From contig JAIBEK010000031.1 in NCBI GenBank assembly GCA_019459145.1, forward strand, positions 1-64,000: 64,000 bases of DNA, written 5' to 3'. This document shows, piece by piece, positions 1-64,000 of this stretch. The DNA comes from Arenimonas sp. Lineage in GTDB: Bacteria > Pseudomonadota > Alphaproteobacteria > Rhizobiales > Rhizobiaceae. Under the pieces are notes generated by a model, which was not told the DNA's origin, did not search any database, and saw only the letters and a list, made by a program, of their open reading frames with translations. The stretch's first letter is position 1, and every line of letters begins with the position of its first letter. The position numbers and the translations under genes were made by a program.

Positions 1-753
1 TTTTTGCCGCGCTCCTCGGCCGCACCGGCAGCACCAACCACCGCCGCCAACTAACCGCACCCGCCGCCGCGGCTCCTGGCTCCGGATGACCTTGACCGGC
101 AGCAGGCGGCGGACCTCGCCGGCAAAGGCCGGGGCATTCTCGCGCGCCTTGTAGAGATTGCTGATCCTTGACCCATCCATGCCGTAGAGCGTGCCGCCAC
201 AGTCGAAGATCTCGCGAAAAGCGGTTCGCTCGACGATCGGTGTATCCACGACATTGACGCCACGAGCGGAGAGAAGACCCTTGATGGTCAGAAGGGCGCG
301 CGTCGTTACCATCGAGGCAACCCGTGTGAGCACCACCGAATGGGCGATCTTCATCCTGCCGGTCTCTTCCATCAGCTTGATGAGGTCGAGGATCTGTGCG
401 GCGCCCTTGGCGTCCATCGCGCAGCCCTGGACAGGGATCATAACATGATCGGAAAGGCCGATGGCCGTCGTGACGATGGCATCTCTGGCCCCGGCCAGAT
501 CGATGATCGTGTAGTCGGCGGTGCGCGACGATTCGCGCAGGTGGCCCTGGATCGACGCGACGGAGACTTGCGAAATTACCTCGATATTGTGCTGCGGTCC
601 GGAGAGGTCGTGCCACTGGGTGATCCAGCGCTGCGGATCGGCATCGAGGATGGCGACGCGATAGCCTTGGTGGGCGAGTTCGGTCGCAAGCAAAAGAGCC
701 GCGGTGGTCTTGCCGGCACCACCCTTGGCATTGGCGAATGAGATGACTGGCAT
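1..753 (-). CDS. ParA/VirC1-like partitioning ATPase (3' end outside window)
   Basis: The reading frame opens with ATG at 753 and stays open to the window edge, so the C-terminus is missing. The N-terminus MPVISFANAKGGAGKTT carries the deviant Walker A motif (KGGxGKT) of the ParA/MinD/VirC1 ATPases, followed by LDADPQ (switch I) and, around residue 90, TIIDLAG (Walker B). These proteins bind DNA or membranes as ATP-dependent dimers and segregate plasmids or chromosomes or position other complexes. No ParB or parS is seen nearby, so this is probably an orphan ParA. Family members of this type usually have about 220-235 residues; the 251 codons seen here end in an Arg/Gly-rich tail. Family is clear from motifs; role is inference. 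Confidence 0.85.
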   Translation of the reverse strand, partial: MPVISFANAKGGAGKTTAALLLATELAHQGYRVAILDADPQRWITQWHDLSGPQHNIEVISQVSVASIQGHLRESSRTADYTIIDLAGARDAIVTTAIGLSDHVMIPVQGCAMDAKGAAQILDLIKLMEETGRMKIAHSVVLTRVASMVTTRALLTIKGLLSARGVNVVDTPIVERTAFREIFDCGGTLYGMDGSRISNLYKARENAPAFAGEVRRLLPVKVIRSQEPRRRVRLVGGGGWCCRCGRGARQK

Positions 754-925
754 GCTTTTTCCTCGAAAGGCTATGGGCCGAGCGTCTGATCGCTCTCGCA
801 GGCACCCCGTGGCTCATGGTGCCGGTAAATTCATTGTTGCTAATTATGGTTAACAAAACGAAAAGAGCGGCAGGCGCCCGCCTCCCCAGAAATGATAGTC
901 TCGGCCACCATCCTCCTGATCCACA

Positions 926-964
926 AAAGAAAAAAGCCCACGACACAGAGGGCGCCGTGGGCTT
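926..964 (-). terminator. Rho-independent terminator of the catabolic operon
   Basis: On the minus strand a 9-bp stem (934-942 with 956-964, AAGCCCACG against CGTGGGCTT) is followed by a run rich in T. It lies 24 bases past the stop of the alcohol dehydrogenase gene, the last gene of the minus-strand operon. Confidence 0.75.
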
Positions 965-987
965 GATGATTGTCAAATCTCAATCGT

Positions 988-2133
988 TCAGAAGCAGTCG
1001 AGGAACAACGCCCTGGTGTTCTCCAGCGTCATCTTCACCGGATTGCCGCCGCAGCTCGGGTCCTCGATCGCCATGGCGGTCAGTTCATCGATACGGTCCG
1101 ACTTGATTCCCATGGCGGTGAGGTTCTCCGGCACGCCGAGCTCGGCGCGCAGCGACAGGACATAGTCGTAGAACCCGTCGAAACCGCCCGGAATACCCAG
1201 ATAGGCCGCCGCGCGGGCGATCTTCTCTTCGATGGCCGAGCGGTTGAAACGCAGCACCGGCGGCATGACGACGGCATTGGTCATGCCGTGATGGGTATTG
1301 TAGACCGCGCCGATCGGATGCGACAGCGAATGGATCGCGCCGAGCCCCTTCTGGAAGGCCACGGCACCCATGGCAGCCGCCGACATCATATTGGTGCGCG
1401 CCTCGATATCGGTTCCGTCATGATAGGCGCGCGGCAGGAATTCCTTGACCAGCCGCATGCCTTCCAGCGCAATGCCCTGGGACATCGGATGATAGAAGGG
1501 CGAGGAATAGGCCTCGAGGCAATGGGCAAACGCGTCCATGCCGGTGCCGGCGGTGATCATCTTCGGCATGCCGACGGTCAGTTCCGGATCGGCGATGACG
1601 ACGCCGGGCAGGAACTTCGGATGGAAGATGATCTTCTTCACATGCGTCACGGAATTGGTGATGACCGAGGCACGGCCGACTTCCGAGCCGGTGCCGGCCG
1701 TGGTCGGCACGGCCACGATCGGCGCGATGGCGTCGGAATTGGCCCGCGTCCACCAGTCACCGACATCCTCGAAGTCCCAGACTGGCCGCGTCTGCCCGGC
1801 CATGAAGGCGACGCACTTGCCGAGATCGAGGCCCGAGCCGCCGCCGAAGGCGACGACACCGTCATGGCCGCCGTCCTTGTAAGCCTTGATGCCGGCTTCG
1901 AGGTTGATCTCGTTCGGGTTGGGATCGACGTCCGCGAAGAGGGCCCGGCCAAGGCCGGCTTCCTCCAGCACGTCGAGCGCCGCCTGGGTGATCTGCATCG
2001 GCGCGAGCCCCCGGTCGGTGACCAGAAGCGGCCTTTTCATGCCGAGCGATTTGCAGGCGTCCGCCAGTTCCTTGATGCGGCCACGTCCCATCTTGATGGC
2101 GGTGGGATAGCTCCAGTTTGCGACGATGTTCAT
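988..2133 (-). CDS. Iron-containing alcohol dehydrogenase
   Basis: A 381-residue group III (Fe-ADH) NAD(P)-dependent alcohol dehydrogenase, normal length for the family. The nucleotide-binding GGGSGLDLGK is near residue 97, followed by PTTAGTGSE (about 142-150); metal-ligand His residues lie in DAFAHCLEAY and HSLSHPIGA/NTHHGMTNA. The start is the ATG at 2131-2133, which overlaps the stop of the upstream aldehyde dehydrogenase (ATGA), so the two are translationally coupled. It would oxidise an alcohol to an aldehyde that the neighbouring aldehyde dehydrogenase then converts to an acid. The true substrate is unknown; the context (glutamine-synthetase-like ligase and amidohydrolase) suggests a gamma-glutamylated amino alcohol, which is inference. 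Confidence 0.92.
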   Translation of the reverse strand: MNIVANWSYPTAIKMGRGRIKELADACKSLGMKRPLLVTDRGLAPMQITQAALDVLEEAGLGRALFADVDPNPNEINLEAGIKAYKDGGHDGVVAFGGGSGLDLGKCVAFMAGQTRPVWDFEDVGDWWTRANSDAIAPIVAVPTTAGTGSEVGRASVITNSVTHVKKIIFHPKFLPGVVIADPELTVGMPKMITAGTGMDAFAHCLEAYSSPFYHPMSQGIALEGMRLVKEFLPRAYHDGTDIEARTNMMSAAAMGAVAFQKGLGAIHSLSHPIGAVYNTHHGMTNAVVMPPVLRFNRSAIEEKIARAAAYLGIPGGFDGFYDYVLSLRAELGVPENLTAMGIKSDRIDELTAMAIEDPSCGGNPVKMTLENTRALFLDCF

Positions 2134-3515
2134 TTCGTGACCTTCTTGAGGTGATAGGATTTCGGACGGGTGAGGTTCTGGAAGCCGAGGACGGAGAGCG
2201 AGCCGCCCTTGCCGGTGTCCTTGCAGCCGGTCCAGCACAGCGCCGGGTCGAGATAGTCGGCGCGGTTCATGAACACGGTGCCGGTTTCGATTTCGCGACC
2301 GATGCGGGCGGCGCGAGCCGGATCCTGCGTCCACAGCGAAGCCGTCAACCCGTAGGGGCTGTCGTTCATCAGGGCGAGCGCTTCCTCGTCATTCTTCACC
2401 TTCATGATGCCGACGGCCGGGCCGAAGGTCTCGTCCTTCATGAAGGACATGGAATGATCGACGTTCACCAGGATCTGCGGCATCAGATAGGCATGGCCAT
2501 CATCCTGCGGGAAGAGCTTGGGATCGATCAGCGTCTTGGCGCCCTTGGCAACCGCGTCGTTGATCTGCGCGCGCACATGGGCGGCGAAGCGGCGATGCGC
2601 CATCGGACCGAGCGTGGTCTCCGGGTCGAGCGGATTGCCGAGCTTGTAGTTCGATACCCAGGCGACCGACTTCTCGACGAAGGCGTCGTACAGGCTTTCA
2701 TGCACATAGACGCGCTCGATGCCGCAGCAGCACTGGCCGGAATTGTAGGTGGCACCGTCCATCAGCGTGTCGACGGCGGCGTCGAGATCGGCGTCCTCCA
2801 TCACATAGCCCGGATCCTTGCCGCCGAGTTCGAGGCCCAGACCGGCAAACGTGCCGGCGGCGGCCCGTTCGATCGAGCGCCCACCCTCGACCGAACCGGT
2901 GAAGTTGATGAAGTTGAAATTGCCCGTGGCGATTAGCGCCGAGGTGGTGGCATGGTCGAGGAACAGGTTGACGAAGACGTCGTCCGGCACACCGGCCTCG
3001 ACGAAGGCGCGCACCATGCGCTCGCCCACCAGCAGGGTCTGCGTCGCATGCTTGATGACCACCGTGTTGCCGGCCATCAGCGCCGGCGCGATCGTGTTGA
3101 TCGCCGTCATGTAGGGATAGTTCCACGGCGCGATGACGAAGACGACGCCCTGCGGCTCGCGCTCGATGCGGCGCTCGAAGCTTGCGCTCTCCTCGATCAC
3201 CAGCGGCTTCAGGGCATCGGCGGCGATCGTGGCGACATAGTTGGAGCGCTCGTTGAACCCCTTGTATTCGCCGCCGTAGCGCACCGGACGACCCATCATG
3301 TGGGCGAGTTCCGGCACGACTTCGTCGGACATCTCGTTGAGCCGGGCAACGCCCTTCAGCACGAGCTGGACGCGCTCTTCCAGCGGCCGGCGCGCCCAGG
3401 CCTTCTGAGCTTTGCGCGCACGTCCGACCGCCTCGCTGGCGGCGTCGAGCGACATGGCCGGACGTTCGGCGTAAACCGATCCGTCGATCGGCGAAATGCA
3501 TTGGATCATGGTCAT
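2130..3515 (-). CDS. NAD(P)-dependent aldehyde dehydrogenase
   Basis: A 461-residue ALDH superfamily enzyme. The sequence shows PWNYPYMT (about 131), the NAD-contact FTGSVEGGR, the LELGGKDP motif with the general-base Glu, and the catalytic cysteine region SGQCCCGIER. The length is typical of the SSADH-like branch. The ATG at 3513-3515 is chosen because GGAG lies about 10 bases upstream and the protein begins with the usual short lead before ISPIDGSVY. The stop overlaps the ADH start. It oxidises an aldehyde to a carboxylate, probably the product of the ADH encoded next. Cytosolic; the substrate cannot be read from the sequence. Confidence 0.93.
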   Translation of the reverse strand: MTMIQCISPIDGSVYAERPAMSLDAASEAVGRARKAQKAWARRPLEERVQLVLKGVARLNEMSDEVVPELAHMMGRPVRYGGEYKGFNERSNYVATIAADALKPLVIEESASFERRIEREPQGVVFVIAPWNYPYMTAINTIAPALMAGNTVVIKHATQTLLVGERMVRAFVEAGVPDDVFVNLFLDHATTSALIATGNFNFINFTGSVEGGRSIERAAAGTFAGLGLELGGKDPGYVMEDADLDAAVDTLMDGATYNSGQCCCGIERVYVHESLYDAFVEKSVAWVSNYKLGNPLDPETTLGPMAHRRFAAHVRAQINDAVAKGAKTLIDPKLFPQDDGHAYLMPQILVNVDHSMSFMKDETFGPAVGIMKVKNDEEALALMNDSPYGLTASLWTQDPARAARIGREIETGTVFMNRADYLDPALCWTGCKDTGKGGSLSVLGFQNLTRPKSYHLKKVTK

Positions 3516-3770
3516 TTTCAGTTGCTCCTTGAAAGCCTTGCTTGCCAGTAGCGTGAAGCGGGCCGCCACGCCATCTGGCAAGATGGCGCAACCGTCCCGG
3601 CCCCAGCCAACCGCGCCGTGGCGCGGCAAGCCCCTGCTGGCGCGAACGCCCTCCCCGGTCGCGCCGCGGAGGGCCTTGAATGTCTCTTACCGCCAATCGC
3701 GTGACAGGAACATCACCCGAAAGGGATAGGCGGCCGGCGGGTTCGGGATGGCCGACGGCCGGAAAATGTC

Positions 3771-5141
3771 TCAGGCGCGCTCGAAACCGCGGGCCACCTC
3801 CCAATCCGTGATCCTGCGATCATATTCCTCCTGCTCCCACTCGGCCGCGCGCACATAATGCTCGACGACATCGTCACCGAAGGCATGACGCAGCATTTCC
3901 GAGCCGTTGAGCGCGACGGCCGCCGAGCGCAGCGTGCGCGGAATCTCGCGGACCTCGCGGGCGCCGTAAGCGTCACCGACGAAGGCGGGCTCCAGCGTCA
4001 GCTTGCGCTCGATGCCGTCAATGCCCGCGGCCAGCAGCGCCGCCATGGCGAGATAGGGGTTGAGGTCGGAGCCGCCGACGCGACATTCCACCCGGATGCC
4101 CTTGCTGTTTTCGCCGCACAGCCGGTAGCCGGCGGTACGGTTATCCTTGGACCAGATCGCCTTGGTCGGCGCAAACGTGCCGGCCATGAAACGCTTGTAG
4201 GAATTGATGTAGGGCGCCAGGAAATAGGTGATCTCGCTCGCGTGCGACAGCAGGCCCGCCATGTAGTGCCTCATCAGCTCGGACATGCCGTGCTCGCCGT
4301 TCTCGTCGAAGAACAGCGGCGTCTTGCCGTCTGCGCTCCATAGCGACTGGTGGACATGCGACGACGAGCCGGCGGCGTTATAGTGCCACTTGGCCAGGAA
4401 GGTGATTGCCTTGCCGCGCTGCCAGGCGATTTCCTTGCAGGCATTCTTGATGATGACGTGCCGGTCGGCCATGGTCAGCGCGTCGGCATAGCGGACATTG
4501 ACCTCGCCCTGCCCGGCCGACGCCTCGCCCTTGGTATTCTCGACCGGAATGCCGGCGCCCTGGAGCCCGTTGCGGATCGCCCGCATCACGTCCTCTTCCT
4601 TGGTGGTCTGGAAGATGTGGTAGTCCTCGTTGTAGCCGGAGGCGAGTTCGAGGTCGCGATAGCCGGAGGCGCGCGCATCGTCATAGGTCTGGTCGAACAG
4701 GAAGAATTCGAGTTCGGTGGCCATGAAGGCCTTCAGCCCCATCGCCTCCAGCCGCTTGACCTGCTTCTTCAGGATGGCGCGCGGCGAATGCGGAATGTCC
4801 TCGTGGGTATGGTGATCGAGCACGTCGCAGAGCACGAGTGCGGTGCCTTCCAGCCAGGGCACGCGGCGCAGGGTGCCGAGATCCGGCTTCAACGCATAGT
4901 CGCCGTAGCCCTTCTCCCAGCTCGTCGCCTTGTAGCCCGGCACGGTTTCCATCTCCATGTCGGTCGCCAGCAGGTAGTTGCAGCTGTGGGTTTCCTTCCA
5001 GCCGCTGTCGACGAAGAATTGCGCATGGAACCGCTTGCCCATCAGGCGGCCCTGCATGTCGACCATGCAGGCAAGAACGGTGTCGATGCGGCCCTCGGCG
5101 ACATCCTTCTTCAGCTCATCGAACGTGTATTGCGCGGTCAT
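3771..5141 (-). CDS. Glutamine synthetase family protein (PuuA/GlnT-like gamma-glutamyl ligase)
   Basis: A 456-residue protein of the GS type I fold but of the GlnT/PuuA-like branch rather than GlnA. Catalytic features are visible: ATELEFFLFD (metal-binding Glu), GEASAGQGEVNVRY, the ATP/substrate loop GSSSHVHQSLW and RVECRVGGSDLNPYLA. Members of this branch ligate the gamma-carboxyl of glutamate to amines (putrescine, isopropylamine, ethanolamine) rather than ammonia. The start is the ATG at 5139-5141 (MTAQYTF), which aligns with the usual family start; upstream codons are Arg/Ala-rich and look non-coding. It sits between the TRAP receptor and the ALDH/ADH pair, which suggests that it activates the imported amine. 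GS-like fold is sure; substrate is inference. Confidence 0.9.
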   Translation of the reverse strand: MTAQYTFDELKKDVAEGRIDTVLACMVDMQGRLMGKRFHAQFFVDSGWKETHSCNYLLATDMEMETVPGYKATSWEKGYGDYALKPDLGTLRRVPWLEGTALVLCDVLDHHTHEDIPHSPRAILKKQVKRLEAMGLKAFMATELEFFLFDQTYDDARASGYRDLELASGYNEDYHIFQTTKEEDVMRAIRNGLQGAGIPVENTKGEASAGQGEVNVRYADALTMADRHVIIKNACKEIAWQRGKAITFLAKWHYNAAGSSSHVHQSLWSADGKTPLFFDENGEHGMSELMRHYMAGLLSHASEITYFLAPYINSYKRFMAGTFAPTKAIWSKDNRTAGYRLCGENSKGIRVECRVGGSDLNPYLAMAALLAAGIDGIERKLTLEPAFVGDAYGAREVREIPRTLRSAAVALNGSEMLRHAFGDDVVEHYVRAAEWEQEEYDRRITDWEVARGFERA

Positions 5142-5243
5142 CTGTCTATCCTGGCGGGCGGTGTTTGCGCCCGATGCGGGCGGGGTTGCCAATTGGGGGG
5201 TCCGGGGCAGCGACTGCCCCGGGCCGTGTGCGATGGGCGTCTA

Positions 5244-6290
5244 TCAGCCGTAGCGGTAAGGCTTGCCGGCCTTTTCCATATCGGCATTGTACTTCTTGAG
5301 GATCTCGACAACCTTGCCGGTCCGCGGCGTCTGCTTGGCGACCTCTTCCCAGAAGACGTGTGCGGCGTCCTCGACCGTCTTCCACTCGGCATCCGGGATG
5401 CTGGTGAGCTCGAGACGCCCACCCTCGGCACGAAGCTTCGCCTCGCCGCCCCAGTACCAGTGCAGGCGGTGATAGTGCGAGCTGTCCATGCACAGGTTGA
5501 AGAGCGTCTTCAGGTGCTCCGGCACTTCGTTCCAGCGATCGGCATTGGCGAAGAACGAGCCGGCCCAGCCGCCAGAGACGTTGTTGGTCAGGAAGTACTT
5601 GGTGACATCCACCCAGCCGGAGGTGAATACTTCCGTGATGCCCGACCAGGCGATCGCGTCGATTTCGCCGGTCTGCATGGCAACCGGCACGTCCTCGAAC
5701 GGAATGGTGACCGGCACGATGCCGAATTGCGACAGGAACTGGCCAGCGGTCGGGAAGGTGAAGACGCGCAGGCCCTTGAGGTCGGCGAGCGCCTTGATCG
5801 GCTTGTTGGTGGCGAAGTTGCACGGGTCCCAGGCGCCGGCGGAGAGCCACTTCACGCCCACTTCCGTATAGGCTTCATCCCAGATCTCGGCGAGACCATA
5901 TTCATAGAACAGGGTCGGCACGTCGAGGCTGTAGCGCGAGGCAAACGGGAAATAGCCCCCGAACACCTTGATGTCGACAGGCGAATTCATCGAATCGTCG
6001 TCCGACTGCACGGCGTCGATCGTACCGGCCTGCATGGCGCGGAACAGTTCGCCCGTGGGCACCAGCTGGTCGGCGGTGTAGAGCTGGATTTCCATCTCGC
6101 CATTGGCCGCCTTGTTGAAGGCGTCGACGGCCGGACGGATCACGAATTCGGCCAGCGCCGCACCCGCATAGGTCTGCAGACGCCAGGTGATCTTCTTGTC
6201 CTGCGCCTTGACGTAAGGAGCGGCGAGCGCGACCGGCGAGGCGGCTGCGACCAGACCGGCCTTCTTGAGAAAATGTCTTCTGCTGTTCAT
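5244..6290 (-). CDS. dctP: TRAP transporter substrate-binding protein (DctP family)
   Basis: A 348-residue periplasmic receptor. The N-terminus MNSRRHFLKKAG is a twin-arginine signal followed by a hydrophobic stretch and AAPYVKAQ, so export is probably by Tat. The body has the DctP pattern (LQTYAGAALAEF, GELFRAMQAGTIDA, MQTGEIDAIAWSG). It delivers its ligand to the DctQ/DctM membrane pair encoded upstream. Members with this N-terminus often bind alpha-keto or amino-carboxylate ligands, but no ligand is proven. It lies 109 bases after dctM and 102 bases before the glutamine-synthetase-like gene. Confidence 0.93.
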   Translation of the reverse strand: MNSRRHFLKKAGLVAAASPVALAAPYVKAQDKKITWRLQTYAGAALAEFVIRPAVDAFNKAANGEMEIQLYTADQLVPTGELFRAMQAGTIDAVQSDDDSMNSPVDIKVFGGYFPFASRYSLDVPTLFYEYGLAEIWDEAYTEVGVKWLSAGAWDPCNFATNKPIKALADLKGLRVFTFPTAGQFLSQFGIVPVTIPFEDVPVAMQTGEIDAIAWSGITEVFTSGWVDVTKYFLTNNVSGGWAGSFFANADRWNEVPEHLKTLFNLCMDSSHYHRLHWYWGGEAKLRAEGGRLELTSIPDAEWKTVEDAAHVFWEEVAKQTPRTGKVVEILKKYNADMEKAGKPYRYG

Positions 6291-6399
6291 GTCTGTTTCC
6301 CTCTTCTTGTTTCTGTGAACCTGGACCCGCCGGTCATCGGCGGATCATGCACTTAAACGGGACCGTTCAATCGGACCTCTTTGCATTGTTGCTTTCCAC

Positions 6400-7725
6400 T
6401 CACCCCCGCACATAGACATGTTGCGGCAACCACAGCGCAATCTGCGGAAAAGCCATGATGATGATCATGCCGAGGATCATGATGAGCACGAACGGCACGA
6501 TCGAACGGTAGATGTCGACCAGCGAAATCTCTGCCGGCGCCATGGCCCGCATGAGGAAGAGATTATAGCCGAACGGCGGGGTCATGTAGGCGATCTGGCA
6601 GGTGATCGTGTAGAGCACGCCGTACCAGACCAGGTCGAAGCCGAGCTTGCCGACCAGCGGGATGTAGAGCGGCGCGACGATGACCAGCATGGCGGTGTCG
6701 TCGAGGAAGGCGCCCATGATCAGGAAGGAAACCTGCATCAGGATCAGGATCTGCCACGGACCGAGGCCCAGTTCGCCGACCAGCAGGCCCTCGATCGCCT
6801 TCACCGCGCCGAGCCCGTCGAAGACGGCGCCGAAGCACAGGGCCGCCATGATGATCCACATGAACATGCAGGTGATGCCGAGCGTCTGCTCGAGGACGCG
6901 GTTCCACATGACCCAGGTCAGTCGACCTTTTACCCAGGCGGCAAACATCGCACCGAGCGCTCCAACTGCGGAACTCTCCACCAAGCTGGTGATCCCCATC
7001 AGGAACAGGCCCATCATCAGGAAGAAGATGAGGAACGGCAGGACACCGGCCCGAGCAAGCTTCAGCTTGTCGATGAGCGGCATGTCCCGTTCTTCCTTCG
7101 GCAGCGCCGGCCCGAGCGCCGGATTGAGCCGGCAGCGAATGACGACATAAACCGAGAACAGAAAGGCGAGCAGCAGGCCGGGGAACACGCCGGCGAGCCA
7201 AAGCTGGCCGACCGGCTGGCGGGCGATCATGCCGTAGAGCACCATGACGACGCTCGGCGGCACGAGAATGCCGAGCGAACTGCCCGCCTGGATTACGCCG
7301 GACACCATGATCTTGTCATAGCCACGGCGCAGCAGTTCCGGCAGCGCGATGGTGGCACCGATCGCCATGCCGGCGACAGAAAGGCCGTTCATCGCCGAAA
7401 TCACGACCATGAGGCCGATCGTGCCGAGCGCCAGTCCGCCGCGCAAGCCGCCGAACCAGACGTGGAAGGCCTTGTACAGGTCTTCGGCAATTCCGGATTC
7501 CGACAGCATGTAACCCATGAAGATGAACATCGGCAGCGTCAGCAGCGCATACCATTTCATCAACTTCATATTGGCGGAAAAGCCGAGCTCGAAGCCGCCA
7601 TTGCCCCACAGCAGCGCGGCGGCGACGACGCCGACGAAGCCGATGGCGGCGAACACGCGCTGGCCGGTCAGCATCGACATCATCATCGACGAGAACATCA
7701 GAAGCGCGATCATTTCATAGCTCAT
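6400..7725 (-). CDS. dctM: TRAP transporter large permease (DctM family)
   Basis: A 441-residue, very hydrophobic protein with about 12 membrane segments, the ion-coupled translocation subunit of a tripartite ATP-independent importer. Typical strings are LTLPMFIFMGYMLSESG and GSSLGILVPPSVVMVLYG. The start is the ATG at 7723-7725, overlapping the stop of dctQ (ATGA), the usual arrangement for this pair. Codons upstream of that ATG are an out-of-frame reading of dctQ. Works with the small permease and the DctP receptor in this operon to import the catabolic substrate with sodium or protons. Confidence 0.95.
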   Translation of the reverse strand: MSYEMIALLMFSSMMMSMLTGQRVFAAIGFVGVVAAALLWGNGGFELGFSANMKLMKWYALLTLPMFIFMGYMLSESGIAEDLYKAFHVWFGGLRGGLALGTIGLMVVISAMNGLSVAGMAIGATIALPELLRRGYDKIMVSGVIQAGSSLGILVPPSVVMVLYGMIARQPVGQLWLAGVFPGLLLAFLFSVYVVIRCRLNPALGPALPKEERDMPLIDKLKLARAGVLPFLIFFLMMGLFLMGITSLVESSAVGALGAMFAAWVKGRLTWVMWNRVLEQTLGITCMFMWIIMAALCFGAVFDGLGAVKAIEGLLVGELGLGPWQILILMQVSFLIMGAFLDDTAMLVIVAPLYIPLVGKLGFDLVWYGVLYTITCQIAYMTPPFGYNLFLMRAMAPAEISLVDIYRSIVPFVLIMILGMIIIMAFPQIALWLPQHVYVRG

Positions 7726-8231
7726 GCGATGGGCCTCCCGATCGCCACGGCCACGTCCTTGATCAGGATCGATGTCGCCTGGAGGAATGTCAGAAAGATG
7801 CCGATCACCATGATGATCTTGATCGGCGCCATGTAGGGCGACCAAGCCGAATAGCTGGTTTCGCCGAATTTCAGCGCATAGGCCGTGCTGGACACGCCGC
7901 CATAGAGCATGAAAAAGAGATAGACGAACAACATCATTATGGTCACGACATCGACCATCGCCTTGGTCTTGGGCGACCACTTGCCGTAGAGCAGGTCCAT
8001 GCGGACATGGCTGTCGAGTTGAAGCGAATAGGCGCCACCGAGGAGAAAATAGGCCGCCATGACGAATTGCGCCATTTCCAGCGTCCAATTCGCCGGCAGG
8101 AACGCCAACTTTGAGATCGACGAGTAGAGCAGGATCCCCATCAGTAGGAAAATGCCGTACATGACGATCCGCCCGACGCGGCGGTTGAAGCCATCGACGA
8201 TACGCACATAGGTCTTGAGGGCGTCAGGCAT
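7722..8231 (-). CDS. dctQ: TRAP transporter small permease (DctQ family)
   Basis: About 169 residues with four hydrophobic segments (near 20-40, 48-65, 88-110, 130-155), the normal DctQ layout. It forms the membrane pair with DctM, to which it is translationally coupled. The start MPDALKTY (ATG at 8229-8231) has a GGGGGTGG purine run upstream; an ATG 15 bases earlier (8246) is in frame but has no ribosome-binding site. TRAP small permeases are poorly conserved in sequence, so the call rests on topology and position. Confidence 0.88.
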   Translation of the reverse strand: MPDALKTYVRIVDGFNRRVGRIVMYGIFLLMGILLYSSISKLAFLPANWTLEMAQFVMAAYFLLGGAYSLQLDSHVRMDLLYGKWSPKTKAMVDVVTIMMLFVYLFFMLYGGVSSTAYALKFGETSYSAWSPYMAPIKIIMVIGIFLTFLQATSILIKDVAVAIGRPIA

Positions 8232-8348
8232 CCCGGCCACCCCCATCGATCGCGCGGCTCATCGCCAAGCGAAGCAGCTTAGTCTTCCTCTCGCGTTCTA
8301 TCGGCATCCGTTCCCCACTTTATTATTCAAACCGTGCCAGATTTCGTC

Positions 8349-9131
8349 TCAGTTACCTTCGGATGAACGAGCCTCCAGGCCACTCAGCAGCAGCTCCGCA
8401 AGATAGCCGGCAACGACCCGCTGACCGTCCTCGTCGCCAATCAGATCGTTTCTGACCTCGATCATCACATTCAGATGTCCGTAGGGCAATGCGTGCAGCC
8501 GCAGGCTATGTGTCACGCCATCTGCCGGTCCATAGGGCTCGTTGCGCGCAACCCGATAAGGTCCGCCGGCAGCGAGCGCTATCATGTGATCGGCCAGCCG
8601 ACTGTCGGCATCGTGCAATATGCCGATCTCGACATCGCGCCGCTGGCCCATGTAGATCGGCGTGAAGCTGTGCACCGTAACGACCACGGTCTCTCGGCCT
8701 TGCGCCCGCCGCTCGGCGAGAATGGCCGATATCCTGTCGTGGAACGGGATGTACAGAGCCGCGGTGCGGGCATAGCGCTCGGCGGGCGAAAGGTCGCGAT
8801 TGCCGGGAATGTCGTAGATTTCGCTCTTTTCCGGCATGGCACCCGAGGATTCCGGCGGCCGGTTGCAGTCATAGACCAGCCGGGAAAAGCACTGATGCAC
8901 AAGCGTCCCGTCAAGCAGGGCCGAAAGCCGGCGCGCCACCGCCAGAGCGCCCGGATCCCAGGCGATGTGGCTGGAAAGCGCCTGCGCATCCAGACCGAGA
9001 TCGCCCACCCTCTCCGGCATGCGGCGGGACGCGTGTTCGCAGACGAACAGGCAGGCGCCCGCCGCTTCGGCATTGTCGACGGCCACGGCTTCGCCGTCCG
9101 CCTCAGTCAGTATGTCCGACCTCATCAGCAT
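8349..9131 (-). CDS. N-formylglutamate amidohydrolase family protein
   Basis: A 260-residue member of the N-formylglutamate amidohydrolase family (PF05013, HutG-like). The sequence shows FVCEHASRRMPE, a metal-site-like HSFTPIYMG and the conserved RLVYDCNRPPES. HutG hydrolyses N-formyl-L-glutamate to formate and glutamate in histidine breakdown, but no hut genes are present. The gene is the first of the minus-strand run, 117 bases before dctQ. In this context it may release an acyl or amine group from a glutamyl intermediate made by the GS-like ligase; that is inference. Confidence 0.88.
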   Translation of the reverse strand: MLMRSDILTEADGEAVAVDNAEAAGACLFVCEHASRRMPERVGDLGLDAQALSSHIAWDPGALAVARRLSALLDGTLVHQCFSRLVYDCNRPPESSGAMPEKSEIYDIPGNRDLSPAERYARTAALYIPFHDRISAILAERRAQGRETVVVTVHSFTPIYMGQRRDVEIGILHDADSRLADHMIALAAGGPYRVARNEPYGPADGVTHSLRLHALPYGHLNVMIEVRNDLIGDEDGQRVVAGYLAELLLSGLEARSSEGN

Positions 9132-9215
9132 GCGGAATTCCCCCGGCGCCTTTACGGCAGCTTTTATCGTTGCGAAGAGAATTCTTCACGATTAACGCCC
9201 TGTCAACGGGGTCTT

Positions 9216-9224
9216 GAAAATTTC
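9216..9224. promoter_or_regulatory. Candidate RpiR-type operator in the divergent intergenic region
   Basis: GAAA-A-TTTC is a perfect inverted repeat with one central base, inside a wider TTGAA...TTCAA pair (9214-9230). It lies between the divergent amidohydrolase gene and the rpiR-like gene. Operators of several RpiR proteins have this GAAA/TTTC form, so it is a plausible binding site controlling both transcripts. The repeat is short and could be chance. Confidence 0.35.
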
Positions 9225-9314
9225 TCTTCAAAATGCGCATTGACAGAATTGTGACAGAGACGTTTAACTTGTCCCCAGACCGGCGAAAGATCGGTCCGAG
9301 GGGAAAAGTCGAGC

Positions 9315-10187
9315 TTGAACAAGACGCCGAAGACAGTGTCGGACGTGATCCGTGCCCATTTCGATGGGTTGACGCGCGCTGAGCGTCAGCTCGCAGAGAG
9401 CCTGCTCGACAATTATCCGGTCTCCGGTCTCGGCTCCATCACCACCGTCGCCGACAATGCCGGCGTCTCGACGCCGACCGTGGCGCGCATGGTGCAGAAG
9501 CTCGGCTACAAGGGCTATGCGGAATTCCAGGCCCATCTTCACCATGAACTTGAAGCCACCCTTTCCAATCCGATCGCCAAGCACGATCGCTGGGCGTCGA
9601 ACGCACCGGGCACCCATATTCTCAACCGTTTCGCCGATGCGGTGATGAACAATATGCGCCAGACCTTGAGCGCACTCGACACGCGGTCGTTCGATGGCGC
9701 GGCGCGACTGCTCTCGGATCGCAAGCGCAACGTCTATTTCGTCGGCGGGCGGATCACCGCGGCGCTGGCCGAGTATTTCTTCACCCACATGCAGGTCATC
9801 CGGCCGAAAACGGCGCTGATGTCGTCGAATACCAGCGCCTGGCCGCAGAACGTGCTGAACATGAGCGCCGGCGATGTGCTGGTGATCTTCGACATCCGCC
9901 GCTACGAGGCCGACATGGAGACGCTTGCCGAAGTCGCCAAGGCCAGCGGGGTCGAGATCATCCTCTTCACCGACCCTTGGAGCTCGCCGGTGGCCAAGCA
10001 CGCCAGCCACTGCTTCAGGATCGACATCGAGGCGCCCTCGGCATGGGACAGCTCGGTCGTCACATTGTTCGTGGTAGAAGCGCTGATCGAGGCAGTGCAA
10101 AGCTCGGCCTGGGACGAAACCCGCGAACGCATGAACACGCTGGAGGGGCTTTTCGAGCAGGCGCGGCTGTTTCGCAAGCCGCACTGA
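9315..10187 (+). CDS. RpiR family transcriptional regulator (HTH-SIS)
   Basis: A 290-residue regulator: an N-terminal HTH_6 domain (about 5-80, with TVADNAGVSTPTVARMVQKLGY as recognition region, shown only in part here) and a C-terminal SIS sugar-phosphate-type domain (about 125-260, NVYFVGGRITAALAE). The best start is TTG at 9315; no ATG or GTG further upstream restores the HTH. It is divergent from the TRAP/GS/ADH operon and directly upstream of an ABC importer, so it probably regulates one or both. SIS domains usually bind phosphosugars, but regulators in this position also respond to other metabolites. Confidence 0.92.
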   Translation: MNKTPKTVSDVIRAHFDGLTRAERQLAESLLDNYPVSGLGSITTVADNAGVSTPTVARMVQKLGYKGYAEFQAHLHHELEATLSNPIAKHDRWASNAPGTHILNRFADAVMNNMRQTLSALDTRSFDGAARLLSDRKRNVYFVGGRITAALAEYFFTHMQVIRPKTALMSSNTSAWPQNVLNMSAGDVLVIFDIRRYEADMETLAEVAKASGVEIILFTDPWSSPVAKHASHCFRIDIEAPSAWDSSVVTLFVVEALIEAVQSSAWDETRERMNTLEGLFEQARLFRKPH

Positions 10188-10348
10188 CAAAGAGCAAGGG
10201 GAGTGGAGAACAGACGAGGACGAGCCCGGAGCTTCCAGACGCGACGATCTTCATCGCGAAAGATCCCCTGCCGGAACCGTCACATAACTATCATGCAAGC
10301 TGAATAACAGTCCGCAACGGTGCATTAGAACCAACAAGGAGAAATCCA

Positions 10349-11455
10349 GTGAACACTTATCTTCGTCGCATGCTCTCGCTGTCGACCGCAATGGTCGTCG
10401 CCTCCACCTCGCTCGCCTTCGCCGAGCCGAGCGCCGAACTGATCGAAGCTGCCAAGAAGGAAGGCATGCTGACCACGATCGCCCTGCCCCACAGCTGGTG
10501 CGGCTATGGCGACGTCATCGCCGGCTTCAAGGCGAAGTACCCGGAAATCAAGGTCAACGAACTGAACCCGGATGCCGGCTCGGCCGACGAAGTCGAAGCC
10601 ATCAAGGCCAACAAGGACAACAAGGGCCCGCAGGCTCCGGACGTCGTCGACGTCGGTCTGGCCTTCGGCCCGCAGATGAAGGCCGACGGCCTGCTGCAGC
10701 CCTACAAGGTCTCCACCTGGGACGAAATTCCGGACACCATCAAGGACGCCGAAGGCTACTGGTACGGCGACTATTACGGCGTTCTCTCGTTCATCGTGAA
10801 CAAGGACCTGGTCAAGAACACCCCGGCCGACTGGGCCGACCTGCTGAAGCCGGAATATGCCGGTCAGGTCGCGCTCGCCGGCGACCCGCGCGCCTCGAAC
10901 CAGGCCATCCTCGGCGTTCTCGCCGCCGGCCTGCACAAGGGTGCCAAGGCTGGTGAGGAATCCGGCAAGGCTGGCCTGGAATACTTCGCCGAGCTGAACA
11001 AGGCCGGCAACTTCGTTCCGGTCATCGCCAAGGCCGGCACGATCGCCCAGGGCGCAACCCCGATCGCCATCGCCTGGGACTACAACGTGCTGGCATGGCG
11101 CGATGAGCTTGCCGACAACCCGCCGGTCGAAGTCGTCGTTCCGAAGACCGGCGTTCTCGCCGGCGTCTACGTCCAGGGCATTTCCGCCTTCGCCCCCCAT
11201 CCGAACGCCGCCAAGCTGTGGATGGAATACCTCTACTCCGACGAAGGCCAGAACCTGTGGCTGAAGGGCTACTGCCACCCGGCCCGCTTCAACGCCATGG
11301 TCAAGGACGGCAAGGTCCAGAAGGAACTCCTGGACGCCCTGCCGCCGGCTGAAAGCTATGAAGCCGCCATCTTCCCGACCGTTGAAGAGCAGAACGCCAA
11401 CAAGACCGTCGTGACCGGCGGCTGGGACAGCGTCGTCGGCGCCAACGTCCAGTAA
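10349..11455 (+). CDS. ABC transporter substrate-binding protein
   Basis: A 368-residue periplasmic binding protein with a Sec signal (MNTYLRRML...STSLAFAE, cleavage near residue 25). It belongs to the Fe3+/polyamine/aminophosphonate type II binding-protein cluster (LPHSWCGYGDVIAGFKAKYP, YYGVLSFIVNKDLV, PNAAKLWMEYLYSDEGQ in pieces). GTG start at 10349 with AAGGAG seven bases upstream. Codon use is strongly biased to C-ending preferred codons, as expected of an abundant receptor. First gene of the importer operon; ligand unknown, polyamine or amino compound likely. Confidence 0.93.
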   Translation: MNTYLRRMLSLSTAMVVASTSLAFAEPSAELIEAAKKEGMLTTIALPHSWCGYGDVIAGFKAKYPEIKVNELNPDAGSADEVEAIKANKDNKGPQAPDVVDVGLAFGPQMKADGLLQPYKVSTWDEIPDTIKDAEGYWYGDYYGVLSFIVNKDLVKNTPADWADLLKPEYAGQVALAGDPRASNQAILGVLAAGLHKGAKAGEESGKAGLEYFAELNKAGNFVPVIAKAGTIAQGATPIAIAWDYNVLAWRDELADNPPVEVVVPKTGVLAGVYVQGISAFAPHPNAAKLWMEYLYSDEGQNLWLKGYCHPARFNAMVKDGKVQKELLDALPPAESYEAAIFPTVEEQNANKTVVTGGWDSVVGANVQ

Positions 11456-11472
11456 TCCCTGAAAAGAACCAG

Positions 11473-11501
11473 GCCCCGGTCCGACTTGTTCGGGCCGGGG
11501 C
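11473..11501 (+). promoter_or_regulatory. Intercistronic GC-rich hairpin between receptor and permease genes
   Basis: GCCCCGGTCC pairs with GGGCCGGGGC across a 9-base loop. No T run follows, so it is more likely an mRNA-stabilising or attenuating stem than a full terminator. Such stems behind a binding-protein gene allow more receptor than permease. Confidence 0.55.
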
Positions 11502-11571
11502 TTGCCAATTGAGAAGCGTCGGCCATACTTTGGCGCCCTGCATCAACGCCGTTCAGCGAAGACCCGCCATC

Positions 11572-12447
11572 ATGACCCAGGAACCTTCCGCGCCCAGACT
11601 GCGCCTGCCGCTGACATGGGTGGGGCTGCTGCCCTTCGTGATCTTCGTGGTGATGTTCCTGGTGCTGCCCACCATGCACATCGTCATCGGCGCCTTCCAG
11701 ACCCGGGACGGCGCATTCACGCTGCAGAACATCCTCGACCTGAACTCCGGCACGATCCCGTCGAGCTACTGGATTTCGGTAAAGATCTCCGTCGCCTCGG
11801 CAGCACTCGGCTGCCTGATCGGTTTCGGCATGGCCGCGGCCGTCGTCTTCGGCGCCGTGCCGCGCTGGTTCAAGGCGCCCTTGCTGACCTTCTCCGGCGT
11901 CGCCTCGAACTTTGCCGGCGTGCCGCTTGCCTTCGCCTTCCTCGCGACCTTCGGTCCGGTCGGCCTCGTCACCGTGCTGCTGCGCAACAATTTCGGCATC
12001 GTCCTGCAGCGCGATCTCGGCTTCAGCATTCTGAGCTTCTGGGGCCTGACGATCACCTATCTGTTCTTCCAGATCCCGCTGATGATCCTGATCATCACAC
12101 CTGCGCTCGAGGGCCTTAAGCGCGAATGGCGCGAGGCGGCCGAGGTTCTGGGGGCGACCGGCCTGCAATACTGGCGCATGGTCGCCCTGCCGATTCTCTT
12201 TCCGTCGATCCTCGGCACCTTCGCCCTGCTGTTCGCCAATGCCTTCGGCGCGGTTGCGACCGCCATCGCGCTGACCGGATCGAGCCTCAACATCGTGCCG
12301 ATCCAGCTTTATGCCCAGATCCGCGGCGACGTGCTCGGCAATCCGCATCTCGGCTATGCCATGGCCTTCGGCATGATCGTCGTCACCGCCATCGCCAACA
12401 TCGCCTATATCCTGCTGCGGGTGCGCGCCGAAAGGTGGCTGAAATGA
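11572..12447 (+). CDS. ABC transporter permease (first)
   Basis: A 291-residue inner-membrane permease of the PotB/PhnV-like group with six membrane segments. The EAA loop that contacts the ATPase is seen at LKREWREAAEVLGATGLQYW (about 182-201). The ATG at 11572 (MTQEPSAP) is the likely start; upstream codons read through the intercistronic hairpin region. Its stop overlaps the next start (ATGA at 12444), so the two permeases are translationally coupled and form the heterodimeric channel. Confidence 0.93.
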   Translation: MTQEPSAPRLRLPLTWVGLLPFVIFVVMFLVLPTMHIVIGAFQTRDGAFTLQNILDLNSGTIPSSYWISVKISVASAALGCLIGFGMAAAVVFGAVPRWFKAPLLTFSGVASNFAGVPLAFAFLATFGPVGLVTVLLRNNFGIVLQRDLGFSILSFWGLTITYLFFQIPLMILIITPALEGLKREWREAAEVLGATGLQYWRMVALPILFPSILGTFALLFANAFGAVATAIALTGSSLNIVPIQLYAQIRGDVLGNPHLGYAMAFGMIVVTAIANIAYILLRVRAERWLK

Positions 12448-13235
12448 GCTTGTGGACACGCATTACCGGCTGGACCGCCCTGATCCTCGGGCTGCTCTAT
12501 TTCTTCGTGCCGCTCGGCGGCCTGTTCGAGTTCTCGCTGAAGGCGCGGCGCGGCGTCTATTCGTTAGACGCCTATGCCAAGGTTCTGGCCGATCCGCAGT
12601 TCCAGCAGACATTTACCTATTCCGTCGTGATGGCCCTGGTCACCATCGCCATCGGCGTGGTTCTGGTGGTGCCGACCGCCTTCTGGGTCAGGCTGAAAAT
12701 GCCCTGGGCCCGGCCCTATGTCGAATTCCTGACATTGATGCCACTTGTCATCCCCGCCATCGTCATCGTCTTCGGCTATATCCGCCTCTACAACACCTCG
12801 AGCTTCCTGCCGCTGACCGGCTCGGTGCTCGGCACCAACCTGCTGCTCGCCTTCGGCTATACCATCCTTGCCCTGCCCTACATGTACCGCGCAGTCGACA
12901 CCGGACTGAGAACCATCGACGTCGCCACGCTGACCGAGGCGGCCCAGAGCCTCGGTGCCGGATGGGTGACCATTCTCGGGCGGGTCATTCTGCCCAACGT
13001 CATCCCCGCCGTCCTGTCCGGCGCCTTCCTGACCTTCGCCATCGTCATCGGCGAATTCACCCTCGCCGCCCTGCTCGACCGGCCGGCCTTCGGTCCCTAC
13101 CTGCAACGGATCGGTGCCAACAAGGCCTACGAACCCTTCGCACTGTCGGTGATCGCCTTCGGCATCACCTGGGGCTGCCTCGTGCTGATCCAGCTCGTCT
13201 CGCGCCTGCAGAAGACCACCCAACGCCCCGCCTGA
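12444..13235 (+). CDS. ABC transporter permease (second)
   Basis: A 263-residue permease of the PotC type with about six membrane segments and the EAA loop at LTEAAQSLGAGWVTILGRV. The start ATG at 12444-12446 overlaps the stop of the first permease. The coupled ATPase gene begins ten bases after its stop. It forms the translocation pore with its partner in the inner membrane. Confidence 0.93.
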   Translation: MSLWTRITGWTALILGLLYFFVPLGGLFEFSLKARRGVYSLDAYAKVLADPQFQQTFTYSVVMALVTIAIGVVLVVPTAFWVRLKMPWARPYVEFLTLMPLVIPAIVIVFGYIRLYNTSSFLPLTGSVLGTNLLLAFGYTILALPYMYRAVDTGLRTIDVATLTEAAQSLGAGWVTILGRVILPNVIPAVLSGAFLTFAIVIGEFTLAALLDRPAFGPYLQRIGANKAYEPFALSVIAFGITWGCLVLIQLVSRLQKTTQRPA

Positions 13236-13245
13236 GGATAGATTT

Positions 13246-14304
13246 ATGGCATTCCTGACCCTGACGAATATCGAGAAGTCCTTCGGCTCGGTCAAAGTCG
13301 TCCACGATTTCGACATGTCGATCGACAAAGGCGAGTTCGTCTCCTTCCTCGGCCCCTCCGGCTGCGGCAAGACGACGATCCTGCGCATGGTCGCCGGCTT
13401 CGAGATCCCGTCGGGCGGTACGATCACGATCGACGGCAAGGACCAGTCGCGTCTGAAGCCGAACCAGCGCAATATCGGCATGGTGTTCCAGGCCTATGCG
13501 CTGTTTCCCAACATGAACGTGTTCGACAACGTCGCCTTCGGCCTGAAGGTGGCGGGCAAGCCCAAGGACGAAATCCAGGCGCGCGTCACGGAAATGCTGA
13601 AGCTCATCCATCTGGAGCATCTCGCCGACCGCTACCCCTACCAGATGTCGGGCGGCCAGCAGCAGCGCGTGGCGCTCGCCCGCGCGCTGGCACCTAAACC
13701 GCAGGTGCTGCTGCTCGACGAACCGCTCTCGGCGCTCGATGCGAAGATCCGCGTGTCGCTGCGCGAGGAAATCCGCCACATCCAGCGCCAGCTCGGGATC
13801 ACCACGATCTTCGTCACCCACGACCAGGAAGAGGCGCTGTCGATCTCCGACCGCGTGGTCGTGATGAATGCCGGCCGTGCGGACCAGATCGGCACGCCTT
13901 TCGAGATCTACAATCGGCCGGCCACCCGCTTCGTCGCCTCCTTCGTCGGCACACTCAACCTGATCGAGGCGAAGGTCGTCGATCCGCAAAAAAGCATCGT
14001 CGCGATCGGCGATCAGACGATCGTGCTGGGGGAAAAGTTCGACATGGCAGCCGGCAGCGCGGTGCAACTGGCCATGCGCCCGGAAGCCGGCTCCATCCTG
14101 CCCGGAGCGACCGGCAATACGACGCTGACCGGCCAGGTCGTGTCGAGCCACTTCCTCGGCTCGGTCATCCGCACCCGGATGAATGTCGCCGGCAACACCG
14201 TGTCCTTCGACATGTTCAACGATCCCAACATGGCACCGCCGGCGATCGGCGATACCGTGTCGCTGAAACTCGATTCCGCCGATCTCATCATCCTCCAGGC
14301 CTGA
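13246..14304 (+). CDS. ABC transporter ATP-binding protein (PotA/FbpC type)
   Basis: A 352-residue ATPase with all motifs: Walker A GPSGCGKTT (about 39-47), Q-loop, signature MSGGQQQRV, Walker B LLLDEPLSALD and the H-loop VTHDQEEA, then a C-terminal TOBE region (about 240-350) typical of polyamine, iron and aminophosphonate importers. It energises the two permeases encoded just upstream. Confidence 0.95.
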   Translation: MAFLTLTNIEKSFGSVKVVHDFDMSIDKGEFVSFLGPSGCGKTTILRMVAGFEIPSGGTITIDGKDQSRLKPNQRNIGMVFQAYALFPNMNVFDNVAFGLKVAGKPKDEIQARVTEMLKLIHLEHLADRYPYQMSGGQQQRVALARALAPKPQVLLLDEPLSALDAKIRVSLREEIRHIQRQLGITTIFVTHDQEEALSISDRVVVMNAGRADQIGTPFEIYNRPATRFVASFVGTLNLIEAKVVDPQKSIVAIGDQTIVLGEKFDMAAGSAVQLAMRPEAGSILPGATGNTTLTGQVVSSHFLGSVIRTRMNVAGNTVSFDMFNDPNMAPPAIGDTVSLKLDSADLIILQA

Positions 14305-14447
14305 GGCGATCCATCGCCCGGCCATGGGCATCGCGGTCCGGGGGCGCTCATCCGATCCGCGTGAGATATGCGCACGAACGATCCACTTTGTTTACAAAAT
14401 CATGGAAACATGAGGGTCGGCTCGACGGGATGTGTGAGGATCAACGC

Positions 14448-15611
14448 ATGGGGAAGGACGACGGTCAGGATCTGCCGGTTTCCGCCTCGCAATTCATGGC
14501 CCAGTTCATGCGGCTGAAGCGCGGCTCGATCAGCCGGCGCCACTTCCTCGGCGTCACCGGCCTCGGCCTTGCGACCGCAGTTCTTGGCAGCACCGGCGGC
14601 CGGCCCTTCGCCGGCCCGGCCGCGGCACAGGGCGGAGAGCAGCATGTCCATCTCAATTCATGGCCAAACTACCATGACCCGGCGACCTTCGAAGCGTTCG
14701 CCGCCGCAACCGGCATTGCCGTGCAACTGAGCGTCACCAGTTCGAACGAGACAATGCTCAGGGAATTGACCACGGGCACCGCCAGTTGGGACCTCTTCGT
14801 CCCGACCAATCACACGATCTCCACCTATGTGGAACGTGACCTGATCGAAGAACTCGACCTCGCCCGCCTCCAGCATTACAGCGCCGCCAGCCAGAACCTG
14901 CTGTTCACCTGGGCCGGCCAGGTGTCCGGCCGGACCTATGCCGTGCCGAAGAACTGGGGAACGACCGGCATCGCCGTCAACACGGGCGAGCTTAGAACGG
15001 GTATCTCGAGCTGGAAGGACTTTTTCGCGACCGCAATGAACGAGGGCAGCGGGCGCACCATCGTCCACGACTATCAGATGACGACCATCGGCAGCGCGCT
15101 CGTCTCCCTCGGCCATTCATTCAACTCCGTCGACCCGGGAGAACTGGCAGAGGCGGAAAAGCTGCTGCTCGCGGTCAAACCGCACTTGTTGGCGATCGAC
15201 AGCGACTATCAGGCCGCCATGCGTGCCGGTGACGCATGGCTGACCATGTGTTGGACCAATGACGGCCTGCAATTGAACCGCGACATGCCGGAGATCGAGT
15301 TCACGCTCGGAATTGATGGCGGAGAAATCTGGACGGACTACTTCGCCATACCGAAATCCGCGCCGAACAAGGCGGCGGCCTATGCCCTGCTCGACTTCCT
15401 GCTGGACCCGGCCGTGGCGGCACGCGAGCACATGACCAACGGCGCGCCGACCACCGACCGCCGGGTCATGGAGCTTTTGCCGAAGGAGATCAGATCCAAC
15501 AGGATCATCTATCCGGACGAAGCCGCCCTCACCCCACTGGAATTCGGCGCGGCGGTGACGCTGACCGATCCCGGCCGCGCCGACCTGATGGCGCGCTTCA
15601 AGGCGGCCTGA
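14448..15611 (+). CDS. Second extracellular solute-binding protein, PotD-like, Tat-exported
   Basis: About 387 residues. After an N-terminal lead comes ISRRHFLGVTGLG, a twin-arginine signal, with the hydrophobic core and an Ala-rich cleavage region (GPAAAQ). The mature part resembles the spermidine/putrescine receptor PotD (LNSWPNYHDPATFEAF, AYALLDFLLDPAVA). The ATG at 14448 has GAGG eight bases upstream; earlier in-frame ATGs (14361, 14430) lack one. It follows the ABC operon by 143 bases and has no permease genes of its own, so it may feed the same importer with a second ligand. That sharing is inference. Confidence 0.88.
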   Translation: MGKDDGQDLPVSASQFMAQFMRLKRGSISRRHFLGVTGLGLATAVLGSTGGRPFAGPAAAQGGEQHVHLNSWPNYHDPATFEAFAAATGIAVQLSVTSSNETMLRELTTGTASWDLFVPTNHTISTYVERDLIEELDLARLQHYSAASQNLLFTWAGQVSGRTYAVPKNWGTTGIAVNTGELRTGISSWKDFFATAMNEGSGRTIVHDYQMTTIGSALVSLGHSFNSVDPGELAEAEKLLLAVKPHLLAIDSDYQAAMRAGDAWLTMCWTNDGLQLNRDMPEIEFTLGIDGGEIWTDYFAIPKSAPNKAAAYALLDFLLDPAVAAREHMTNGAPTTDRRVMELLPKEIRSNRIIYPDEAALTPLEFGAAVTLTDPGRADLMARFKAA

Positions 15612-15848
15612 CGGCTCGGCTCGACTTCGCAGAAAGAAGGCGCAGACCGATGTCGGCACCGGCGGCCTGCAGATCAGCGCATGACCGGCTTTTTCGATTC
15701 CGCCTCAATGCCTTGCGGGCGCCACCTGAATCGATGCGGGAGGCACTTGATTCATCCTCTCAAGGCGTTGAATCTGCTTCTGAGCGCGCAGAGAGGCTCC
15801 ACCGCATCGATTGGACTCGATGGCCGGGGCCGGCGAACAGGACGGCGA

Positions 15849-19619
<3,771 letters not shown>

Positions 19620-19658
19620 GGCCTACCCCTTCCTTACAAAAGACAATACAGCGAAATC

Positions 19659-19678
19659 ACATAAAGATATGTTTATGT
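19659..19678. promoter_or_regulatory. Palindromic operator candidate upstream of metH (SahR/SamR-like)
   Basis: ACATAAAGATATGTTTATGT is symmetric at 18 of 20 positions and lies 40 bases upstream of the metH start. ArsR-type regulators of methionine and S-adenosylhomocysteine metabolism in Proteobacteria bind AT-rich palindromes around an ATAAAGATAT core, so control by such a protein is likely. It also lies upstream of the divergent AGE-family gene (135 bases away). The regulator gene is not in the window. Confidence 0.6.
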
Positions 19679-19813
19679 CAACATACGAATGACATTCTCA
19701 CCCCATTTACCCTGCGCACCACCACCGGCGTACGAAACCTTCAGCCTCGGTGACAAGCGAGGCGTTTGCCGCTATTGCATTCAAACGATTAGATGCACGA
19801 CGGGAGGAACGTC

Positions 19814-21070
19814 ATGTCCGTGGTCACCCCAGCTTCGGCCCTGGCAGAGAACTGGACCGGCCGGCCCTATCACCGCAAATGGTTGCTGGACCAGGCAAAC
19901 GGCCTGTTCGATTTCTTCCAGTATGGCAGTATCAACCCGAAGGGCGGTTTCTTCGATCTGACGCGTGACGGCAAGCCGATCTCCACCGACAATCCGGTGC
20001 GCGGCATCCATGCCAGCGCCCGCATGGTCCACTGCTTCGCGATCGGCGATCTTCTCGGCCGCCCGGGGGCTGCCGACATCGTCGATCACGGCATGCAGTT
20101 CCTGTGGAACCGCCATCGCGACGAGACCCATGGCGGTTACTTCTGGCAAGTGGACGACAATGGCGCAGCCGACGCCTCGAAGCAGGGCTACGGCCACGCC
20201 TTCGTTCTGCTGGCGGCGTCATCCGCCAAGACGGTCGGGCATCCGCTGGCCGACCGGATGCTCGCAGATATTACCGAGATACTGGAAACCCGGTTCTGGG
20301 ACGACAAGCACGGCGCAATCGCCGAGGAATTCTCCGCCGACTGGCAACCGGTGCCCGGCTATCGCGGCCAGAACTCCAACATGCATCTCACTGAAGCACT
20401 GATGGCCGCCTTCGAGGCGACCGGCGAGCGTCATTATCTCGACAAGGCGGAAAGCATCGCCGATCTCCTGATCCGCCGCCGCGCCGCCGAACAGGGCTAT
20501 CGCGTGCCCGAGCATTTCGACGAGAGTTGGACGCTCGACCGCATCTATTATCACCCTAACGAGATGTTCCGCCCGGCCGGCACCACGCCCGGCCACTGGC
20601 TGGAATGGGCCCGCCTGGTGCTGCAATTGTGGGCGCTCGGCGACAAGAAGCACAACTGGATGCCGGAGGCGGCGCGTGGCCTGTTCTTCCAGTCCATGTC
20701 GCTCGGCTGGGACAAGGACCAGGCCGGCTTCTTCTATACGCTCGACTGGGAGAACGTACCCGACAAGCGGATGAAGCTCTGGTGGCCGCTGTGCGAAGGT
20801 GCCGCCGCCGCGCACTTTCTCAACCAGCATCTGCCGAGCGACTTCCATGAAGAGAGTTACCGCAAGATCTGGAGCTTCATCGCCAATCACAGCCTCGACC
20901 ACGCTTTCGGCGGCTGGCACGAGGAACTGACCCAAGACTTGAAACCTTCGAGCACATTGTTTCCCGGCAAGGGGGACATCTACCACGCGCTGCAGGCATG
21001 CCTCATCCCGCTCTTCCCGGCGACGGGAAGCCTGACCCGCGTGATCGGGGAAACCGGCGGGGCCGTCTGA
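19814..21070 (+). CDS. AGE family epimerase/isomerase
   Basis: A 418-residue (alpha/alpha)6-barrel protein of the N-acylglucosamine 2-epimerase superfamily, which includes mannose isomerase, cellobiose 2-epimerase and sulfoquinovose isomerase YihS. Recognisable blocks are YGHAFVLLAA, NSNMHLTEAL, PGHWLEWARL and GGWHEEL, with the conserved histidines in H-L-T-E and the C-terminal GGWHE. The ATG at 19814 has a strong GGGAGGA site; a 7-codon longer version starting at 19793 has none. Divergent from metH. The exact sugar cannot be decided. Confidence 0.88.
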   Translation: MSVVTPASALAENWTGRPYHRKWLLDQANGLFDFFQYGSINPKGGFFDLTRDGKPISTDNPVRGIHASARMVHCFAIGDLLGRPGAADIVDHGMQFLWNRHRDETHGGYFWQVDDNGAADASKQGYGHAFVLLAASSAKTVGHPLADRMLADITEILETRFWDDKHGAIAEEFSADWQPVPGYRGQNSNMHLTEALMAAFEATGERHYLDKAESIADLLIRRRAAEQGYRVPEHFDESWTLDRIYYHPNEMFRPAGTTPGHWLEWARLVLQLWALGDKKHNWMPEAARGLFFQSMSLGWDKDQAGFFYTLDWENVPDKRMKLWWPLCEGAAAAHFLNQHLPSDFHEESYRKIWSFIANHSLDHAFGGWHEELTQDLKPSSTLFPGKGDIYHALQACLIPLFPATGSLTRVIGETGGAV

Positions 21071-21132
21071 ACCCGCCTTACTCGCGGCTGAACTGATGCC
21101 GGCCGGACTTCAAGGAGGCAGCGACCGCGAAC

Positions 21133-22335
21133 CTATTCCTTGCGTTCCTCGACCAGCGTGCGCGCGCTGATCATATCGCTCGGATGCAGGATGACCCGCT
21201 CGCCTTCGGCAAGCCCGCCCAGCAGTTCGGCCGTCTCGTCGTTCATCTGCCCGATCTCGACCGCGACCTGCTGCGCCCGGCCGTCGCGGACCACGAAGGC
21301 GCTCCACTGCCGGCCATCGCGGAACAGCGCGCTGATCGGCAGTTGCAGCGTCTGGTCGCTCTGCCACAAGGTCAGCCGCGCATAGACGCGGAACCCATGA
21401 CCGAGGCGCGGATCGCTGTCCTCCAGATCGAGAACGAGATTGACCCTCTGCTCCTCGATGCCGAGCGCCGAGACCTTGGTGAAACCCGCCGGATCGATGC
21501 GCCTGACCTTGGCCGCCAAGGCCTTGTCACCGCCCCAGTCGAAGATCTCCGCCGTCGAACCGGGCGCGATGCGCACGGCATCCGACGACAGGAGGTCGAC
21601 GGTCACCTCCAGATCACCAGGATCGCCGATCTCGGCGATCCTGGTGCCGACCGCCACCGGCTGCTCGCTCTTGGCGAAAACCGACAGGATGACGCCGTCG
21701 ACCGGCGCGGTCAGGTAGACACAGCAACTGGCGTCAGGCTGCCGGTTGGGGTCACTGGGAGGAATGAGCCGCGCCTCGGCGCTCGCCAGTTCGGCCTTGC
21801 GCAACTCGATCGCGGCCTGCGCCGAACCGATTTGCGCTTCGAGCACCTCGACATCCGTACCGGCCTTCTGCAGCGCGCTCTGGGCAAGAAATTTCGTCTT
21901 GGCCAGCGCCTCCGCCCGCTGCAGGTTGTCGCGCGCGAACTGCAAGTCGGATTGCAGGCGCTTCAGGTCGATCTCGGCCATCGACACCGCAGCCCGCGCC
22001 GCATCGCGCGCGGCGACAAGTTCGGCCTGGCTGCGGCTGTCGATCAGCGGCGGATCGAGCGGATGGATCGCCGCCACCACGGTCACGCCCGCCCTGACCG
22101 TGTCGCCCTCGTCAAGTACCGTGCGGGCGAGATGGCCGGCAATCGGTGACGACACCGCATAGACCTCGCGAACCCGCGTCACGCCCTCCTGCGACACCGT
22201 CACCCGCATCGGTCCGCGCGTCACTGCGCCCACGTCCACCATTTGCGGCTTTTCCCGAAGCGCATAGGCGAAGCCGGCAATGATCGCACCGACAGCAACG
22301 GCACTGAAAACCCGTTTGATCCATTTTCCCTGCAT
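21133..22335 (-). CDS. HlyD/RND-type periplasmic adaptor of an ABC exporter
   Basis: A 400-residue membrane-fusion protein with one N-terminal membrane anchor (about 9-26), a lipoyl-like half motif (VRAGVTVVAAIHP), a coiled-coil hairpin (about 80-185) and the barrel domains (APVDGVILSVFAKSEQPVAVG in part). Last gene of the ATPase-permease-adaptor operon, four bases after the permease stop. It would bridge the inner-membrane exporter to an outer-membrane channel, as DevB or MacA do. Confidence 0.9.
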   Translation of the reverse strand: MQGKWIKRVFSAVAVGAIIAGFAYALREKPQMVDVGAVTRGPMRVTVSQEGVTRVREVYAVSSPIAGHLARTVLDEGDTVRAGVTVVAAIHPLDPPLIDSRSQAELVAARDAARAAVSMAEIDLKRLQSDLQFARDNLQRAEALAKTKFLAQSALQKAGTDVEVLEAQIGSAQAAIELRKAELASAEARLIPPSDPNRQPDASCCVYLTAPVDGVILSVFAKSEQPVAVGTRIAEIGDPGDLEVTVDLLSSDAVRIAPGSTAEIFDWGGDKALAAKVRRIDPAGFTKVSALGIEEQRVNLVLDLEDSDPRLGHGFRVYARLTLWQSDQTLQLPISALFRDGRQWSAFVVRDGRAQQVAVEIGQMNDETAELLGGLAEGERVILHPSDMISARTLVEERKE

Positions 22336-22339
22336 TGGG

Positions 22340-24703
22340 CTACTCCCTGGATTTCAGAACCGCGATGAGATCGAGCTCATCGATCCTGCGGCGCACGATC
22401 AGCGCGGAGGCAAGCGATGCCCCGAGAACGACGAGGCTCGCCACGGCAAATGTCGATGCGTTGATGAAGAAGGGTATGCGGAAAAGGTCGCTCTCGATCC
22501 CTTCCACCACCAGCCTGGCGAGGGAATAACCGAGCAGCCAGCCGAGCGGCTGGGCGGCGAGGATGACCACCGCAAGTTCGGTCATCAACACGCTGGAGAC
22601 CTCCGCGGGCGTGAATCCGAGTACCCGCAGGCTTGCCAGTTCGCGCGCCCGCTCCGAAAGCTGGATGCGCGCCGAATTGTAGATCAGGCCGAAGGCGACG
22701 ATAACGGCCAGTGTGGTATAGACGATCTGCATCATCAGGATATTCTCTTCGATGGTCGCCCGGAAGCGCTCACGCGACAGCCCGATCAGCATGACGAAAG
22801 CGAGAGCCGGCGTGTTCTTGACCTCGGCGAACAGCGCATCCTTCTCCAGCGCATCGAGCGAAACGCGCGCACCGGAAATCCGCCGGCCGTCGCCGACCAG
22901 CCGATGCAGTGCCTCGATATGCATGTAGGCGTCGATGCCGACCAGGCTCTGGCTGATGCCGCTCACCGGAACCATCACCTTGCGGTGGTCGCGCTCGACC
23001 AGTTCCACCTCCACCATGTCGCCGACCCTCAACTCCAGTGCCTCGGCAACGCGCCCGATCAACAGCATTCCGCTCGGCGGCGGCGGGATGGGTCGCATGT
23101 CGGCATCCATGATGCGGCCAAGATCCGTCTTTGACTCGACGCCGAAGACCATCAGATCCTTCTCATGATGGCGATTGCGGAGCGTCACCGAGATGACGCG
23201 AAACGGCTCGGCGCGCAGGACACCCGGCAGTTGCCGCACGGAATCGAGGGCCGCCATCGGTCGGTCCTGGTCAAAATGCAGGCTCGCATCCTGCCGCTCC
23301 ATGCGGAAGAAGATTTCATCGACCATATAGCCGACGGCATCGGACGAAAACATCGACACGACCAGCAGCGCGACCGAAAAGGACACCCCGAGCGAGGTCA
23401 GGAAGGAACGGACCGGCGCCCTGATGATCTGCCTGAAGGCCATGATGGTCAGTTGCGACAGGAATTTCGGCCCATGCCCGTGCCCCTTGAACAAGGCGCG
23501 GAAGCGCAACGGCGCCGGCGGCAACATGGCAACGGCCGCAGGCAGCGCGACGACAGCCCAGATCGCCCGCACCGCCCCGGCAAACGCGGCCGCGACGCAG
23601 ATCCCCGCCGAGAGCGCATAGAGATCGAAACTCTCGCGGAAGATCAGGAAGGGGAAGGAGAAGAAGCGCGCATAGAGCTTGGTCATCTCGCGCCCGGTCC
23701 AGTTTCCCGCCAGAAACCCGATCGCCACGCCGATCAGCGCGATGACGATCGTTAGTTTGAGATAGTGCCAGGCGACCTCCGTCTCGCGGTAGCCGAGCGC
23801 CTTCAACAGACCGATCTGCTCGCGCTCCAGCGTGATCAGGCGGGTCAGGATCATGTTGACCAGGAAGGCGGCGACGAACAGGAAAATGGGTGGAATGATC
23901 GCCGCCATCGCTCGCAGTTGTTCGAGTTCGTCGGCGAGGAAGGTGTCGGAGATCTGGTCCTCGCGCTCATAGGCGCCGCGTCCGCCATATTGCTCGAGCA
24001 AATCGTCCAGCGCCGCCGTCGTCACGTCCAGGTTTGTGCCGCGCAATGTCGACAACACGACATTGTTGAAGGCGTCGCCCATGTCGAAAATGCCTTCAAG
24101 CGCCTTGCGCGACATGTAGAAGACGCCGAAGCGCCGTGGATCCGGGACCATGTCGCCGGGGCCGATCGTGTAGATATACTCCGGCGACAGCACGATGCCG
24201 GTCACGGTCAGGATCTGCTTGCGGCCGTTCATCACAGCGGCAAACCGGCTTCCTTCCTTCAGGCGATGCGCCTTGGCGAAGCTGTCGAGCACGGCCGCCT
24301 CATTGGCCCGCCCCGGTTCCGGCAGCCGGCCGCTGCGGATATAGAGCCGGTTGACGCCCGGCTGGCCGCTGTCGGGCAAGGAGACGGCCACACCGGTCGC
24401 GGGCTCGACCATCCCCTCGATGTCGAGCAGCACATATTTGACGATGCGAAGCTCCAACCCGCCGATCCCCTCGATCGCCGCGATCCGGTCGCGCAGATGC
24501 AGCGGCGCCCGATTGGCCTCGGCGAAGAGATTGGCAAAGCGATAGCGCTCGTAGAAGACGTCACGCGTCTCCTCGAGCGAGCGGTAGGAGCCGATGGCGA
24601 TGATGATCGTCGCAACGCCGCAGGCCATGACCAGCGCCACGGCAAGCACCTGGGCCCAGAGCCGTATCAGGTCGCGGTAGAGCTTGCGGTCGAGCATCGA
24701 CAT
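22340..24703 (-). CDS. FtsX-type ABC transporter permease
   Basis: A 787-residue permease with two FtsX/MacB repeats: an N-terminal membrane helix (about 13-37), a large periplasmic part, helices near 260-285, 310-330 and 360-390, then a second unit (helix near 435-460, periplasmic part, helices near 660-685, 710-735 and 750-775). This double unit is the layout of the large DevC/LolC-like exporters that move lipophilic compounds or lipoproteins away from the inner membrane. The ATPase gene ends four bases upstream. Confidence 0.9.
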   Translation of the reverse strand: MSMLDRKLYRDLIRLWAQVLAVALVMACGVATIIIAIGSYRSLEETRDVFYERYRFANLFAEANRAPLHLRDRIAAIEGIGGLELRIVKYVLLDIEGMVEPATGVAVSLPDSGQPGVNRLYIRSGRLPEPGRANEAAVLDSFAKAHRLKEGSRFAAVMNGRKQILTVTGIVLSPEYIYTIGPGDMVPDPRRFGVFYMSRKALEGIFDMGDAFNNVVLSTLRGTNLDVTTAALDDLLEQYGGRGAYEREDQISDTFLADELEQLRAMAAIIPPIFLFVAAFLVNMILTRLITLEREQIGLLKALGYRETEVAWHYLKLTIVIALIGVAIGFLAGNWTGREMTKLYARFFSFPFLIFRESFDLYALSAGICVAAAFAGAVRAIWAVVALPAAVAMLPPAPLRFRALFKGHGHGPKFLSQLTIMAFRQIIRAPVRSFLTSLGVSFSVALLVVSMFSSDAVGYMVDEIFFRMERQDASLHFDQDRPMAALDSVRQLPGVLRAEPFRVISVTLRNRHHEKDLMVFGVESKTDLGRIMDADMRPIPPPPSGMLLIGRVAEALELRVGDMVEVELVERDHRKVMVPVSGISQSLVGIDAYMHIEALHRLVGDGRRISGARVSLDALEKDALFAEVKNTPALAFVMLIGLSRERFRATIEENILMMQIVYTTLAVIVAFGLIYNSARIQLSERARELASLRVLGFTPAEVSSVLMTELAVVILAAQPLGWLLGYSLARLVVEGIESDLFRIPFFINASTFAVASLVVLGASLASALIVRRRIDELDLIAVLKSRE

Positions 24704-24707
24704 GGCG

Positions 24708-25415
24708 CTACCAGCTCACGGCGGAAGGCGGCAGCCTGACTGCATTGGTCGAGGATTCCTCGATCCGGCCATCGCGGAAGGAGAAGACGCGATGGGCGAT
24801 CTGGCGGATGGCGGCATTGTGGGTGATGATCCCCATGGTCGTGTTGAACTCGGCATTGACCCGGCACAGGACGTCCAGCACCAACACGCCGGTCTTCGAA
24901 TCGAGCGCCCCGGTCGGCTCGTCGCACAACAGCACGTCCGGGCGCTTGACGATGGCCCGCGCGATCGCCACGCGTTGCTGCTCGCCGCCGGACAACTGCG
25001 CGGGGAAATGGTCCATGCGGTCCTTGAGGCCGACCATCTCCAGCGCCTCGCCCGGGTCCATCGGGTTGGCCGAGATTTCGGTCACCAGTGCGACATTCTC
25101 ATAGGCCGTCAGGCTCGGAATGAGATTGTAGAACTGGAAGACAAAGCCGATGTGGTCGCGGCGAAATTGCGTCAACTGCCGCTCGGAAAACCTGGTCAGT
25201 TCATGGTCGGCGCAGCGCACCGTTCCCGACGTTGCGCGATCGAGCCCGCCCATGATGTTGAGCAGCGTCGACTTGCCGCTGCCCGACGGGCCGAGCAATA
25301 CCGCCATTTCCCCCCGCTCGAGCGTCAGGTCGACGCCGCGCAGGGCCCAGACCTCGACATCGCCGGTGCGATATGTCTTGGTGACATTATCAACCTGAAA
25401 GAGTGCCTCTGCCAT
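24708..25415 (-). CDS. LolD/MacB-type ABC transporter ATP-binding protein
   Basis: A 235-residue ATPase: Walker [10 protein letters not shown] (about 39-47), signature [14 protein letters not shown], Walker [16 protein letters not shown] and the H-loop in ITHNAA. The LDSKTG variant is typical of the MacB/LolD family. MAEALFQ at 25415 is chosen because the 20 codons upstream overlap the putative promoter region. First gene of the exporter operon; partners are the FtsX-like permease and the HlyD-like adaptor. Confidence 0.94.
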
Positions 25416-25467
25416 TTCGCACCACCGTGAACTTACCGCGACGATAGGGCAAGTACATCCCTGTCGC

Positions 25468-25483
25468 GTTGACATCTGTCAAC
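25468..25483. promoter_or_regulatory. Perfect palindrome over the putative promoter of the exporter operon
   Basis: GTTGACA-TC-TGTCAAC, two 7-bp arms with a 2-base centre, begins 53 bases upstream of the ATPase start. On the minus strand its outer half supplies a TTGACA hexamer, so a protein bound here would cover the -35 box. This fits a TetR- or MarR-type repressor of an exporter, but no regulator gene is adjacent. The surrounding 25416-25720 is otherwise without a gene. Confidence 0.55.
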
Positions 25484-25720
25484 AAAATCGCCGGCCGGCT
25501 GCCCCTGGTGAGGATCCCAGGGCCCGCACCGCGCGACGCGCGTCGCAGAACCTTCGCCAATAGGTCGCCGATCTCTTTGAAGGCCGGCCGCGAAATCAGC
25601 AATCCCCACGATTTCCCACCGGGACAGCCGCCTGTTTTACCGCTAGTATGGTTTGGCTCGGGAACAAAATCCCGTGTCGAAGCCTTTGGAGCATCTAATC
25701 ATTTTGCCCTCGGAGGGGTC

Positions 25721-26092
25721 ATGAAGCCCATTTTGTTCGCCGCCGGCCTGCTCGCCGCACCGACCCTCGCCTTCGCCCAGGCTCCCGGCCTGGAAGAAAC
25801 CTGCTCGCTCGTCGCGCGCAACTTCGAAATGGCCAGCGCGGTGAAGGTTGGCGTTGTCCAGTCCTTTCCGGAACTGACGCCACCGGGCGTCCGGCTGACC
25901 TATTCGACCAAGCTCGATGCCGAACCCGCAAGCATCACCGACACGATCGAGTGCCAGTTCGAAAAGGCGAGCGCGCCCTTCAAGCTCGTCAAGTTCTGCC
26001 TCAACGGCACCTGCTATGCGGCAGACGAGAAGAATCCGGAACGCCGCCGCCGCTTCGAGGAAGCCCAGTCGCTGCTCTCCCGGTCGAACTGA
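25721..26092 (+). CDS. Small secreted protein of unknown function
   Basis: A 123-residue protein with a clear Sec signal (MKPILFAAGLLAAPTLAFA, cleavage before QAPG). The mature part has cysteines in ETCSLV, IECQF and CLNGTC, which could form two disulfide bonds in the periplasm. The ATG at 25721 follows GGAGGGG by two bases, slightly close; upstream codons show no coding character. I do not recognise a family. It stands alone between two minus-strand operons. Confidence 0.75.
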   Translation: MKPILFAAGLLAAPTLAFAQAPGLEETCSLVARNFEMASAVKVGVVQSFPELTPPGVRLTYSTKLDAEPASITDTIECQFEKASAPFKLVKFCLNGTCYAADEKNPERRRRFEEAQSLLSRSN

Positions 26093-26176
26093 CCTTTGCA
26101 ATGAAATCGGTGTTCGGCCCTCATTCCAGGGGGCCGGACATTGCCTTGCCGCGAACCTGCTTCGGGCACACACACC

Positions 26177-26857
26177 CTACCCGCGCCAGGCATCCATTTC
26201 GGCGGATGAAAACGCCTTCTTTCGCCCGCGATGCCAGGTCACGCCCCGTCTGACGATTTTCGCTGGAACGCCGGCAATCACGACGCCCTCCTCGTCGAAG
26301 GCACTGTTGACGAAGGCCATGGCGCCGACAACGCTGTCCGCAGCAATGCGCGAGCCCTTGTTGATGATCGCGCCGACTCCCACCCAGACGTGGTCGCCGA
26401 TACTGATCGAAGCCGGCATGTTGAGCCGCTTTCCGGTCTGGCGATCGATGAGCGAATGCGCATCGGTGGTGCGGATCTCGATGTCGCGCGACAGCATGCA
26501 CCATCGCCCGATCCGCACGCTGCAACCCTCCTGGCAGAGAATATAGACGCTCTTGCAGGTGGAGTGATCGCCGAACGTCACGGTCTGGCCGTGATCCTTG
26601 ACGACGATGTCACCCTTGAAATGACAATTATCGCCGATCACCACGGTGTTCTTGGTGCCGAGGATCTCGATCGATCCATCGAAACGGGTGCCGCTGCCGA
26701 TGGTGATCGTATTGCCGGTACCCCGCTTGACGATCACCCGCCCCTTCAGCCCGGCCGCCCCTTTGTTCTCGAAGCTGTTTCCCTCCGGCAGTTCCAGCAG
26801 GAAGAACCAACGCGCCTTGGCGGCACGAATGAGCCCGGACAGGAACGACAGCTTCAT
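26177..26857 (-). CDS. Left-handed beta-helix (hexapeptide) acyltransferase
   Basis: A 226-residue protein with repeated hexapeptide units (GNTITIGSGTRFDGSIEI, GTKNTVVIGDNCHF) and the C-terminal catalytic-type block SISIGDHVWVGVGAIINKG and GSRIAADSVVGAMAFV, as in O-acetyltransferases of surface polysaccharides. His/Asp in RTTDAHS matches the conserved catalytic region. The start MKLSFLSG (26857) has GGAGGA six bases upstream. It is 33 bases after the type I adaptor gene and may be cotranscribed with the secretion pair; a polysaccharide target is inference. Confidence 0.85.
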   Translation of the reverse strand: MKLSFLSGLIRAAKARWFFLLELPEGNSFENKGAAGLKGRVIVKRGTGNTITIGSGTRFDGSIEILGTKNTVVIGDNCHFKGDIVVKDHGQTVTFGDHSTCKSVYILCQEGCSVRIGRWCMLSRDIEIRTTDAHSLIDRQTGKRLNMPASISIGDHVWVGVGAIINKGSRIAADSVVGAMAFVNSAFDEEGVVIAGVPAKIVRRGVTWHRGRKKAFSSAEMDAWRG

Positions 26858-26890
26858 CTCATCTCCTCCGGACATCCGTTGACCGCAGCG

Positions 26891-28204
26891 TCATTCCTCG
26901 CGCATGGCGCGGGCGGCATGGTCGGTGATGGGCTTCATCAGCCAGGACAGGACATTGCGGTCGCCGGTCAGCACATAGGCTTCCGCCGGCATGCCGGGAA
27001 CCAGTTCCAGGCCGGCATGCTCCCCAACATCCGCCTTGTCGACGCCGATATCGGCCCGGTAGAAGGCAAGGCCGGTGCGCTCGTCGACCTCGAGGTCGGC
27101 GGAAACGCGCACAAGCCTGCCATCGAACTCGGGCGTGGTGTTGCGATTGAAGGCGGTGAACCGCACCCTGGCGGGCTGGCCGACGGCCAGTTGGTCGACG
27201 TCGTCGGGCCGCACCTGGGCCCGCACCACCAGCTCGGCCTCGCGCGGCACGATCTCCATCAGAGCTTCCGCCGGTGAAACCACGCCGCCGGCGGTATGAA
27301 CCGCGAGCTTGTGCACGATGCCGGCCACCGGCGCGCGTATGTCGACCCGCTGCAGGTCCTCGATCAGGGCGATCTCGTCGCTGCGCAATTCGCCCTCGCG
27401 CGTTTCGAGGTCGCGCAATTCCGTCGACACCTCGGCGCGCATGGCCTGGTCGATCTGGATCTTCTGCAGGCCGATCTCCTCGATACGGGCCTTGGTCGCG
27501 GCGATCTGCGCCCGCAACTGGCCGAACTCGCCGTTCAGCCGTACGGCCTCGCGCTTCAGCGCCAGCACCTGGCTGAGCGAGGTCAGGTTCTTCGCATAGA
27601 GCGTATCCTGGGCCTCCGCCTCCCGACCGATCAGCGCGATCTCGTCCTGCTTCGCCGTCATCTGCACCGACAGGCCCGACACCTGTTCCTCGAGCTGAAC
27701 CGCCTGGCCGTCCAGCCGCTCCTTCTGGCCCTCGCGCTCGGCGCGACGATCGGCAAACAGTCGCCGCTCGGCCTGCATGATCGCGTCGCGGTCGGCCGGC
27801 GGCAGGCGGTCGACGAGCGGCGCCGGCACCTCGACCGAAGCCGCGTCGCTCAGTTCGGCAAGCAGGCGGGCCTTGCGGGCATAGAGCTGGTCGAGCGTCG
27901 CCTTGGTCGCATCGAGCTTGGCGCGGATCACCGTGTCGTCGAGCTTGATCAGAATCTCGCCCGCATCCACCGCCCGCCCCTCGCCGACCAGCAATTCGCC
28001 GACGACACCGCCCTTGGGATGCTGGACCTTCTTGACATTGCCCTCGACCACCAGGAAGCCGGTGGCGATGACCGCACCGGAAAGGCTGGTGGTCATGGCC
28101 CAGGCACCGATCGCCGTGAGAAAAAGGATGGCCGAGAGCAGCCCGGCGATCAGATGCCGGTCGAGCGAGCGGCCAAGGCCCTTGTTGCGCCGGACGGGCA
28201 TCAT
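26891..28204 (-). CDS. Type I secretion periplasmic adaptor (HlyD/PrtE/PrsE family)
   Basis: A 437-residue membrane-fusion protein with one N-terminal membrane segment (about 19-40), a lipoyl-type motif (VVGELLVGEGRAVDAGEIL in part), a long coiled coil (about 95-270) and a C-terminal domain with VVRAQVRPDDVDQL typical of type I secretion adaptors. The start ATG overlaps the ABC-transporter stop (ATGA). It links the inner-membrane ATPase to an outer-membrane TolC protein, which is not encoded here. Confidence 0.93.
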   Translation of the reverse strand: MMPVRRNKGLGRSLDRHLIAGLLSAILFLTAIGAWAMTTSLSGAVIATGFLVVEGNVKKVQHPKGGVVGELLVGEGRAVDAGEILIKLDDTVIRAKLDATKATLDQLYARKARLLAELSDAASVEVPAPLVDRLPPADRDAIMQAERRLFADRRAEREGQKERLDGQAVQLEEQVSGLSVQMTAKQDEIALIGREAEAQDTLYAKNLTSLSQVLALKREAVRLNGEFGQLRAQIAATKARIEEIGLQKIQIDQAMRAEVSTELRDLETREGELRSDEIALIEDLQRVDIRAPVAGIVHKLAVHTAGGVVSPAEALMEIVPREAELVVRAQVRPDDVDQLAVGQPARVRFTAFNRNTTPEFDGRLVRVSADLEVDERTGLAFYRADIGVDKADVGEHAGLELVPGMPAEAYVLTGDRNVLSWLMKPITDHAARAMREE

Positions 28205-29907
28205 GACTGCCCCTCCTTGTCGACCACTGTGAGCGCCGGCGCAGAGGGCGGGCGTTGCGCCGGCTGGCGCGGCTGGGTGAGCAGGTTGATGATCTCGTCG
28301 CGCGGGCCAAACGCCTTGACCGCTCCCTGATCCATGATCAGCAGCCGGTCGAGCACGGCCAGCACGCTGTCGCGATGGGCAACGACGATGGCGATGCCGC
28401 CGCGGGCCTTGATGCCGCGCAATGCTGCGGCGAGCGCCAGTTCGCCCTCGGCGTCGAGATTGGAATTGGGCTCGTCCAGTACCACCAGGAACGGATCGCC
28501 ATAGAGCGCCCGGGCGAGCGCGACCCGCTGGCGCTGACCGGCGGACAGGGCCTCGCCGCCGGCGCCGAGCCGCGTCTCGTAGCCGTCCGCCAGGGCAACG
28601 ATCATGTCATGGGCGCCCGCCGCCTTCGCCGCAGCGACGATTGCCGCAGGGTCCGCGTTGCGTTCCAGCCGCGCGATGTTCTCGGCGATCGTTCTGGCGA
28701 AGAAATCCGACAGCTGCGGCATGTAACCGACATGACGGCTGCGTGCTTCGGCCGACCATTGGTCGAGGCTCGCCCCGTCGAGGCAGACCTTGCCGCGCAT
28801 GGCCGGCCAGGCGCCGGTGATCGCGCGCACCAGCGAGGACTTGCCGGAGGCGCTCGGTCCGATGATCCCCAGCACCGTGCCCGCCTCCAGTCGGAACGAG
28901 ACATTCTGCACGGTGAGCCGCTGTCCGCCCGCCGGTGGACCGACATAGAGCCCCTCAATGCTCAGGCTGCGGCTCGGTGGCGGCAGGGCCGTGCGTTCCT
29001 CCTGCTGCGGAAATGCCGCAAAGGCCCGCTGCAGCCGCTTCCACGACTGTTGCGCCGACAACAGCCCGCGCCAATTGGCCACCAGCTGCTCGACCGGCGC
29101 CAGCGCGCGGGCGACGATGATCGATCCGGCGATGATCGCGCCGCCGCTCAGGCTTCCCTCCACCACCAGATAGGCGCCGACCCCGAGCGAGGCCGACTGC
29201 ACCACCTGGCGGATCGTCTTCGAGAGCCCGGAATAGAAGCCGGCAATGTCGCCCGTGCGCCGCTGCGCCTCGGCGGCGGCGTCGGCCGCTTCGTTCCAGC
29301 GGCCGGCAGCCCTTGCATGCATGCCGAGCGCCACGAGGATTTCCGCATTGCGACTGGCGTCCTCACCGATCGCGTTGCGGGCGGAGAGCTCGGCGGCCTG
29401 ATCGGCGGTCGGCTTGCGCGTCTGGAAACTGGCGGCGAAATTGAGCGCCAGCAGCAGAACGAGCGTGCCCGTCGCCAGCCAGCCGATCGCCGGATGGAGG
29501 AAGAAGCAGGCCGCCAGATAGACCGGCAGCCAGGGCAGATCGAAGAAGGTGACAGGCCCCGGCCCGGCGAGGAACAGCCGGATCTGGTCGAGATCCTGCG
29601 CCGGCCTGAGGATGTCGCCACCGAGCTTGAGTTTCAGCGGCGCGCCGGCGATGACACCGAACACGCGCTCGGTGAGCGAGGCATCGACGATGCCGGCAAA
29701 CCGCGCGAGAATCCGCACCCGCAGCACGTCGAGCAGGCCGGAAAAGGCAAACAGCAGCAGCGCGAAGACCGAAAGGGCGACCAGCGTCGGCACGCTTTGC
29801 GACGGGATGACGCGATCATAGACCTGCAGCATGTAGAACGGCCCGGTCAAACCGAGAAGGTTGAGCACCAGACTGATGATGGCCGTCCCGATAAGCGCCC
29901 GGCGCAT
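28201..29907 (-). CDS. Type I secretion system permease/ATPase (PrtD/PrsD family)
   Basis: A 568-residue half transporter: a six-helix membrane domain (about 10-290) and an ATPase domain with Walker A GPSASGKSS, signature LSAGQRQRVALARAL and Walker B LVVLDEPNSNLD. The LSAGQ signature and the DEPNSNLD form are characteristic of the PrtD/PrsD branch that exports proteases, glycanases and RTX-like proteins. There is no peptidase C39-like N-terminus. The ATG at 29907 (MRRALIG) has GGAG six bases upstream. No exported substrate gene is adjacent. Confidence 0.94.
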   Translation of the reverse strand: MRRALIGTAIISLVLNLLGLTGPFYMLQVYDRVIPSQSVPTLVALSVFALLLFAFSGLLDVLRVRILARFAGIVDASLTERVFGVIAGAPLKLKLGGDILRPAQDLDQIRLFLAGPGPVTFFDLPWLPVYLAACFFLHPAIGWLATGTLVLLLALNFAASFQTRKPTADQAAELSARNAIGEDASRNAEILVALGMHARAAGRWNEAADAAAEAQRRTGDIAGFYSGLSKTIRQVVQSASLGVGAYLVVEGSLSGGAIIAGSIIVARALAPVEQLVANWRGLLSAQQSWKRLQRAFAAFPQQEERTALPPPSRSLSIEGLYVGPPAGGQRLTVQNVSFRLEAGTVLGIIGPSASGKSSLVRAITGAWPAMRGKVCLDGASLDQWSAEARSRHVGYMPQLSDFFARTIAENIARLERNADPAAIVAAAKAAGAHDMIVALADGYETRLGAGGEALSAGQRQRVALARALYGDPFLVVLDEPNSNLDAEGELALAAALRGIKARGGIAIVVAHRDSVLAVLDRLLIMDQGAVKAFGPRDEIINLLTQPRQPAQRPPSAPALTVVDKEGQS

Positions 29908-30110
29908 GAGGTCTCCGTGTCTTGATTGGTCCTGCCACATCCGACGAACTACTGATACTAGTCAATCCCATGTTCGACCGACGGGCGACAATTTGCAACG
30001 GGGCGTGATCTTTGGGAACTGCAGCACGGTATCCAGGAAACCGGCAGGGAGGCCATCTCGGCTCTTTTCAGGTCAGCCGGGTCCTGCCGAAGAGACTTAA
30101 ATGCATATCG

Positions 30111-30392
30111 TCACAATCGCGCTTTTGGCACAAACCCAACCCCGAATCCGAACAGGCGGCCCATCCTTTCCAACGTTTCAAGCGTGGGGTTCGCCGTCCC
30201 GGCTTCGATTTCGGCAACTTGCCGCCTCGTGAGCGACAGCGTCTTGGCAAACTCCTCCTGTGTCATGCCGAACCCTTTTCGGATATCTGCAACGGCTCCG
30301 GGCAGTAATAAGCCACCGGTTCGAGCACGCTCCGCCAGTGTTCGCCGGTTTTCGAGAATCTCTTCTTTCGTGGGTTTCTTCCAGCGAGCCAT
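30111..30392 (-). CDS. HipB-like XRE antitoxin (copy 1)
   Basis: A 93-residue DNA-binding protein with an HTH_3 domain in its second half (GMTQEEFAKTLSLTRRQVAE at about 42-61). The lead MARWKKPTKEEILENRRTL is charged and is shared with the second copy at 42165 (most residues identical). It follows hipA by 17 bases on the same strand, so toxin precedes antitoxin, the reverse of E. coli hipBA. It would bind the hipA-promoter palindrome and neutralise the kinase. Confidence 0.85.
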   Translation of the reverse strand: MARWKKPTKEEILENRRTLAERARTGGLLLPGAVADIRKGFGMTQEEFAKTLSLTRRQVAEIEAGTANPTLETLERMGRLFGFGVGFVPKARL

Positions 30393-30409
30393 TTAACTGT
30401 CCTCCGGCA

Positions 30410-31732
30410 TCATCGGCATGCCGCCAAAACGCCATCTGCGATCTCGATACAGCGTCCCATCGCACGGTCCAGAATGTCCGGAAACGCTCCCAGGTCTTTC
30501 GCCATAGTCGGAGCCTGGCGCAGGTGTCCGGCAAACTCCGAAAGGGCAGCCGCGAGCGCATTCTGCTCCGCAGGATCGTGCATCAGTTCAGCGCATATGC
30601 GCTTCCAATCGGGAAGATGATCGCGACCACCGTCACGCATCACGGCCCAGCGGGTGGAACGAACGATCCCCTCCTTGGCGAGCCGCATCGGGGCGAAATC
30701 AAAGAGCGGAGACAGCCGGATCGTGCCGTCCTGATGCTTGCTGAGTGCAGAATTCCGGCCGTGATTGTCGGGATTGCCAAGCGCGAGGTTGGCGATGTCG
30801 CGCTTCAAATATTCCACGACGTCCGCGAAGGGATCGGCCGAATATTGGCGCAGAACGTCGATATAAGCCTCATGCGTGCCGACATGGCCGAAATCGGCAA
30901 CGCCGATCGCTGACACCAGGCTTTCTTGGCCCTGCCGCACGGTTCCGCCGCCTTCTTTCTTCTTCCGGTCGAAACGGGGTATGATCAAAACGCCTTCGGC
31001 ATAGGTCGATGGTTCGCTGACATTCAGACCAATCCCTTGAGCGATCCGCGAATAGAGGGCTTCGCCTTCGAGGATCAGGCGGTCCACAGGCTCGTTGCTG
31101 CGGACAAGCTTGACGATGACGTGTCGCACGGCCTCATCATCGGTCACGAAGCCGTCAGGATGATAGAGCCCGTCATTCGCCTGGGTCATGGAGACCTTCG
31201 GCCATTCCCCTTGCAGACCGCTGGAACCGGAGGCCAGCATACCAAAACGGTCAGCGACTTCCATGAAGCGATCCGACCGCTCAAGGATTTCTACCTCTGT
31301 CACGCCTTGGCGCTCGACACCGCGCAGCCGGCTCATTTCGGCCTCGGCCGCTTCCTTGATTCGGATATTGCCTATTCCGCCCGTTGCCGATCGCAGAAGC
31401 AGCGGGAGATCAGAAGCGCGCGCGCCTTCGGCAAGGCTGAGATGCTCGGCAAGCTTTCGCCTTGCATGGCCCTGCGGCATAAGATCCAAGAGGAACGGCG
31501 GCCAGTTGAGGCTATATCGATTTTCGAGGTCAACGGGATAACGGACTGACAAGGCGCGATGGTCGCGGACCGTTTTTCCGGCGGCGAATTCCGCCGACGC
31601 CACGGTGACGAAATAGTCGAGATCGTAATCGACGATCGACGCGCCCTGGAAGCCGGTCGCGTCCTCCTTGAGTTCCAGCGTCGCGGCGTGATGCCACTCA
31701 CCATTGAAATGGGTTTGGAGCGTTAGGCGCAT
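30410..31732 (-). CDS. HipA family serine/threonine kinase toxin
   Basis: A 440-residue HipA-like kinase. Couple_hipA-like N-terminus (about 1-110), ATP-binding segments, the catalytic loop LGNPDNHGRN (D and N of the HipA active site) and the metal-binding SPLFDFAPM (about 340). All key residues appear present. HipA kinases phosphorylate aminoacyl-tRNA synthetases such as GltX and induce growth arrest. The ATG at 31730-31732 is shared with the truncated second copy at 42623. Preceded by a palindrome at 31779-31800, probably its operator. Confidence 0.9.
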   Translation of the reverse strand: MRLTLQTHFNGEWHHAATLELKEDATGFQGASIVDYDLDYFVTVASAEFAAGKTVRDHRALSVRYPVDLENRYSLNWPPFLLDLMPQGHARRKLAEHLSLAEGARASDLPLLLRSATGGIGNIRIKEAAEAEMSRLRGVERQGVTEVEILERSDRFMEVADRFGMLASGSSGLQGEWPKVSMTQANDGLYHPDGFVTDDEAVRHVIVKLVRSNEPVDRLILEGEALYSRIAQGIGLNVSEPSTYAEGVLIIPRFDRKKKEGGGTVRQGQESLVSAIGVADFGHVGTHEAYIDVLRQYSADPFADVVEYLKRDIANLALGNPDNHGRNSALSKHQDGTIRLSPLFDFAPMRLAKEGIVRSTRWAVMRDGGRDHLPDWKRICAELMHDPAEQNALAAALSEFAGHLRQAPTMAKDLGAFPDILDRAMGRCIEIADGVLAACR

Positions 31733-31912
31733 TAATTGACCCTTTCAATGGTTTAAATAATGCATTTATTTGAATTATTCAACCCATCAAAGTGGGTTGA
31801 TAACTGCCATTAGAACTGCCAGCTAGCGAGACGGTCATGGAAGCCTCTGATCCGGCTGACCATCTTCCGGCCGCACTACCGCAAGCAAACAGCATGAGGG
31901 ACAGGTTCAGCA
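31617..31912. repeat. Diverged copy of 42508-42810 (hipA 5' end and upstream region)
   Basis: The first about 38 codons of hipA, its promoter and palindrome, and the 3' end of the membrane-protein gene are repeated with scattered substitutions at 42508-42810. Direct orientation, about 10.9 kb apart. The copies bracket the mobilization and restriction genes and could recombine. Confidence 0.85.
31779..31800. promoter_or_regulatory. Candidate HipB operator (copy 1)
   Basis: TCAACCCA-N6-TGGGTTGA, 8-bp arms, 47 bases upstream of the hipA start. The same arms are kept at the second copy while neighbouring bases differ, which points to selection. HipB operators in other bacteria have a similar arm-spacer-arm form. 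Confidence 0.55.
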
Positions 31913-31977
31913 GCGGGCGCAGTACGCGAACGGGGATCTCTCGCTGGCCCCGCTCATAGTTATTGTAGCCGCCTTGG

Positions 31978-32262
31978 CGATCAGCCGACCTTGCTTGTCA
32001 CCGAATACGACAAGGCATTCAGCGGGAATGGCTCGGCAACAAGATGCGCCAGAGGTGCAATGATGCCGATTTGCCGGAATGCTCGGCGCACGGCCTTAAA
32101 AAGCGTCCGCGACCATCCTGGCCGAGGCAGGCGCTACCAACTCGCCAGTTGATGGGAACCCTCGGCCACGACGACATCTCCCATGCCTAACTCTACAGCT
32201 GCGAGGCCGAACAGGAACGACTCGCGCGCGACGCCGTGACCCGCCTTACTCGCAGCATGTAG
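31978..32262 (+). pseudogene. Tyrosine integrase remnant
   Basis: The segment matches the 3' half of the intact integrase gene at 44825-45005 (PTFL.TEY.KAFSGNG, WCNDADLPECS.HGL, ATILAEAGAT with frameshifts) and then reads like a generic integrase C-terminus (LGHDDISHA, AEQERLARDAVTRL) interrupted by in-frame stops. No start or N-terminal part remains. It lies just before the att copy, as expected for an integrase of an element that used the same tRNA site. Confidence 0.85.
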
Positions 32263-32340
32263 CCCCAAAAACCGCGCGGCTAACCGTCTGGCTAACCACT
32301 TCGGCGAACCGTTTTGCAATGCATTGAAATAAAAAAATTT

Positions 32341-32356
32341 TGGTGGGCCCGGAGGG
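32341..32356. repeat. Left att site: copy of the tRNA-Ile2 3' end
   Basis: TGGTGGGCCCGGAGGG is identical to 45199-45214, the CCA end and acceptor/T-stem part of the tRNA gene. It marks the junction between the decayed module on the left and the intact element on the right. Confidence 0.85.
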
Positions 32357-32509
32357 CCTGCCGAATTCCAAGAAAATCAGCAGCTTAACCCCATATGGGA
32401 CGAAGACCCCATTTTATAAAAATCAATGGCTTAGTAAAGCCGCCGTCCCACTTTTTCCGGCCGTTTCCGGCCCTTCTTTCCCGGTCGTATTGCGACCAGG
32501 GAGGGGCGC

Positions 32510-33271
32510 ATGAGCGGGGCGCGGCCATTTCGGGACGTGAAGCTGCAATGGCTTCAGCAATTGAGCTGCGACAAGGATTTGAGCGACAGCGCGCGATCCG
32601 TGGCGCTCTACATCATCACCACGCATTTGAACGGCCACACCGAGAAGGCGTGGCCGTCCTATCAAACGATTGCCGACGCAACCGGCAAGAGCGTCAAGAC
32701 CATTCAGCGCGCCGTCCGTGAACTTGAGGTCAAAGGATGGTTCGAGGTCCAGCGCGGAAATGGCATCGGGCACAACACAGAATATCGTCCCTCAGCGGCG
32801 TCGATTTTACGCGCATCGGACGCCCGCGAAAAGACGGACAAAGTTGTCACCCTTTACCCTGACAAAGGCGGTCAAAATCGTCCGGAAAGGCGGTCAGATG
32901 TGTCCAGCGAAGGGGGACAAATATGTCCACCAAACTTAGAGAAAGAAAAAATATATAAACCTAACCCGCGCGAGGACGCCCCGCCGCGCGTCGAGACGCG
33001 GCGAGCCATCCCGCTCGTTTTCGTGGCCGAAACCAAAACGGATCAGGTCGAGCAATGGCGCACCTGGTTGCGACGTCACGGCTTTCCTTCGATCGACGTC
33101 TTGGGCCTTCGAACGGCGAAAACCGGGAAGCCGGGTTATACCTTGCCGGGCTATTGGCCACCGGACGAGACAAGCCCGAATGCGCTGGATTGGATCGCTT
33201 TCTTCAGCCGCCGCCGTGACCACATTGCCGCTGAAACCGCCCGACAAACCGATCTTCGGAGAGCGTCATGA
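32510..33271 (+). CDS. Winged-helix (HTH_36) Rep-like protein
   Basis: A 253-residue protein. Residues 15-100 form a winged-helix replication-initiator-like domain (DLSDSARSVALYI, WPSYQTIADATGKSVKTIQR); the rest is polar with a C-terminal DWIAFFSRRRDH block. GGAGGGG precedes the ATG by three to nine bases. Its stop overlaps mobC (ATGA), so it belongs to the mobilization operon. Such proteins are often replication initiators or operon regulators; a role in replication of the excised circle is inference. The 153 bases upstream contain short inverted repeats (for example GGCTT-N4-AAGCC at 32428-32441) and may hold oriT. Confidence 0.75.
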   Translation: MSGARPFRDVKLQWLQQLSCDKDLSDSARSVALYIITTHLNGHTEKAWPSYQTIADATGKSVKTIQRAVRELEVKGWFEVQRGNGIGHNTEYRPSAASILRASDAREKTDKVVTLYPDKGGQNRPERRSDVSSEGGQICPPNLEKEKIYKPNPREDAPPRVETRRAIPLVFVAETKTDQVEQWRTWLRRHGFPSIDVLGLRTAKTGKPGYTLPGYWPPDETSPNALDWIAFFSRRRDHIAAETARQTDLRRAS

Positions 33272-33750
33272 CGGCTGGCGATTTGAAGGGAGCAAGGCGA
33301 CCCCTGTCATACGGCGAGCCTTCTGACGGGGAGCCTTGTGAGGGGAGGCAAGCCTCCCCTTCAAACCCCACCAAGAGCACGCGGCGATCGCCCAAAGGCG
33401 ACCTGAATGCCGTCGTGGTTTTCCGCTGCACGGCATCGGAAAAGCAGGCGCTGACCGCCCGCGCAGCGAGGGCCGGTCTGCCCTTCGCCACGCTGATGCG
33501 GGAAGCGCTTGGCCTCACCGAGGCGCGCCGCCGCCGCCCGGTTCCCAAGGTGGACCCGGAGCTGGTGCGCGCCGTCGCCCGGATTGGCGGCAACCTCAAC
33601 CAGATCGCCCGATGGCTGAACACGGCCCAGGCTCAGGGCCAGTTGTCCGCCATAGACGCAATCACGGTCGCCGCGCGCCTGGTCGCCATCGAGAGGGCGC
33701 TATCGGAAACCCTTGAGCAGTTCACGGCCAAGGATGGCGCGCCGTGCTGA
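33268..33750 (+). CDS. mobC: Relaxosome accessory protein MobC
   Basis: A 160-residue basic protein. After a disordered lead (1-45) comes a ribbon-helix-helix-like part (VVFRCTASEKQALTARAARAG) and the MobC-type block VRAVARIGGNLNQIARWLN. MobC proteins melt oriT and recruit the relaxase. The start overlaps the stop of the Rep-like gene and its 3' end overlaps mobA by 7 bases. Confidence 0.88.
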   Translation: MTAGDLKGARRPLSYGEPSDGEPCEGRQASPSNPTKSTRRSPKGDLNAVVVFRCTASEKQALTARAARAGLPFATLMREALGLTEARRRRPVPKVDPELVRAVARIGGNLNQIARWLNTAQAQGQLSAIDAITVAARLVAIERALSETLEQFTAKDGAPC

Positions 33751-35369
33751 TCAAGTTTTTCCGCAACGGCCAGGGCGGCGGATCGGAACCGGTTGACTAC
33801 CTGGTCGAGCGCGACGTCGTCGCTTACGACCAGAACCGCAACGCGACCCGCGACGAGCGCGGCGAGATCATGCTGTTTGCCCGCGAGCCTCTGCCAGAGG
33901 TGCTGCGCGGCGATGAAGACCGCATGCGCGCGCTGATCGACGCCTGCCCGCACCAGTGGACCTATCGCGCCGGCGTCATCGCCTTCACGGCGGAAGACGC
34001 GCCGAACCCTGCCCAGCAACGGCAGGTGATGGACGCCTTCGAGAACCTTGCCTTTGCCGGTCTCGAAGCCGACCAGCGCGATATGCTGTGGGTCCGCCAT
34101 ACCCATGAGGGCCGCGTCGAGCTGCATTTCGTGACGCCGCGCATGGAGCTTGCGAGCGGGCGCAGCCTCAACATCGCGCCGCCTGGCTACCAGAAGCACT
34201 ACGACGCCCTGCGCGATGTTCTGAACAAGGAACACGGCTGGAACGATCCGATGGCGCCGGAGCGCGCCCGCGAGACCGTCAGCCTCATCGAGAGCGTGCG
34301 GCGCGGCGATGCCCGCGAGCTGATCCATGACTGGATCGTCCAGCGCATCGAGACCGGCCAAATCCATGACCGCCCGAGCATGACCGAGGCTTTGACGGCG
34401 GCAGGTTTAGACCTGCCGCGCGCCGGCAAAAACTACATCACCGTGCGCGACCCCGAGACGGACGAGCGCTGGCGCCTGAAAGGAGACCTGTTCCGTGAAG
34501 ACTGGACCCGAGAGAATACCCTTGAGCGAGCGCTTGAAAGATCGGCTGGCGAGCCCAGCCGTTCCGGAAGCCGGCTCGACGCCATCGCTCCCGACGAGCT
34601 TCGGGACCGACTGGAGCGAAGCCTTGAAGCGCGCGCAAGCTACAATCGAGACCGATATCCGCAGCTTCACGGACGCGAACCGCCGGCACTTGGGCGAGGC
34701 ACTGGCGATGACCGAGGCGGAGGTGAACCGGCTCCGGTCGATGGTACAGCCATTCTTTCTGACCATGGGCGCGGTGGCGTTGCTGATCGTCCTGTTGAGC
34801 TTCACCGCGAGCTGGTTTTGGGCGGGACTGATGATCGACCGCGCCCAGAGCGCCAGCCTCTGGCAGATGGGCTTGCAGATCAACCAGACCAGCAACGGCA
34901 AGGTGCTCACCTGGGACGTCAACCGCCTTCGGCTGATCACCTGTCAGGCCGGGAGCGACAAAGCGCCATGCCTGAAAATCGTCCAGGGAGATTGACCGAT
35001 GACCACACCCACCAGACCACCGATGCCCGAGAGCCTGTCGCCGCTGGAGCGCGAATTGCTGGGTTACGTCGAGACGTTGATGAACGCATTGAGCAGCGGG
35101 ACCGCGCAATTCGAGGCGCTGGAGAAACGCTCGACAGACATGATCGAAAATCGGCAAACGGCTTTGGAAGGATCGCTGAAATCGCTCATCGCGTCACAGG
35201 CTACCTTCATGAGCGCATGGCTCGCCTCCGGCAATCCTTCCAGCGACACGGCCTCGACCGAGCTGGCGGAAGCGTTCGCCCTGCTGGAGCAAGCCGAAGC
35301 GATGCTGGAGGCGGTCGCGCCGCCGACGTAGCAGCCCGATCGCCCGCGCCCGGTCGAGGACGCGTCTGA
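33744..35369 (+). CDS. mobA: ColE1/MbeA-type relaxase (MOB-HEN family)
   Basis: A 541-residue relaxase. The N-terminus MLIKFFRNGQGGGSEPVDYL places Tyr at residue 19, the nicking tyrosine position in MbeA of ColE1, and LWVRHTHEGRVELHFVTPRM matches the MbeA metal-site region. There the H-x6-E-x-N (HEN) signature reads H119, E126 and H128, so the Asn is replaced by His. Residues 1-250 are conserved-looking; the remainder is Arg/Gly/Asp-rich because two other genes share that DNA in another frame. It nicks oriT and pilots the strand. ATG at 33744 overlaps mobC. Confidence 0.9.
   Translation: MLIKFFRNGQGGGSEPVDYLVERDVVAYDQNRNATRDERGEIMLFAREPLPEVLRGDEDRMRALIDACPHQWTYRAGVIAFTAEDAPNPAQQRQVMDAFENLAFAGLEADQRDMLWVRHTHEGRVELHFVTPRMELASGRSLNIAPPGYQKHYDALRDVLNKEHGWNDPMAPERARETVSLIESVRRGDARELIHDWIVQRIETGQIHDRPSMTEALTAAGLDLPRAGKNYITVRDPETDERWRLKGDLFREDWTRENTLERALERSAGEPSRSGSRLDAIAPDELRDRLERSLEARASYNRDRYPQLHGREPPALGRGTGDDRGGGEPAPVDGTAILSDHGRGGVADRPVELHRELVLGGTDDRPRPERQPLADGLADQPDQQRQGAHLGRQPPSADHLSGRERQSAMPENRPGRLTDDHTHQTTDAREPVAAGARIAGLRRDVDERIEQRDRAIRGAGETLDRHDRKSANGFGRIAEIAHRVTGYLHERMARLRQSFQRHGLDRAGGSVRPAGASRSDAGGGRAADVAARSPAPGRGRV
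34495..34995 (+). CDS. mobB: MobB/MbeB-like membrane mobilization protein, nested in mobA
   Basis: A 166-residue protein read in a different frame wholly inside mobA. A GTG start has AGGAGA nine bases upstream. It has a coiled-coil-like region (about 40-84), one strong membrane segment (about 87-112, MGAVALLIVLLSFTASWFW) and a periplasmic-like tail. In ColE1, mbeB is likewise nested inside mbeA and encodes a membrane-associated helper that anchors the relaxosome. Start codon, ribosome site and membrane segment together argue for real translation. Confidence 0.82.
   Translation: MKTGPERIPLSERLKDRLASPAVPEAGSTPSLPTSFGTDWSEALKRAQATIETDIRSFTDANRRHLGEALAMTEAEVNRLRSMVQPFFLTMGAVALLIVLLSFTASWFWAGLMIDRAQSASLWQMGLQINQTSNGKVLTWDVNRLRLITCQAGSDKAPCLKIVQGD
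34999..35331 (+). CDS. mobD: MobD/MbeD-like coiled-coil protein, nested in mobA
   Basis: A 110-residue acidic protein starting three bases after the mobB stop, with GGGAG nearby upstream, in the same frame as mobB and still inside mobA. It is mostly helical (ESLSPLERELLGYVETLMNAL, ELAEAFALLEQAEAML), like MbeD of ColE1-type plasmids, which begins with a similar SPLE-rich N-terminus and is involved in mobilization or entry exclusion. It ends 38 bases before the relaxase stop. Confidence 0.75.
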   Translation: MTTPTRPPMPESLSPLERELLGYVETLMNALSSGTAQFEALEKRSTDMIENRQTALEGSLKSLIASQATFMSAWLASGNPSSDTASTELAEAFALLEQAEAMLEAVAPPT

Positions 35370-35397
35370 TTATCATTTCCGCCTGGAGTTTCGAGCC

Positions 35398-37248
35398 ATG
35401 AATTTCATCATTCAGCCCTATCGCTATGCCCTTTCCATCGCCGTCGTGGCCGCCGGTTTCCTGCTGATGGAAACCGCGCCGTTGTTCTGGCCACCCATCT
35501 ACCAAAACGCGCGCGCCGCGATCCTGGTCATGTTCTGCGGGTTTGCGCTGCTGACCTTGGCGGGAGACACTCAGGGCCGCATCCGCAGCGCGTCGGGCTT
35601 AGCTGTGGGGGCTGCCCTCCTTGCCGCGTCTGCTCTCGCCCTTACCGACCCGACCATTGCGGCAGGCTTCCTGCTCGACAGCTTCAAGGCTTGGCGCAAC
35701 GCCGGCTATTCCGGAATCGAGAGCATACGAGGCATGGTATCGACCTGGGATCGTTTCACAGAGGCGCAGAAGCTTGGCCTGCAAACCAGCCTCGCCATCG
35801 GCCTGCCTGTGCCGCTGTTCCTCATTCTGCGGGCAATTTCGATTGCCGCCCCGGCATCTTCGAGCCGCATTTCCAAACAAGGCCCATGGCGCGCCCGATG
35901 GATGAACCGCCAGGAGTTGCGCCAACTCCGGCACAACGACACCGGCTTGCCGCTCGGTCTCTCCGGCGGCGCAATGCTGCGCTACCGCCCCAACCCGAAG
36001 ACCGGATGGCGCGCCGGCCACCATGTCGCCATCGCCGGCACACGCGCCGGAAAAGGCGTGTCCGTCGTCATTCCCGCCATCATTGACCATGATGGGCCGG
36101 TCGCGGTCCTCGACATCAAGGGCGAAAACTTCGCCGTGACCCGCCGCTATCGCCGATCGCTCGGCCGCCAAGTTGTGGTTCTCAATCCCTTCGGCGTCAT
36201 CGAACCGTCGAAGGATCGTTTCAATCCGCTCGACTATATCCGGCAAGCGCACCTAGTCCGCGACATCGAGGTCATTGCCGAAGGGCTTGTTCGACCGGAA
36301 GGCGGAAACGGCGCGCACTTCGCCGAAATGGCGAAATCCATGATTGCCGTCGTGATCGAGGTCGTCATGAGCAGGCGCGAGGAAGCCGATCGTAACCTGA
36401 TCACGGTCATGGACCTGCTGTTTTCCGCCGGCTTTGAAGAGACACTGACGGAATGGGCCGGAGCGCCGGAGACCTTCGGTACCCGCCCGGCCGCCGCCGC
36501 AGCCACCTTCCTTGCAGCGGGCGAGAACGAGCGCGGCGCGATTAAAACCACGATCAAGAAGGCCTTCGATTGGGCGCGTTCCGACGAGCTGCGCAGTTTC
36601 CTCAGCGCATCCACATGCTCGCTCGAAAACCTTTTCGAGGGCCGCGCCGATCTCTTCATGGTGGTCCCGCTCGACCAGGTGGACGCCCAGGCCGTCTTTC
36701 TCCGGCTGCTGACAAACATCATTCTCGGCATGGCCGTGCGCCTTGAAGGCGTAAAGAAGCCGAAACGGAACGTGCTGCTCGTCCTGGACGAGTTTGTTCG
36801 CCTCGGTCGCATGGAAAAGCTGATCAACATCGCAAACGTCGCCGCCGGCTGCGGCATCGAGGCGTTATTCATCACCCAGGACAAGGGCCAAATCGAAAGC
36901 GTCTATGGCAAGGGCGACACCGCCAGTATTCTCGGCTCATGCGTCACCACCCGCATTTTCGGTCTCGGCCGCGCCGAGTTCGAAACCGCCAATTGGGCCG
37001 CGAACGCCCTTGGCGATCAGACGGTGCTCACCCGCACGAAGCAATCGTCCGCGAAGTTCGGCGAGAGCCGCAAGACCTCGACCGCCGAACAGCGCCAGAA
37101 GCTCATGACCGCCGATCAGATCCTGGAAATGAAGACCGGCAAGATGCTGCTGCTGATGGGGTCGAAACCTCCCGCGCTGGTTGACGCGATCGTGTCGCAT
37201 CGGCATCCGGCATATAGGGGGAAGCTGGACCGGAATCCGATGGTGTGA
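35398..37248 (+). CDS. traG: Type IV coupling protein (VirD4/TraG family)
   Basis: A 616-residue coupling ATPase. Three or four membrane segments lie in the first 150 residues; Walker A AGTRAGKGVS is at 213-222 and Walker B VLLVLDEF with DE at 464-465, followed by VRLGRMEKLINI and FITQDKGQIE typical of TraG/VirD4. It couples the relaxase-DNA complex to a conjugation channel. ColE1-like plasmids do not carry their own coupling protein, so its presence directly after the mob genes is notable. Confidence 0.93.
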   Translation: MNFIIQPYRYALSIAVVAAGFLLMETAPLFWPPIYQNARAAILVMFCGFALLTLAGDTQGRIRSASGLAVGAALLAASALALTDPTIAAGFLLDSFKAWRNAGYSGIESIRGMVSTWDRFTEAQKLGLQTSLAIGLPVPLFLILRAISIAAPASSSRISKQGPWRARWMNRQELRQLRHNDTGLPLGLSGGAMLRYRPNPKTGWRAGHHVAIAGTRAGKGVSVVIPAIIDHDGPVAVLDIKGENFAVTRRYRRSLGRQVVVLNPFGVIEPSKDRFNPLDYIRQAHLVRDIEVIAEGLVRPEGGNGAHFAEMAKSMIAVVIEVVMSRREEADRNLITVMDLLFSAGFEETLTEWAGAPETFGTRPAAAAATFLAAGENERGAIKTTIKKAFDWARSDELRSFLSASTCSLENLFEGRADLFMVVPLDQVDAQAVFLRLLTNIILGMAVRLEGVKKPKRNVLLVLDEFVRLGRMEKLINIANVAAGCGIEALFITQDKGQIESVYGKGDTASILGSCVTTRIFGLGRAEFETANWAANALGDQTVLTRTKQSSAKFGESRKTSTAEQRQKLMTADQILEMKTGKMLLLMGSKPPALVDAIVSHRHPAYRGKLDRNPMV

Positions 37249-37267
37249 TCGTTTAGCGAAGGTCGTT

Positions 37268-37582
37268 TTACTTCCATAAAATTGTGACCCTTCCAATCAG
37301 CGGAGCCATCACTTCCAATCTGCCGACGTCTACGCCAATATTGGTATCCTGATCATGGTAGCTCACAAGGAGCAAAACCTGCGGCAGGAGAACTACTAGC
37401 ACCTTCGCGCGCGTGAAGCCCCTTCCGCCCGCAAACGGTTCCTCGCGAGAGAGCTTGACGCTTACCACCCGCTGTTCGCCTCGAGGTATAAGTGATGGGG
37501 CACTCCGCTTGCTATCTTTTGCGAAGAATCCGGTGAGTAAGCCAAGCCGTCCATTCCACCACAACTCAGAATCGCCCAGCAT
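37268..37582 (-). CDS. Doubtful small ORF in a 364-base gap
   Basis: A possible 104-residue protein with a hydrophobic stretch (KVLVVLLPQVLLLVS). Its start lies 30 bases from the divergent PLD gene. There is no clear ribosome-binding site and no family that I recognise. The gap 37249-37612 otherwise shows nothing but the probable promoter region of the PLD gene, so this frame may be non-coding. Confidence 0.25.
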   Translation of the reverse strand: MLGDSELWWNGRLGLLTGFFAKDSKRSAPSLIPRGEQRVVSVKLSREEPFAGGRGFTRAKVLVVLLPQVLLLVSYHDQDTNIGVDVGRLEVMAPLIGRVTILWK

Positions 37583-37612
37583 CCCCGAATTGCAATCCGA
37601 TTCGGGGCGACG

Positions 37613-38812
37613 ATGGCTACCAAGGAATTCATTTTACAAGGTTTTACGGCGCGCACGCATAAGGACGCTATACGCGAGCTGTTTGAGGTGGACGACATCA
37701 AGAGCGTGCTGGTCAGCGTGGCCTATATGAGTGAGAGCGGCATCGAGCCACTTGAAGACCTTTTCACGAAGCACGCGCCACTGCTGACAGTGTTTGCAGG
37801 CATCCGAAATGACGTGACCTCCTATCAGGGGCTGATGAAGATACACGGGATTGCCGGAAGCACCCTTTATGCCGTCGATACAGGCTCCAGAACGGTCGTC
37901 TTCCATCCCAAGCTCTACTTAGTGCGGGGCGCGAAGGAAGTGCGGCTTGTTATGGGTAGCGCCAACCTCACCCTTGGCGGCCTGAACAACAACATCGAAG
38001 CTGGCATGCTGTTCAAGTTCGACCTGGGCGAGGCCGAAGACTTGAAGGTGGTGGCAGAAATCGAGTCACAGCTGCTCGCGCTGCCCAACGATTACGTCGA
38101 GCATATCCTGCTCATGGACGATCCGGCCAAGATCGAAGACCTTAAAATCAACGGGCGCGTTACGGATGAGCTTTCCGTGCCTCCTCCCCGTCCATCTACG
38201 TCATCGGGCGGGAAGAGCGGCAGTGACCCGGTTCCTCGCATCAAGCTCAAAACCACGCCGATGCACCGCAGGCTTCGCGCAGCACGACCGGCGAAAGCGC
38301 CTGTTGCTGCCGTTGCGGCACCAGCTGCGAGTGCAGCTCCGGTGGTTGTCCCACCAGCAGCAGCGCCAGCGACGGGCGTTGTCCTCGACCTGATGTGGGA
38401 ATCCAAGCCACTTACCGAGCGCGACCTCAATATCCCTACTGGCACGAACACGAACAAGACCGGCTCGATCAATCTGGACAAAGGCCTGCTACCCGAAGCG
38501 GAAGACCACCGGCCGTATTTCCGTGCCAAGGTATTCGATGCCTTAAACTGGACGTATCGCTCACCGACGGTGGATGAAGCATGGGGCCAGTTTCAGCTCG
38601 TTCTAAAAGGTGTAAGTCATGGGGTGTTCGATTTGGTCGTGCGCCATACCAACAGCACCACCTCAAAATCATACCTGCAAAACAACGCGATGACACGCGT
38701 TAGCTGGGGTCCGATGCGCGATTATGTGGCAGACCCGAGCCTTATCGGCCGCACGCTGGCACTGTATCGGGACAAGGCTGACCCGACACAGTTTGTCATC
38801 GAGATCGACTAA
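37613..38812 (+). CDS. PLD-family restriction-endonuclease-like protein 1
   Basis: A 399-residue protein in three parts. Residues 1-190 are a phospholipase D-type nuclease: FHPKLYLVRG (H98, K100) and MGSANLT (115-118) form one HxK...GSxN active site, so a dimer would be needed for two. Residues 190-255 are a Pro/Ala-rich linker. Residues 256-399 are a second domain (LMWESKPLTERDLN, YFRAKVFDALNW, TRVSWGPMRD, FVIEID) that resembles the C-terminal, B3-like DNA-recognition part of NgoFVII/BfiI-type enzymes and is shared with the protein at 40851. The 3' end overlaps the convergent methyltransferase gene by four bases. Confidence 0.82.
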   Translation: MATKEFILQGFTARTHKDAIRELFEVDDIKSVLVSVAYMSESGIEPLEDLFTKHAPLLTVFAGIRNDVTSYQGLMKIHGIAGSTLYAVDTGSRTVVFHPKLYLVRGAKEVRLVMGSANLTLGGLNNNIEAGMLFKFDLGEAEDLKVVAEIESQLLALPNDYVEHILLMDDPAKIEDLKINGRVTDELSVPPPRPSTSSGGKSGSDPVPRIKLKTTPMHRRLRAARPAKAPVAAVAAPAASAAPVVVPPAAAPATGVVLDLMWESKPLTERDLNIPTGTNTNKTGSINLDKGLLPEAEDHRPYFRAKVFDALNWTYRSPTVDEAWGQFQLVLKGVSHGVFDLVVRHTNSTTSKSYLQNNAMTRVSWGPMRDYVADPSLIGRTLALYRDKADPTQFVIEID

Positions 38813-40458
38813 GCCTCTTCGGCCAGAGGCTCGCTTGAAGTGCGGTGGCGGCGGTCACGAAGGCTCCGCCACCCTTCCAATACACGGTGCTGGTCGTCAC
38901 GGGACAGACCGAGGGCGCCGAGGATGATACGGCCCTGCCGCTCAAGCACACGATGGGTTGGCAATGACCGGATGGCCTTATCCAAATCCACCAAATCAAT
39001 TTCAGCCCGTTCCGACAGCGGAATAAGCAGCTTCTCAATCTCAGACGGAACCAGCTCCAGTACGCCGCCGCCATAGTGGCGACCTTCCAGCTCCGCGCTC
39101 AGCGCCGTCAATGGATTGATGAAGGAGCCCACGAGCTTTTCAGCGACAACCTTGCTCGTGCGGATGCGGTAGGCTGTATCGGTGGTGTAGGCGCCGATGG
39201 TGTTGAGGATGAGCCGTGGTGTGTCATGCGAGCGTTTGAGCATGCCGATCTCAGTGGAGTAGACCGAGGGCACCGTATACCAAGGTTTTCTAATGCGGCA
39301 TTTATAGCGGGTGTGAAGGTTTTCCGCCTCACCCATCGCAATGTAGCTCCTTGCGGTGGAATGAAGGACTTCCTGCTTGTCGTTGAACCAAAGGAAATTC
39401 GTCGGATTTCCTTTGGCCGAATTCGCCTTGTGCTGTCGTTCGTCATAAATGACACCGGGGCAGTGTTCGCTACGGCCGAACATGGGATGCGCCCATTTGC
39501 CGAGCTTGTAATCCTTAACCGTCTCATCCGGCACGAGGAAAAACTTGTTCGCACCGGTGACAATGCCGACATCGACCTTCGCGATATCCTTGAAGCGGTG
39601 GACCTCATCGAGATCGCCCAACTGGTCGAACAGCGAGCGGGTGTCCACGCCGAGGAGGGCGCGCGTCCACTTACCCTGCACCGTTTTGCCGTTGATAGCC
39701 TTGGGAGCTTCGAACACGTCGGTCGGGTTGATGTCGATGAATTCACGGCCCTTAACCGTGTACATGCCTAAACCTTCAGCCTTCTCCGCCTCGTCTGCGC
39801 GCTTCTCCGCCATCAGGATGACAGCACCCTGCAACGTGTCAGCAAACCAAAGCTCTTCGGGGTCGATGATGACAAGGCGGCGGCATTCACGGCCGAGGTA
39901 CGACCGGAGCGACTGCGCATGGGTGACGTGAATAATTTCAGCCGGCACGACCATGGCCAAACGGCCACCGGGGCGAAGCATCGACATGGACGCAAGGATA
40001 AACGGTACCCACGCGTTCGTGTGCTTCGTGAACGGAAGTTCCAGCTCACGGAAAATCTGCTCGGAACGCTGCTGGAAGATTTCCGGAAGATATTGGTAGC
40101 GGACGAACGGAGGATTTCCCACGACTGCATCGAACTTGTCGCGGGCATTTTTCCTGTGGTCGATAGCCCAACCAAGGAAATCTTCAGCGTGAATCTCCGC
40201 CTGGATTCCTACGTCGGATGCACGCGCCTTAGCCTTCTTCGCCTCGACCTGATCCAACTCGAATCCTGTAACCTTGGCCTTTTCGAATCCTTCCACGGCC
40301 GCAAGTGCGCCAAGGAAAACGCCGTCGCCGCAGCTTGGCTCAAGGACTCGTTTCGGGGAGATTTCCTTGACCCATCGAGCAATAAACGCAGCCAAGTCCG
40401 AAGGGGTGTAATAACCGCCTCGGAGTTTCTGGGCGCTCTCATTTTCCATAAAATTCAT
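38809..40458 (-). CDS. N6-adenine DNA methyltransferase, gamma class (TaqI/Eco57I-like)
   Basis: A 549-residue methyltransferase. Motif X GGYYTP (14-19), AdoMet-binding motif I LEPSCGDGVF (about 39-48) and catalytic motif IV NPPF (about 114-117) come in this order, followed by a long target-recognition part with a TaqI-like C-terminus. This is the gamma arrangement of type IIS/IIG-type adenine methylases. No nuclease motif is seen within it. It sits between two PLD nuclease genes and presumably protects host DNA from them. Transcribed leftwards; starts MNFMENES at 40458. Confidence 0.92.
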   Translation of the reverse strand: MNFMENESAQKLRGGYYTPSDLAAFIARWVKEISPKRVLEPSCGDGVFLGALAAVEGFEKAKVTGFELDQVEAKKAKARASDVGIQAEIHAEDFLGWAIDHRKNARDKFDAVVGNPPFVRYQYLPEIFQQRSEQIFRELELPFTKHTNAWVPFILASMSMLRPGGRLAMVVPAEIIHVTHAQSLRSYLGRECRRLVIIDPEELWFADTLQGAVILMAEKRADEAEKAEGLGMYTVKGREFIDINPTDVFEAPKAINGKTVQGKWTRALLGVDTRSLFDQLGDLDEVHRFKDIAKVDVGIVTGANKFFLVPDETVKDYKLGKWAHPMFGRSEHCPGVIYDERQHKANSAKGNPTNFLWFNDKQEVLHSTARSYIAMGEAENLHTRYKCRIRKPWYTVPSVYSTEIGMLKRSHDTPRLILNTIGAYTTDTAYRIRTSKVVAEKLVGSFINPLTALSAELEGRHYGGGVLELVPSEIEKLLIPLSERAEIDLVDLDKAIRSLPTHRVLERQGRIILGALGLSRDDQHRVLEGWRSLRDRRHRTSSEPLAEEA

Positions 40459-40850
40459 TTTATCACTCGACTCGCCGTGGGAACTTCATCGCTAGAAATA
40501 GCGGCAGTTCCTTGTCCGAAACGTACAACTACGCGGCTACACGGGAGGCTGCGGAGCAACCCGTGGAGAGGACGTTTATAGGATTCACGAGAGTCCGGGG
40601 TCAACCCGATACAAGGTTTCGATAGGAAAATAATTCTGCATGCCCCCCCTGTGTGTGATTAGTCGCATCACGCTCACCCCATAAGATCACCCCATAAGGC
40701 ATGAGTCCTTTGCAGCATCTTGCCAGCGCAGATCTAGGTCCGCAAAGGAAATGTACGCTCAAAGGACTCGCGGTCACGGAAAAAGAGGCGACATCCATGC
40801 TCGCCTACCTTCCTCTTGCAGGTGAGCGGCTTCATCCCGCTCGCTTGGCT
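40459..40850. other. 392-base gap between methyltransferase and second nuclease genes
   Basis: No convincing gene. Short frames on both strands (40701-40934 plus, 40601-40798 minus) lack ribosome sites and family likeness. The gap holds a 12-bp direct repeat TCACCCCATAAG at 40674-40685 and 40687-40698, one base apart. It is large enough for a promoter of the methyltransferase gene, and the repeat could be a regulator site. Confidence 0.5.
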
Positions 40851-42125
40851 CTAAGCGACGTCATCGATATCGATCAAAAAGCCACCCTCTTCGTCACCTT
40901 CGTAAAGCGACAAGGTTGCGCCCTCGATGTTTAAGTCTTGAATCAAGGGGGTGAGCTGGCGCCCCCATCGTAGAATGGTGGTGTAATTGTCTTGGCCTGC
41001 CTCCCCTGAGGGCTTGTGTCCTATCTCGAAGTTATGCACGCCATAGTCCCGACCACGAATGGTTAGCCGCATGGGGACGAACGTATGTTCTTGATCAGAC
41101 GCCCTCTTTCGCCCCGTTTCCTGCTCCCACTCGTAGTCAGAAAATAGCTGTCGAAAATATTGGGTTTGGTCAATGAGGCCCCCGTGCGGGCTTTCGAATT
41201 TGGCCTGCGTCAGACGGACCCCTCCAACATGCTTGCTCCCTGGATTCACCTGTAGCGCATCTGTGGCAGGCAACACCTTTCGCCAAACCAGAGCGCCGGT
41301 CACGCCTGCCACTACCGGCGTCGGCGCCGTAGTCAGGGGCTCAGGAGGCGCCTTGATGCCCGGCGCGTCGTGATCTCTGAGGTGTTTAGGAAGAAGTGGC
41401 GGCGAAGGCGGCGCCTGTGCTGTAAAGGGGTTTGGCGGTAGCGGTCCTTCACTTTTGGATGTTCGGCGTGCGTCCCGCTTTCGACGCCGCACCTCTACTT
41501 CGGTTGGCAGATCACCGCGCTGACTCAGAACATTTATCAACGCCTTCGTAAGTTTTTTTACTAAATCTCCTTCTTTTGGTTCCATTAAATCTGCCACGGG
41601 GGAAACAAATTTTTTCAGGACACTTAATTCTGCTGGGAGCTTAAATCTGTACTTTGATGCCACTTCGTAGTTTGTGTAGAATCCGCCGTCAGTCAAATTA
41701 TTTGAGCCGACGAAAAGTGTTGCGTCTTTCTTCTTCTCAATGAGGTATATTTTTGGATGAAATGTTGATCGTGGATTTGGATTATGGAAAACGTAGCTGT
41801 CGCAGCTCCATAACATTATTTCCTCAAGTGTTTCCTTACTGGTTCCGCCCAAATCTATCCCAACGATAATTTTGACAGACGCCCCTTCTTCTTTATGAAA
41901 TAGCACAATGTCGCGTAGTCTTAAAACGGATCTAAGCGCAACAAAAGCCGATACAAAAACTATTTTTCGAACGTCTTCGTTTTCATCCAGCAATTCGTGA
42001 AGTTGGCTGCCAAGTTGCTTTACTGGCTGGTATACAAGTACGCTTTTCATCCAAATATCCGTATCTATGTTCAAGTCCCGCCCTCTTGGATAGATTGAGT
42101 CTATAGTCGCGGTGAAGCGGTTCAT
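40851..42125 (-). CDS. PLD-family restriction-endonuclease-like protein 2
   Basis: A 424-residue protein with the same plan as that at 37613: PLD nuclease part (about 30-200) with FHPKIYLIEK (H123, K125) and VGSNNLTDGG (140-143), a Pro-rich linker (about 215-280) and a C-terminal domain (285-424: WRKVLPATDALQ, GGVRLTQAKF, QYFRQLF, ILRWGRQL). That domain follows the pattern of the B3-like recognition domain in NgoFVII-type enzymes. The first part (41500-42125) is AT-richer than the rest of the window. ATG at 42125 has no strong ribosome site; M26 at 42050 is an alternative. Confidence 0.82.
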   Translation of the reverse strand: MNRFTATIDSIYPRGRDLNIDTDIWMKSVLVYQPVKQLGSQLHELLDENEDVRKIVFVSAFVALRSVLRLRDIVLFHKEEGASVKIIVGIDLGGTSKETLEEIMLWSCDSYVFHNPNPRSTFHPKIYLIEKKKDATLFVGSNNLTDGGFYTNYEVASKYRFKLPAELSVLKKFVSPVADLMEPKEGDLVKKLTKALINVLSQRGDLPTEVEVRRRKRDARRTSKSEGPLPPNPFTAQAPPSPPLLPKHLRDHDAPGIKAPPEPLTTAPTPVVAGVTGALVWRKVLPATDALQVNPGSKHVGGVRLTQAKFESPHGGLIDQTQYFRQLFSDYEWEQETGRKRASDQEHTFVPMRLTIRGRDYGVHNFEIGHKPSGEAGQDNYTTILRWGRQLTPLIQDLNIEGATLSLYEGDEEGGFLIDIDDVA

Positions 42126-42164
42126 TTCGCAACCATTACAATTAACTTTGAAAGTTCAATTCTT

Positions 42165-42458
42165 TCATGAATCGCCGGAGTACGGCGCGTTTGGAACCAA
42201 GCCAACTTTGAATCCGAAGAGCCGGCCGATCTTTGTCAATGTCCCAAGCGTAGGATTCGCTGAGCCAGCCTCAATCTCGGCGATCTGCCTGCGCGTAAGG
42301 CCGAGGATTTTTGCGAATTCTTCCTGCGACATCCCTATACCTTTACGGAGTTCTGCGACGGCTTCAGGCAAGTGTAGATCGCCGCGGCGCGCGCGCTCCG
42401 CAAGCGTTCGCCTGTTCTCAAGGATTTCATCTTTCGTGGGCTTCTTCCAGCGAGCCAT
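42165..42458 (-). CDS. HipB-like XRE antitoxin (copy 2)
   Basis: A 97-residue homologue of the protein at 30111, with the same MARWKKPTKDEILENRRTL lead and an HTH (GMSQEEFAKILGLTRRQIAE). It is intact although its toxin gene upstream is reduced to a remnant ending three bases before this start. It may act as a free repressor or as an antidote for the intact HipA encoded at 30410. Confidence 0.85.
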   Translation of the reverse strand: MARWKKPTKDEILENRRTLAERARRGDLHLPEAVAELRKGIGMSQEEFAKILGLTRRQIAEIEAGSANPTLGTLTKIGRLFGFKVGLVPNAPYSGDS

Positions 42459-42461
42459 ACG

Positions 42462-42623
42462 TCAGCAATGCTGGGGCATAGCGAACATGCCATCAACCAT
42501 GAAGCTATCGAGATCGCAATCGACGATCGACGCGCCCTGAAAGCCGACCGCGTCGTCCTTGAGTTCTAGCGTCGCGGCGTGATGCCACTCGCCATTAAAA
42601 TGGGTTTGGAGCGTTAGGCGCAT
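42462..42623 (-). pseudogene. hipA remnant (internal deletion)
   Basis: Codons 1 to about 38 match the start of the intact hipA (MRLTLQTHFNGEWHHAATLE with few changes), then the frame jumps to a short tail (FMVDGMFAMPQHC) and stops. About 1.2 kb, including the whole kinase core, is missing. The remaining 53 codons cannot encode an active toxin. Confidence 0.85.
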
Positions 42624-42810
42624 TAATTGACCCTTTAAACGGTTCAAATAATTCATTTTTCAAGTCATTCAACCCATCAAAATGGGTTGAATGACTGCCG
42701 TTAGAACTGCCAGCTACCGAAGCGGTCATTGAAGCTTCTGATCCGGCTGACCATCTTCCGACCACGCAACGCATTGCCGCAAGCGAACAGCATGAGGGAG
42801 AGGCTCAGCA
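42508..42810. repeat. Diverged copy of 31617-31912
   Basis: Right-hand copy of the hipA 5' region repeat, in direct orientation to the left copy. Here the membrane-protein gene that it overlaps is intact. Confidence 0.85.
42667..42692. promoter_or_regulatory. Candidate HipB operator (copy 2)
   Basis: ATTCAACCCAT-CAAA-ATGGGTTGAAT, perfect 11-bp arms around four bases, 44 bases upstream of the hipA remnant and directly downstream of the membrane-protein gene. The absence of a T run argues against a terminator. Confidence 0.55.
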
Positions 42811-43054
42811 CAGGTGTCAACCAAGCATCGGAGTCGCTTTTCCCATCAAACACAATGAGCAGAACAGCCCCCATCGCCGCGAAGAAGATCATTCCGAAGT
42901 CGTATTGCTTTGAAAGGCTCGCGAGCCGGGCCGAATGTTGGGCATAGCGCAATTGCCTTGCCAACTTTCGCTTTTCGGATGCCAATTGATCGCGCTGGCG
43001 CCCGATCGCGTAAAAACCCTGCTCGATTTTCTGTTCAAAGCTCGACTTACTCAT
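42701..43054 (-). CDS. Small membrane protein with N-terminal coiled coil
   Basis: A 117-residue protein: a charged helical part (1-50, RQRDQLASEKRKLARQLRYA), two membrane segments (about 53-70 and 78-95) and a basic tail. The start overlaps the stop of the CI-like repressor (ATGA), so the two are co-translated. I do not recognise the family. A role in repressor control or superinfection exclusion would fit the position but is only inference. Confidence 0.72.
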   Translation of the reverse strand: MSKSSFEQKIEQGFYAIGRQRDQLASEKRKLARQLRYAQHSARLASLSKQYDFGMIFFAAMGAVLLIVFDGKSDSDAWLTPVLSLSLMLFACGNALRGRKMVSRIRSFNDRFGSWQF

Positions 43055-43494
43055 ATTGCTGACCTCAGATATTTCTCTGCAATTTCCTCTGTGAATTCGC
43101 CGTGTTGCTCGGCGTAGTCGATCAGGAACCGGATGAGCTTCAAGCGCTTGTCCGGTTCCACCTGACAGTTTTCCCGCACGATAAAGGCATCAACTTGGTT
43201 CGTGACCTCGTGATACAGATCGACCGTGTCTCGATTGTAGGGGCTGCCTTCCCCGGTCATCATCCAGACTGGATTGACGTGGAACTTCGTGTAGAGCGCG
43301 CGCAGCACGCGAACGGGTATCTCTCGCTGGCCGCGCTCATAGGTATTGTAGCCGCCTTGGGAGACCTCAAGCGCTTCCGCAAACGGGATCTGTTTCAATC
43401 CCGAGTTTTCCCGGATCATCGCCAAACGTTTGCCCATCTGAATGAGAAGCGTGTCTTGCGCTGAGTTATTATTTTTCTGATAATCGCGTTGCAT
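43051..43494 (-). CDS. CI-like XRE family repressor
   Basis: A 147-residue regulator with an N-terminal HTH (about 20-75: MGKRLAMIRENSGLKQIPFA, VSQGGYNTYERGQREIP) and a helical C-terminal part without a LexA-type peptidase. An internal start at 43437 (MGKRL) is possible. Divergent from the excisionase-like gene, with a candidate operator between, it probably keeps the element integrated and silent. Confidence 0.85.
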   Translation of the reverse strand: MQRDYQKNNNSAQDTLLIQMGKRLAMIRENSGLKQIPFAEALEVSQGGYNTYERGQREIPVRVLRALYTKFHVNPVWMMTGEGSPYNRDTVDLYHEVTNQVDAFIVRENCQVEPDKRLKLIRFLIDYAEQHGEFTEEIAEKYLRSAI

Positions 43495-43507
43495 CTTTGA
43501 GCTTGAT

Positions 43508-43531
43508 GTGATTCTTTCGTGTTCGTATCAC
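43508..43531. promoter_or_regulatory. Candidate repressor operator between cI-like and xis-like genes
   Basis: GTGAT (43508-43512) and ATCAC (43527-43531) are inverted around 14 bases in the only 65-base gap between the divergent repressor and HTH genes. The position is ideal for control of the excision switch; the arms are short. Confidence 0.35.
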
Positions 43532-43559
43532 TCTATCATCAGTTGGAGGTGAATTTCCA

Positions 43560-43778
43560 ATGCAGGCGCAACTCTTGTCACCCAAACAGCTCGCAGACCG
43601 TTCTGGATGGCCGGTCGCACGCATCCGCAATCTGATCGCAAAGCAGGAAATCCGTCATGTCCGGATTGGCGGAAGCCTGTTCCTGCCGGAAAACGCAGTG
43701 GATGAGTATCTTGCGGCGAATATGGTCGAGCCCAAGCAGAAGGCTTTGACGCTTGTTGATAGCGCCTCCAGAGCGTGA
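43560..43778 (+). CDS. Excisionase-like helix-turn-helix protein
   Basis: A 72-residue MerR/Xis-type winged-helix protein (LLSPKQLADRSGWPVARIRN, HVRIGGSLFLPENAVDEYL). GGAGGTG lies upstream of the ATG. Small proteins of this kind bend att DNA for integrase-driven excision. First gene of the rightward xis-int run. Confidence 0.82.
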   Translation: MQAQLLSPKQLADRSGWPVARIRNLIAKQEIRHVRIGGSLFLPENAVDEYLAANMVEPKQKALTLVDSASRA

Positions 43779-43788
43779 GGAGCGGCAC

Positions 43789-44055
43789 ATGAAGCAGCAA
43801 GCAGAAGCGCCGGTCCCACGCCCAATTTACAAGGTCGCGGTCAGCCGCGTCCGTGCGGCGGAACTTCTCGACGTCTCGACGGGCACCTTTGACGACTGGG
43901 TTCGCCGTGGCCTTATGCCGAAAGGCGTAAAGATCGGCGCGTTGCGCCGTTGGGATGCCGAGGAAATCCGGGCGTCCTGGTACGACATCAAAGAACAAGG
44001 GTTGAGTGGAGACGAAGACGATGGCGAAAACCCGTTTGATCACGCGGTTGGGTAG
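43789..44055 (+). CDS. Second small HTH protein (AlpA/excisionase type)
   Basis: An 88-residue protein with a MerR-like helix-turn-helix (RVRAAELLDVSTGTFDDWVR, LRRWDAEEIRASW). GAGGAG precedes the ATG at 43789. It overlaps the integrase start by 35 bases, so translation is coupled. It may act with the first HTH protein as excision directionality factor or activate integrase expression. Confidence 0.78.
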   Translation: MKQQAEAPVPRPIYKVAVSRVRAAELLDVSTGTFDDWVRRGLMPKGVKIGALRRWDAEEIRASWYDIKEQGLSGDEDDGENPFDHAVG

Positions 44056-45256
44056 CCAGCGCGTCCCCTTTAAATTCTGCTCACGGGATGTCGATCGGCA
44101 TGGCAATGAGCGGTTCTATCTCCGCCTGCCAGGCATGCCGAAGTACCGGATGACGTCCGCGTATCTGGACGAGGCCGGCAGCGTCACCCAGGCGTTTACC
44201 GAGGAATATCAACGCGTGCTGGCTGGTGATCGTGGTGAAAAGACCATACCGATTTCACGACTGGAGCCCGGCTCGGTTAGCTGGCTGGTCGAGACCTATT
44301 ATCGCTCCAAGGCGTTTCAAAGCCAGTCTCCGGCCACGCAGAAAGACAAGAAGAGCGTTCTCAATCGCTACTGCAGCAATGTGGGCGAGTTGCCCTTCAA
44401 GAAGATCCGCAAATCAGACATTGATGCCAGCCAGATGAAGCGTAGCGGCACGCCCGGCGCGGCTGACAAGTTGGTGAAGTATCTGAAGGCGCTGTTCAAT
44501 TGGGCTATCAGCGCCGAGCTGGCGACGTTCAACCCCGCGAATGGCGTGACCAAAATCCACAAGTCGCCAGGTTTCCACACCTGGAGCGAAGCGGAGCTGG
44601 CGCGCTATCGCGCAGCCTATCCGCTCGGCTCGATGGCCCGGCTTGCAATGGAGCTAATGCTGAATTTGGGCGTCAGACGCTCCGATCTCGTCAAGCTCGG
44701 TTGGCGCAACCTGGTAGGAGACCGTATCGAATTCATGCCGGAGAAGGGCTCCGGCAAATATGCACAGTCGCTCAGCCTGCCCGTTACAGACGAGCTCCGC
44801 GAGGCACTGGACGCGATTACACATGATCAGCCGACCTTCCTTATTACCGAATACGGCAAGGCGTTCAGCGGGAACGGCTTCGGCAACAAGATGCGCCAGT
44901 GGTGCAACGATGCCGATTTGCCGGAATGTTCGTCGCACGGCCTGAGAAAGGCGTCCGCGACCATCCTCGCCGAGGCAGGTGCTACCGAACATCAGTTGAT
45001 GGCGATCTTCGGCTGGTCTGATTCCAAGATGGCCCAGCACTACACGAAAGCCGCCCAGTCCAAGCGGATTATCGATGCCGGTTTCGAGCGTCGGAAAACC
45101 TACGTGGCCCGTAAAAATGTCCCACTTTCATCGAGCCGGAATTCCGGTGAGACAAATCGAGGAAAAAATGATGGAAAAACAACGTCCGAAGACAGAAATG
45201 GTGGGCCCGGAGGGACTCGAACCCCCAACCAAGCGGTTATGAGCCGCCGGCTCTAA
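44021..45256 (+). CDS. Tyrosine recombinase (integrase) of the element
   Basis: A 411-residue site-specific recombinase. SAM-like core-binding domain (about 85-175), catalytic residues R219 (LGVRRSDLVKL), H306-x-x-R309 (SSHGLRK), W332 and nucleophile Y341 (AQHYTKAA). Start MAKTRLITRL at 44021. The last about 18 codons (GPGGTRTPNQAVMSRRL) run antisense through the tRNA gene and are not part of the fold, so the chromosomal attachment changes the protein tail. It integrates and excises the element at the tRNA-Ile2 gene. Confidence 0.93.
   Translation: MAKTRLITRLGSQRVPFKFCSRDVDRHGNERFYLRLPGMPKYRMTSAYLDEAGSVTQAFTEEYQRVLAGDRGEKTIPISRLEPGSVSWLVETYYRSKAFQSQSPATQKDKKSVLNRYCSNVGELPFKKIRKSDIDASQMKRSGTPGAADKLVKYLKALFNWAISAELATFNPANGVTKIHKSPGFHTWSEAELARYRAAYPLGSMARLAMELMLNLGVRRSDLVKLGWRNLVGDRIEFMPEKGSGKYAQSLSLPVTDELREALDAITHDQPTFLITEYGKAFSGNGFGNKMRQWCNDADLPECSSHGLRKASATILAEAGATEHQLMAIFGWSDSKMAQHYTKAAQSKRIIDAGFERRKTYVARKNVPLSSSRNSGETNRGKNDGKTTSEDRNGGPGGTRTPNQAVMSRRL
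45199..45214. repeat. Right att site within the tRNA 3' end
   Basis: The 16 bases are identical to 32341-32356 and include the encoded CCA, discriminator and acceptor stem, so integration regenerates a complete tRNA. Confidence 0.85.
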
Positions 45257-45274
45257 CCATTGAGCTACAGGCCC
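45199..45274 (-). tRNA. tRNA-Ile2 (anticodon CAU, modified to lysidine)
   Basis: A 76-base cloverleaf on the minus strand with encoded CCA: acceptor GGGCCTG pairs with CGGGCCC, D arm GCTC/GAGC, anticodon loop CTCATAA with CAT, T arm GGGGG-TTCGAGT-CCCTC. The body resembles E. coli tRNA-Ile2 (GGTTAGAGC, CTCATAA, CGCTTGGT) rather than initiator or elongator tRNA-Met, although some tools label it tRNA-Met. It serves as integration site for the element on its 3' side. Confidence 0.93.
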
Positions 45275-45432
45275 AGCCCGGCGAAGATGCCGCAGGCGGC
45301 GGGCAATGGCACCCGCGCCTTGAAGCGACCGCTCTAGCCCAATTCGCCGAAGGCGACAAGTCTTCGCCGCAATGGCTTCACAATCACCCGTCATCAAGGC
45401 AAGGGTAAGGGACGCCAATCCGAGGAACCACG

Positions 45433-46170
45433 ATGAAACAACTGAAGACCCAAAGGCTCGCGCTTGCCGCCACGCTTTCCTGCGCTCTGTTTCTGCCGCT
45501 TTCCGCGCTCGCCGCGGAGCCGGAGATGCGCGAGGCGACCATCATCGTCTCGGGCGAGGGCGAGGCGGCGATCGCCCCCGACATGGCCGTGCTCACCTTG
45601 AGCGTGGTGCGCGAGGCCGAGACCGCGGCAGACGCGCTGAAGGCCAACAGCCAGGCCATGGCCGAAGTGATCGCCGACCTCAAGGCGAAAACCATCGCCG
45701 AGCGCGACATCCAGACCTCGAACTTCTCCGTCGACCCGCTCTATCGCCAGGACAAGGCGGATGATGACAGTTACGAGGCGCCGGTGATCGTCGGCTACCG
45801 GGTCACCAACGGCCTGACGCTGCGCGTCCGTGACCTGACACAACTCGGCGCGCTGATCGATGCCGCGGTCAAGCTCGGTGTCAACCAGGGTGGCGGTATC
45901 AGCTTCACCAATGACAATCCGCAGGCCGCCATCGCCGAGGCCCGCAAGAAGGCGGTGGCCGAAGCCATCGAGAAGGCCCAGGTTCTGACCGAGGCTGCCG
46001 GCGTGAAACTCGGCCGTGTGATCGAGATCAGCGAGAATTTCGCCCGTCCGATGCCGCAGCCGATGTATCGTGCCGCCATGGCAAAGGAAATGGCGGATGC
46101 AGCCCCAATCGCCGCCGGCGAGAACGCCTATACGGTGACCGTCAACATCACCTATGCCATCGCCCAATAA
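45433..46170 (+). CDS. SIMPL domain (DUF541) secreted protein
   Basis: A 245-residue periplasmic protein: Sec signal (about 1-27, LPLSALAAEP) then the SIMPL domain (EATIIVSGEGEAAIAPDMAV, VGYRVTNGLTLRVRDLTQLG). Members include BP26 of Brucella, an outer-membrane-associated channel-like antigen. A GC-rich terminator follows its stop. First chromosomal gene to the right of the tRNA. Confidence 0.92.
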   Translation: MKQLKTQRLALAATLSCALFLPLSALAAEPEMREATIIVSGEGEAAIAPDMAVLTLSVVREAETAADALKANSQAMAEVIADLKAKTIAERDIQTSNFSVDPLYRQDKADDDSYEAPVIVGYRVTNGLTLRVRDLTQLGALIDAAVKLGVNQGGGISFTNDNPQAAIAEARKKAVAEAIEKAQVLTEAAGVKLGRVIEISENFARPMPQPMYRAAMAKEMADAAPIAAGENAYTVTVNITYAIAQ

Positions 46171-46230
46171 GGGCGGATCGACCCGTCGGATCCCTCGGAT
46201 GGGTCGGGGTCGCCGGGAGGCTCAATCGAA

Positions 46231-46253
46231 GAGGCCCGCCTTGCGGCGGGCCT
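46231..46253. terminator. Bidirectional terminator hairpin
   Basis: GAGGCCCGCC pairs with GGCGGGCCTC around a short loop, between the convergent SIMPL gene and the small secreted-protein gene. The T run is weak. Confidence 0.6.
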
Positions 46254-46278
46254 CTGTCCGTTCGACGCTTGCCGTCCT

Positions 46279-46641
46279 CTAGAAGGTGATCACCGGGCAG
46301 CCGCGCACATTGGCGAAAACCATGCGGTCGAACCTGCCATGGCGGACGCCGGAAACCACGACGCGGCGCGGCGTGACATTGTCGACCCGAGCGCGGCGCA
46401 GGCCGCTCCAGCGCGCCTCTTCCACGGCGCGCCGCGGCGAGCAGCCCTGGGGCCGATGGCGGCGAGGCTCATGGCCCCATCCGTGGCGGCGATCGCGGTA
46501 GTCCCGGTCATAGCCGGGGCCGCCACCGACATAGACGCCCCAACCGAAATCCGAGCCGGCGGCGGCGGTCGACACGGTGCCGACGGTGGTGGCGAAGGTG
46601 ACGAGGGCGGCAAAGCCCAGTCTTGCAAGCAATCCGGTCAT
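46279..46641 (-). CDS. Small secreted Arg/Gly-rich protein
   Basis: A 120-residue protein with a Sec signal (LAALGFAAL-type core in residues 5-28, TAAAGS), then a Gly/Tyr/Arg-rich low-complexity part (35-65) and a conserved-looking C-terminus (CSPRRAVEEARWSGLRRARV, FANVRGCPVITF) with two cysteines that may pair. Similar short PepSY-like secreted proteins are common in rhizobia, with no known function. Confidence 0.75.
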   Translation of the reverse strand: MTGLLARLGFAALVTFATTVGTVSTAAAGSDFGWGVYVGGGPGYDRDYRDRRHGWGHEPRRHRPQGCSPRRAVEEARWSGLRRARVDNVTPRRVVVSGVRHGRFDRMVFANVRGCPVITF

Positions 46642-46799
46642 GGTTCTCTCCTCTGGCTGCCCGGCCTTGGCCGGTTCAAGAATCCCGCTCTCATCAGCGA
46701 TTGGGAGGAGAATGCCAGCGGACGCCTGAATGCGATCCGAACTGCTTATTCAGCCATCGTTCATGGACAGCGTCGCCTTCCGGTTCCTCGCCCTTCGCC

Positions 46800-47222
46800 T
46801 CAGCCGGCCATGTGCAGAACGATTTCGCGCCGGTGGGCAGCGTCGCGGTGCTCGAAGAGATAGAGGCCCTGCCAAGTGCCGAGCAGCAGCCGACCGCCGG
46901 AAAAGGGAATGCCGATCGACACTTGCGTCAGCGCCGACTTGATATGGGCCGGCATGTCGTCCGGCCCTTCCTGGCGGTGCTCGACCCAGTCCATGGCGGG
47001 TTCGCTGGACGGCGGCACGAGCCTGGCGAAAAAGGCCTTCAGGTCCCGCTGGACCGACGGGTCGGCATTTTCCTGGATCAGCAGGGAGCAGGACGTGTGG
47101 CGGACGAAGACCGTGAGCAGGCCCTCCCCGCCATCGCCACCCGCGACAAAGGCTTCAGCCTCGCGGGTAAACTCGTAAAGCCCCTGGCCGTCGGTTCTGA
47201 TCTGTAGCCGCCGCAAGGCCAT
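46800..47222 (-). CDS. yjbQ: YjbQ family protein (UPF0047)
   Basis: A 140-residue UPF0047 protein: VRHTSCSLLIQENADPSV and the C-terminal HxE site LYLFEHRD, where histidines bind metal. The E. coli protein is described as having weak thiamine-phosphate synthase activity; its true function is open. MALRRL at 47222 is preferred since AAGGA lies seven bases upstream; an ATG 15 bases earlier is in frame. Confidence 0.92.
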   Translation of the reverse strand: MALRRLQIRTDGQGLYEFTREAEAFVAGGDGGEGLLTVFVRHTSCSLLIQENADPSVQRDLKAFFARLVPPSSEPAMDWVEHRQEGPDDMPAHIKSALTQVSIGIPFSGGRLLLGTWQGLYLFEHRDAAHRREIVLHMAG

Positions 47223-47416
47223 CGCCACTTCCTTCATCCTGTGTCGCTACCGCGAGGCCGACTATCGCCGGTGTCCGGCGAAGGTCAAGTCGGGCGAGCC
47301 GCCGGGCCGCATCGCACCATCGCTTGGCGGGCCGGCGCGAAACATCGGCATGGTCTTTCCGCACCGAGCACCAGACGCTAGTCTCACTTGACGACTCATG
47401 GATGAGGACAAAAAGA

Positions 47417-47893
47417 ATGCCGCACGATCGAAGCCTGCTCGAAACCCTCACGGGCCAGGAGGAAGCCCTTGTATTCAAGGCCTTCGACGAAAACACCGCG
47501 ATCGAGATCGGCGAGCAGCTGATGCGCGCGGCGCGCGCCGGCGACCTGCCGGTGGTGATCAACATCCGCACCGCGGACCGTGTGCTGTTCCATGCCGCCC
47601 TGCCCGGCTCGTCGCCGGACAATGACGAATGGGCGCGCCGCAAGAGCAATGTGGCGCTGCGCTTCCACAAGTCATCCATGCGGGTGGGCGAAAACTATCG
47701 GCTGAAGGGCCGCGAAATCTGCGCCGAACTAGGCCTCGATCCGATCGACTATGCCAGCCACGGCGGCAGCTTTCCGGTGCGCGTCGCCGGCACCGGCGTG
47801 GTTGCCGCCATCACCGTCTCGGGCCTCGCGTCCGAGGATGACCACGGACTGATCGTCAGGGTGCTCGAGGATTACCTGGTGGTGGAACAATAG
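47417..47893 (+). CDS. UPF0303 / HbpS-like heme-associated protein
   Basis: A 158-residue member of the HbpS/GlcG-like fold (EIGEQLMRAARAGDLPVVIN, SSMRVGENYRLKGR, ASHGGSFPVRV). Relatives bind or degrade heme or sense redox state; annotation systems often call this a heme-degrading domain protein. GAGG lies nine bases upstream of the ATG. Convergent with the NTF2-like gene. Confidence 0.85.
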   Translation: MPHDRSLLETLTGQEEALVFKAFDENTAIEIGEQLMRAARAGDLPVVINIRTADRVLFHAALPGSSPDNDEWARRKSNVALRFHKSSMRVGENYRLKGREICAELGLDPIDYASHGGSFPVRVAGTGVVAAITVSGLASEDDHGLIVRVLEDYLVVEQ

Positions 47894-47915
47894 CCTGAGG
47901 TCAGTTGCCGGGTCT

Positions 47916-48290
47916 TCAGAGCGCGGTCGACAGGTAGAGGCTGAGCCGGGTCAGGTGATCGTCCTCGCTTTCGAAGACCAGCACGCAAGGCAGCGAGAAC
48001 CGCGCGCCCTTGCCCGACCCAGCAGCACCCTTGCGGTCGCTGCCGTCAATCGTGCCGTCATAGGCGCCGCGCAGGCCGGCCTCGTCGGCCATGGCGACGC
48101 CATTGGCAAAAAGCGCGTCGTGACGCAGCAGGTAGGCCGACAGCGTGTCGCGGATCGAGGCGACGCCGATCACCCGCTGGCCATCCGGCATGTCGAGCAC
48201 CGCCTCAGCATCGAACAGGGCTTCAAGCGCGGCAAAGTCACGCTGGTTGAGCGCCTCGATCGCCAGTGACATCTGTTGTCGGATCGGCAT
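47916..48290 (-). CDS. NTF2/SnoaL-like protein
   Basis: A 124-residue cone-fold protein (LNQRDFAALEALFDAEAVLDMP, FSLPCVLVFESEDDHLTRLS), the small-ligand-binding or isomerase-type NTF2 fold. MPIRQQM at 48290 is the likely start; the longer frame to 48377 reads over the ArgP stop. No specific role can be given. Confidence 0.82.
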   Translation of the reverse strand: MPIRQQMSLAIEALNQRDFAALEALFDAEAVLDMPDGQRVIGVASIRDTLSAYLLRHDALFANGVAMADEAGLRGAYDGTIDGSDRKGAAGSGKGARFSLPCVLVFESEDDHLTRLSLYLSTAL

Positions 48291-48373
48291 GGAAATATCC
48301 CTTGGTGAATTTCTCCTGACGCATCTAGGGCACGACGCACGGATCGGCAATGGCGGTGAAAGGCTCGTCACCC

Positions 48374-49264
48374 TCAAAGGCCGTACGGCCGCAACGCCGT
48401 TCGCGCCGTCTCGGCGACCGCACGGTTGAGCGGGCTCAAGGCCGACGCGACCGACCGGCTGAAGTGCCAGAAGAGCGGCACATCATAGGCTTTGTCCGCG
48501 AGAAGGGGCACAAGCCGCCCCGCAGCGATGGCGTCCACCACCAGCACCTCCGGATTGAGCCCCCAGCCAAGACCGGCCTGCGTCGCATCGACGAAGGCCT
48601 GCGACGACGGCAGCCAGTGGGTCGGCGGCACGATCCCCTCGCCGACATGCGTCTCGATCCAGCGAGCCTGCAGCATGTCCTTGGCATTGAAGGTCAGCGC
48701 CGGCGCCCGCGCCAGGGTCTTCACTGTGACCCCCTCGGCAAACCAGCGCGCCATGAAGCCGGGGCTGGCCGTCGCGACATAGCGCAGCGCCCCGAGCGGC
48801 CGGCAGTCGCAGCCGCGCACCGGCGCGTCGGAGCCGCTGACCGCCGCGCGCACCTCGCCGCGCCGCAGCCACTCGGCACTGTGTTCCTGGTCGTCGAGTA
48901 CCAGATCGAACAGACAATCCGGCACCATCGCCATCGCCGTGACGAACCAGGTCGCAAGGCTGTCCGCATTCACGGCAATGCGGATTGTCGGCATCCGCCC
49001 ATCGATCGCCTCGCGGCCCATATCCTCAGCCAGCGTCCGTTCCAAAAGCGCGACCTCTTCGGCATGGCGCGCCAGCCGCAACCCGGCTTCCGTGCCCGAA
49101 CACGGTTGGCCACGGATGACCAGAACCGAGCCGATGCGCTCCTCGAGCAGCTTGATGCGCTGCGAGATCGCCGAAGGCGTCACGCCGATCTGCCGGGCGG
49201 CCCGCTCGAAACTGCCGGTCCGCACCACAGACACCAGTGCGTCCAGAAGCGCATAATCGAGCAT
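48374..49264 (-). CDS. argP: LysR family regulator ArgP/LysG
   Basis: A 296-residue LysR regulator of the ArgP (IciA/LysG) group: N-terminal HTH (3-60, FERAARQIGVTPSAISQRIK) and a C-terminal ligand domain. It is divergent from a LysE/ArgO exporter with 93 bases between starts and paired TTAG-N5-CTAA sites there, the classic arrangement in which intracellular lysine or arginine switches on export. Confidence 0.92.
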   Translation of the reverse strand: MLDYALLDALVSVVRTGSFERAARQIGVTPSAISQRIKLLEERIGSVLVIRGQPCSGTEAGLRLARHAEEVALLERTLAEDMGREAIDGRMPTIRIAVNADSLATWFVTAMAMVPDCLFDLVLDDQEHSAEWLRRGEVRAAVSGSDAPVRGCDCRPLGALRYVATASPGFMARWFAEGVTVKTLARAPALTFNAKDMLQARWIETHVGEGIVPPTHWLPSSQAFVDATQAGLGWGLNPEVLVVDAIAAGRLVPLLADKAYDVPLFWHFSRSVASALSPLNRAVAETARTALRPYGL

Positions 49265-49266
49265 CG

Positions 49267-49309
49267 ATTAGAACTCCTAATCCATATGAAGATTTATTAG
49301 TTTTTCTAA
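49267..49309. promoter_or_regulatory. Two LysR-type boxes between argP and lysE
   Basis: TTAG-AACTC-CTAA (49268-49280, extended to ATTAG/CTAAT at 49267-49281) and TTAG-TTTTT-CTAA (49297-49309) are two inverted pairs with the same arms and spacing, 29 bases apart. They fit a T-N11-A LysR site plus a second activation site before lysE. Confidence 0.65.
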
Positions 49310-49357
49310 GTATCGGCCGCCAGCTAGTCAAGGCGACATCCTTGCCGGAGCCTTGCC

Positions 49358-49963
49358 ATGCTGATTGCCGCCACCGCCGGTTTCTTCCTCGGCCTTAGCC
49401 TGATCGTCGCGATCGGGGCGCAGAACGCTTTCGTGCTGCGCCAGGGATTGCGGCGCAGCCACGTCTTCGCCATCTGCCTCGCTTGCGCGGCATCGGACGC
49501 GGCGCTGATCGCGGCCGGCATCAGTGGGCTTGGCAAGGCCATCGCCGCCCTGCCCTGGCTCACGCCGCTGATGCGTTATGGCGGAGCCGCCTTCCTCTTT
49601 TTCTACAGCCTTCGGAGCCTGCGCGCCGCGTGGACCGGCAATGCGGCGCTGAAGCCGGAAGGAGAGGCGCAGGAGAGCCTTGCCGCGGCGTTGTTGACCT
49701 GTCTCGCGCTGACCTGGCTCAACCCGCATGTTTATCTCGACACCGTGGTTCTGCTCGGCTCGATCTCCACCCAATATCCCGGCCAGGGTCTGGCCTTCGG
49801 CCTTGGGGCGACGACCGCGTCTTTCCTGTTCTTTTTTTCGCTGGGATATGGCGCGCGCTATCTGCGACCGCTCTTCGCCCGTCCCGCCGCCTGGCGGGTG
49901 CTCGACGGACTGATCGCGCTGGTGATGGCGGCGATCGCCGTCAATCTGCTGTGGACCAGTTGA
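49358..49963 (+). CDS. LysE/ArgO family amino acid exporter
   Basis: A 201-residue protein with six membrane segments, the LysE fold. Conserved parts are GLSLIVAIGAQNAFVLRQGL and TWLNPHVYLDTVVLLG (LNP...D motif). It exports basic amino acids, probably arginine or lysine, under control of the divergent ArgP. Confidence 0.94.
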   Translation: MLIAATAGFFLGLSLIVAIGAQNAFVLRQGLRRSHVFAICLACAASDAALIAAGISGLGKAIAALPWLTPLMRYGGAAFLFFYSLRSLRAAWTGNAALKPEGEAQESLAAALLTCLALTWLNPHVYLDTVVLLGSISTQYPGQGLAFGLGATTASFLFFFSLGYGARYLRPLFARPAAWRVLDGLIALVMAAIAVNLLWTS

Positions 49964-49996
49964 ACCGTGGGTGATCGAAAATCGGTGAGCCTGCAC

Positions 49997-51148
49997 TCAG
50001 AACTCGGGAAACCCGTAGCGTTTCCAGTCGCTCTTCGGGATCGCCGCGCCGACCTCAAAGGCGAAGGACAGGACGCGGGTGGCATCGGGGTCGATCTCGC
50101 AGCGGAAGCGCAGATTGAACCATTGCCCATTCGCCCGAAAGGCCGCCTTGTTGACCGTCAACACATCGCCGTCCTTGAGCTGGAAGGACGGCAGGAGCTC
50201 GGGCCGGTAGGTAGGCGTGCCGTGCCGTAACTGCTCGCGCAATTCGGTGACGCACAACTGATCGGCCCGGTCAGGGCGTGGAATATCGCCCATCGCCGTC
50301 ATCGCCGCGGGGTCTCCGGTCAGGCTGGTCGAATAGAGCGTCGTCACCTCGTCCAACGCGGCCGTGGGCTGCACCGCTTCGTCCACCGGCGCGGCCGGAT
50401 CTTCGGACCTGGCGACCGGCTGATCGGTTTTGTCCGCGGGTCTATCCTGGGTCAGGGTGACGGTCGTCTCGGCGGTCTGCTGCACCGGTATCGGCCCGTC
50501 GCCGGCGTCCCCGGTCGCCACGGCATCGATTTCAGGAATGGTGATATCGTCGGGCAGCGGCGCACCGGCCGGCGCGTCCGCCTCGGCGGTGTTCTCTTCC
50601 TCGGTCGGCGCAGATTCGGGCTTGTCGGTCGGCGGCTCGCTCTCCTCGGGGGGCACCTCGGCCGGTTTGGCAGCCTCCTCGACTGCGTTGCCACTCGTAT
50701 CCTGGCGCGGCCCGGCATCCTTTTCGCCAAACTGGATCACGGGACGCAGCACCGGCATGGTCGGCGCCGGCGCCCCGGCGGCATCTTCCGGCGTTTGCTC
50801 TTCCGGTGCCGGCTCCCCGGCCGCCTCTTCCGGCGGCTGCTCGGCTGGCGGCTGCTCGACCGGCCGCTCCGGCGGCGTCGGCACGCTCTGCGGCGGCGGT
50901 GGCGCCTCAGCCTGCTCGTCGGCTGGTGGCTCGGGCGCCGGCTGCGCCTCTTCAGCCTTGGCCGGTTCCGGCTGCGGCTCCTCCGGCGGCGGCACGATCT
51001 CGACCGTCACGCTCTCTTCCGGAGCCGGCTGCGATATCGGCTCCGGCATATTGATCAACAGCATCGCCAGAAGAACGAAATGCAGCAGGACCGAGACGAC
51101 AACGCCCCCACCCAACTTTCTCCAACGTCCTGCCGATGACTTTTCCAT
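49997..51148 (-). CDS. DUF930 protein with TonB-like Pro/Glu-rich stalk
   Basis: A 383-residue envelope protein: one N-terminal membrane segment (about 14-34), a long Pro/Glu/Ala-rich low-complexity stalk (about 38-280, PPPEEPQPEPAKAEEAQP) as in TonB, and a C-terminal DUF930 domain (about 295-383, LCVTELREQLRHG, WFNLRFRCEIDPDATRV) with two cysteines. DUF930 is nearly confined to rhizobia and relatives and has no known function. The layout suggests it reaches across the periplasm. Confidence 0.88.
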   Translation of the reverse strand: MEKSSAGRWRKLGGGVVVSVLLHFVLLAMLLINMPEPISQPAPEESVTVEIVPPPEEPQPEPAKAEEAQPAPEPPADEQAEAPPPPQSVPTPPERPVEQPPAEQPPEEAAGEPAPEEQTPEDAAGAPAPTMPVLRPVIQFGEKDAGPRQDTSGNAVEEAAKPAEVPPEESEPPTDKPESAPTEEENTAEADAPAGAPLPDDITIPEIDAVATGDAGDGPIPVQQTAETTVTLTQDRPADKTDQPVARSEDPAAPVDEAVQPTAALDEVTTLYSTSLTGDPAAMTAMGDIPRPDRADQLCVTELREQLRHGTPTYRPELLPSFQLKDGDVLTVNKAAFRANGQWFNLRFRCEIDPDATRVLSFAFEVGAAIPKSDWKRYGFPEF

Positions 51149-51249
51149 GCCGATCGAAGCTTCCCTAGCAAATCCGGGCTGATGTGGCCCCCAAAAGCGG
51201 CACCATCAAGGGACGGGCGCGAGATCGTCCCAAGATGCCGGTTAAAGCC

Positions 51250-51284
51250 AAAAGAAAACCCGACTGGATTTCTCCGGCCGGGTT
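51250..51284 (-). terminator. Terminator behind the rpoD-downstream small gene
   Basis: On the minus strand AACCCG (51279-51284) with extra pairing CCGG/CCAG-type inside closes against CGGGTT (51257-51262) and is followed by TTCTTTT. It lies 28 bases after the small-gene stop and probably ends the rpoD transcript. Confidence 0.7.
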
Positions 51285-51311
51285 GTCGCTTTCAACGCCC
51301 TTGGCAGTCTA

Positions 51312-51545
51312 TCAACGGAATCCGAACTCGTTCTTAAGTATATGAACCAAATTTTCGGCTCCCTCGCGATCCAGCTGGATAGTCTGACTCTTCTTTCCCG
51401 GGATTTCCCTATCAAGAGAACCGTAAGTATCGATCTGCACAATCCGCTTATCGTCCACACCGAATACGGAGTATGTGGCAGCTATCTCCTTGTGCAGAGA
51501 ATTGCGCTCCATGCTCTTGTGTTCGAATCGTCGCACCAGAGCCAT
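51312..51545 (-). CDS. Small conserved rhizobial protein
   Basis: A 77-residue soluble protein (VQIDTYGSLDREIPGKKSQT, IQLDREGAENLVHILKNEF) that begins one base after the rpoD stop and so is cotranscribed with it. Similar small proteins in rhizobial genomes have been labelled methionyl-tRNA formyltransferase, but the chain is far too short and lacks that fold. Function unknown. Confidence 0.78.
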   Translation of the reverse strand: MALVRRFEHKSMERNSLHKEIAATYSVFGVDDKRIVQIDTYGSLDREIPGKKSQTIQLDREGAENLVHILKNEFGFR

Positions 51546-51546
51546 A

Positions 51547-53601
<2,055 letters not shown>

Positions 53602-54030
53602 CTAATTCGTCGCTTTCCTGACGTCTGATCTTGTCCGCACGATGCAAAGCGGAGAGTGGCCCCAAGGCCCCTGCCCGCTACGATTTCTGTCAATGACCTA
53701 ACGGAATGGTGCTTAATTCCCGATTAACTAAGGACCGCATAGCCGCCGCGCAAAGTCCTCGTTCTTCCGAATGACCGGTCATGGTACTAGAGATTCGCTG
53801 GACCCACTTCACCCTTGTGTGCCTGTATTGGTGATTCCCACAATTTTCCCTGCCGTCAAGCTTTTCCGGTACGATTGCCCGGGAAAACGGGAAAATTCTT
53901 AACGCTTAAGCCTGTGCAAACCGCTGTGGGCGAATGTAGGTGTGAAAGCGCCGGAAACAAGGGGCAGCGCCGGCATGGCCGCGACACGCGCCTCACCGCG
54001 ATGCGCGAACCGACCTTAGCAAGGCCGGCT
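53602..54030. other. 429-base gap upstream of rpoD
   Basis: No gene is visible. AGGAAA lies about 12 bases before the rpoD ATG and a TTGACA hexamer occurs on the minus strand (53688-53693), without a convincing -10 box. The size suggests that rpoD has its own promoters despite the upstream dnaG and cyclase genes. Confidence 0.5.
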
Positions 54031-55320
54031 TTACGACTTGAGACCCGTGAGAAACCAGACCCGCATGGGACCCTTGCCCTTGACGTCGATCTCGCCTCGG
54101 AGCTCGAAATCGAAGCGGTCTTCGAGCATGGTCTTCACGCGGTCCCCGACCTGGATCCGGCCGGCGACCCCATGGGACTCCATCCGCGCCGCCGTGTTCA
54201 CCGCATCGCCCCACACATCGTAGAGCAGCTTGTTCGAACCGATGACGCCGGCAACCACCGGACCGCTGTCGAGGCCGATTCGCACTTCGACCGCTTCGCC
54301 GCCATCCGCCGAGATCTGTCGGCAACATTCCAGGATGTCGAGCGCCATCAATGCCACGCTTTCGGCATGGTCGGCGCGCGGTTCTGGCAGACCGCCGGCG
54401 ACCATATAGGCATCGCCGATCGTCTTGATCTTCTCCAGCCCGTGGACTGCCGCGAGCGCGTCGAAACTGCGGAACACCTGGCTGAGAAAGGTCACCACGT
54501 CGCGCGACGGCCACTTGGCCACACGCGGGGTGAAATTGACGATGTCGGCAAAGAGAATGGTCGCTGAACCGATCTGATCGGCGACCATGGCGGTTTCGCT
54601 GTGCTTGAGCCGCAAGGCAACTGTGCGGGGCAGCATGTTTTCCAGCAGGCGCTCCGAGAAGCGGTGCTCCTTCAAAAGCGCCAGCTCCGCCCGACTGGCC
54701 TCCTGGAAGGCGAAGAGCACGGTCATGAAGATCAGCAGGAACACGAGAGGGACGGTCATGAAGAACAGGATGTCGAGAACGGCCGGATCGACCTTCAGGA
54801 ATCCCGCCGGCCCGGCAAAGAATATCTCCGTCGCCAGGAATGCGGCCAGCGCCAGGACCATTACGACGGCCGACCGTGCCAGGCTCTCGGCCCCGAAGAC
54901 CAGCATTGTCGCTGCGCCCCCCGGCAAGAAGAACAGATGCAGGCCGGATTCGCGGCCGAAGAGGAAGCAATAGCCGACGCCGTAGGCGAGCCACATGGCC
55001 GACAAGTATACGGCCGCTACGGCCGAACCGAAGCGATGAAAATACGGCGTCGCCGCATAGACTATGATCTGCGGGGACAGCAGCGCCACCGCCGGCCAGA
55101 GCGCCTCAAGATCGTAAAAGGAGTAGAAAAGGATGTAGGGCACGGTCATCAGGCTGGCGAGCAGCGAACCGAGATTGATGACCGCCATACGACGACGGAC
55201 ATGCGGCGAATACCCCCGCGTGCCGCTTGCGGCCACCAGCCGCAGCAAGGCCATCGGCTGCCATGATGCCCCCGCCCGGCAGCCGCGCGGGGCTGAGATG
55301 TGAAGTTCCTGCGTCGACAC
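54031..55320 (-). CDS. Membrane-anchored class III adenylate/guanylate cyclase
   Basis: About 429 residues: five or six membrane segments in a MASE-like N-terminal part (about 45-190), a coiled linker (about 200-225) and a class III cyclase domain (about 235-425: ATILFADIVNFT with metal-binding Asp, IKTIGDAYMVAGG, YDVWGDAVNTAARMES). The key metal, purine and transition-state residues appear present, so it probably makes cAMP. GTG at 55320 (STQELHIS) is the likely start; upstream ATG at 55395 gives an unlikely lead. It lies between dnaG and rpoD, all on one strand. Confidence 0.88.
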   Translation of the reverse strand: MSTQELHISAPRGCRAGASWQPMALLRLVAASGTRGYSPHVRRRMAVINLGSLLASLMTVPYILFYSFYDLEALWPAVALLSPQIIVYAATPYFHRFGSAVAAVYLSAMWLAYGVGYCFLFGRESGLHLFFLPGGAATMLVFGAESLARSAVVMVLALAAFLATEIFFAGPAGFLKVDPAVLDILFFMTVPLVFLLIFMTVLFAFQEASRAELALLKEHRFSERLLENMLPRTVALRLKHSETAMVADQIGSATILFADIVNFTPRVAKWPSRDVVTFLSQVFRSFDALAAVHGLEKIKTIGDAYMVAGGLPEPRADHAESVALMALDILECCRQISADGGEAVEVRIGLDSGPVVAGVIGSNKLLYDVWGDAVNTAARMESHGVAGRIQVGDRVKTMLEDRFDFELRGEIDVKGKGPMRVWFLTGLKS

Positions 55321-55398
55321 GACCTGTCCCGCTTTGCGGTTGTGACTGCTGAATGGTACATCCGCCGGACAAGGGCAACCGTTAAATCGCCGCACGCG

Positions 55399-57420
55399 TC
55401 ACGCGCTGTGACCTGTGGCCGCTCCCTTGACGCGCCCGGACATGACCCCGAAGCCGTCGATGATCGCCTCCTGGTTTTCCATCCGGGTGATCTCGAGCTG
55501 AACTTCGTGCAAGGCACCGATCAGCTGGCCGATCCGCTCGGCATCCTCGGCCTCGGTGGCCTCGGCCACTTCGCGTTCGAGTTCGATGCGCTGCCGCCTC
55601 AGCGCCTTGGTGCGCTTGTGCAGGGAGAGCGCCTGGCGATAGCCCTCGCCCGCATCCTCGGCAGCCGCGATTTCGGTCGCTGTCCACAGCCGCGCATTGC
55701 GGATCTGCTGGTCTAGGCCCTTGATAAGGGCGCCATGGCCCTGCTCTTCCAGGCGGGCAAGCAAGACCTCCCGGGTAAGCTGGGCGCCGGTGCCGGCAGC
55801 GATCGTCAAAAGCGAGGACCATAGCTTCTGCAGCGCGCGGTTCTCGTAGTCGATCGAGGCGATTTCGTCGTAATCGTCCTGGAGCAATTGCGGATGGTTG
55901 ACGATCGTCAGCGCCAGAACGCTCTCGCGCAACGCCGGCTGATCCTGGTGCCCCTTGACCAGGCCGGATCGCGCCAGACGGTCGGAGACAGCACCGCCGC
56001 CTCCGGCTGACGGCCCCGGCGCGCGGCCCGCGAACCGCCCCTGGCCCGACGCTCCGCCACGGCCGCCACCTGCACCGCGATTGCCCGGCTCGAAGCCGCC
56101 GCGGCGCTCGTTGCGCGCCGCCTGGCTCGGCTGGAAGAAGTTATTCAGCCGGTCCCGGACATCCTGTTGATAGTGACGGCGGACATTCTCGTCGGCGATC
56201 ACGGCAACCACCTGCTTCATCCGCGCTTCAAGCTCGGCACGTTTTTCCGGCGTGTCGAACTGCCCGCCGCCCGCCTCGCGTATCCAAAGCATCTCCGCGA
56301 GCGGCCGCGCCTCCGACAGCACCTTGTCGAACGGGGCGCGACCGTCCTGCTTGACCAGATCATCCGGATCCTTGCCGTCCGGCAGCATGGCGAAGCGGAC
56401 CGATCGGCCGGGCTTGAGATGCGGCAGGGCCAAGTCGACGGCGCGGAACGCCGCCCGTTGTCCGGCCCCGTCACCGTCGAAGCAGAGCACCGGCACTGGC
56501 GTCATCTTCCACATCAGGTCGAGCTGGTTCTCCGTCAAAGCCGTGCCGAGCGGCGCGACCGCGTTCTCGATGCCGGCCTGGTGGAGGGCGATCACGTCCA
56601 TATAGCCTTCGACGGCGATGATCGTCTCGGAACCGGAAGGCCCCTGCAGCGCACGCCGGGCGCGGGAAAAATTGAACAGGACATTGCCCTTGTGGAAGAG
56701 CTCGGTCTCCGGCGAGTTCATGTATTTCGCCATGGCATCCGGCGCCATGGCGCGCCCACCAAACGCGATCACCTTGTCGCGCGACGACAGGATCGGGAAC
56801 ATGATGCGGTCGCGGAAATAGTCGTAGGACACGGGAATGTCGGGCCCGTGCCGCACCAGGCCGCAGGCCTCGATCTGCTCCTTGGGCACGCCCTTGGCGG
56901 CCAGATGTTCCTTTAACGCATTGCGGCTCTCCGGCGCATAGCCGAGCCGGAAGGTCTCGATCGTCCGCCCCGAAAGTCCGCGTTCGCGCAGATAGGCACG
57001 GGCCCTCGCGCCGCTCGCTGTCTGCAACTGGTCCTGGAAGAATTGGGTCGCCATTTCCATGACGTCCTGCAGCGTGGTGCGTTCCTTCTCGCGCCGCTCA
57101 GCTTGCGGATCGGCCTTGGGCATGGCGATCCCCGCCATGTCGGCGATCTGCTGCACGGCCTCGGGAAAGCTCAACCCCTCGAGATCGGTGAGAAAGCGGA
57201 AATGGTCGCCGGAAACACCGCAGCCGAAGCAGTGGTAACGGCCCTTGCGGTCCTCGCAGTGAAAGCTCGGGCTCTTCTCGCCGTGGAACGGGCAGCAGGC
57301 CCAGTAGTCCCCGCGCGACACATTGGTCTTTCGGCGATCCCACGACACACGTCGGCCGACCACGGCCGAAATCGGCACGCGGTCGCGTATCTCGTCGAGA
57401 AAGTCGTTGGAAAAGCGCAT
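55399..57420 (-). CDS. dnaG: DNA primase
   Basis: A 673-residue DnaG. N-terminal zinc-binding domain (CCPFHGEKSPSF, YHCFGCGVSGD), the TOPRIM core (about 255-345: IIAVEGYMDVIAL, CFDGDGAGQRAAFRA) and a C-terminal helicase-binding domain after a Gly/Arg-rich linker (about 440-490). It synthesises RNA primers at the fork with DnaB. It is followed by the cyclase and rpoD genes, an expanded form of the usual dnaG-rpoD pair. Confidence 0.97.
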   Translation of the reverse strand: MRFSNDFLDEIRDRVPISAVVGRRVSWDRRKTNVSRGDYWACCPFHGEKSPSFHCEDRKGRYHCFGCGVSGDHFRFLTDLEGLSFPEAVQQIADMAGIAMPKADPQAERREKERTTLQDVMEMATQFFQDQLQTASGARARAYLRERGLSGRTIETFRLGYAPESRNALKEHLAAKGVPKEQIEACGLVRHGPDIPVSYDYFRDRIMFPILSSRDKVIAFGGRAMAPDAMAKYMNSPETELFHKGNVLFNFSRARRALQGPSGSETIIAVEGYMDVIALHQAGIENAVAPLGTALTENQLDLMWKMTPVPVLCFDGDGAGQRAAFRAVDLALPHLKPGRSVRFAMLPDGKDPDDLVKQDGRAPFDKVLSEARPLAEMLWIREAGGGQFDTPEKRAELEARMKQVVAVIADENVRRHYQQDVRDRLNNFFQPSQAARNERRGGFEPGNRGAGGGRGGASGQGRFAGRAPGPSAGGGGAVSDRLARSGLVKGHQDQPALRESVLALTIVNHPQLLQDDYDEIASIDYENRALQKLWSSLLTIAAGTGAQLTREVLLARLEEQGHGALIKGLDQQIRNARLWTATEIAAAEDAGEGYRQALSLHKRTKALRRQRIELEREVAEATEAEDAERIGQLIGALHEVQLEITRMENQEAIIDGFGVMSGRVKGAATGHSA

Positions 57421-57506
57421 GTCCGTCCCTTGGTGGTTACCCTCATATAGGCGGGTGCCCCGGCAAGCGCCAAGGGTTTTGCGGCTTGCACCCGCTATTC
57501 ACAGCC

Positions 57507-57533
57507 TTGACTTAAATGACAGCCGTATATACA
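57507..57533 (+). promoter_or_regulatory. Putative brnTA promoter
   Basis: TTGACT (57507-57512) and TATACA (57528-57533) are 15 bases apart, slightly short. The in-frame ATG at 57516 would fall inside this promoter, which favours the downstream ATG at 57579 as the brnT start. Confidence 0.35.
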
Positions 57534-57578
57534 TTCGAATTTAAGCTGCGCCACGGTCAGGAGACGGATGGCTTTGCG

Positions 57579-57875
57579 ATGCCGAACGACCAGTTGCCTG
57601 ACCTCGTCGCGTTCGAATGGGACGAGAGCAAGCGAGAAAGGAACCTCGCGAAGCACGGCATCGATTTCGAGGATGCTGTCCTTGCGCTCTCGACCGAACG
57701 GGTCGAATTCCCCTCACCGAAAGGGGATGAAGACAGGACCATCGCGATCTGCCGGGATTCAGAAAGGCTTATAGCCGTCATTTACACGATGAGAGGAAGC
57801 GTTTGCCGGATTATTTCGGTTCGCGTCGCAAGAGACAATGAACGAAGAGAATATCACGCGCGTTACCCTGGATGA
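57579..57875 (+). CDS. brnT: BrnT family ribonuclease toxin
   Basis: A 98-residue BrnT toxin with the family opening FEWDESKRERNLAKHGIDFEDA (in part: FEWDESK, NLAKHGIDF) and the C-terminal RVARDNERREYHA. BrnT has a RelE-like fold and cleaves RNA. It overlaps the antitoxin gene by 38 bases in another frame. A longer form from 57516 is possible but less likely. Confidence 0.92.
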   Translation: MPNDQLPDLVAFEWDESKRERNLAKHGIDFEDAVLALSTERVEFPSPKGDEDRTIAICRDSERLIAVIYTMRGSVCRIISVRVARDNERREYHARYPG

Positions 57876-58170
57876 AATCCTTGCAAAGCGGGCGCGCGGC
57901 GAAAAGAGCAAAACCGACTGGACCCGCGTCGACGCCATGACCGACGAGGACATCGAGCGCGCCATGCGCGACGATCCCGACTGGAAGGACCTGATGGACA
58001 TTGACTGGTCCAAGGCCGAGATCGTCATTCCGCAACAGAAGAAGGCGATCTCGATCCGTCTGGACGAGGATATCGTCGATTTCTTCAAGGCGTCCGGCAA
58101 GGGATACCAGACCCGCATCAATGCGGTGCTTCGCCATTTCATCACCGAGCAGAAGCGCTCGAAAGGCTAA
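57838..58170 (+). CDS. brnA: BrnA family antitoxin
   Basis: A 110-residue antitoxin with a charged N-terminus that would wrap BrnT and a C-terminal ribbon-helix-helix (AISIRLDEDIVDFFKASGKG). BrnA dimers bind the brnTA promoter and neutralise the toxin. A terminator follows six bases after its stop. Confidence 0.92.
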   Translation: MNEENITRVTLDEILAKRARGEKSKTDWTRVDAMTDEDIERAMRDDPDWKDLMDIDWSKAEIVIPQQKKAISIRLDEDIVDFFKASGKGYQTRINAVLRHFITEQKRSKG

Positions 58171-58176
58171 AACGCA

Positions 58177-58200
58177 AAACTCCGCCCGAAGGCGGAGTTT
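58177..58200. terminator. Bidirectional terminator between brnA and gatB/yqeY
   Basis: AAACTCCGCC-CGAA-GGCGGAGTTT, a perfect 10-bp stem with a GNRA-like tetraloop, A-rich on one side and T-rich on the other, so it can end both convergent transcripts. Confidence 0.85.
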
Positions 58201-58225
58201 AAACGGTCAGTTGCCAGAGGCGTGG

Positions 58226-58678
58226 TTACTTCAGCAGGTCCTTCACCACGCCGGAGGCCTTGGCGAAATCGATCTGGCCGGGATAGCGCTCCTTCAGCGT
58301 GTTCATGCACCTGCCCATGTCCCGCAGCCCTTGTGCCCCGGTTTCGGTGATCACCGAGGCGCAAAGCTCGCGCACCTTCTCCTCCGGCAACTGCTCCGGC
58401 ATGAAGCTCTTGATGATGCAGATTTCCTGCCGCTCCTGCTCGGCGAGCTCGGGCCTGCCGTTATCGGCATAGATTTGCGCCGATTCGTCCCGCTGCTTGA
58501 TCATCTTCATCAGGATCTGCATTATCTCGTCGTCGGTGACGGGATCCTTGCCGACCCCGCGATTGGCGATGTCGCGATCCTTGATCGCGGTTTGGATCAG
58601 CCGCACGGTCGAGGTGCGTCGTATGTCCTTCGCTTTCAGCGATTCCTTCATAACGTCGGTAAGCCTGTCGCGCATCAT
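58226..58678 (-). CDS. GatB/YqeY domain protein
   Basis: A 150-residue YqeY-like protein (MRDRLTDVMKESLKAKD, IMQILMKMIKQRDESAQIYA, MPEQLPEEKVREL), related to the tRNA-binding tail of GatB but encoded alone. Function is uncertain, perhaps in translation. Divergent from carA, as in many rhizobia. Confidence 0.93.
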   Translation of the reverse strand: MMRDRLTDVMKESLKAKDIRRTSTVRLIQTAIKDRDIANRGVGKDPVTDDEIMQILMKMIKQRDESAQIYADNGRPELAEQERQEICIIKSFMPEQLPEEKVRELCASVITETGAQGLRDMGRCMNTLKERYPGQIDFAKASGVVKDLLK

Positions 58679-58842
58679 CTCTTCAAATCTCCATGGAACA
58701 GCCGGCCTGCGGGCTTCGCCAATTGTGGCTTTTCCTTGTCATTTCGGCCGAACTCATACCCAGCCCTGCCGCACTGCGCAAATCAATTAGACAACCCATT
58801 GAAATACATGGGGCTAAATTCCACGCTTTCCACAGCAACGAA

Positions 58843-58871
58843 TTGACCTCGCGGATCGATCCGTCTATTTT
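58843..58871 (+). promoter_or_regulatory. Putative carA promoter
   Basis: TTGACC (58843-58848), 17-base spacer, TATTTT (58866-58871). Transcription would start near 58878, leaving a leader of about 125 bases before the carA ATG. The rest of the 326-base divergent gap (58679-59004) shows no gene. Confidence 0.55.
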
Positions 58872-59004
58872 CCGGCACCTGCACGAAATTGTCATCAGGG
58901 GAAAAGCGCGCGCTTTGCTGCGCGACCTTGATCTGCGATCATAAATGGCGCGTGACCTCCGGTTCTTCAAGGGATCTGCGGTCTCGGCCGGACAAGGAAC
59001 GAAC

Positions 59005-60210
59005 ATGACCTCGACAGCCCCCTGGACCACCCGCAAGCCGACAGCCCTTCTCGTTCTCGCCGACGGCACCGTCATCGAAGGCCACGGGATCGGCGCCACC
59101 GGCAAGGTCCAGGCCGAAGTCTGCTTCAACACGGCGCTGACGGGCTATGAGGAAATCCTCACCGACCCATCCTATCTCGGCCAGATCGTCACCTTCACCT
59201 TCCCGCATATCGGCAATGTCGGCACCAATGAGGAAGACGTCGAGGACCTGACGCCGGCGGCCCGCCACGGCGCGGTCGGCGTGATCTTCAAGGCCGACAT
59301 CACCGACCCGTCGAACTACCGCGCCGTCAAGCATCTCGACGCCTGGCTGAAGGCCCGCGGCATCATCGGCCTGTGCGGCGTCGACACCCGCGCGCTCACC
59401 GCCTGGATCCGCGAGCACGGCGCACCGAACGCCGTCATCGCCCACGATCCGAATGGCGTCTTCGACGTCGAGGCGCTGAAGGCGGATGCCAAGGCCTGGA
59501 GCGGCCTCGTCGGCCTCGACCTCGCCAAGGTAGCGACCTCCGGCCAGTCCTCCGTCTGGGACGAGAAGCCGTGGGTGTGGAACGAAGGCTATTCGACGCT
59601 CGGCGCGGCGGATGCCAAATATCATGTCGTCTGCGTCGACTTCGGCGTGAAGCGCAATATCCTGCGCCTGTTTGCCGGCCTCGACTGCAAGGTGACCGTC
59701 GTTCCGGCGTCGACCAGCGCCGAAGACATCCTGGCCCTCAACCCCGATGGCGTCTTCCTGTCGAACGGCCCGGGCGATCCGGCCGCCACCGGCGAATATG
59801 CCGTTCCGGTCATCCAGAACCTCATCAAGGCCGACAAGCCGCTGTTCGGCATCTGCCTCGGCCATCAGATGCTCGGCCTGGCTTTGGGCGGCAAGACCGA
59901 GAAGATGCACCAGGGCCACCACGGCGCCAACCATCCGGTCAAGGACTTCACCACCGGCAAGGTCGAGATCGTCTCGATGAACCACGGCTTCGCGGTGGAT
60001 TCGAAGTCACTGCCGGAAGGCGTTGAGGAGACTCACGTTTCCCTGTTCGACGGCTCCAATTGCGGCCTGCGGCTCGCCGGCAAGCCGGTCTTTTCGGTGC
60101 AGCACCACCCGGAGGCCTCGCCCGGCCCGCAGGACAGCCACTACCTCTTCCGCCGCTTCATCAACATGGTGCGCGAGACCAAGGGTGAGCCGGCGCTGGC
60201 AGAGCGCTGA
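59005..60210 (+). CDS. carA: Carbamoyl-phosphate synthase small subunit
   Basis: A 401-residue CarA that hydrolyses glutamine and passes ammonia to CarB for arginine and pyrimidine synthesis. N-terminal small-chain domain (1-150, NTALTGYEEILTDPSY) and class I amidotransferase domain with catalytic Cys in FGICLGHQML and His/Glu in HHPEASPGP. MTSTAPW at 59005 has AAGGA seven bases upstream; an in-frame ATG at 58945 would add 20 residues. Confidence 0.96.
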   Translation: MTSTAPWTTRKPTALLVLADGTVIEGHGIGATGKVQAEVCFNTALTGYEEILTDPSYLGQIVTFTFPHIGNVGTNEEDVEDLTPAARHGAVGVIFKADITDPSNYRAVKHLDAWLKARGIIGLCGVDTRALTAWIREHGAPNAVIAHDPNGVFDVEALKADAKAWSGLVGLDLAKVATSGQSSVWDEKPWVWNEGYSTLGAADAKYHVVCVDFGVKRNILRLFAGLDCKVTVVPASTSAEDILALNPDGVFLSNGPGDPAATGEYAVPVIQNLIKADKPLFGICLGHQMLGLALGGKTEKMHQGHHGANHPVKDFTTGKVEIVSMNHGFAVDSKSLPEGVEETHVSLFDGSNCGLRLAGKPVFSVQHHPEASPGPQDSHYLFRRFINMVRETKGEPALAER

Positions 60211-60238
60211 TCCGACTCGCAGATTAGAACTTGAAGAT

Positions 60239-60265
60239 ACGGCCCGGTCAGACCCGGGCCGTTTT
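60239..60265 (+). terminator. carA terminator
   Basis: ACGGCCCGG (60239-60247) pairs with CCGGGCCGT (60254-60262), then TTTC. It overlaps the 3' end of the convergent MATE gene. Confidence 0.75.
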
Positions 60266-61648
60266 CATTTCGAAGCGCACCTTCTGGAAGAAGCGCAGGC
60301 ACAAAAGCAGCGCCGCACTCATCAGCCCGATCAGGAAGCCGAGCCAGATGCCGATGCCGCCGAGACCCAGCGGAAAGGCCATGACCCAGGCGAGGAAGAA
60401 GCCGATCGGCCAATAGGAAACCAGCGCCATCACCATCGGGATGCGGGCATCCTTCAACCCGCGCAAAAGGCCGCTGGCGATCGCCTGCAATCCGTCCACC
60501 AGCTGGAAAATGCCGGCGATCACCACGAGCGGCACGGCGAAGTCTAGCACGGCCGCGGCCTCCTGCGTATTCGCGTCGATGAAGGCGCTGCTGAGCGTGC
60601 GCGGCATCAGGTAGAACAACAGCCCGCCGGCAATCGCGATCACGCTGGCGATCGCCAGCACGGCATAGGCCGCCCGCATCAGGTCGGCATAATCGCCCCG
60701 TCCGTGCGCCACGCCGATCCTGACGGTCGCCGCCTGCGACAGACCGAGCGGGATCATGAAGGCGATCGAGGCAAGCTGAAGCGCGATCCCGTGGGCTGCG
60801 AGTTCGATCGTACCGATCTTTCCCATCATCAGCGAGGCGGCGGTGAACAGGCTGACCTCCGCCAGAACCGTGACGCTGATCGGCAGGCCGAGATGCACCA
60901 CTTCCCACAAGGCATGCCAGTCCGGACGCCAGAAGCGGACGAACAGCTCGTAGCGGCGCGTCTGCTCGCGCGTCTCGATATAGGCGACCATGAACAGGAA
61001 ACTCGCCCACTGGACGATCACCGCGACGATCGCCGCACCGATCATGCCCATACGCGGCAGGCCGAAATGGCCGAGCACCAGCGCATAGGCCAGCACCGCA
61101 TTCATCAGGAGGACGGCAAGCGTGACGTAGAGGATGATCCCTGCCCGGCCGATCGCGCTGACCAGCGCGCGCAGCACGGCGAAGAGCAGCGCCGGCAAAA
61201 GGCCGAACTGCACGATCATCACATAGTCGGCGGCAAGCGCTGCGACCTCGGGCTTTTGACCGAGCGCCAAGAGGATCGCCTCGGCATTGAAGAACAGCGG
61301 CGCGGTCAAAAGCGTGTAGCCGATCGACACCCACATGCCCATGCGGATCGCCCGGCGAACGGAGACCACGTCGCCCCGGCCAAAGGCCTGCGCCACCATC
61401 GGCACGACGGCGATGGAGAAACCCGACCCGAAGATGAAGATCGTGAAGAAGAACTGACCCGACAGGACCATGGCCGCCAGCGACTGCGCACCGAGCTGCC
61501 CGACGATCACCACATCGGTGGTGTGGATGCCGAGCTGTGCCAACTGGGCACCGATCAGCGGGATGCCGAGCGCCAGCGTGGCGCGTATGTGCGAGGCCCA
61601 GCTATTGGCCTCCTTGCCTGTTCCAGCGATCGTAAAATGGCGAGACAT
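60248..61648 (-). CDS. MATE family efflux transporter
   Basis: A 466-residue exporter with twelve membrane segments in two MatE halves (about 25-185 and 250-410; PLIGAQLAQLGIHTTDVVIV near the start). It expels cationic drugs or dyes with sodium or protons. MSRHFTIAG at 61648 is the likely start; upstream codons overlap the neighbouring terminator region. Confidence 0.93.
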   Translation of the reverse strand: MSRHFTIAGTGKEANSWASHIRATLALGIPLIGAQLAQLGIHTTDVVIVGQLGAQSLAAMVLSGQFFFTIFIFGSGFSIAVVPMVAQAFGRGDVVSVRRAIRMGMWVSIGYTLLTAPLFFNAEAILLALGQKPEVAALAADYVMIVQFGLLPALLFAVLRALVSAIGRAGIILYVTLAVLLMNAVLAYALVLGHFGLPRMGMIGAAIVAVIVQWASFLFMVAYIETREQTRRYELFVRFWRPDWHALWEVVHLGLPISVTVLAEVSLFTAASLMMGKIGTIELAAHGIALQLASIAFMIPLGLSQAATVRIGVAHGRGDYADLMRAAYAVLAIASVIAIAGGLLFYLMPRTLSSAFIDANTQEAAAVLDFAVPLVVIAGIFQLVDGLQAIASGLLRGLKDARIPMVMALVSYWPIGFFLAWVMAFPLGLGGIGIWLGFLIGLMSAALLLCLRFFQKVRFEMKTARV

Positions 61649-61715
61649 TATAATATCCAAGACGAAAAAAGCCGCTTCCAGACGATACTGGCGAGCGGCG
61701 CGTGCCCCCTGGATA

Positions 61716-61752
61716 AAAGAAAGCCGCCGCGGGAGCAAGCCGCGACGGCTTA
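61716..61752 (-). terminator. Terminator behind the metallopeptidase gene
   Basis: On the minus strand TAAGCCGTCGCGG pairs with CCGCGGCGGCTT, followed by TCTTTTAT. It lies about 55 bases after the stop at 61808. Confidence 0.7.
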
Positions 61753-61807
61753 GTGCAGAAAATATCGTCGATCGATCACAAAGCCTTATGGAAGCGGAAA
61801 AAACGCC

Positions 61808-62734
61808 TCAGATCGATCCGGAAAACGTGTCGCAGGACGAGACTTCGCCACTTTCAAAGCCGCGCTTGAACCATTTCGCCCGCTGCGCCGAGGTGCCGTG
61901 GTTGAAGCTGTCGGGCACGACATAGCCCTGACTGCGCTTCTGCAGCGTGTCATCGCCGATCTGATGGGCGGCATTGAGCGCCTCTTCGAGGTCGCCGGCC
62001 TCCAGCAGGCCCTTCTGCTCCGTATAGCTCGCCCAGATCCCGGCATAGCAGTCGGCCTGCAATTCGACCCGCACCGACATCTGGTTGGCCTCGACTTCGC
62101 TCATCTGCTGGCGCAGCTGGTTGAATTTCGGCAGCACGCCGGTCAGGTTCTGCACATGGTGGCCGATCTCGTGGGCAATCACATAGGCTTCGGCGAAATC
62201 GCCGGACGCGCCGAACTGCTGCTGCAACTGCGTGAAGAATTCGGTGTCCAGGTATACCTTCTTGTCGCCCGGGCAATAGAACGGCCCGGTTGCCGAGGAT
62301 GCAAAACCGCAAGCGGAACTCACCTGGCCGGAAAAGAGTACAAGCGTCGGTTCGGCATAGTTTTGGCCTTCCGACTGGAAGATGCCGTTCCAGGTGTCTT
62401 CGGTCTCGGCAAGAACGGTGCGGACGAAAGCCGTCATTTCATCGGCGGCGGGTGTGCTCGGGCGCTCACCCGTCGATTGCTCGTAACCCGATTGCGGCGC
62501 CGTGCCCTCGCCCAGCATCTGAAGCATGTCGATGCCCATCATCTTCAGCACGAAGTAGATGACGACGAGAAAGACGATGGTGCCGATGCTCAAGCCGCCG
62601 CCTCTCCGCCCGCTGCCCATCGGGATCTGGATGCCGGAACGGCCGAACGGATTGCGCCCTATCCCGCCCCGACCGACGGACGTGCCGCGCCGATCCTCGA
62701 CATTGTTCGACTGACGCCGACCCTTCCATTCCAT
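61808..62734 (-). CDS. YpfJ-type neutral zinc metallopeptidase
   Basis: A 308-residue protein: basic N-terminus, one membrane segment (about 48-66), then a periplasmic zincin domain with HEIGHHVQN (zinc ligands and catalytic Glu), ELQADCYAG with the third ligand region, and CGFASSATGPFYCPGDKKVY. Substrate unknown. Confidence 0.93.
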   Translation of the reverse strand: MEWKGRRQSNNVEDRRGTSVGRGGIGRNPFGRSGIQIPMGSGRRGGGLSIGTIVFLVVIYFVLKMMGIDMLQMLGEGTAPQSGYEQSTGERPSTPAADEMTAFVRTVLAETEDTWNGIFQSEGQNYAEPTLVLFSGQVSSACGFASSATGPFYCPGDKKVYLDTEFFTQLQQQFGASGDFAEAYVIAHEIGHHVQNLTGVLPKFNQLRQQMSEVEANQMSVRVELQADCYAGIWASYTEQKGLLEAGDLEEALNAAHQIGDDTLQKRSQGYVVPDSFNHGTSAQRAKWFKRGFESGEVSSCDTFSGSI

Positions 62735-62846
62735 GATGCGCTTCCTCCGTCACATACGCCTGCGGCTTGAAACACTTCATAAAGCAAAGCGTTCCGACCG
62801 GCCATGGAAATTAGACGCAGGCCGACCGAACCGACCCGCTGAAAGC

Positions 62847-63521
62847 TCAGGTCGTGGCGTAGGCATAGGCCCCGCCGCGCTCCAGGGCGCGCTGGTAGGC
62901 CGGCCGGGCGCGGATCGCTGCCAGATAAAGACGGATCGCCGGCGAAGCCTGCTCTTTCGCCTGAACGATCCGCGACATGGCGGCCTCGATCGGAAAGCTC
63001 ATGGCGATGTCGGCCGCCGAAAGGGCAGCTCCGGCGAAGAAGCCGTCCCGGCCAAGCTCGCTCTCCCAGAATTCGACGTGATCCCTGAGCTGCGGATCGA
63101 GGAACTTGGCGCCCGCGCCCTTGGCGATCAGGGAAGCGATCGGCCGCAACAACAACGGCACCTGGCCCGGCAGCTTCGAGAATATCAACTTCATCACCAG
63201 CAGCGGCATGGCCGAGCCCTCGGCATAATGCAGGAAATAGTTGTAGCGAAGCCGCTCGTCCGTTCCCGCTGGCGGGCGTAGCGCCTCCCCGCCATAGCTA
63301 TCGATCAGATATTCGATGATCGCGCCGCTTTCCGCGATCACCTTGCCGTCATCCTCGATCACCGGCGACTTGCCGAGCGGATGGACAGCCTTGAGGCTCT
63401 CCGGCGCCCGCATGTCGGAACCGCGGCGATAGACATTGATGTCGTAGGGAACGCCGAGTTCCTCGAGCAGCCAGAGAATGCGATGGGCGCGGGAATCTTC
63501 GAGATAGTGAACAATGATCAT
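62847..63521 (-). CDS. Glutathione S-transferase family protein
   Basis: A 224-residue GST: thioredoxin-like N-terminal domain (1-80, HYLEDSRAHRILWLLEELGV, SPVIEDDGKVIAESGAI) with the usual cis-Pro and ES glutathione contacts, and an all-helical C-terminal domain (90-220). MIIVHYL at 63521 has GGAG seven bases upstream; two ATGs shortly before are in frame. Confidence 0.92.
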   Translation of the reverse strand: MIIVHYLEDSRAHRILWLLEELGVPYDINVYRRGSDMRAPESLKAVHPLGKSPVIEDDGKVIAESGAIIEYLIDSYGGEALRPPAGTDERLRYNYFLHYAEGSAMPLLVMKLIFSKLPGQVPLLLRPIASLIAKGAGAKFLDPQLRDHVEFWESELGRDGFFAGAALSAADIAMSFPIEAAMSRIVQAKEQASPAIRLYLAAIRARPAYQRALERGGAYAYATT

Positions 63522-63631
63522 CGGCGGCTCCATGGAAAAGCCCGGCAATCACGCCGGGCGTCATCCAGGCAATACGCTTTCGCAGCCCCGGCGGTTTCAT
63601 CGCCCCGGCGCTTTCCACGAAACCACCGGCC

Positions 63632-64000
63632 TCACACCGGCGGACGCCTGTCCTTCCAGGGCCGCGCCCGCTCCAGTTCGCCGGCGAGGCTGAACAGGGT
63701 CTCCTCGTCGGCGAAGCGCCCGACGAAATGCATGCCGATCGGCAGCCCCTCCGGCGACCAGTTCAGCGGCACCGACATGGCCGGCTGGCCGGTGACGTTG
63801 AACACCGGCGTCCAGGGGATGAACTCGAAGGTCTGGGCGGCCAATTGGTCGGCGATGCCGAGCTTCTTCAGCAGCGCCCCGCCGTGGATATGCCCCATCA
63901 AGCGGATCAGTTTCTTCTCGATCGGCTTCGGCTGGAGCGCGCCGATCTTCACCGGCAGGCTGGAAAGAACCGGCGTCATCAGCACGTCGTGGGTCTCGAA
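63632..64000 (-). CDS. Amidase (amidase-signature family), C-terminal part
   Basis: The frame is open to the window edge, so only the last about 122 residues are present. They match the C-terminus of GatA-like amidases (FETHDVLMTPV, FEFIPWTPVFNVTGQPAMSV, GLPIGMHFVGRFADEETL). The Ser-Ser-Lys catalytic part lies outside the window. Confidence 0.88.
   Translation of the reverse strand, partial: FETHDVLMTPVLSSLPVKIGALQPKPIEKKLIRLMGHIHGGALLKKLGIADQLAAQTFEFIPWTPVFNVTGQPAMSVPLNWSPEGLPIGMHFVGRFADEETLFSLAGELERARPWKDRRPPV

What the first reader, a model, noticed from the sequence alone, without database searches (positions are those of the whole stretch)
37613..42125. Two same-plan PLD nucleases flank one adenine methyltransferase: a possible two-nuclease restriction system
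Seen: both outer proteins have an HxK...GSxN phospholipase D site, a Pro-rich linker and a similar C-terminal domain (W.K.L...D, YFR..F....W, .W G..., ending F.I.ID). The middle gene is a gamma-class N6 methylase with NPPF. Known: BfiI and NgoFVII/NgoAVII-type enzymes combine a PLD nuclease with a B3-like DNA-reading domain, and PLD nucleases act as dimers with one shared active site. Inference: the two nucleases may form a heterodimer, or each read one strand of an asymmetric site, with a single methylase as antidote. No helicase like N.NgoAVII is present. The opposite orientation of nuclease 1 and its 4-base convergence with the methylase is also unusual.
Basis: partly seen in the sequence, partly recalled or inferred. 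Interest (0 to 1): 0.72.

Follow-up and report, generated by a model that had tools for sequence, protein, structure and literature searches.

The report
Two nucleases sharing one broad methylase
A mobile DNA element carries a DNA-cutting and DNA-protecting gene pair plus a second, related cutter without a protector of its own, probably because the one protector marks a wide set of sites and can shield the cell from both cutters.

Summary
The three genes are real. PLD1 (37613-38812) and the methylase (38809-40458) are a recurrent tail-to-tail restriction-modification pair: in 17 other loci with a PLD nuclease gene beside this methylase, all 17 are convergent, 11 share the 4-base overlap, and none has a second full PLD nuclease. 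So the obligate two-nuclease idea fails as a family rule, and the 'unusual' orientation is usual. PLD2 (40851-42125) is a sister subtype (reading domain B, not A) with different base composition; in two loci a type-B nuclease is the only one beside the same methylase family. The methylase is M.Eco57I-type (Pfam 8.7e-101); published M.Eco57I has degenerate CTNNAG specificity. Around this methylase PLD-A, PLD-B and Eco57I-like type IIG nucleases swap (one pair of loci: methylase 78% identical, nuclease 32-35%). Best reading: an umbrella methylase shields two independent PLD nucleases in the cargo slot of a 12.9-kb integrative mobilizable element in tRNA-Met. One distant locus (L055) shows a similar stack: type-A nuclease plus a stand-alone type-B reading domain. 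Shared protection, targets and any heterodimer are untested; a silent or decayed PLD2 is the main rival.

The parts
37613..38812 (+). PLD1, type-A PLD restriction nuclease (R); 399 aa
   Evidence: catalytic H98/K100/N118/E129; best fold match BfiI, Z 20.4, 2.5 A, 176 residues; SauUSI Z 19.2
37613..38167 (+). PLD1 catalytic PLD domain (residues 1-185)
   Evidence: Model mac6f2ca926ce
38384..38809 (+). PLD1 C-terminal reading domain, subtype A (residues 258-399)
   Evidence: CTD HMM 8.4e-59; no Pfam, PADLOC or PHROG family for the domain; Foldseek alignments to BfiI and NgoAVII R run through it
38809..40458 (-). M.Eco57I-type gamma-class N6-adenine methylase (M), 549 aa
   Evidence: Pfam M_Eco57I_C 8.7e-101, Eco57I 2.8e-14; PADLOC MTase_II 1.4e-193, residues 1-539
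40459..40850 (.). 392-bp spacer between M and PLD2; no recognisable methylase or nuclease remnant and no RHH-like short ORF before M
40851..42125 (-). PLD2, type-B PLD nuclease, 424 aa; translation may start at M26 (42050), because the first 25 residues have no counterpart in relatives
   Evidence: GC 49.7%, GC3 0.508 against 0.665/0.678 for PLD1/M; SauUSI Z 22.0, BfiI Z 18.9
41511..42050 (-). PLD2 catalytic PLD domain (residues 26-205), H123/K125/N143/E154
40863..41294 (-). PLD2 C-terminal reading domain, subtype B (residues 278-421)
   Evidence: CTD HMM 5.5e-36; 40% to the stand-alone CTD of L055, 38% to L053, 31% to L012
37246..42190 (.). Cargo slot of the mobile element that holds the three genes; approximate borders
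   Evidence: Sister element L072 matches up to 37245 (VirD4) and again in the first 89 residues of HTH1 (84%), with a different R-M gene set in between
32341..45214 (.). Host integrative mobilizable element: 16-bp repeat 32341-32356 and 45199-45214 (tRNA-Met 3' end), MobC, relaxase, VirD4, cargo, regulators, Xis-like HTH protein, integrase

Best explanation
The core is a two-gene type II restriction-modification system: PLD1 (R, type-A reading domain) and a convergent M.Eco57I-type methylase. PLD2 is a second, independent PLD restriction nuclease of sister subtype B, added to the same cargo slot without its own methylase. Each nuclease most likely works as a BfiI-like homodimer: two PLD domains make one active site, two C-terminal domains read DNA. 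The cell tolerates PLD2 because the single methylase has degenerate (CTNNAG-like) specificity and so covers the targets of both nucleases, which are equal or different subsets of the methylated set. Shown: gene set, domains, active-site residues, convergence, one-nuclease relatives, exchange of partners around a conserved methylase, the mobile cargo slot. Inferred: degenerate target of this methylase (by homology to M.Eco57I), shared protection, homodimers, activity of PLD2.
For: (1) In 17 of 17 loci with a PLD nuclease gene beside this methylase (window excluded) the pair is convergent and no second full PLD nuclease lies in the fetched flanks. (2) In 2 of these 17 the only nuclease is type B: L053 (M 61% to the window's) and L012/L038/L075 (49%). 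(3) L028 (type A) and L053 (type B): methylases 78% identical (recognition region 76%), nucleases 35% PLD / 32% CTD, so M was kept while R differs. (4) The methylase family also partners Eco57I-like IIG enzymes (L039, L040, L041), whose M genes form a clade with those of PLD-linked L008 and L055 (support 1.00). (5) Published M.Eco57I specificity CTNNAG, both strands (passages of PMC3874165). (6) PLD2 composition differs from PLD1+M. (7) PLD2 is an uninterrupted frame with the four catalytic residues. (8) L055: type-A nuclease plus adjacent stand-alone type-B reading domain beside one M. (9) Slot with a different R-M gene set in sister element L072.
Against: No direct evidence that this methylase is CTNNAG-specific: it is 54% identical to the methylase of L040, which I take for Eco57I-like from gene layout and recall. 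Type B as the only nuclease rests on two loci. No other locus with two full PLD nucleases was found, so the arrangement is unique in the sample and may be a passing state. R genes of this family are broken in several loci (L020, L025, L051, L052), so PLD2 could be silent too. PLD2 is a divergent type B, 31-40% identical to other type-B CTDs, so its target may differ. The consensus scan shows no promoter-like site in front of PLD2, though it found fewer sites than shuffled sequence and is uninformative.
Confidence: 0.5

Rival explanations
1. PLD2 is a silent or decaying leftover of a second R-M system whose methylase was lost; only PLD1+M works.
For: Broken nuclease genes beside these methylases recur: L020 (IS66 genes between parts of R), L051 (PLD part missing), L052 (CTD fragment), L025 (truncated R, methylase split too). 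Two full nucleases are unique in the sample.
Against: PLD2 is an intact 424-aa frame with the catalytic residues at BfiI spacing. No methylase remnant in the 392-bp spacer (best of 54 queries E 0.008, a short match of a reading domain).
Confidence: 0.23
2. PLD1 and PLD2 form a heterodimer with one composite PLD active site and two different reading domains (a PLD version of type IIT enzymes such as BbvCI).
For: Same domain plan, 24% identity, close to BbvCI R1/R2 (about 27%, passages of PMC6326814). In BfiI, R.CglI and R.NgoAVII two PLD domains dimerise into one active site (passages of PMC4267653). L055 also combines A- and B-type readers beside one M.
Against: 0 of 17 homologous loci have two full nucleases; both subtypes occur alone with M. 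The two genes lie on opposite strands with the methylase between them and differ in composition.
Confidence: 0.14
3. PLD2 is a separate defence nuclease (for example methylation-dependent or damage-activated) unrelated to the methylase; its closeness is due only to the defence-collecting slot.
For: PLD2's PLD domain matches SauUSI better than BfiI (Z 22.0 against 18.9); L072's slot holds other R-M genes; proteins related through the PLD domain occur with other methylases or none.
Against: PLD2's reading domain is subtype B, found elsewhere as that of the only nuclease beside M.Eco57I-type methylases (L053, L012). It has no SauUSI-like helicase part.
Confidence: 0.1

Closest known systems
BfiI (type IIS, PLD; ACTGGG)
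   Same: N-terminal PLD nuclease with H-K-N-E at identical spacing and a C-terminal DNA-reading domain; first or second fold match for PLD1 and PLD2 in the VIA lists; ATP-independent, no helicase partner (passages)
   Different: BfiI has two independent methylases, one per strand (table footnote, PMC4267653); here one M.Eco57I-type methylase. No sequence match between the C-terminal domains
NgoAVII / CglI (PLD-B3 R-protein + helicase-like N-protein + C5 methylase)
   Same: PLD plus C-terminal reading domain; R.NgoAVII aligned over both domains but with large rmsd (13-16 A), that is another relative orientation
   Different: No helicase/ATPase gene in the cargo; adenine instead of cytosine methylase
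Eco57I-type systems (type IIG RM + M.Eco57I, CTGAAG 16/14)
   Same: Same methylase family, convergent layout in L039-L041, short ORF in front of M in L039 and L040 as in many PLD-linked loci
   Different: Nuclease partner is a ~400-aa PLD enzyme, here two, instead of a ~1000-aa R-M fusion
Type IIT enzymes with two subunits (BbvCI, BtsI)
   Same: Two related nuclease genes at one locus (BbvCI; passages)
   Different: There the two subunits act together (BbvCI holds equal numbers of both; BtsIA alone is inactive, abstract start); here relatives routinely have one nuclease
DISARM DrmC
   Same: Weak PLD-domain similarity (NCBIfam E 1.4e-4, 21.4 bits, cut-off 133)
   Different: Far below cut-off; no other DISARM genes in the slot

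Membership tests
Type II restriction-modification system (PLD1 + M) | Separate nuclease and methylase genes, adjacent in many genomes | tested here: met
   17 loci besides the window, all convergent
Type II restriction-modification system (PLD1 + M) | Nuclease and methylase act on the same sequence | not testable with these tools
   Needs methylome and cleavage assay
BfiI-type PLD restriction enzymes | HxK, N, E active site in an N-terminal PLD fold | tested here: met
   Both proteins; spacing +2, +20, +31 as in BfiI; BfiI Z 20.4 and 18.9
BfiI-type PLD restriction enzymes | C-terminal B3-like DNA-binding domain | tested here: inconclusive
   Foldseek alignments to BfiI (425 and 422 columns) and R.NgoAVII (460 and 463) span it, with rmsd of 16-21 A over the whole; no sequence-profile match; domain not folded alone
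BfiI-type PLD restriction enzymes | Homodimer with one metal-independent active site | not testable with these tools
   Biochemistry needed
BfiI system | Two methylases, one per strand | tested here: not met
   One methylase in the slot
NgoAVII/CglI systems | DEAD/Z1 helicase-like N-protein gene | tested here: not met
   The slot holds the three genes only; no helicase family among the element's 12 proteins scanned
M.Eco57I-type methylases | Gamma-class m6A catalytic domain plus M.Eco57I C-terminal domain | tested here: met
   PF22837 8.7e-101 over positions 1-276 of 283; NPPF
M.Eco57I-type methylases | Degenerate CTNNAG specificity, both strands | not testable with these tools
   Published for M.Eco57I; not measured here
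Two-subunit type IIT restriction enzymes | Two nuclease subunits inherited together | tested here: not met
   0 of 17 homologous loci have a second full nuclease
DISARM (DrmC) | DrmC above cut-off with its companion genes | tested here: not met
   21.4 and 14.5 bits against 133; only the three genes in the slot

The most novel reading that the evidence does not exclude
PLD1 and PLD2 exchange protomers, so a single composite PLD active site is steered by two different reading domains (A and B), all under one umbrella methylase with degenerate specificity: a restriction enzyme that needs two different sites, or whose set of targets is widened by mixing subunits. L055 (type-A nuclease plus stand-alone type-B reader) would be a second form of the same idea.
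Probability: 0.13. Interest if true: 0.8.

Novelty: new variant of a known kind. Interest (0 to 1): 0.5.

Why it matters
A restriction enzyme normally cannot change its target without a matching change in the methylase. A methylase with a degenerate target loosens that lock. This family looks like a natural case: the methylase stays while PLD-A, PLD-B and Eco57I-like nucleases come and go, and here two nucleases sit under one methylase. It makes directly testable whether a broad 'umbrella' methylase lets mobile elements swap and stack restriction specificities. It also points to a C-terminal reading domain with no family in the Pfam, PADLOC and PHROG copies searched, in two subtypes, that occurs with and without its nuclease.

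Tried and rejected
HTH1 (42165-42458) as control protein of PLD2: rejected as the likeliest reading; it is also present in sister element L072 (84% over 89 residues), beside a different R-M gene set, and resembles HipB-type antitoxins (TIGR03070, 2.3e-10 but under its cut-off).

A lost methylase of PLD2 in the 40459-40850 spacer: a first tblastn was read only in part; repeated in full with 54 methylase and nuclease sequences, best E 0.008, a short match of a reading domain on the minus strand, which I take for chance.

A second methylase of this family in the same genome: one match at E <= 1e-60, the window's own. A third reading domain: none at E <= 1e-4.

Insertion repeats around PLD2: only short repeats, none convincingly flanking it.

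Phages and viral contigs: no match for PLD2 among 50,697 phage records at 1e-5, none for the methylase at 1e-60, none for the L055 reading domain at 1e-3; single-sequence viral scans with PLD1 and PLD2 found nothing, alignment scans did.

CTD against solved structures by sequence profile: one match at E 0.84, an antibody chain, taken for chance. Pfam, PADLOC and PHROG: only single-member matches at E 0.018 or worse.

Heterodimer modelling was not available. Columns that differ by CTD subtype lie at 264-300 and 351-360 in PLD1 numbering and may be DNA-contact arms, but I drew those segments after seeing the result, and B3-arm labels are recall. dN/dS of the stand-alone CTD of L051 against L053 (0.04) has saturated synonymous changes and is not lineage-specific; not used.

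What the '17 loci' are: L001-L008, L019, L020, L048/L050, L049/L054, L053/L068, L055/L066, L012/L038/L075, L014/L037/L076, L028/L077, each contig counted once. They were picked for having a PLD nuclease gene beside a methylase of this family, so they do not measure how often either gene stands alone. L020's nuclease is split by IS66 and is counted as one (broken) nuclease. Dropped before the count: the window; loci with the methylase but no such nuclease gene (L025, L027, L051, L052: remnants or CTD only); IIG-linked loci (L039-L047); further methylase loci with no PLD or CTD match (L056-L058, L060-L062); PLD-domain relatives without this reading domain (L013, L021-L024, L026, L029, L033 and others, and for the seven aligned there); and L059, which has PLD and reading domain beside a methylase of about 35% identity, but head-to-head: with it, convergence is 17 of 18. 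Flanks seen beyond the pair on the methylase's start side, where PLD2 lies in the window, run from 1.8 kb (L053) to 5.9 kb (L077); PLD2 in the window's position would need about 1.7 kb. Flanks on the nuclease side are shorter in some loci (137 bases in L006).

Paper look-up for the Eco57I gene sequences (Janulaitis 1992) was not held. That L040 is Eco57I-like by layout (62-aa ORF, 541-aa M, 998-aa R, 69 bp between the 3' ends) agrees with what I recall of that abstract; this is recall. Passages of PMC11779793 describe LlaJI, where R1 gives specificity and R2 cuts, as another two-R precedent.

Full report
CHECK OF THE OBSERVATION. Single-sequence Pfam hits of PLD1 and PLD2 are weak: PLDc_2 3.4e-4 and 2.9e-7, RE_NgoFVII 0.0028 and 0.0052. 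But their catalytic residues keep BfiI's spacing: H, K at +2, N at +20, E at +31 (BfiI numbers from passages of PMC4081073). AlphaFold models (mean pLDDT 77.6 and 73.8) place both PLD domains on BfiI: Z 20.4, 2.5 A, 176 residues for PLD1 (SauUSI Z 19.2), and Z 18.9, 2.9 A, 179 residues for PLD2, whose best match is SauUSI at Z 22.0, 2.2 A, 168 residues. The two C-terminal domains share W, YFR, F, W, G, H, Q, N, T, W and are found by one HMM at 8.4e-59 and 5.5e-36, both sequences having been among those that built it. The models give them a similar order of strands and helices.

THE TWO-GENE CORE. A pattern scan of the genome collection with PLD1 returned 8 loci (patterns from one sequence reach close relatives only). 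In 8 of 8, PLD1's relative is convergent with a methylase 54-76% identical to the window's, and 0 of 8 have a PLD2. These 17 were picked for having both genes. All 17 are convergent; 11 overlap by exactly 4 bases (L001-L007, L019, L020, L048, L053). By reading domain 15 are type A and 2 (L012, L053) type B. An HMM scan for PLD domain, reading domain and methylase finds no second full PLD nuclease in the fetched flanks of any of the 17 (flank lengths). In 1 of 17 (L055) a stand-alone type-B reading domain lies just upstream of the type-A nuclease gene on the same strand. L020 has a detached PLD fragment that belongs to its own IS66-split nuclease. One further locus, L059, has the PLD and reading domains beside a methylase of only about 35% identity, in head-to-head order.

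PLD2. In sampled genomes PLD2's relatives are rare: 7 of 385 class genomes, 7 of 398 phylum genomes and 6 of 297 order genomes match at E <= 0.001, the window's own genome included each time and several through the PLD domain only. Its reading domain belongs to subtype B, with L012, L053, L051 and the stand-alone domain of L055, at 31-40% identity; the CTD tree groups these five (support 0.93). L053 and L012 are one-nuclease loci with the same methylase family. Base composition sets PLD2 apart: GC 49.7%, GC3 0.508, against 57.0%/0.665 for PLD1 and 56.7%/0.678 for the methylase. Its first 25 residues have no counterpart in relatives, so translation may start at 42050.

THE METHYLASE AND WHY IT MATTERS. 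The methylase is an M.Eco57I-type enzyme (PF22837, 8.7e-101). PMC3874165 (passages) states that M.Eco57I has degenerate specificity CTNNAG, methylates both strands of CTGAAG, and that the need for this methylase confines change in Eco57I to the central 2 bp. The same family partners Eco57I-like ~1000-aa enzymes on an E. coli and an Acinetobacter plasmid (L040, L039; 54% to the window methylase). In the methylase tree the IIG-linked M genes L039-L041 form a clade with those of PLD-linked L008 and L055 (support 1.00), and the M genes of type-B-linked L053 and L051 form one with that of type-A-linked L028 (support 1.00). L028 and L053 have methylases 78% identical (recognition region 76%) but nucleases only 35% (PLD) and 32% (CTD) identical. 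So the nuclease is the exchangeable part. This is the main ground for thinking that one such methylase can shield against an A-type and a B-type nuclease at once. It is inference: no target was measured.

A short ORF of 55-81 aa stands directly before M in 10 of 14 PLD-linked loci examined for it, window not counted (L001-L005, L007, L008, L048, L049, L055; not in L006, L019, L020, L053), and a similar one before M of IIG-linked L039 and L040. That of L001 matches ribbon-helix-helix families (RHH_1 5.1e-5); the 62-aa ORF of L040 matches no Pfam family, so a regulator role for that second kind is inference. The window has only an unrelated-looking 49-aa frame there. PLD-linked and Eco57I-linked systems thus seem to share a core of methylase plus small ORF.

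THE CARRIER. The genes sit in an integrative mobilizable element of about 12.9 kb: a 16-bp repeat at 32341-32356 and 45199-45214 (tRNA-Met 3' end), MobC, relaxase, VirD4, two XRE-type regulators, a small protein without a Pfam family, a small HTH (Xis-like) protein and tyrosine integrase. A sister element, L072 (VirD4 97%, integrase 92% over the part on the contig), shares the sequence up to VirD4 and again from HTH1 onward, but its slot holds an RHH-like protein, two C5 methylases, an Mrr-type and an HNH-type protein. L073 and L074 (VirD4 96-97%) carry other genes downstream of VirD4; HTH1 and integrase were not found in the stretches held, L073 ending at its contig end. VirD4 at E <= 1e-150 occurs in 3 of 40 genomes of the genus, own genome included.

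MECHANISM. Most likely: the methylase marks a degenerate site set on host DNA; unmarked incoming DNA is bound by the reading domains of PLD1 or PLD2 dimers and cut by the single shared PLD site, as in BfiI (passages of PMC4081073, and PMC4267653). PLD2 without its own methylase would be expected to harm the host unless it is inactive, silent, blocked by this methylase, protected by another methylase, or dependent on a modified target. The comparative data favour shared protection, but do not prove it.

WHAT IS KNOWN AND NOT. Seven searches of the paper library, for PLD restriction nucleases, Eco57I, CTGAAG, CTNNAG and two nucleases with one methylase, listed no title or abstract start that reports a PLD nuclease with an M.Eco57I-type methylase. 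Only passages of five papers were read; many R-M papers are outside that library and REBASE was not available. PMC4081073 (passage) says that a REBASE search found over 40 putative enzymes with the PLD catalytic residues and probably different organisations, so single pairs of this kind may be listed there. The CTD has no family in Pfam, PADLOC or PHROG.

VERDICT. A recognisable PLD-type restriction system in a new variant: M.Eco57I-type methylase as partner, and a second nuclease stacked beside it.

Noticed in passing
L055 7886-8326 (also L027 5001-5435, L034 1480-1986, L051 6587-7033): The C-terminal reading domain occurs as a stand-alone protein of about 144-168 aa; in L055, L027 and L051 it lies beside an M.Eco57I-type methylase. 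It may be a functional DNA binder or a nuclease remnant.
   Followed up: partly
L072 9934-14812: The sister element's cargo slot holds an RHH-like protein, two C5 cytosine methylases, an Mrr-type nuclease and an MTaX1-HNH protein: again two nuclease-like genes in one R-M cargo.
   Followed up: partly
window 30119-32155: Left of the 16-bp repeat lies a relic of a related element: a copy of HTH1 (73% at DNA level), a HipA kinase gene (30410-31732) and fragments matching the regulator and integrase regions (87-92%), suggesting an older tandem insertion; HTH1 may be an orphan HipB-type antitoxin.
   Followed up: partly
L020, L025, L051, L052: Nuclease genes are broken (IS66 genes in L020, recombinase region in L025, PLD part replaced in L051, fragment in L052) beside methylase genes that are uninterrupted except in L025, where an IS1380 splits it.
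   Followed up: partly
L001 8837-9079, L040 3823-4011 and others: A short ORF directly before the methylase in many PLD-linked and two Eco57I-like systems, RHH-type in L001 and possibly in the rest; not seen in the window.
   Followed up: partly
L073 4346-7546: Downstream of VirD4 in another sister element: two adjacent proteins without Pfam matches and a D12-class adenine methylase.
   Followed up: no
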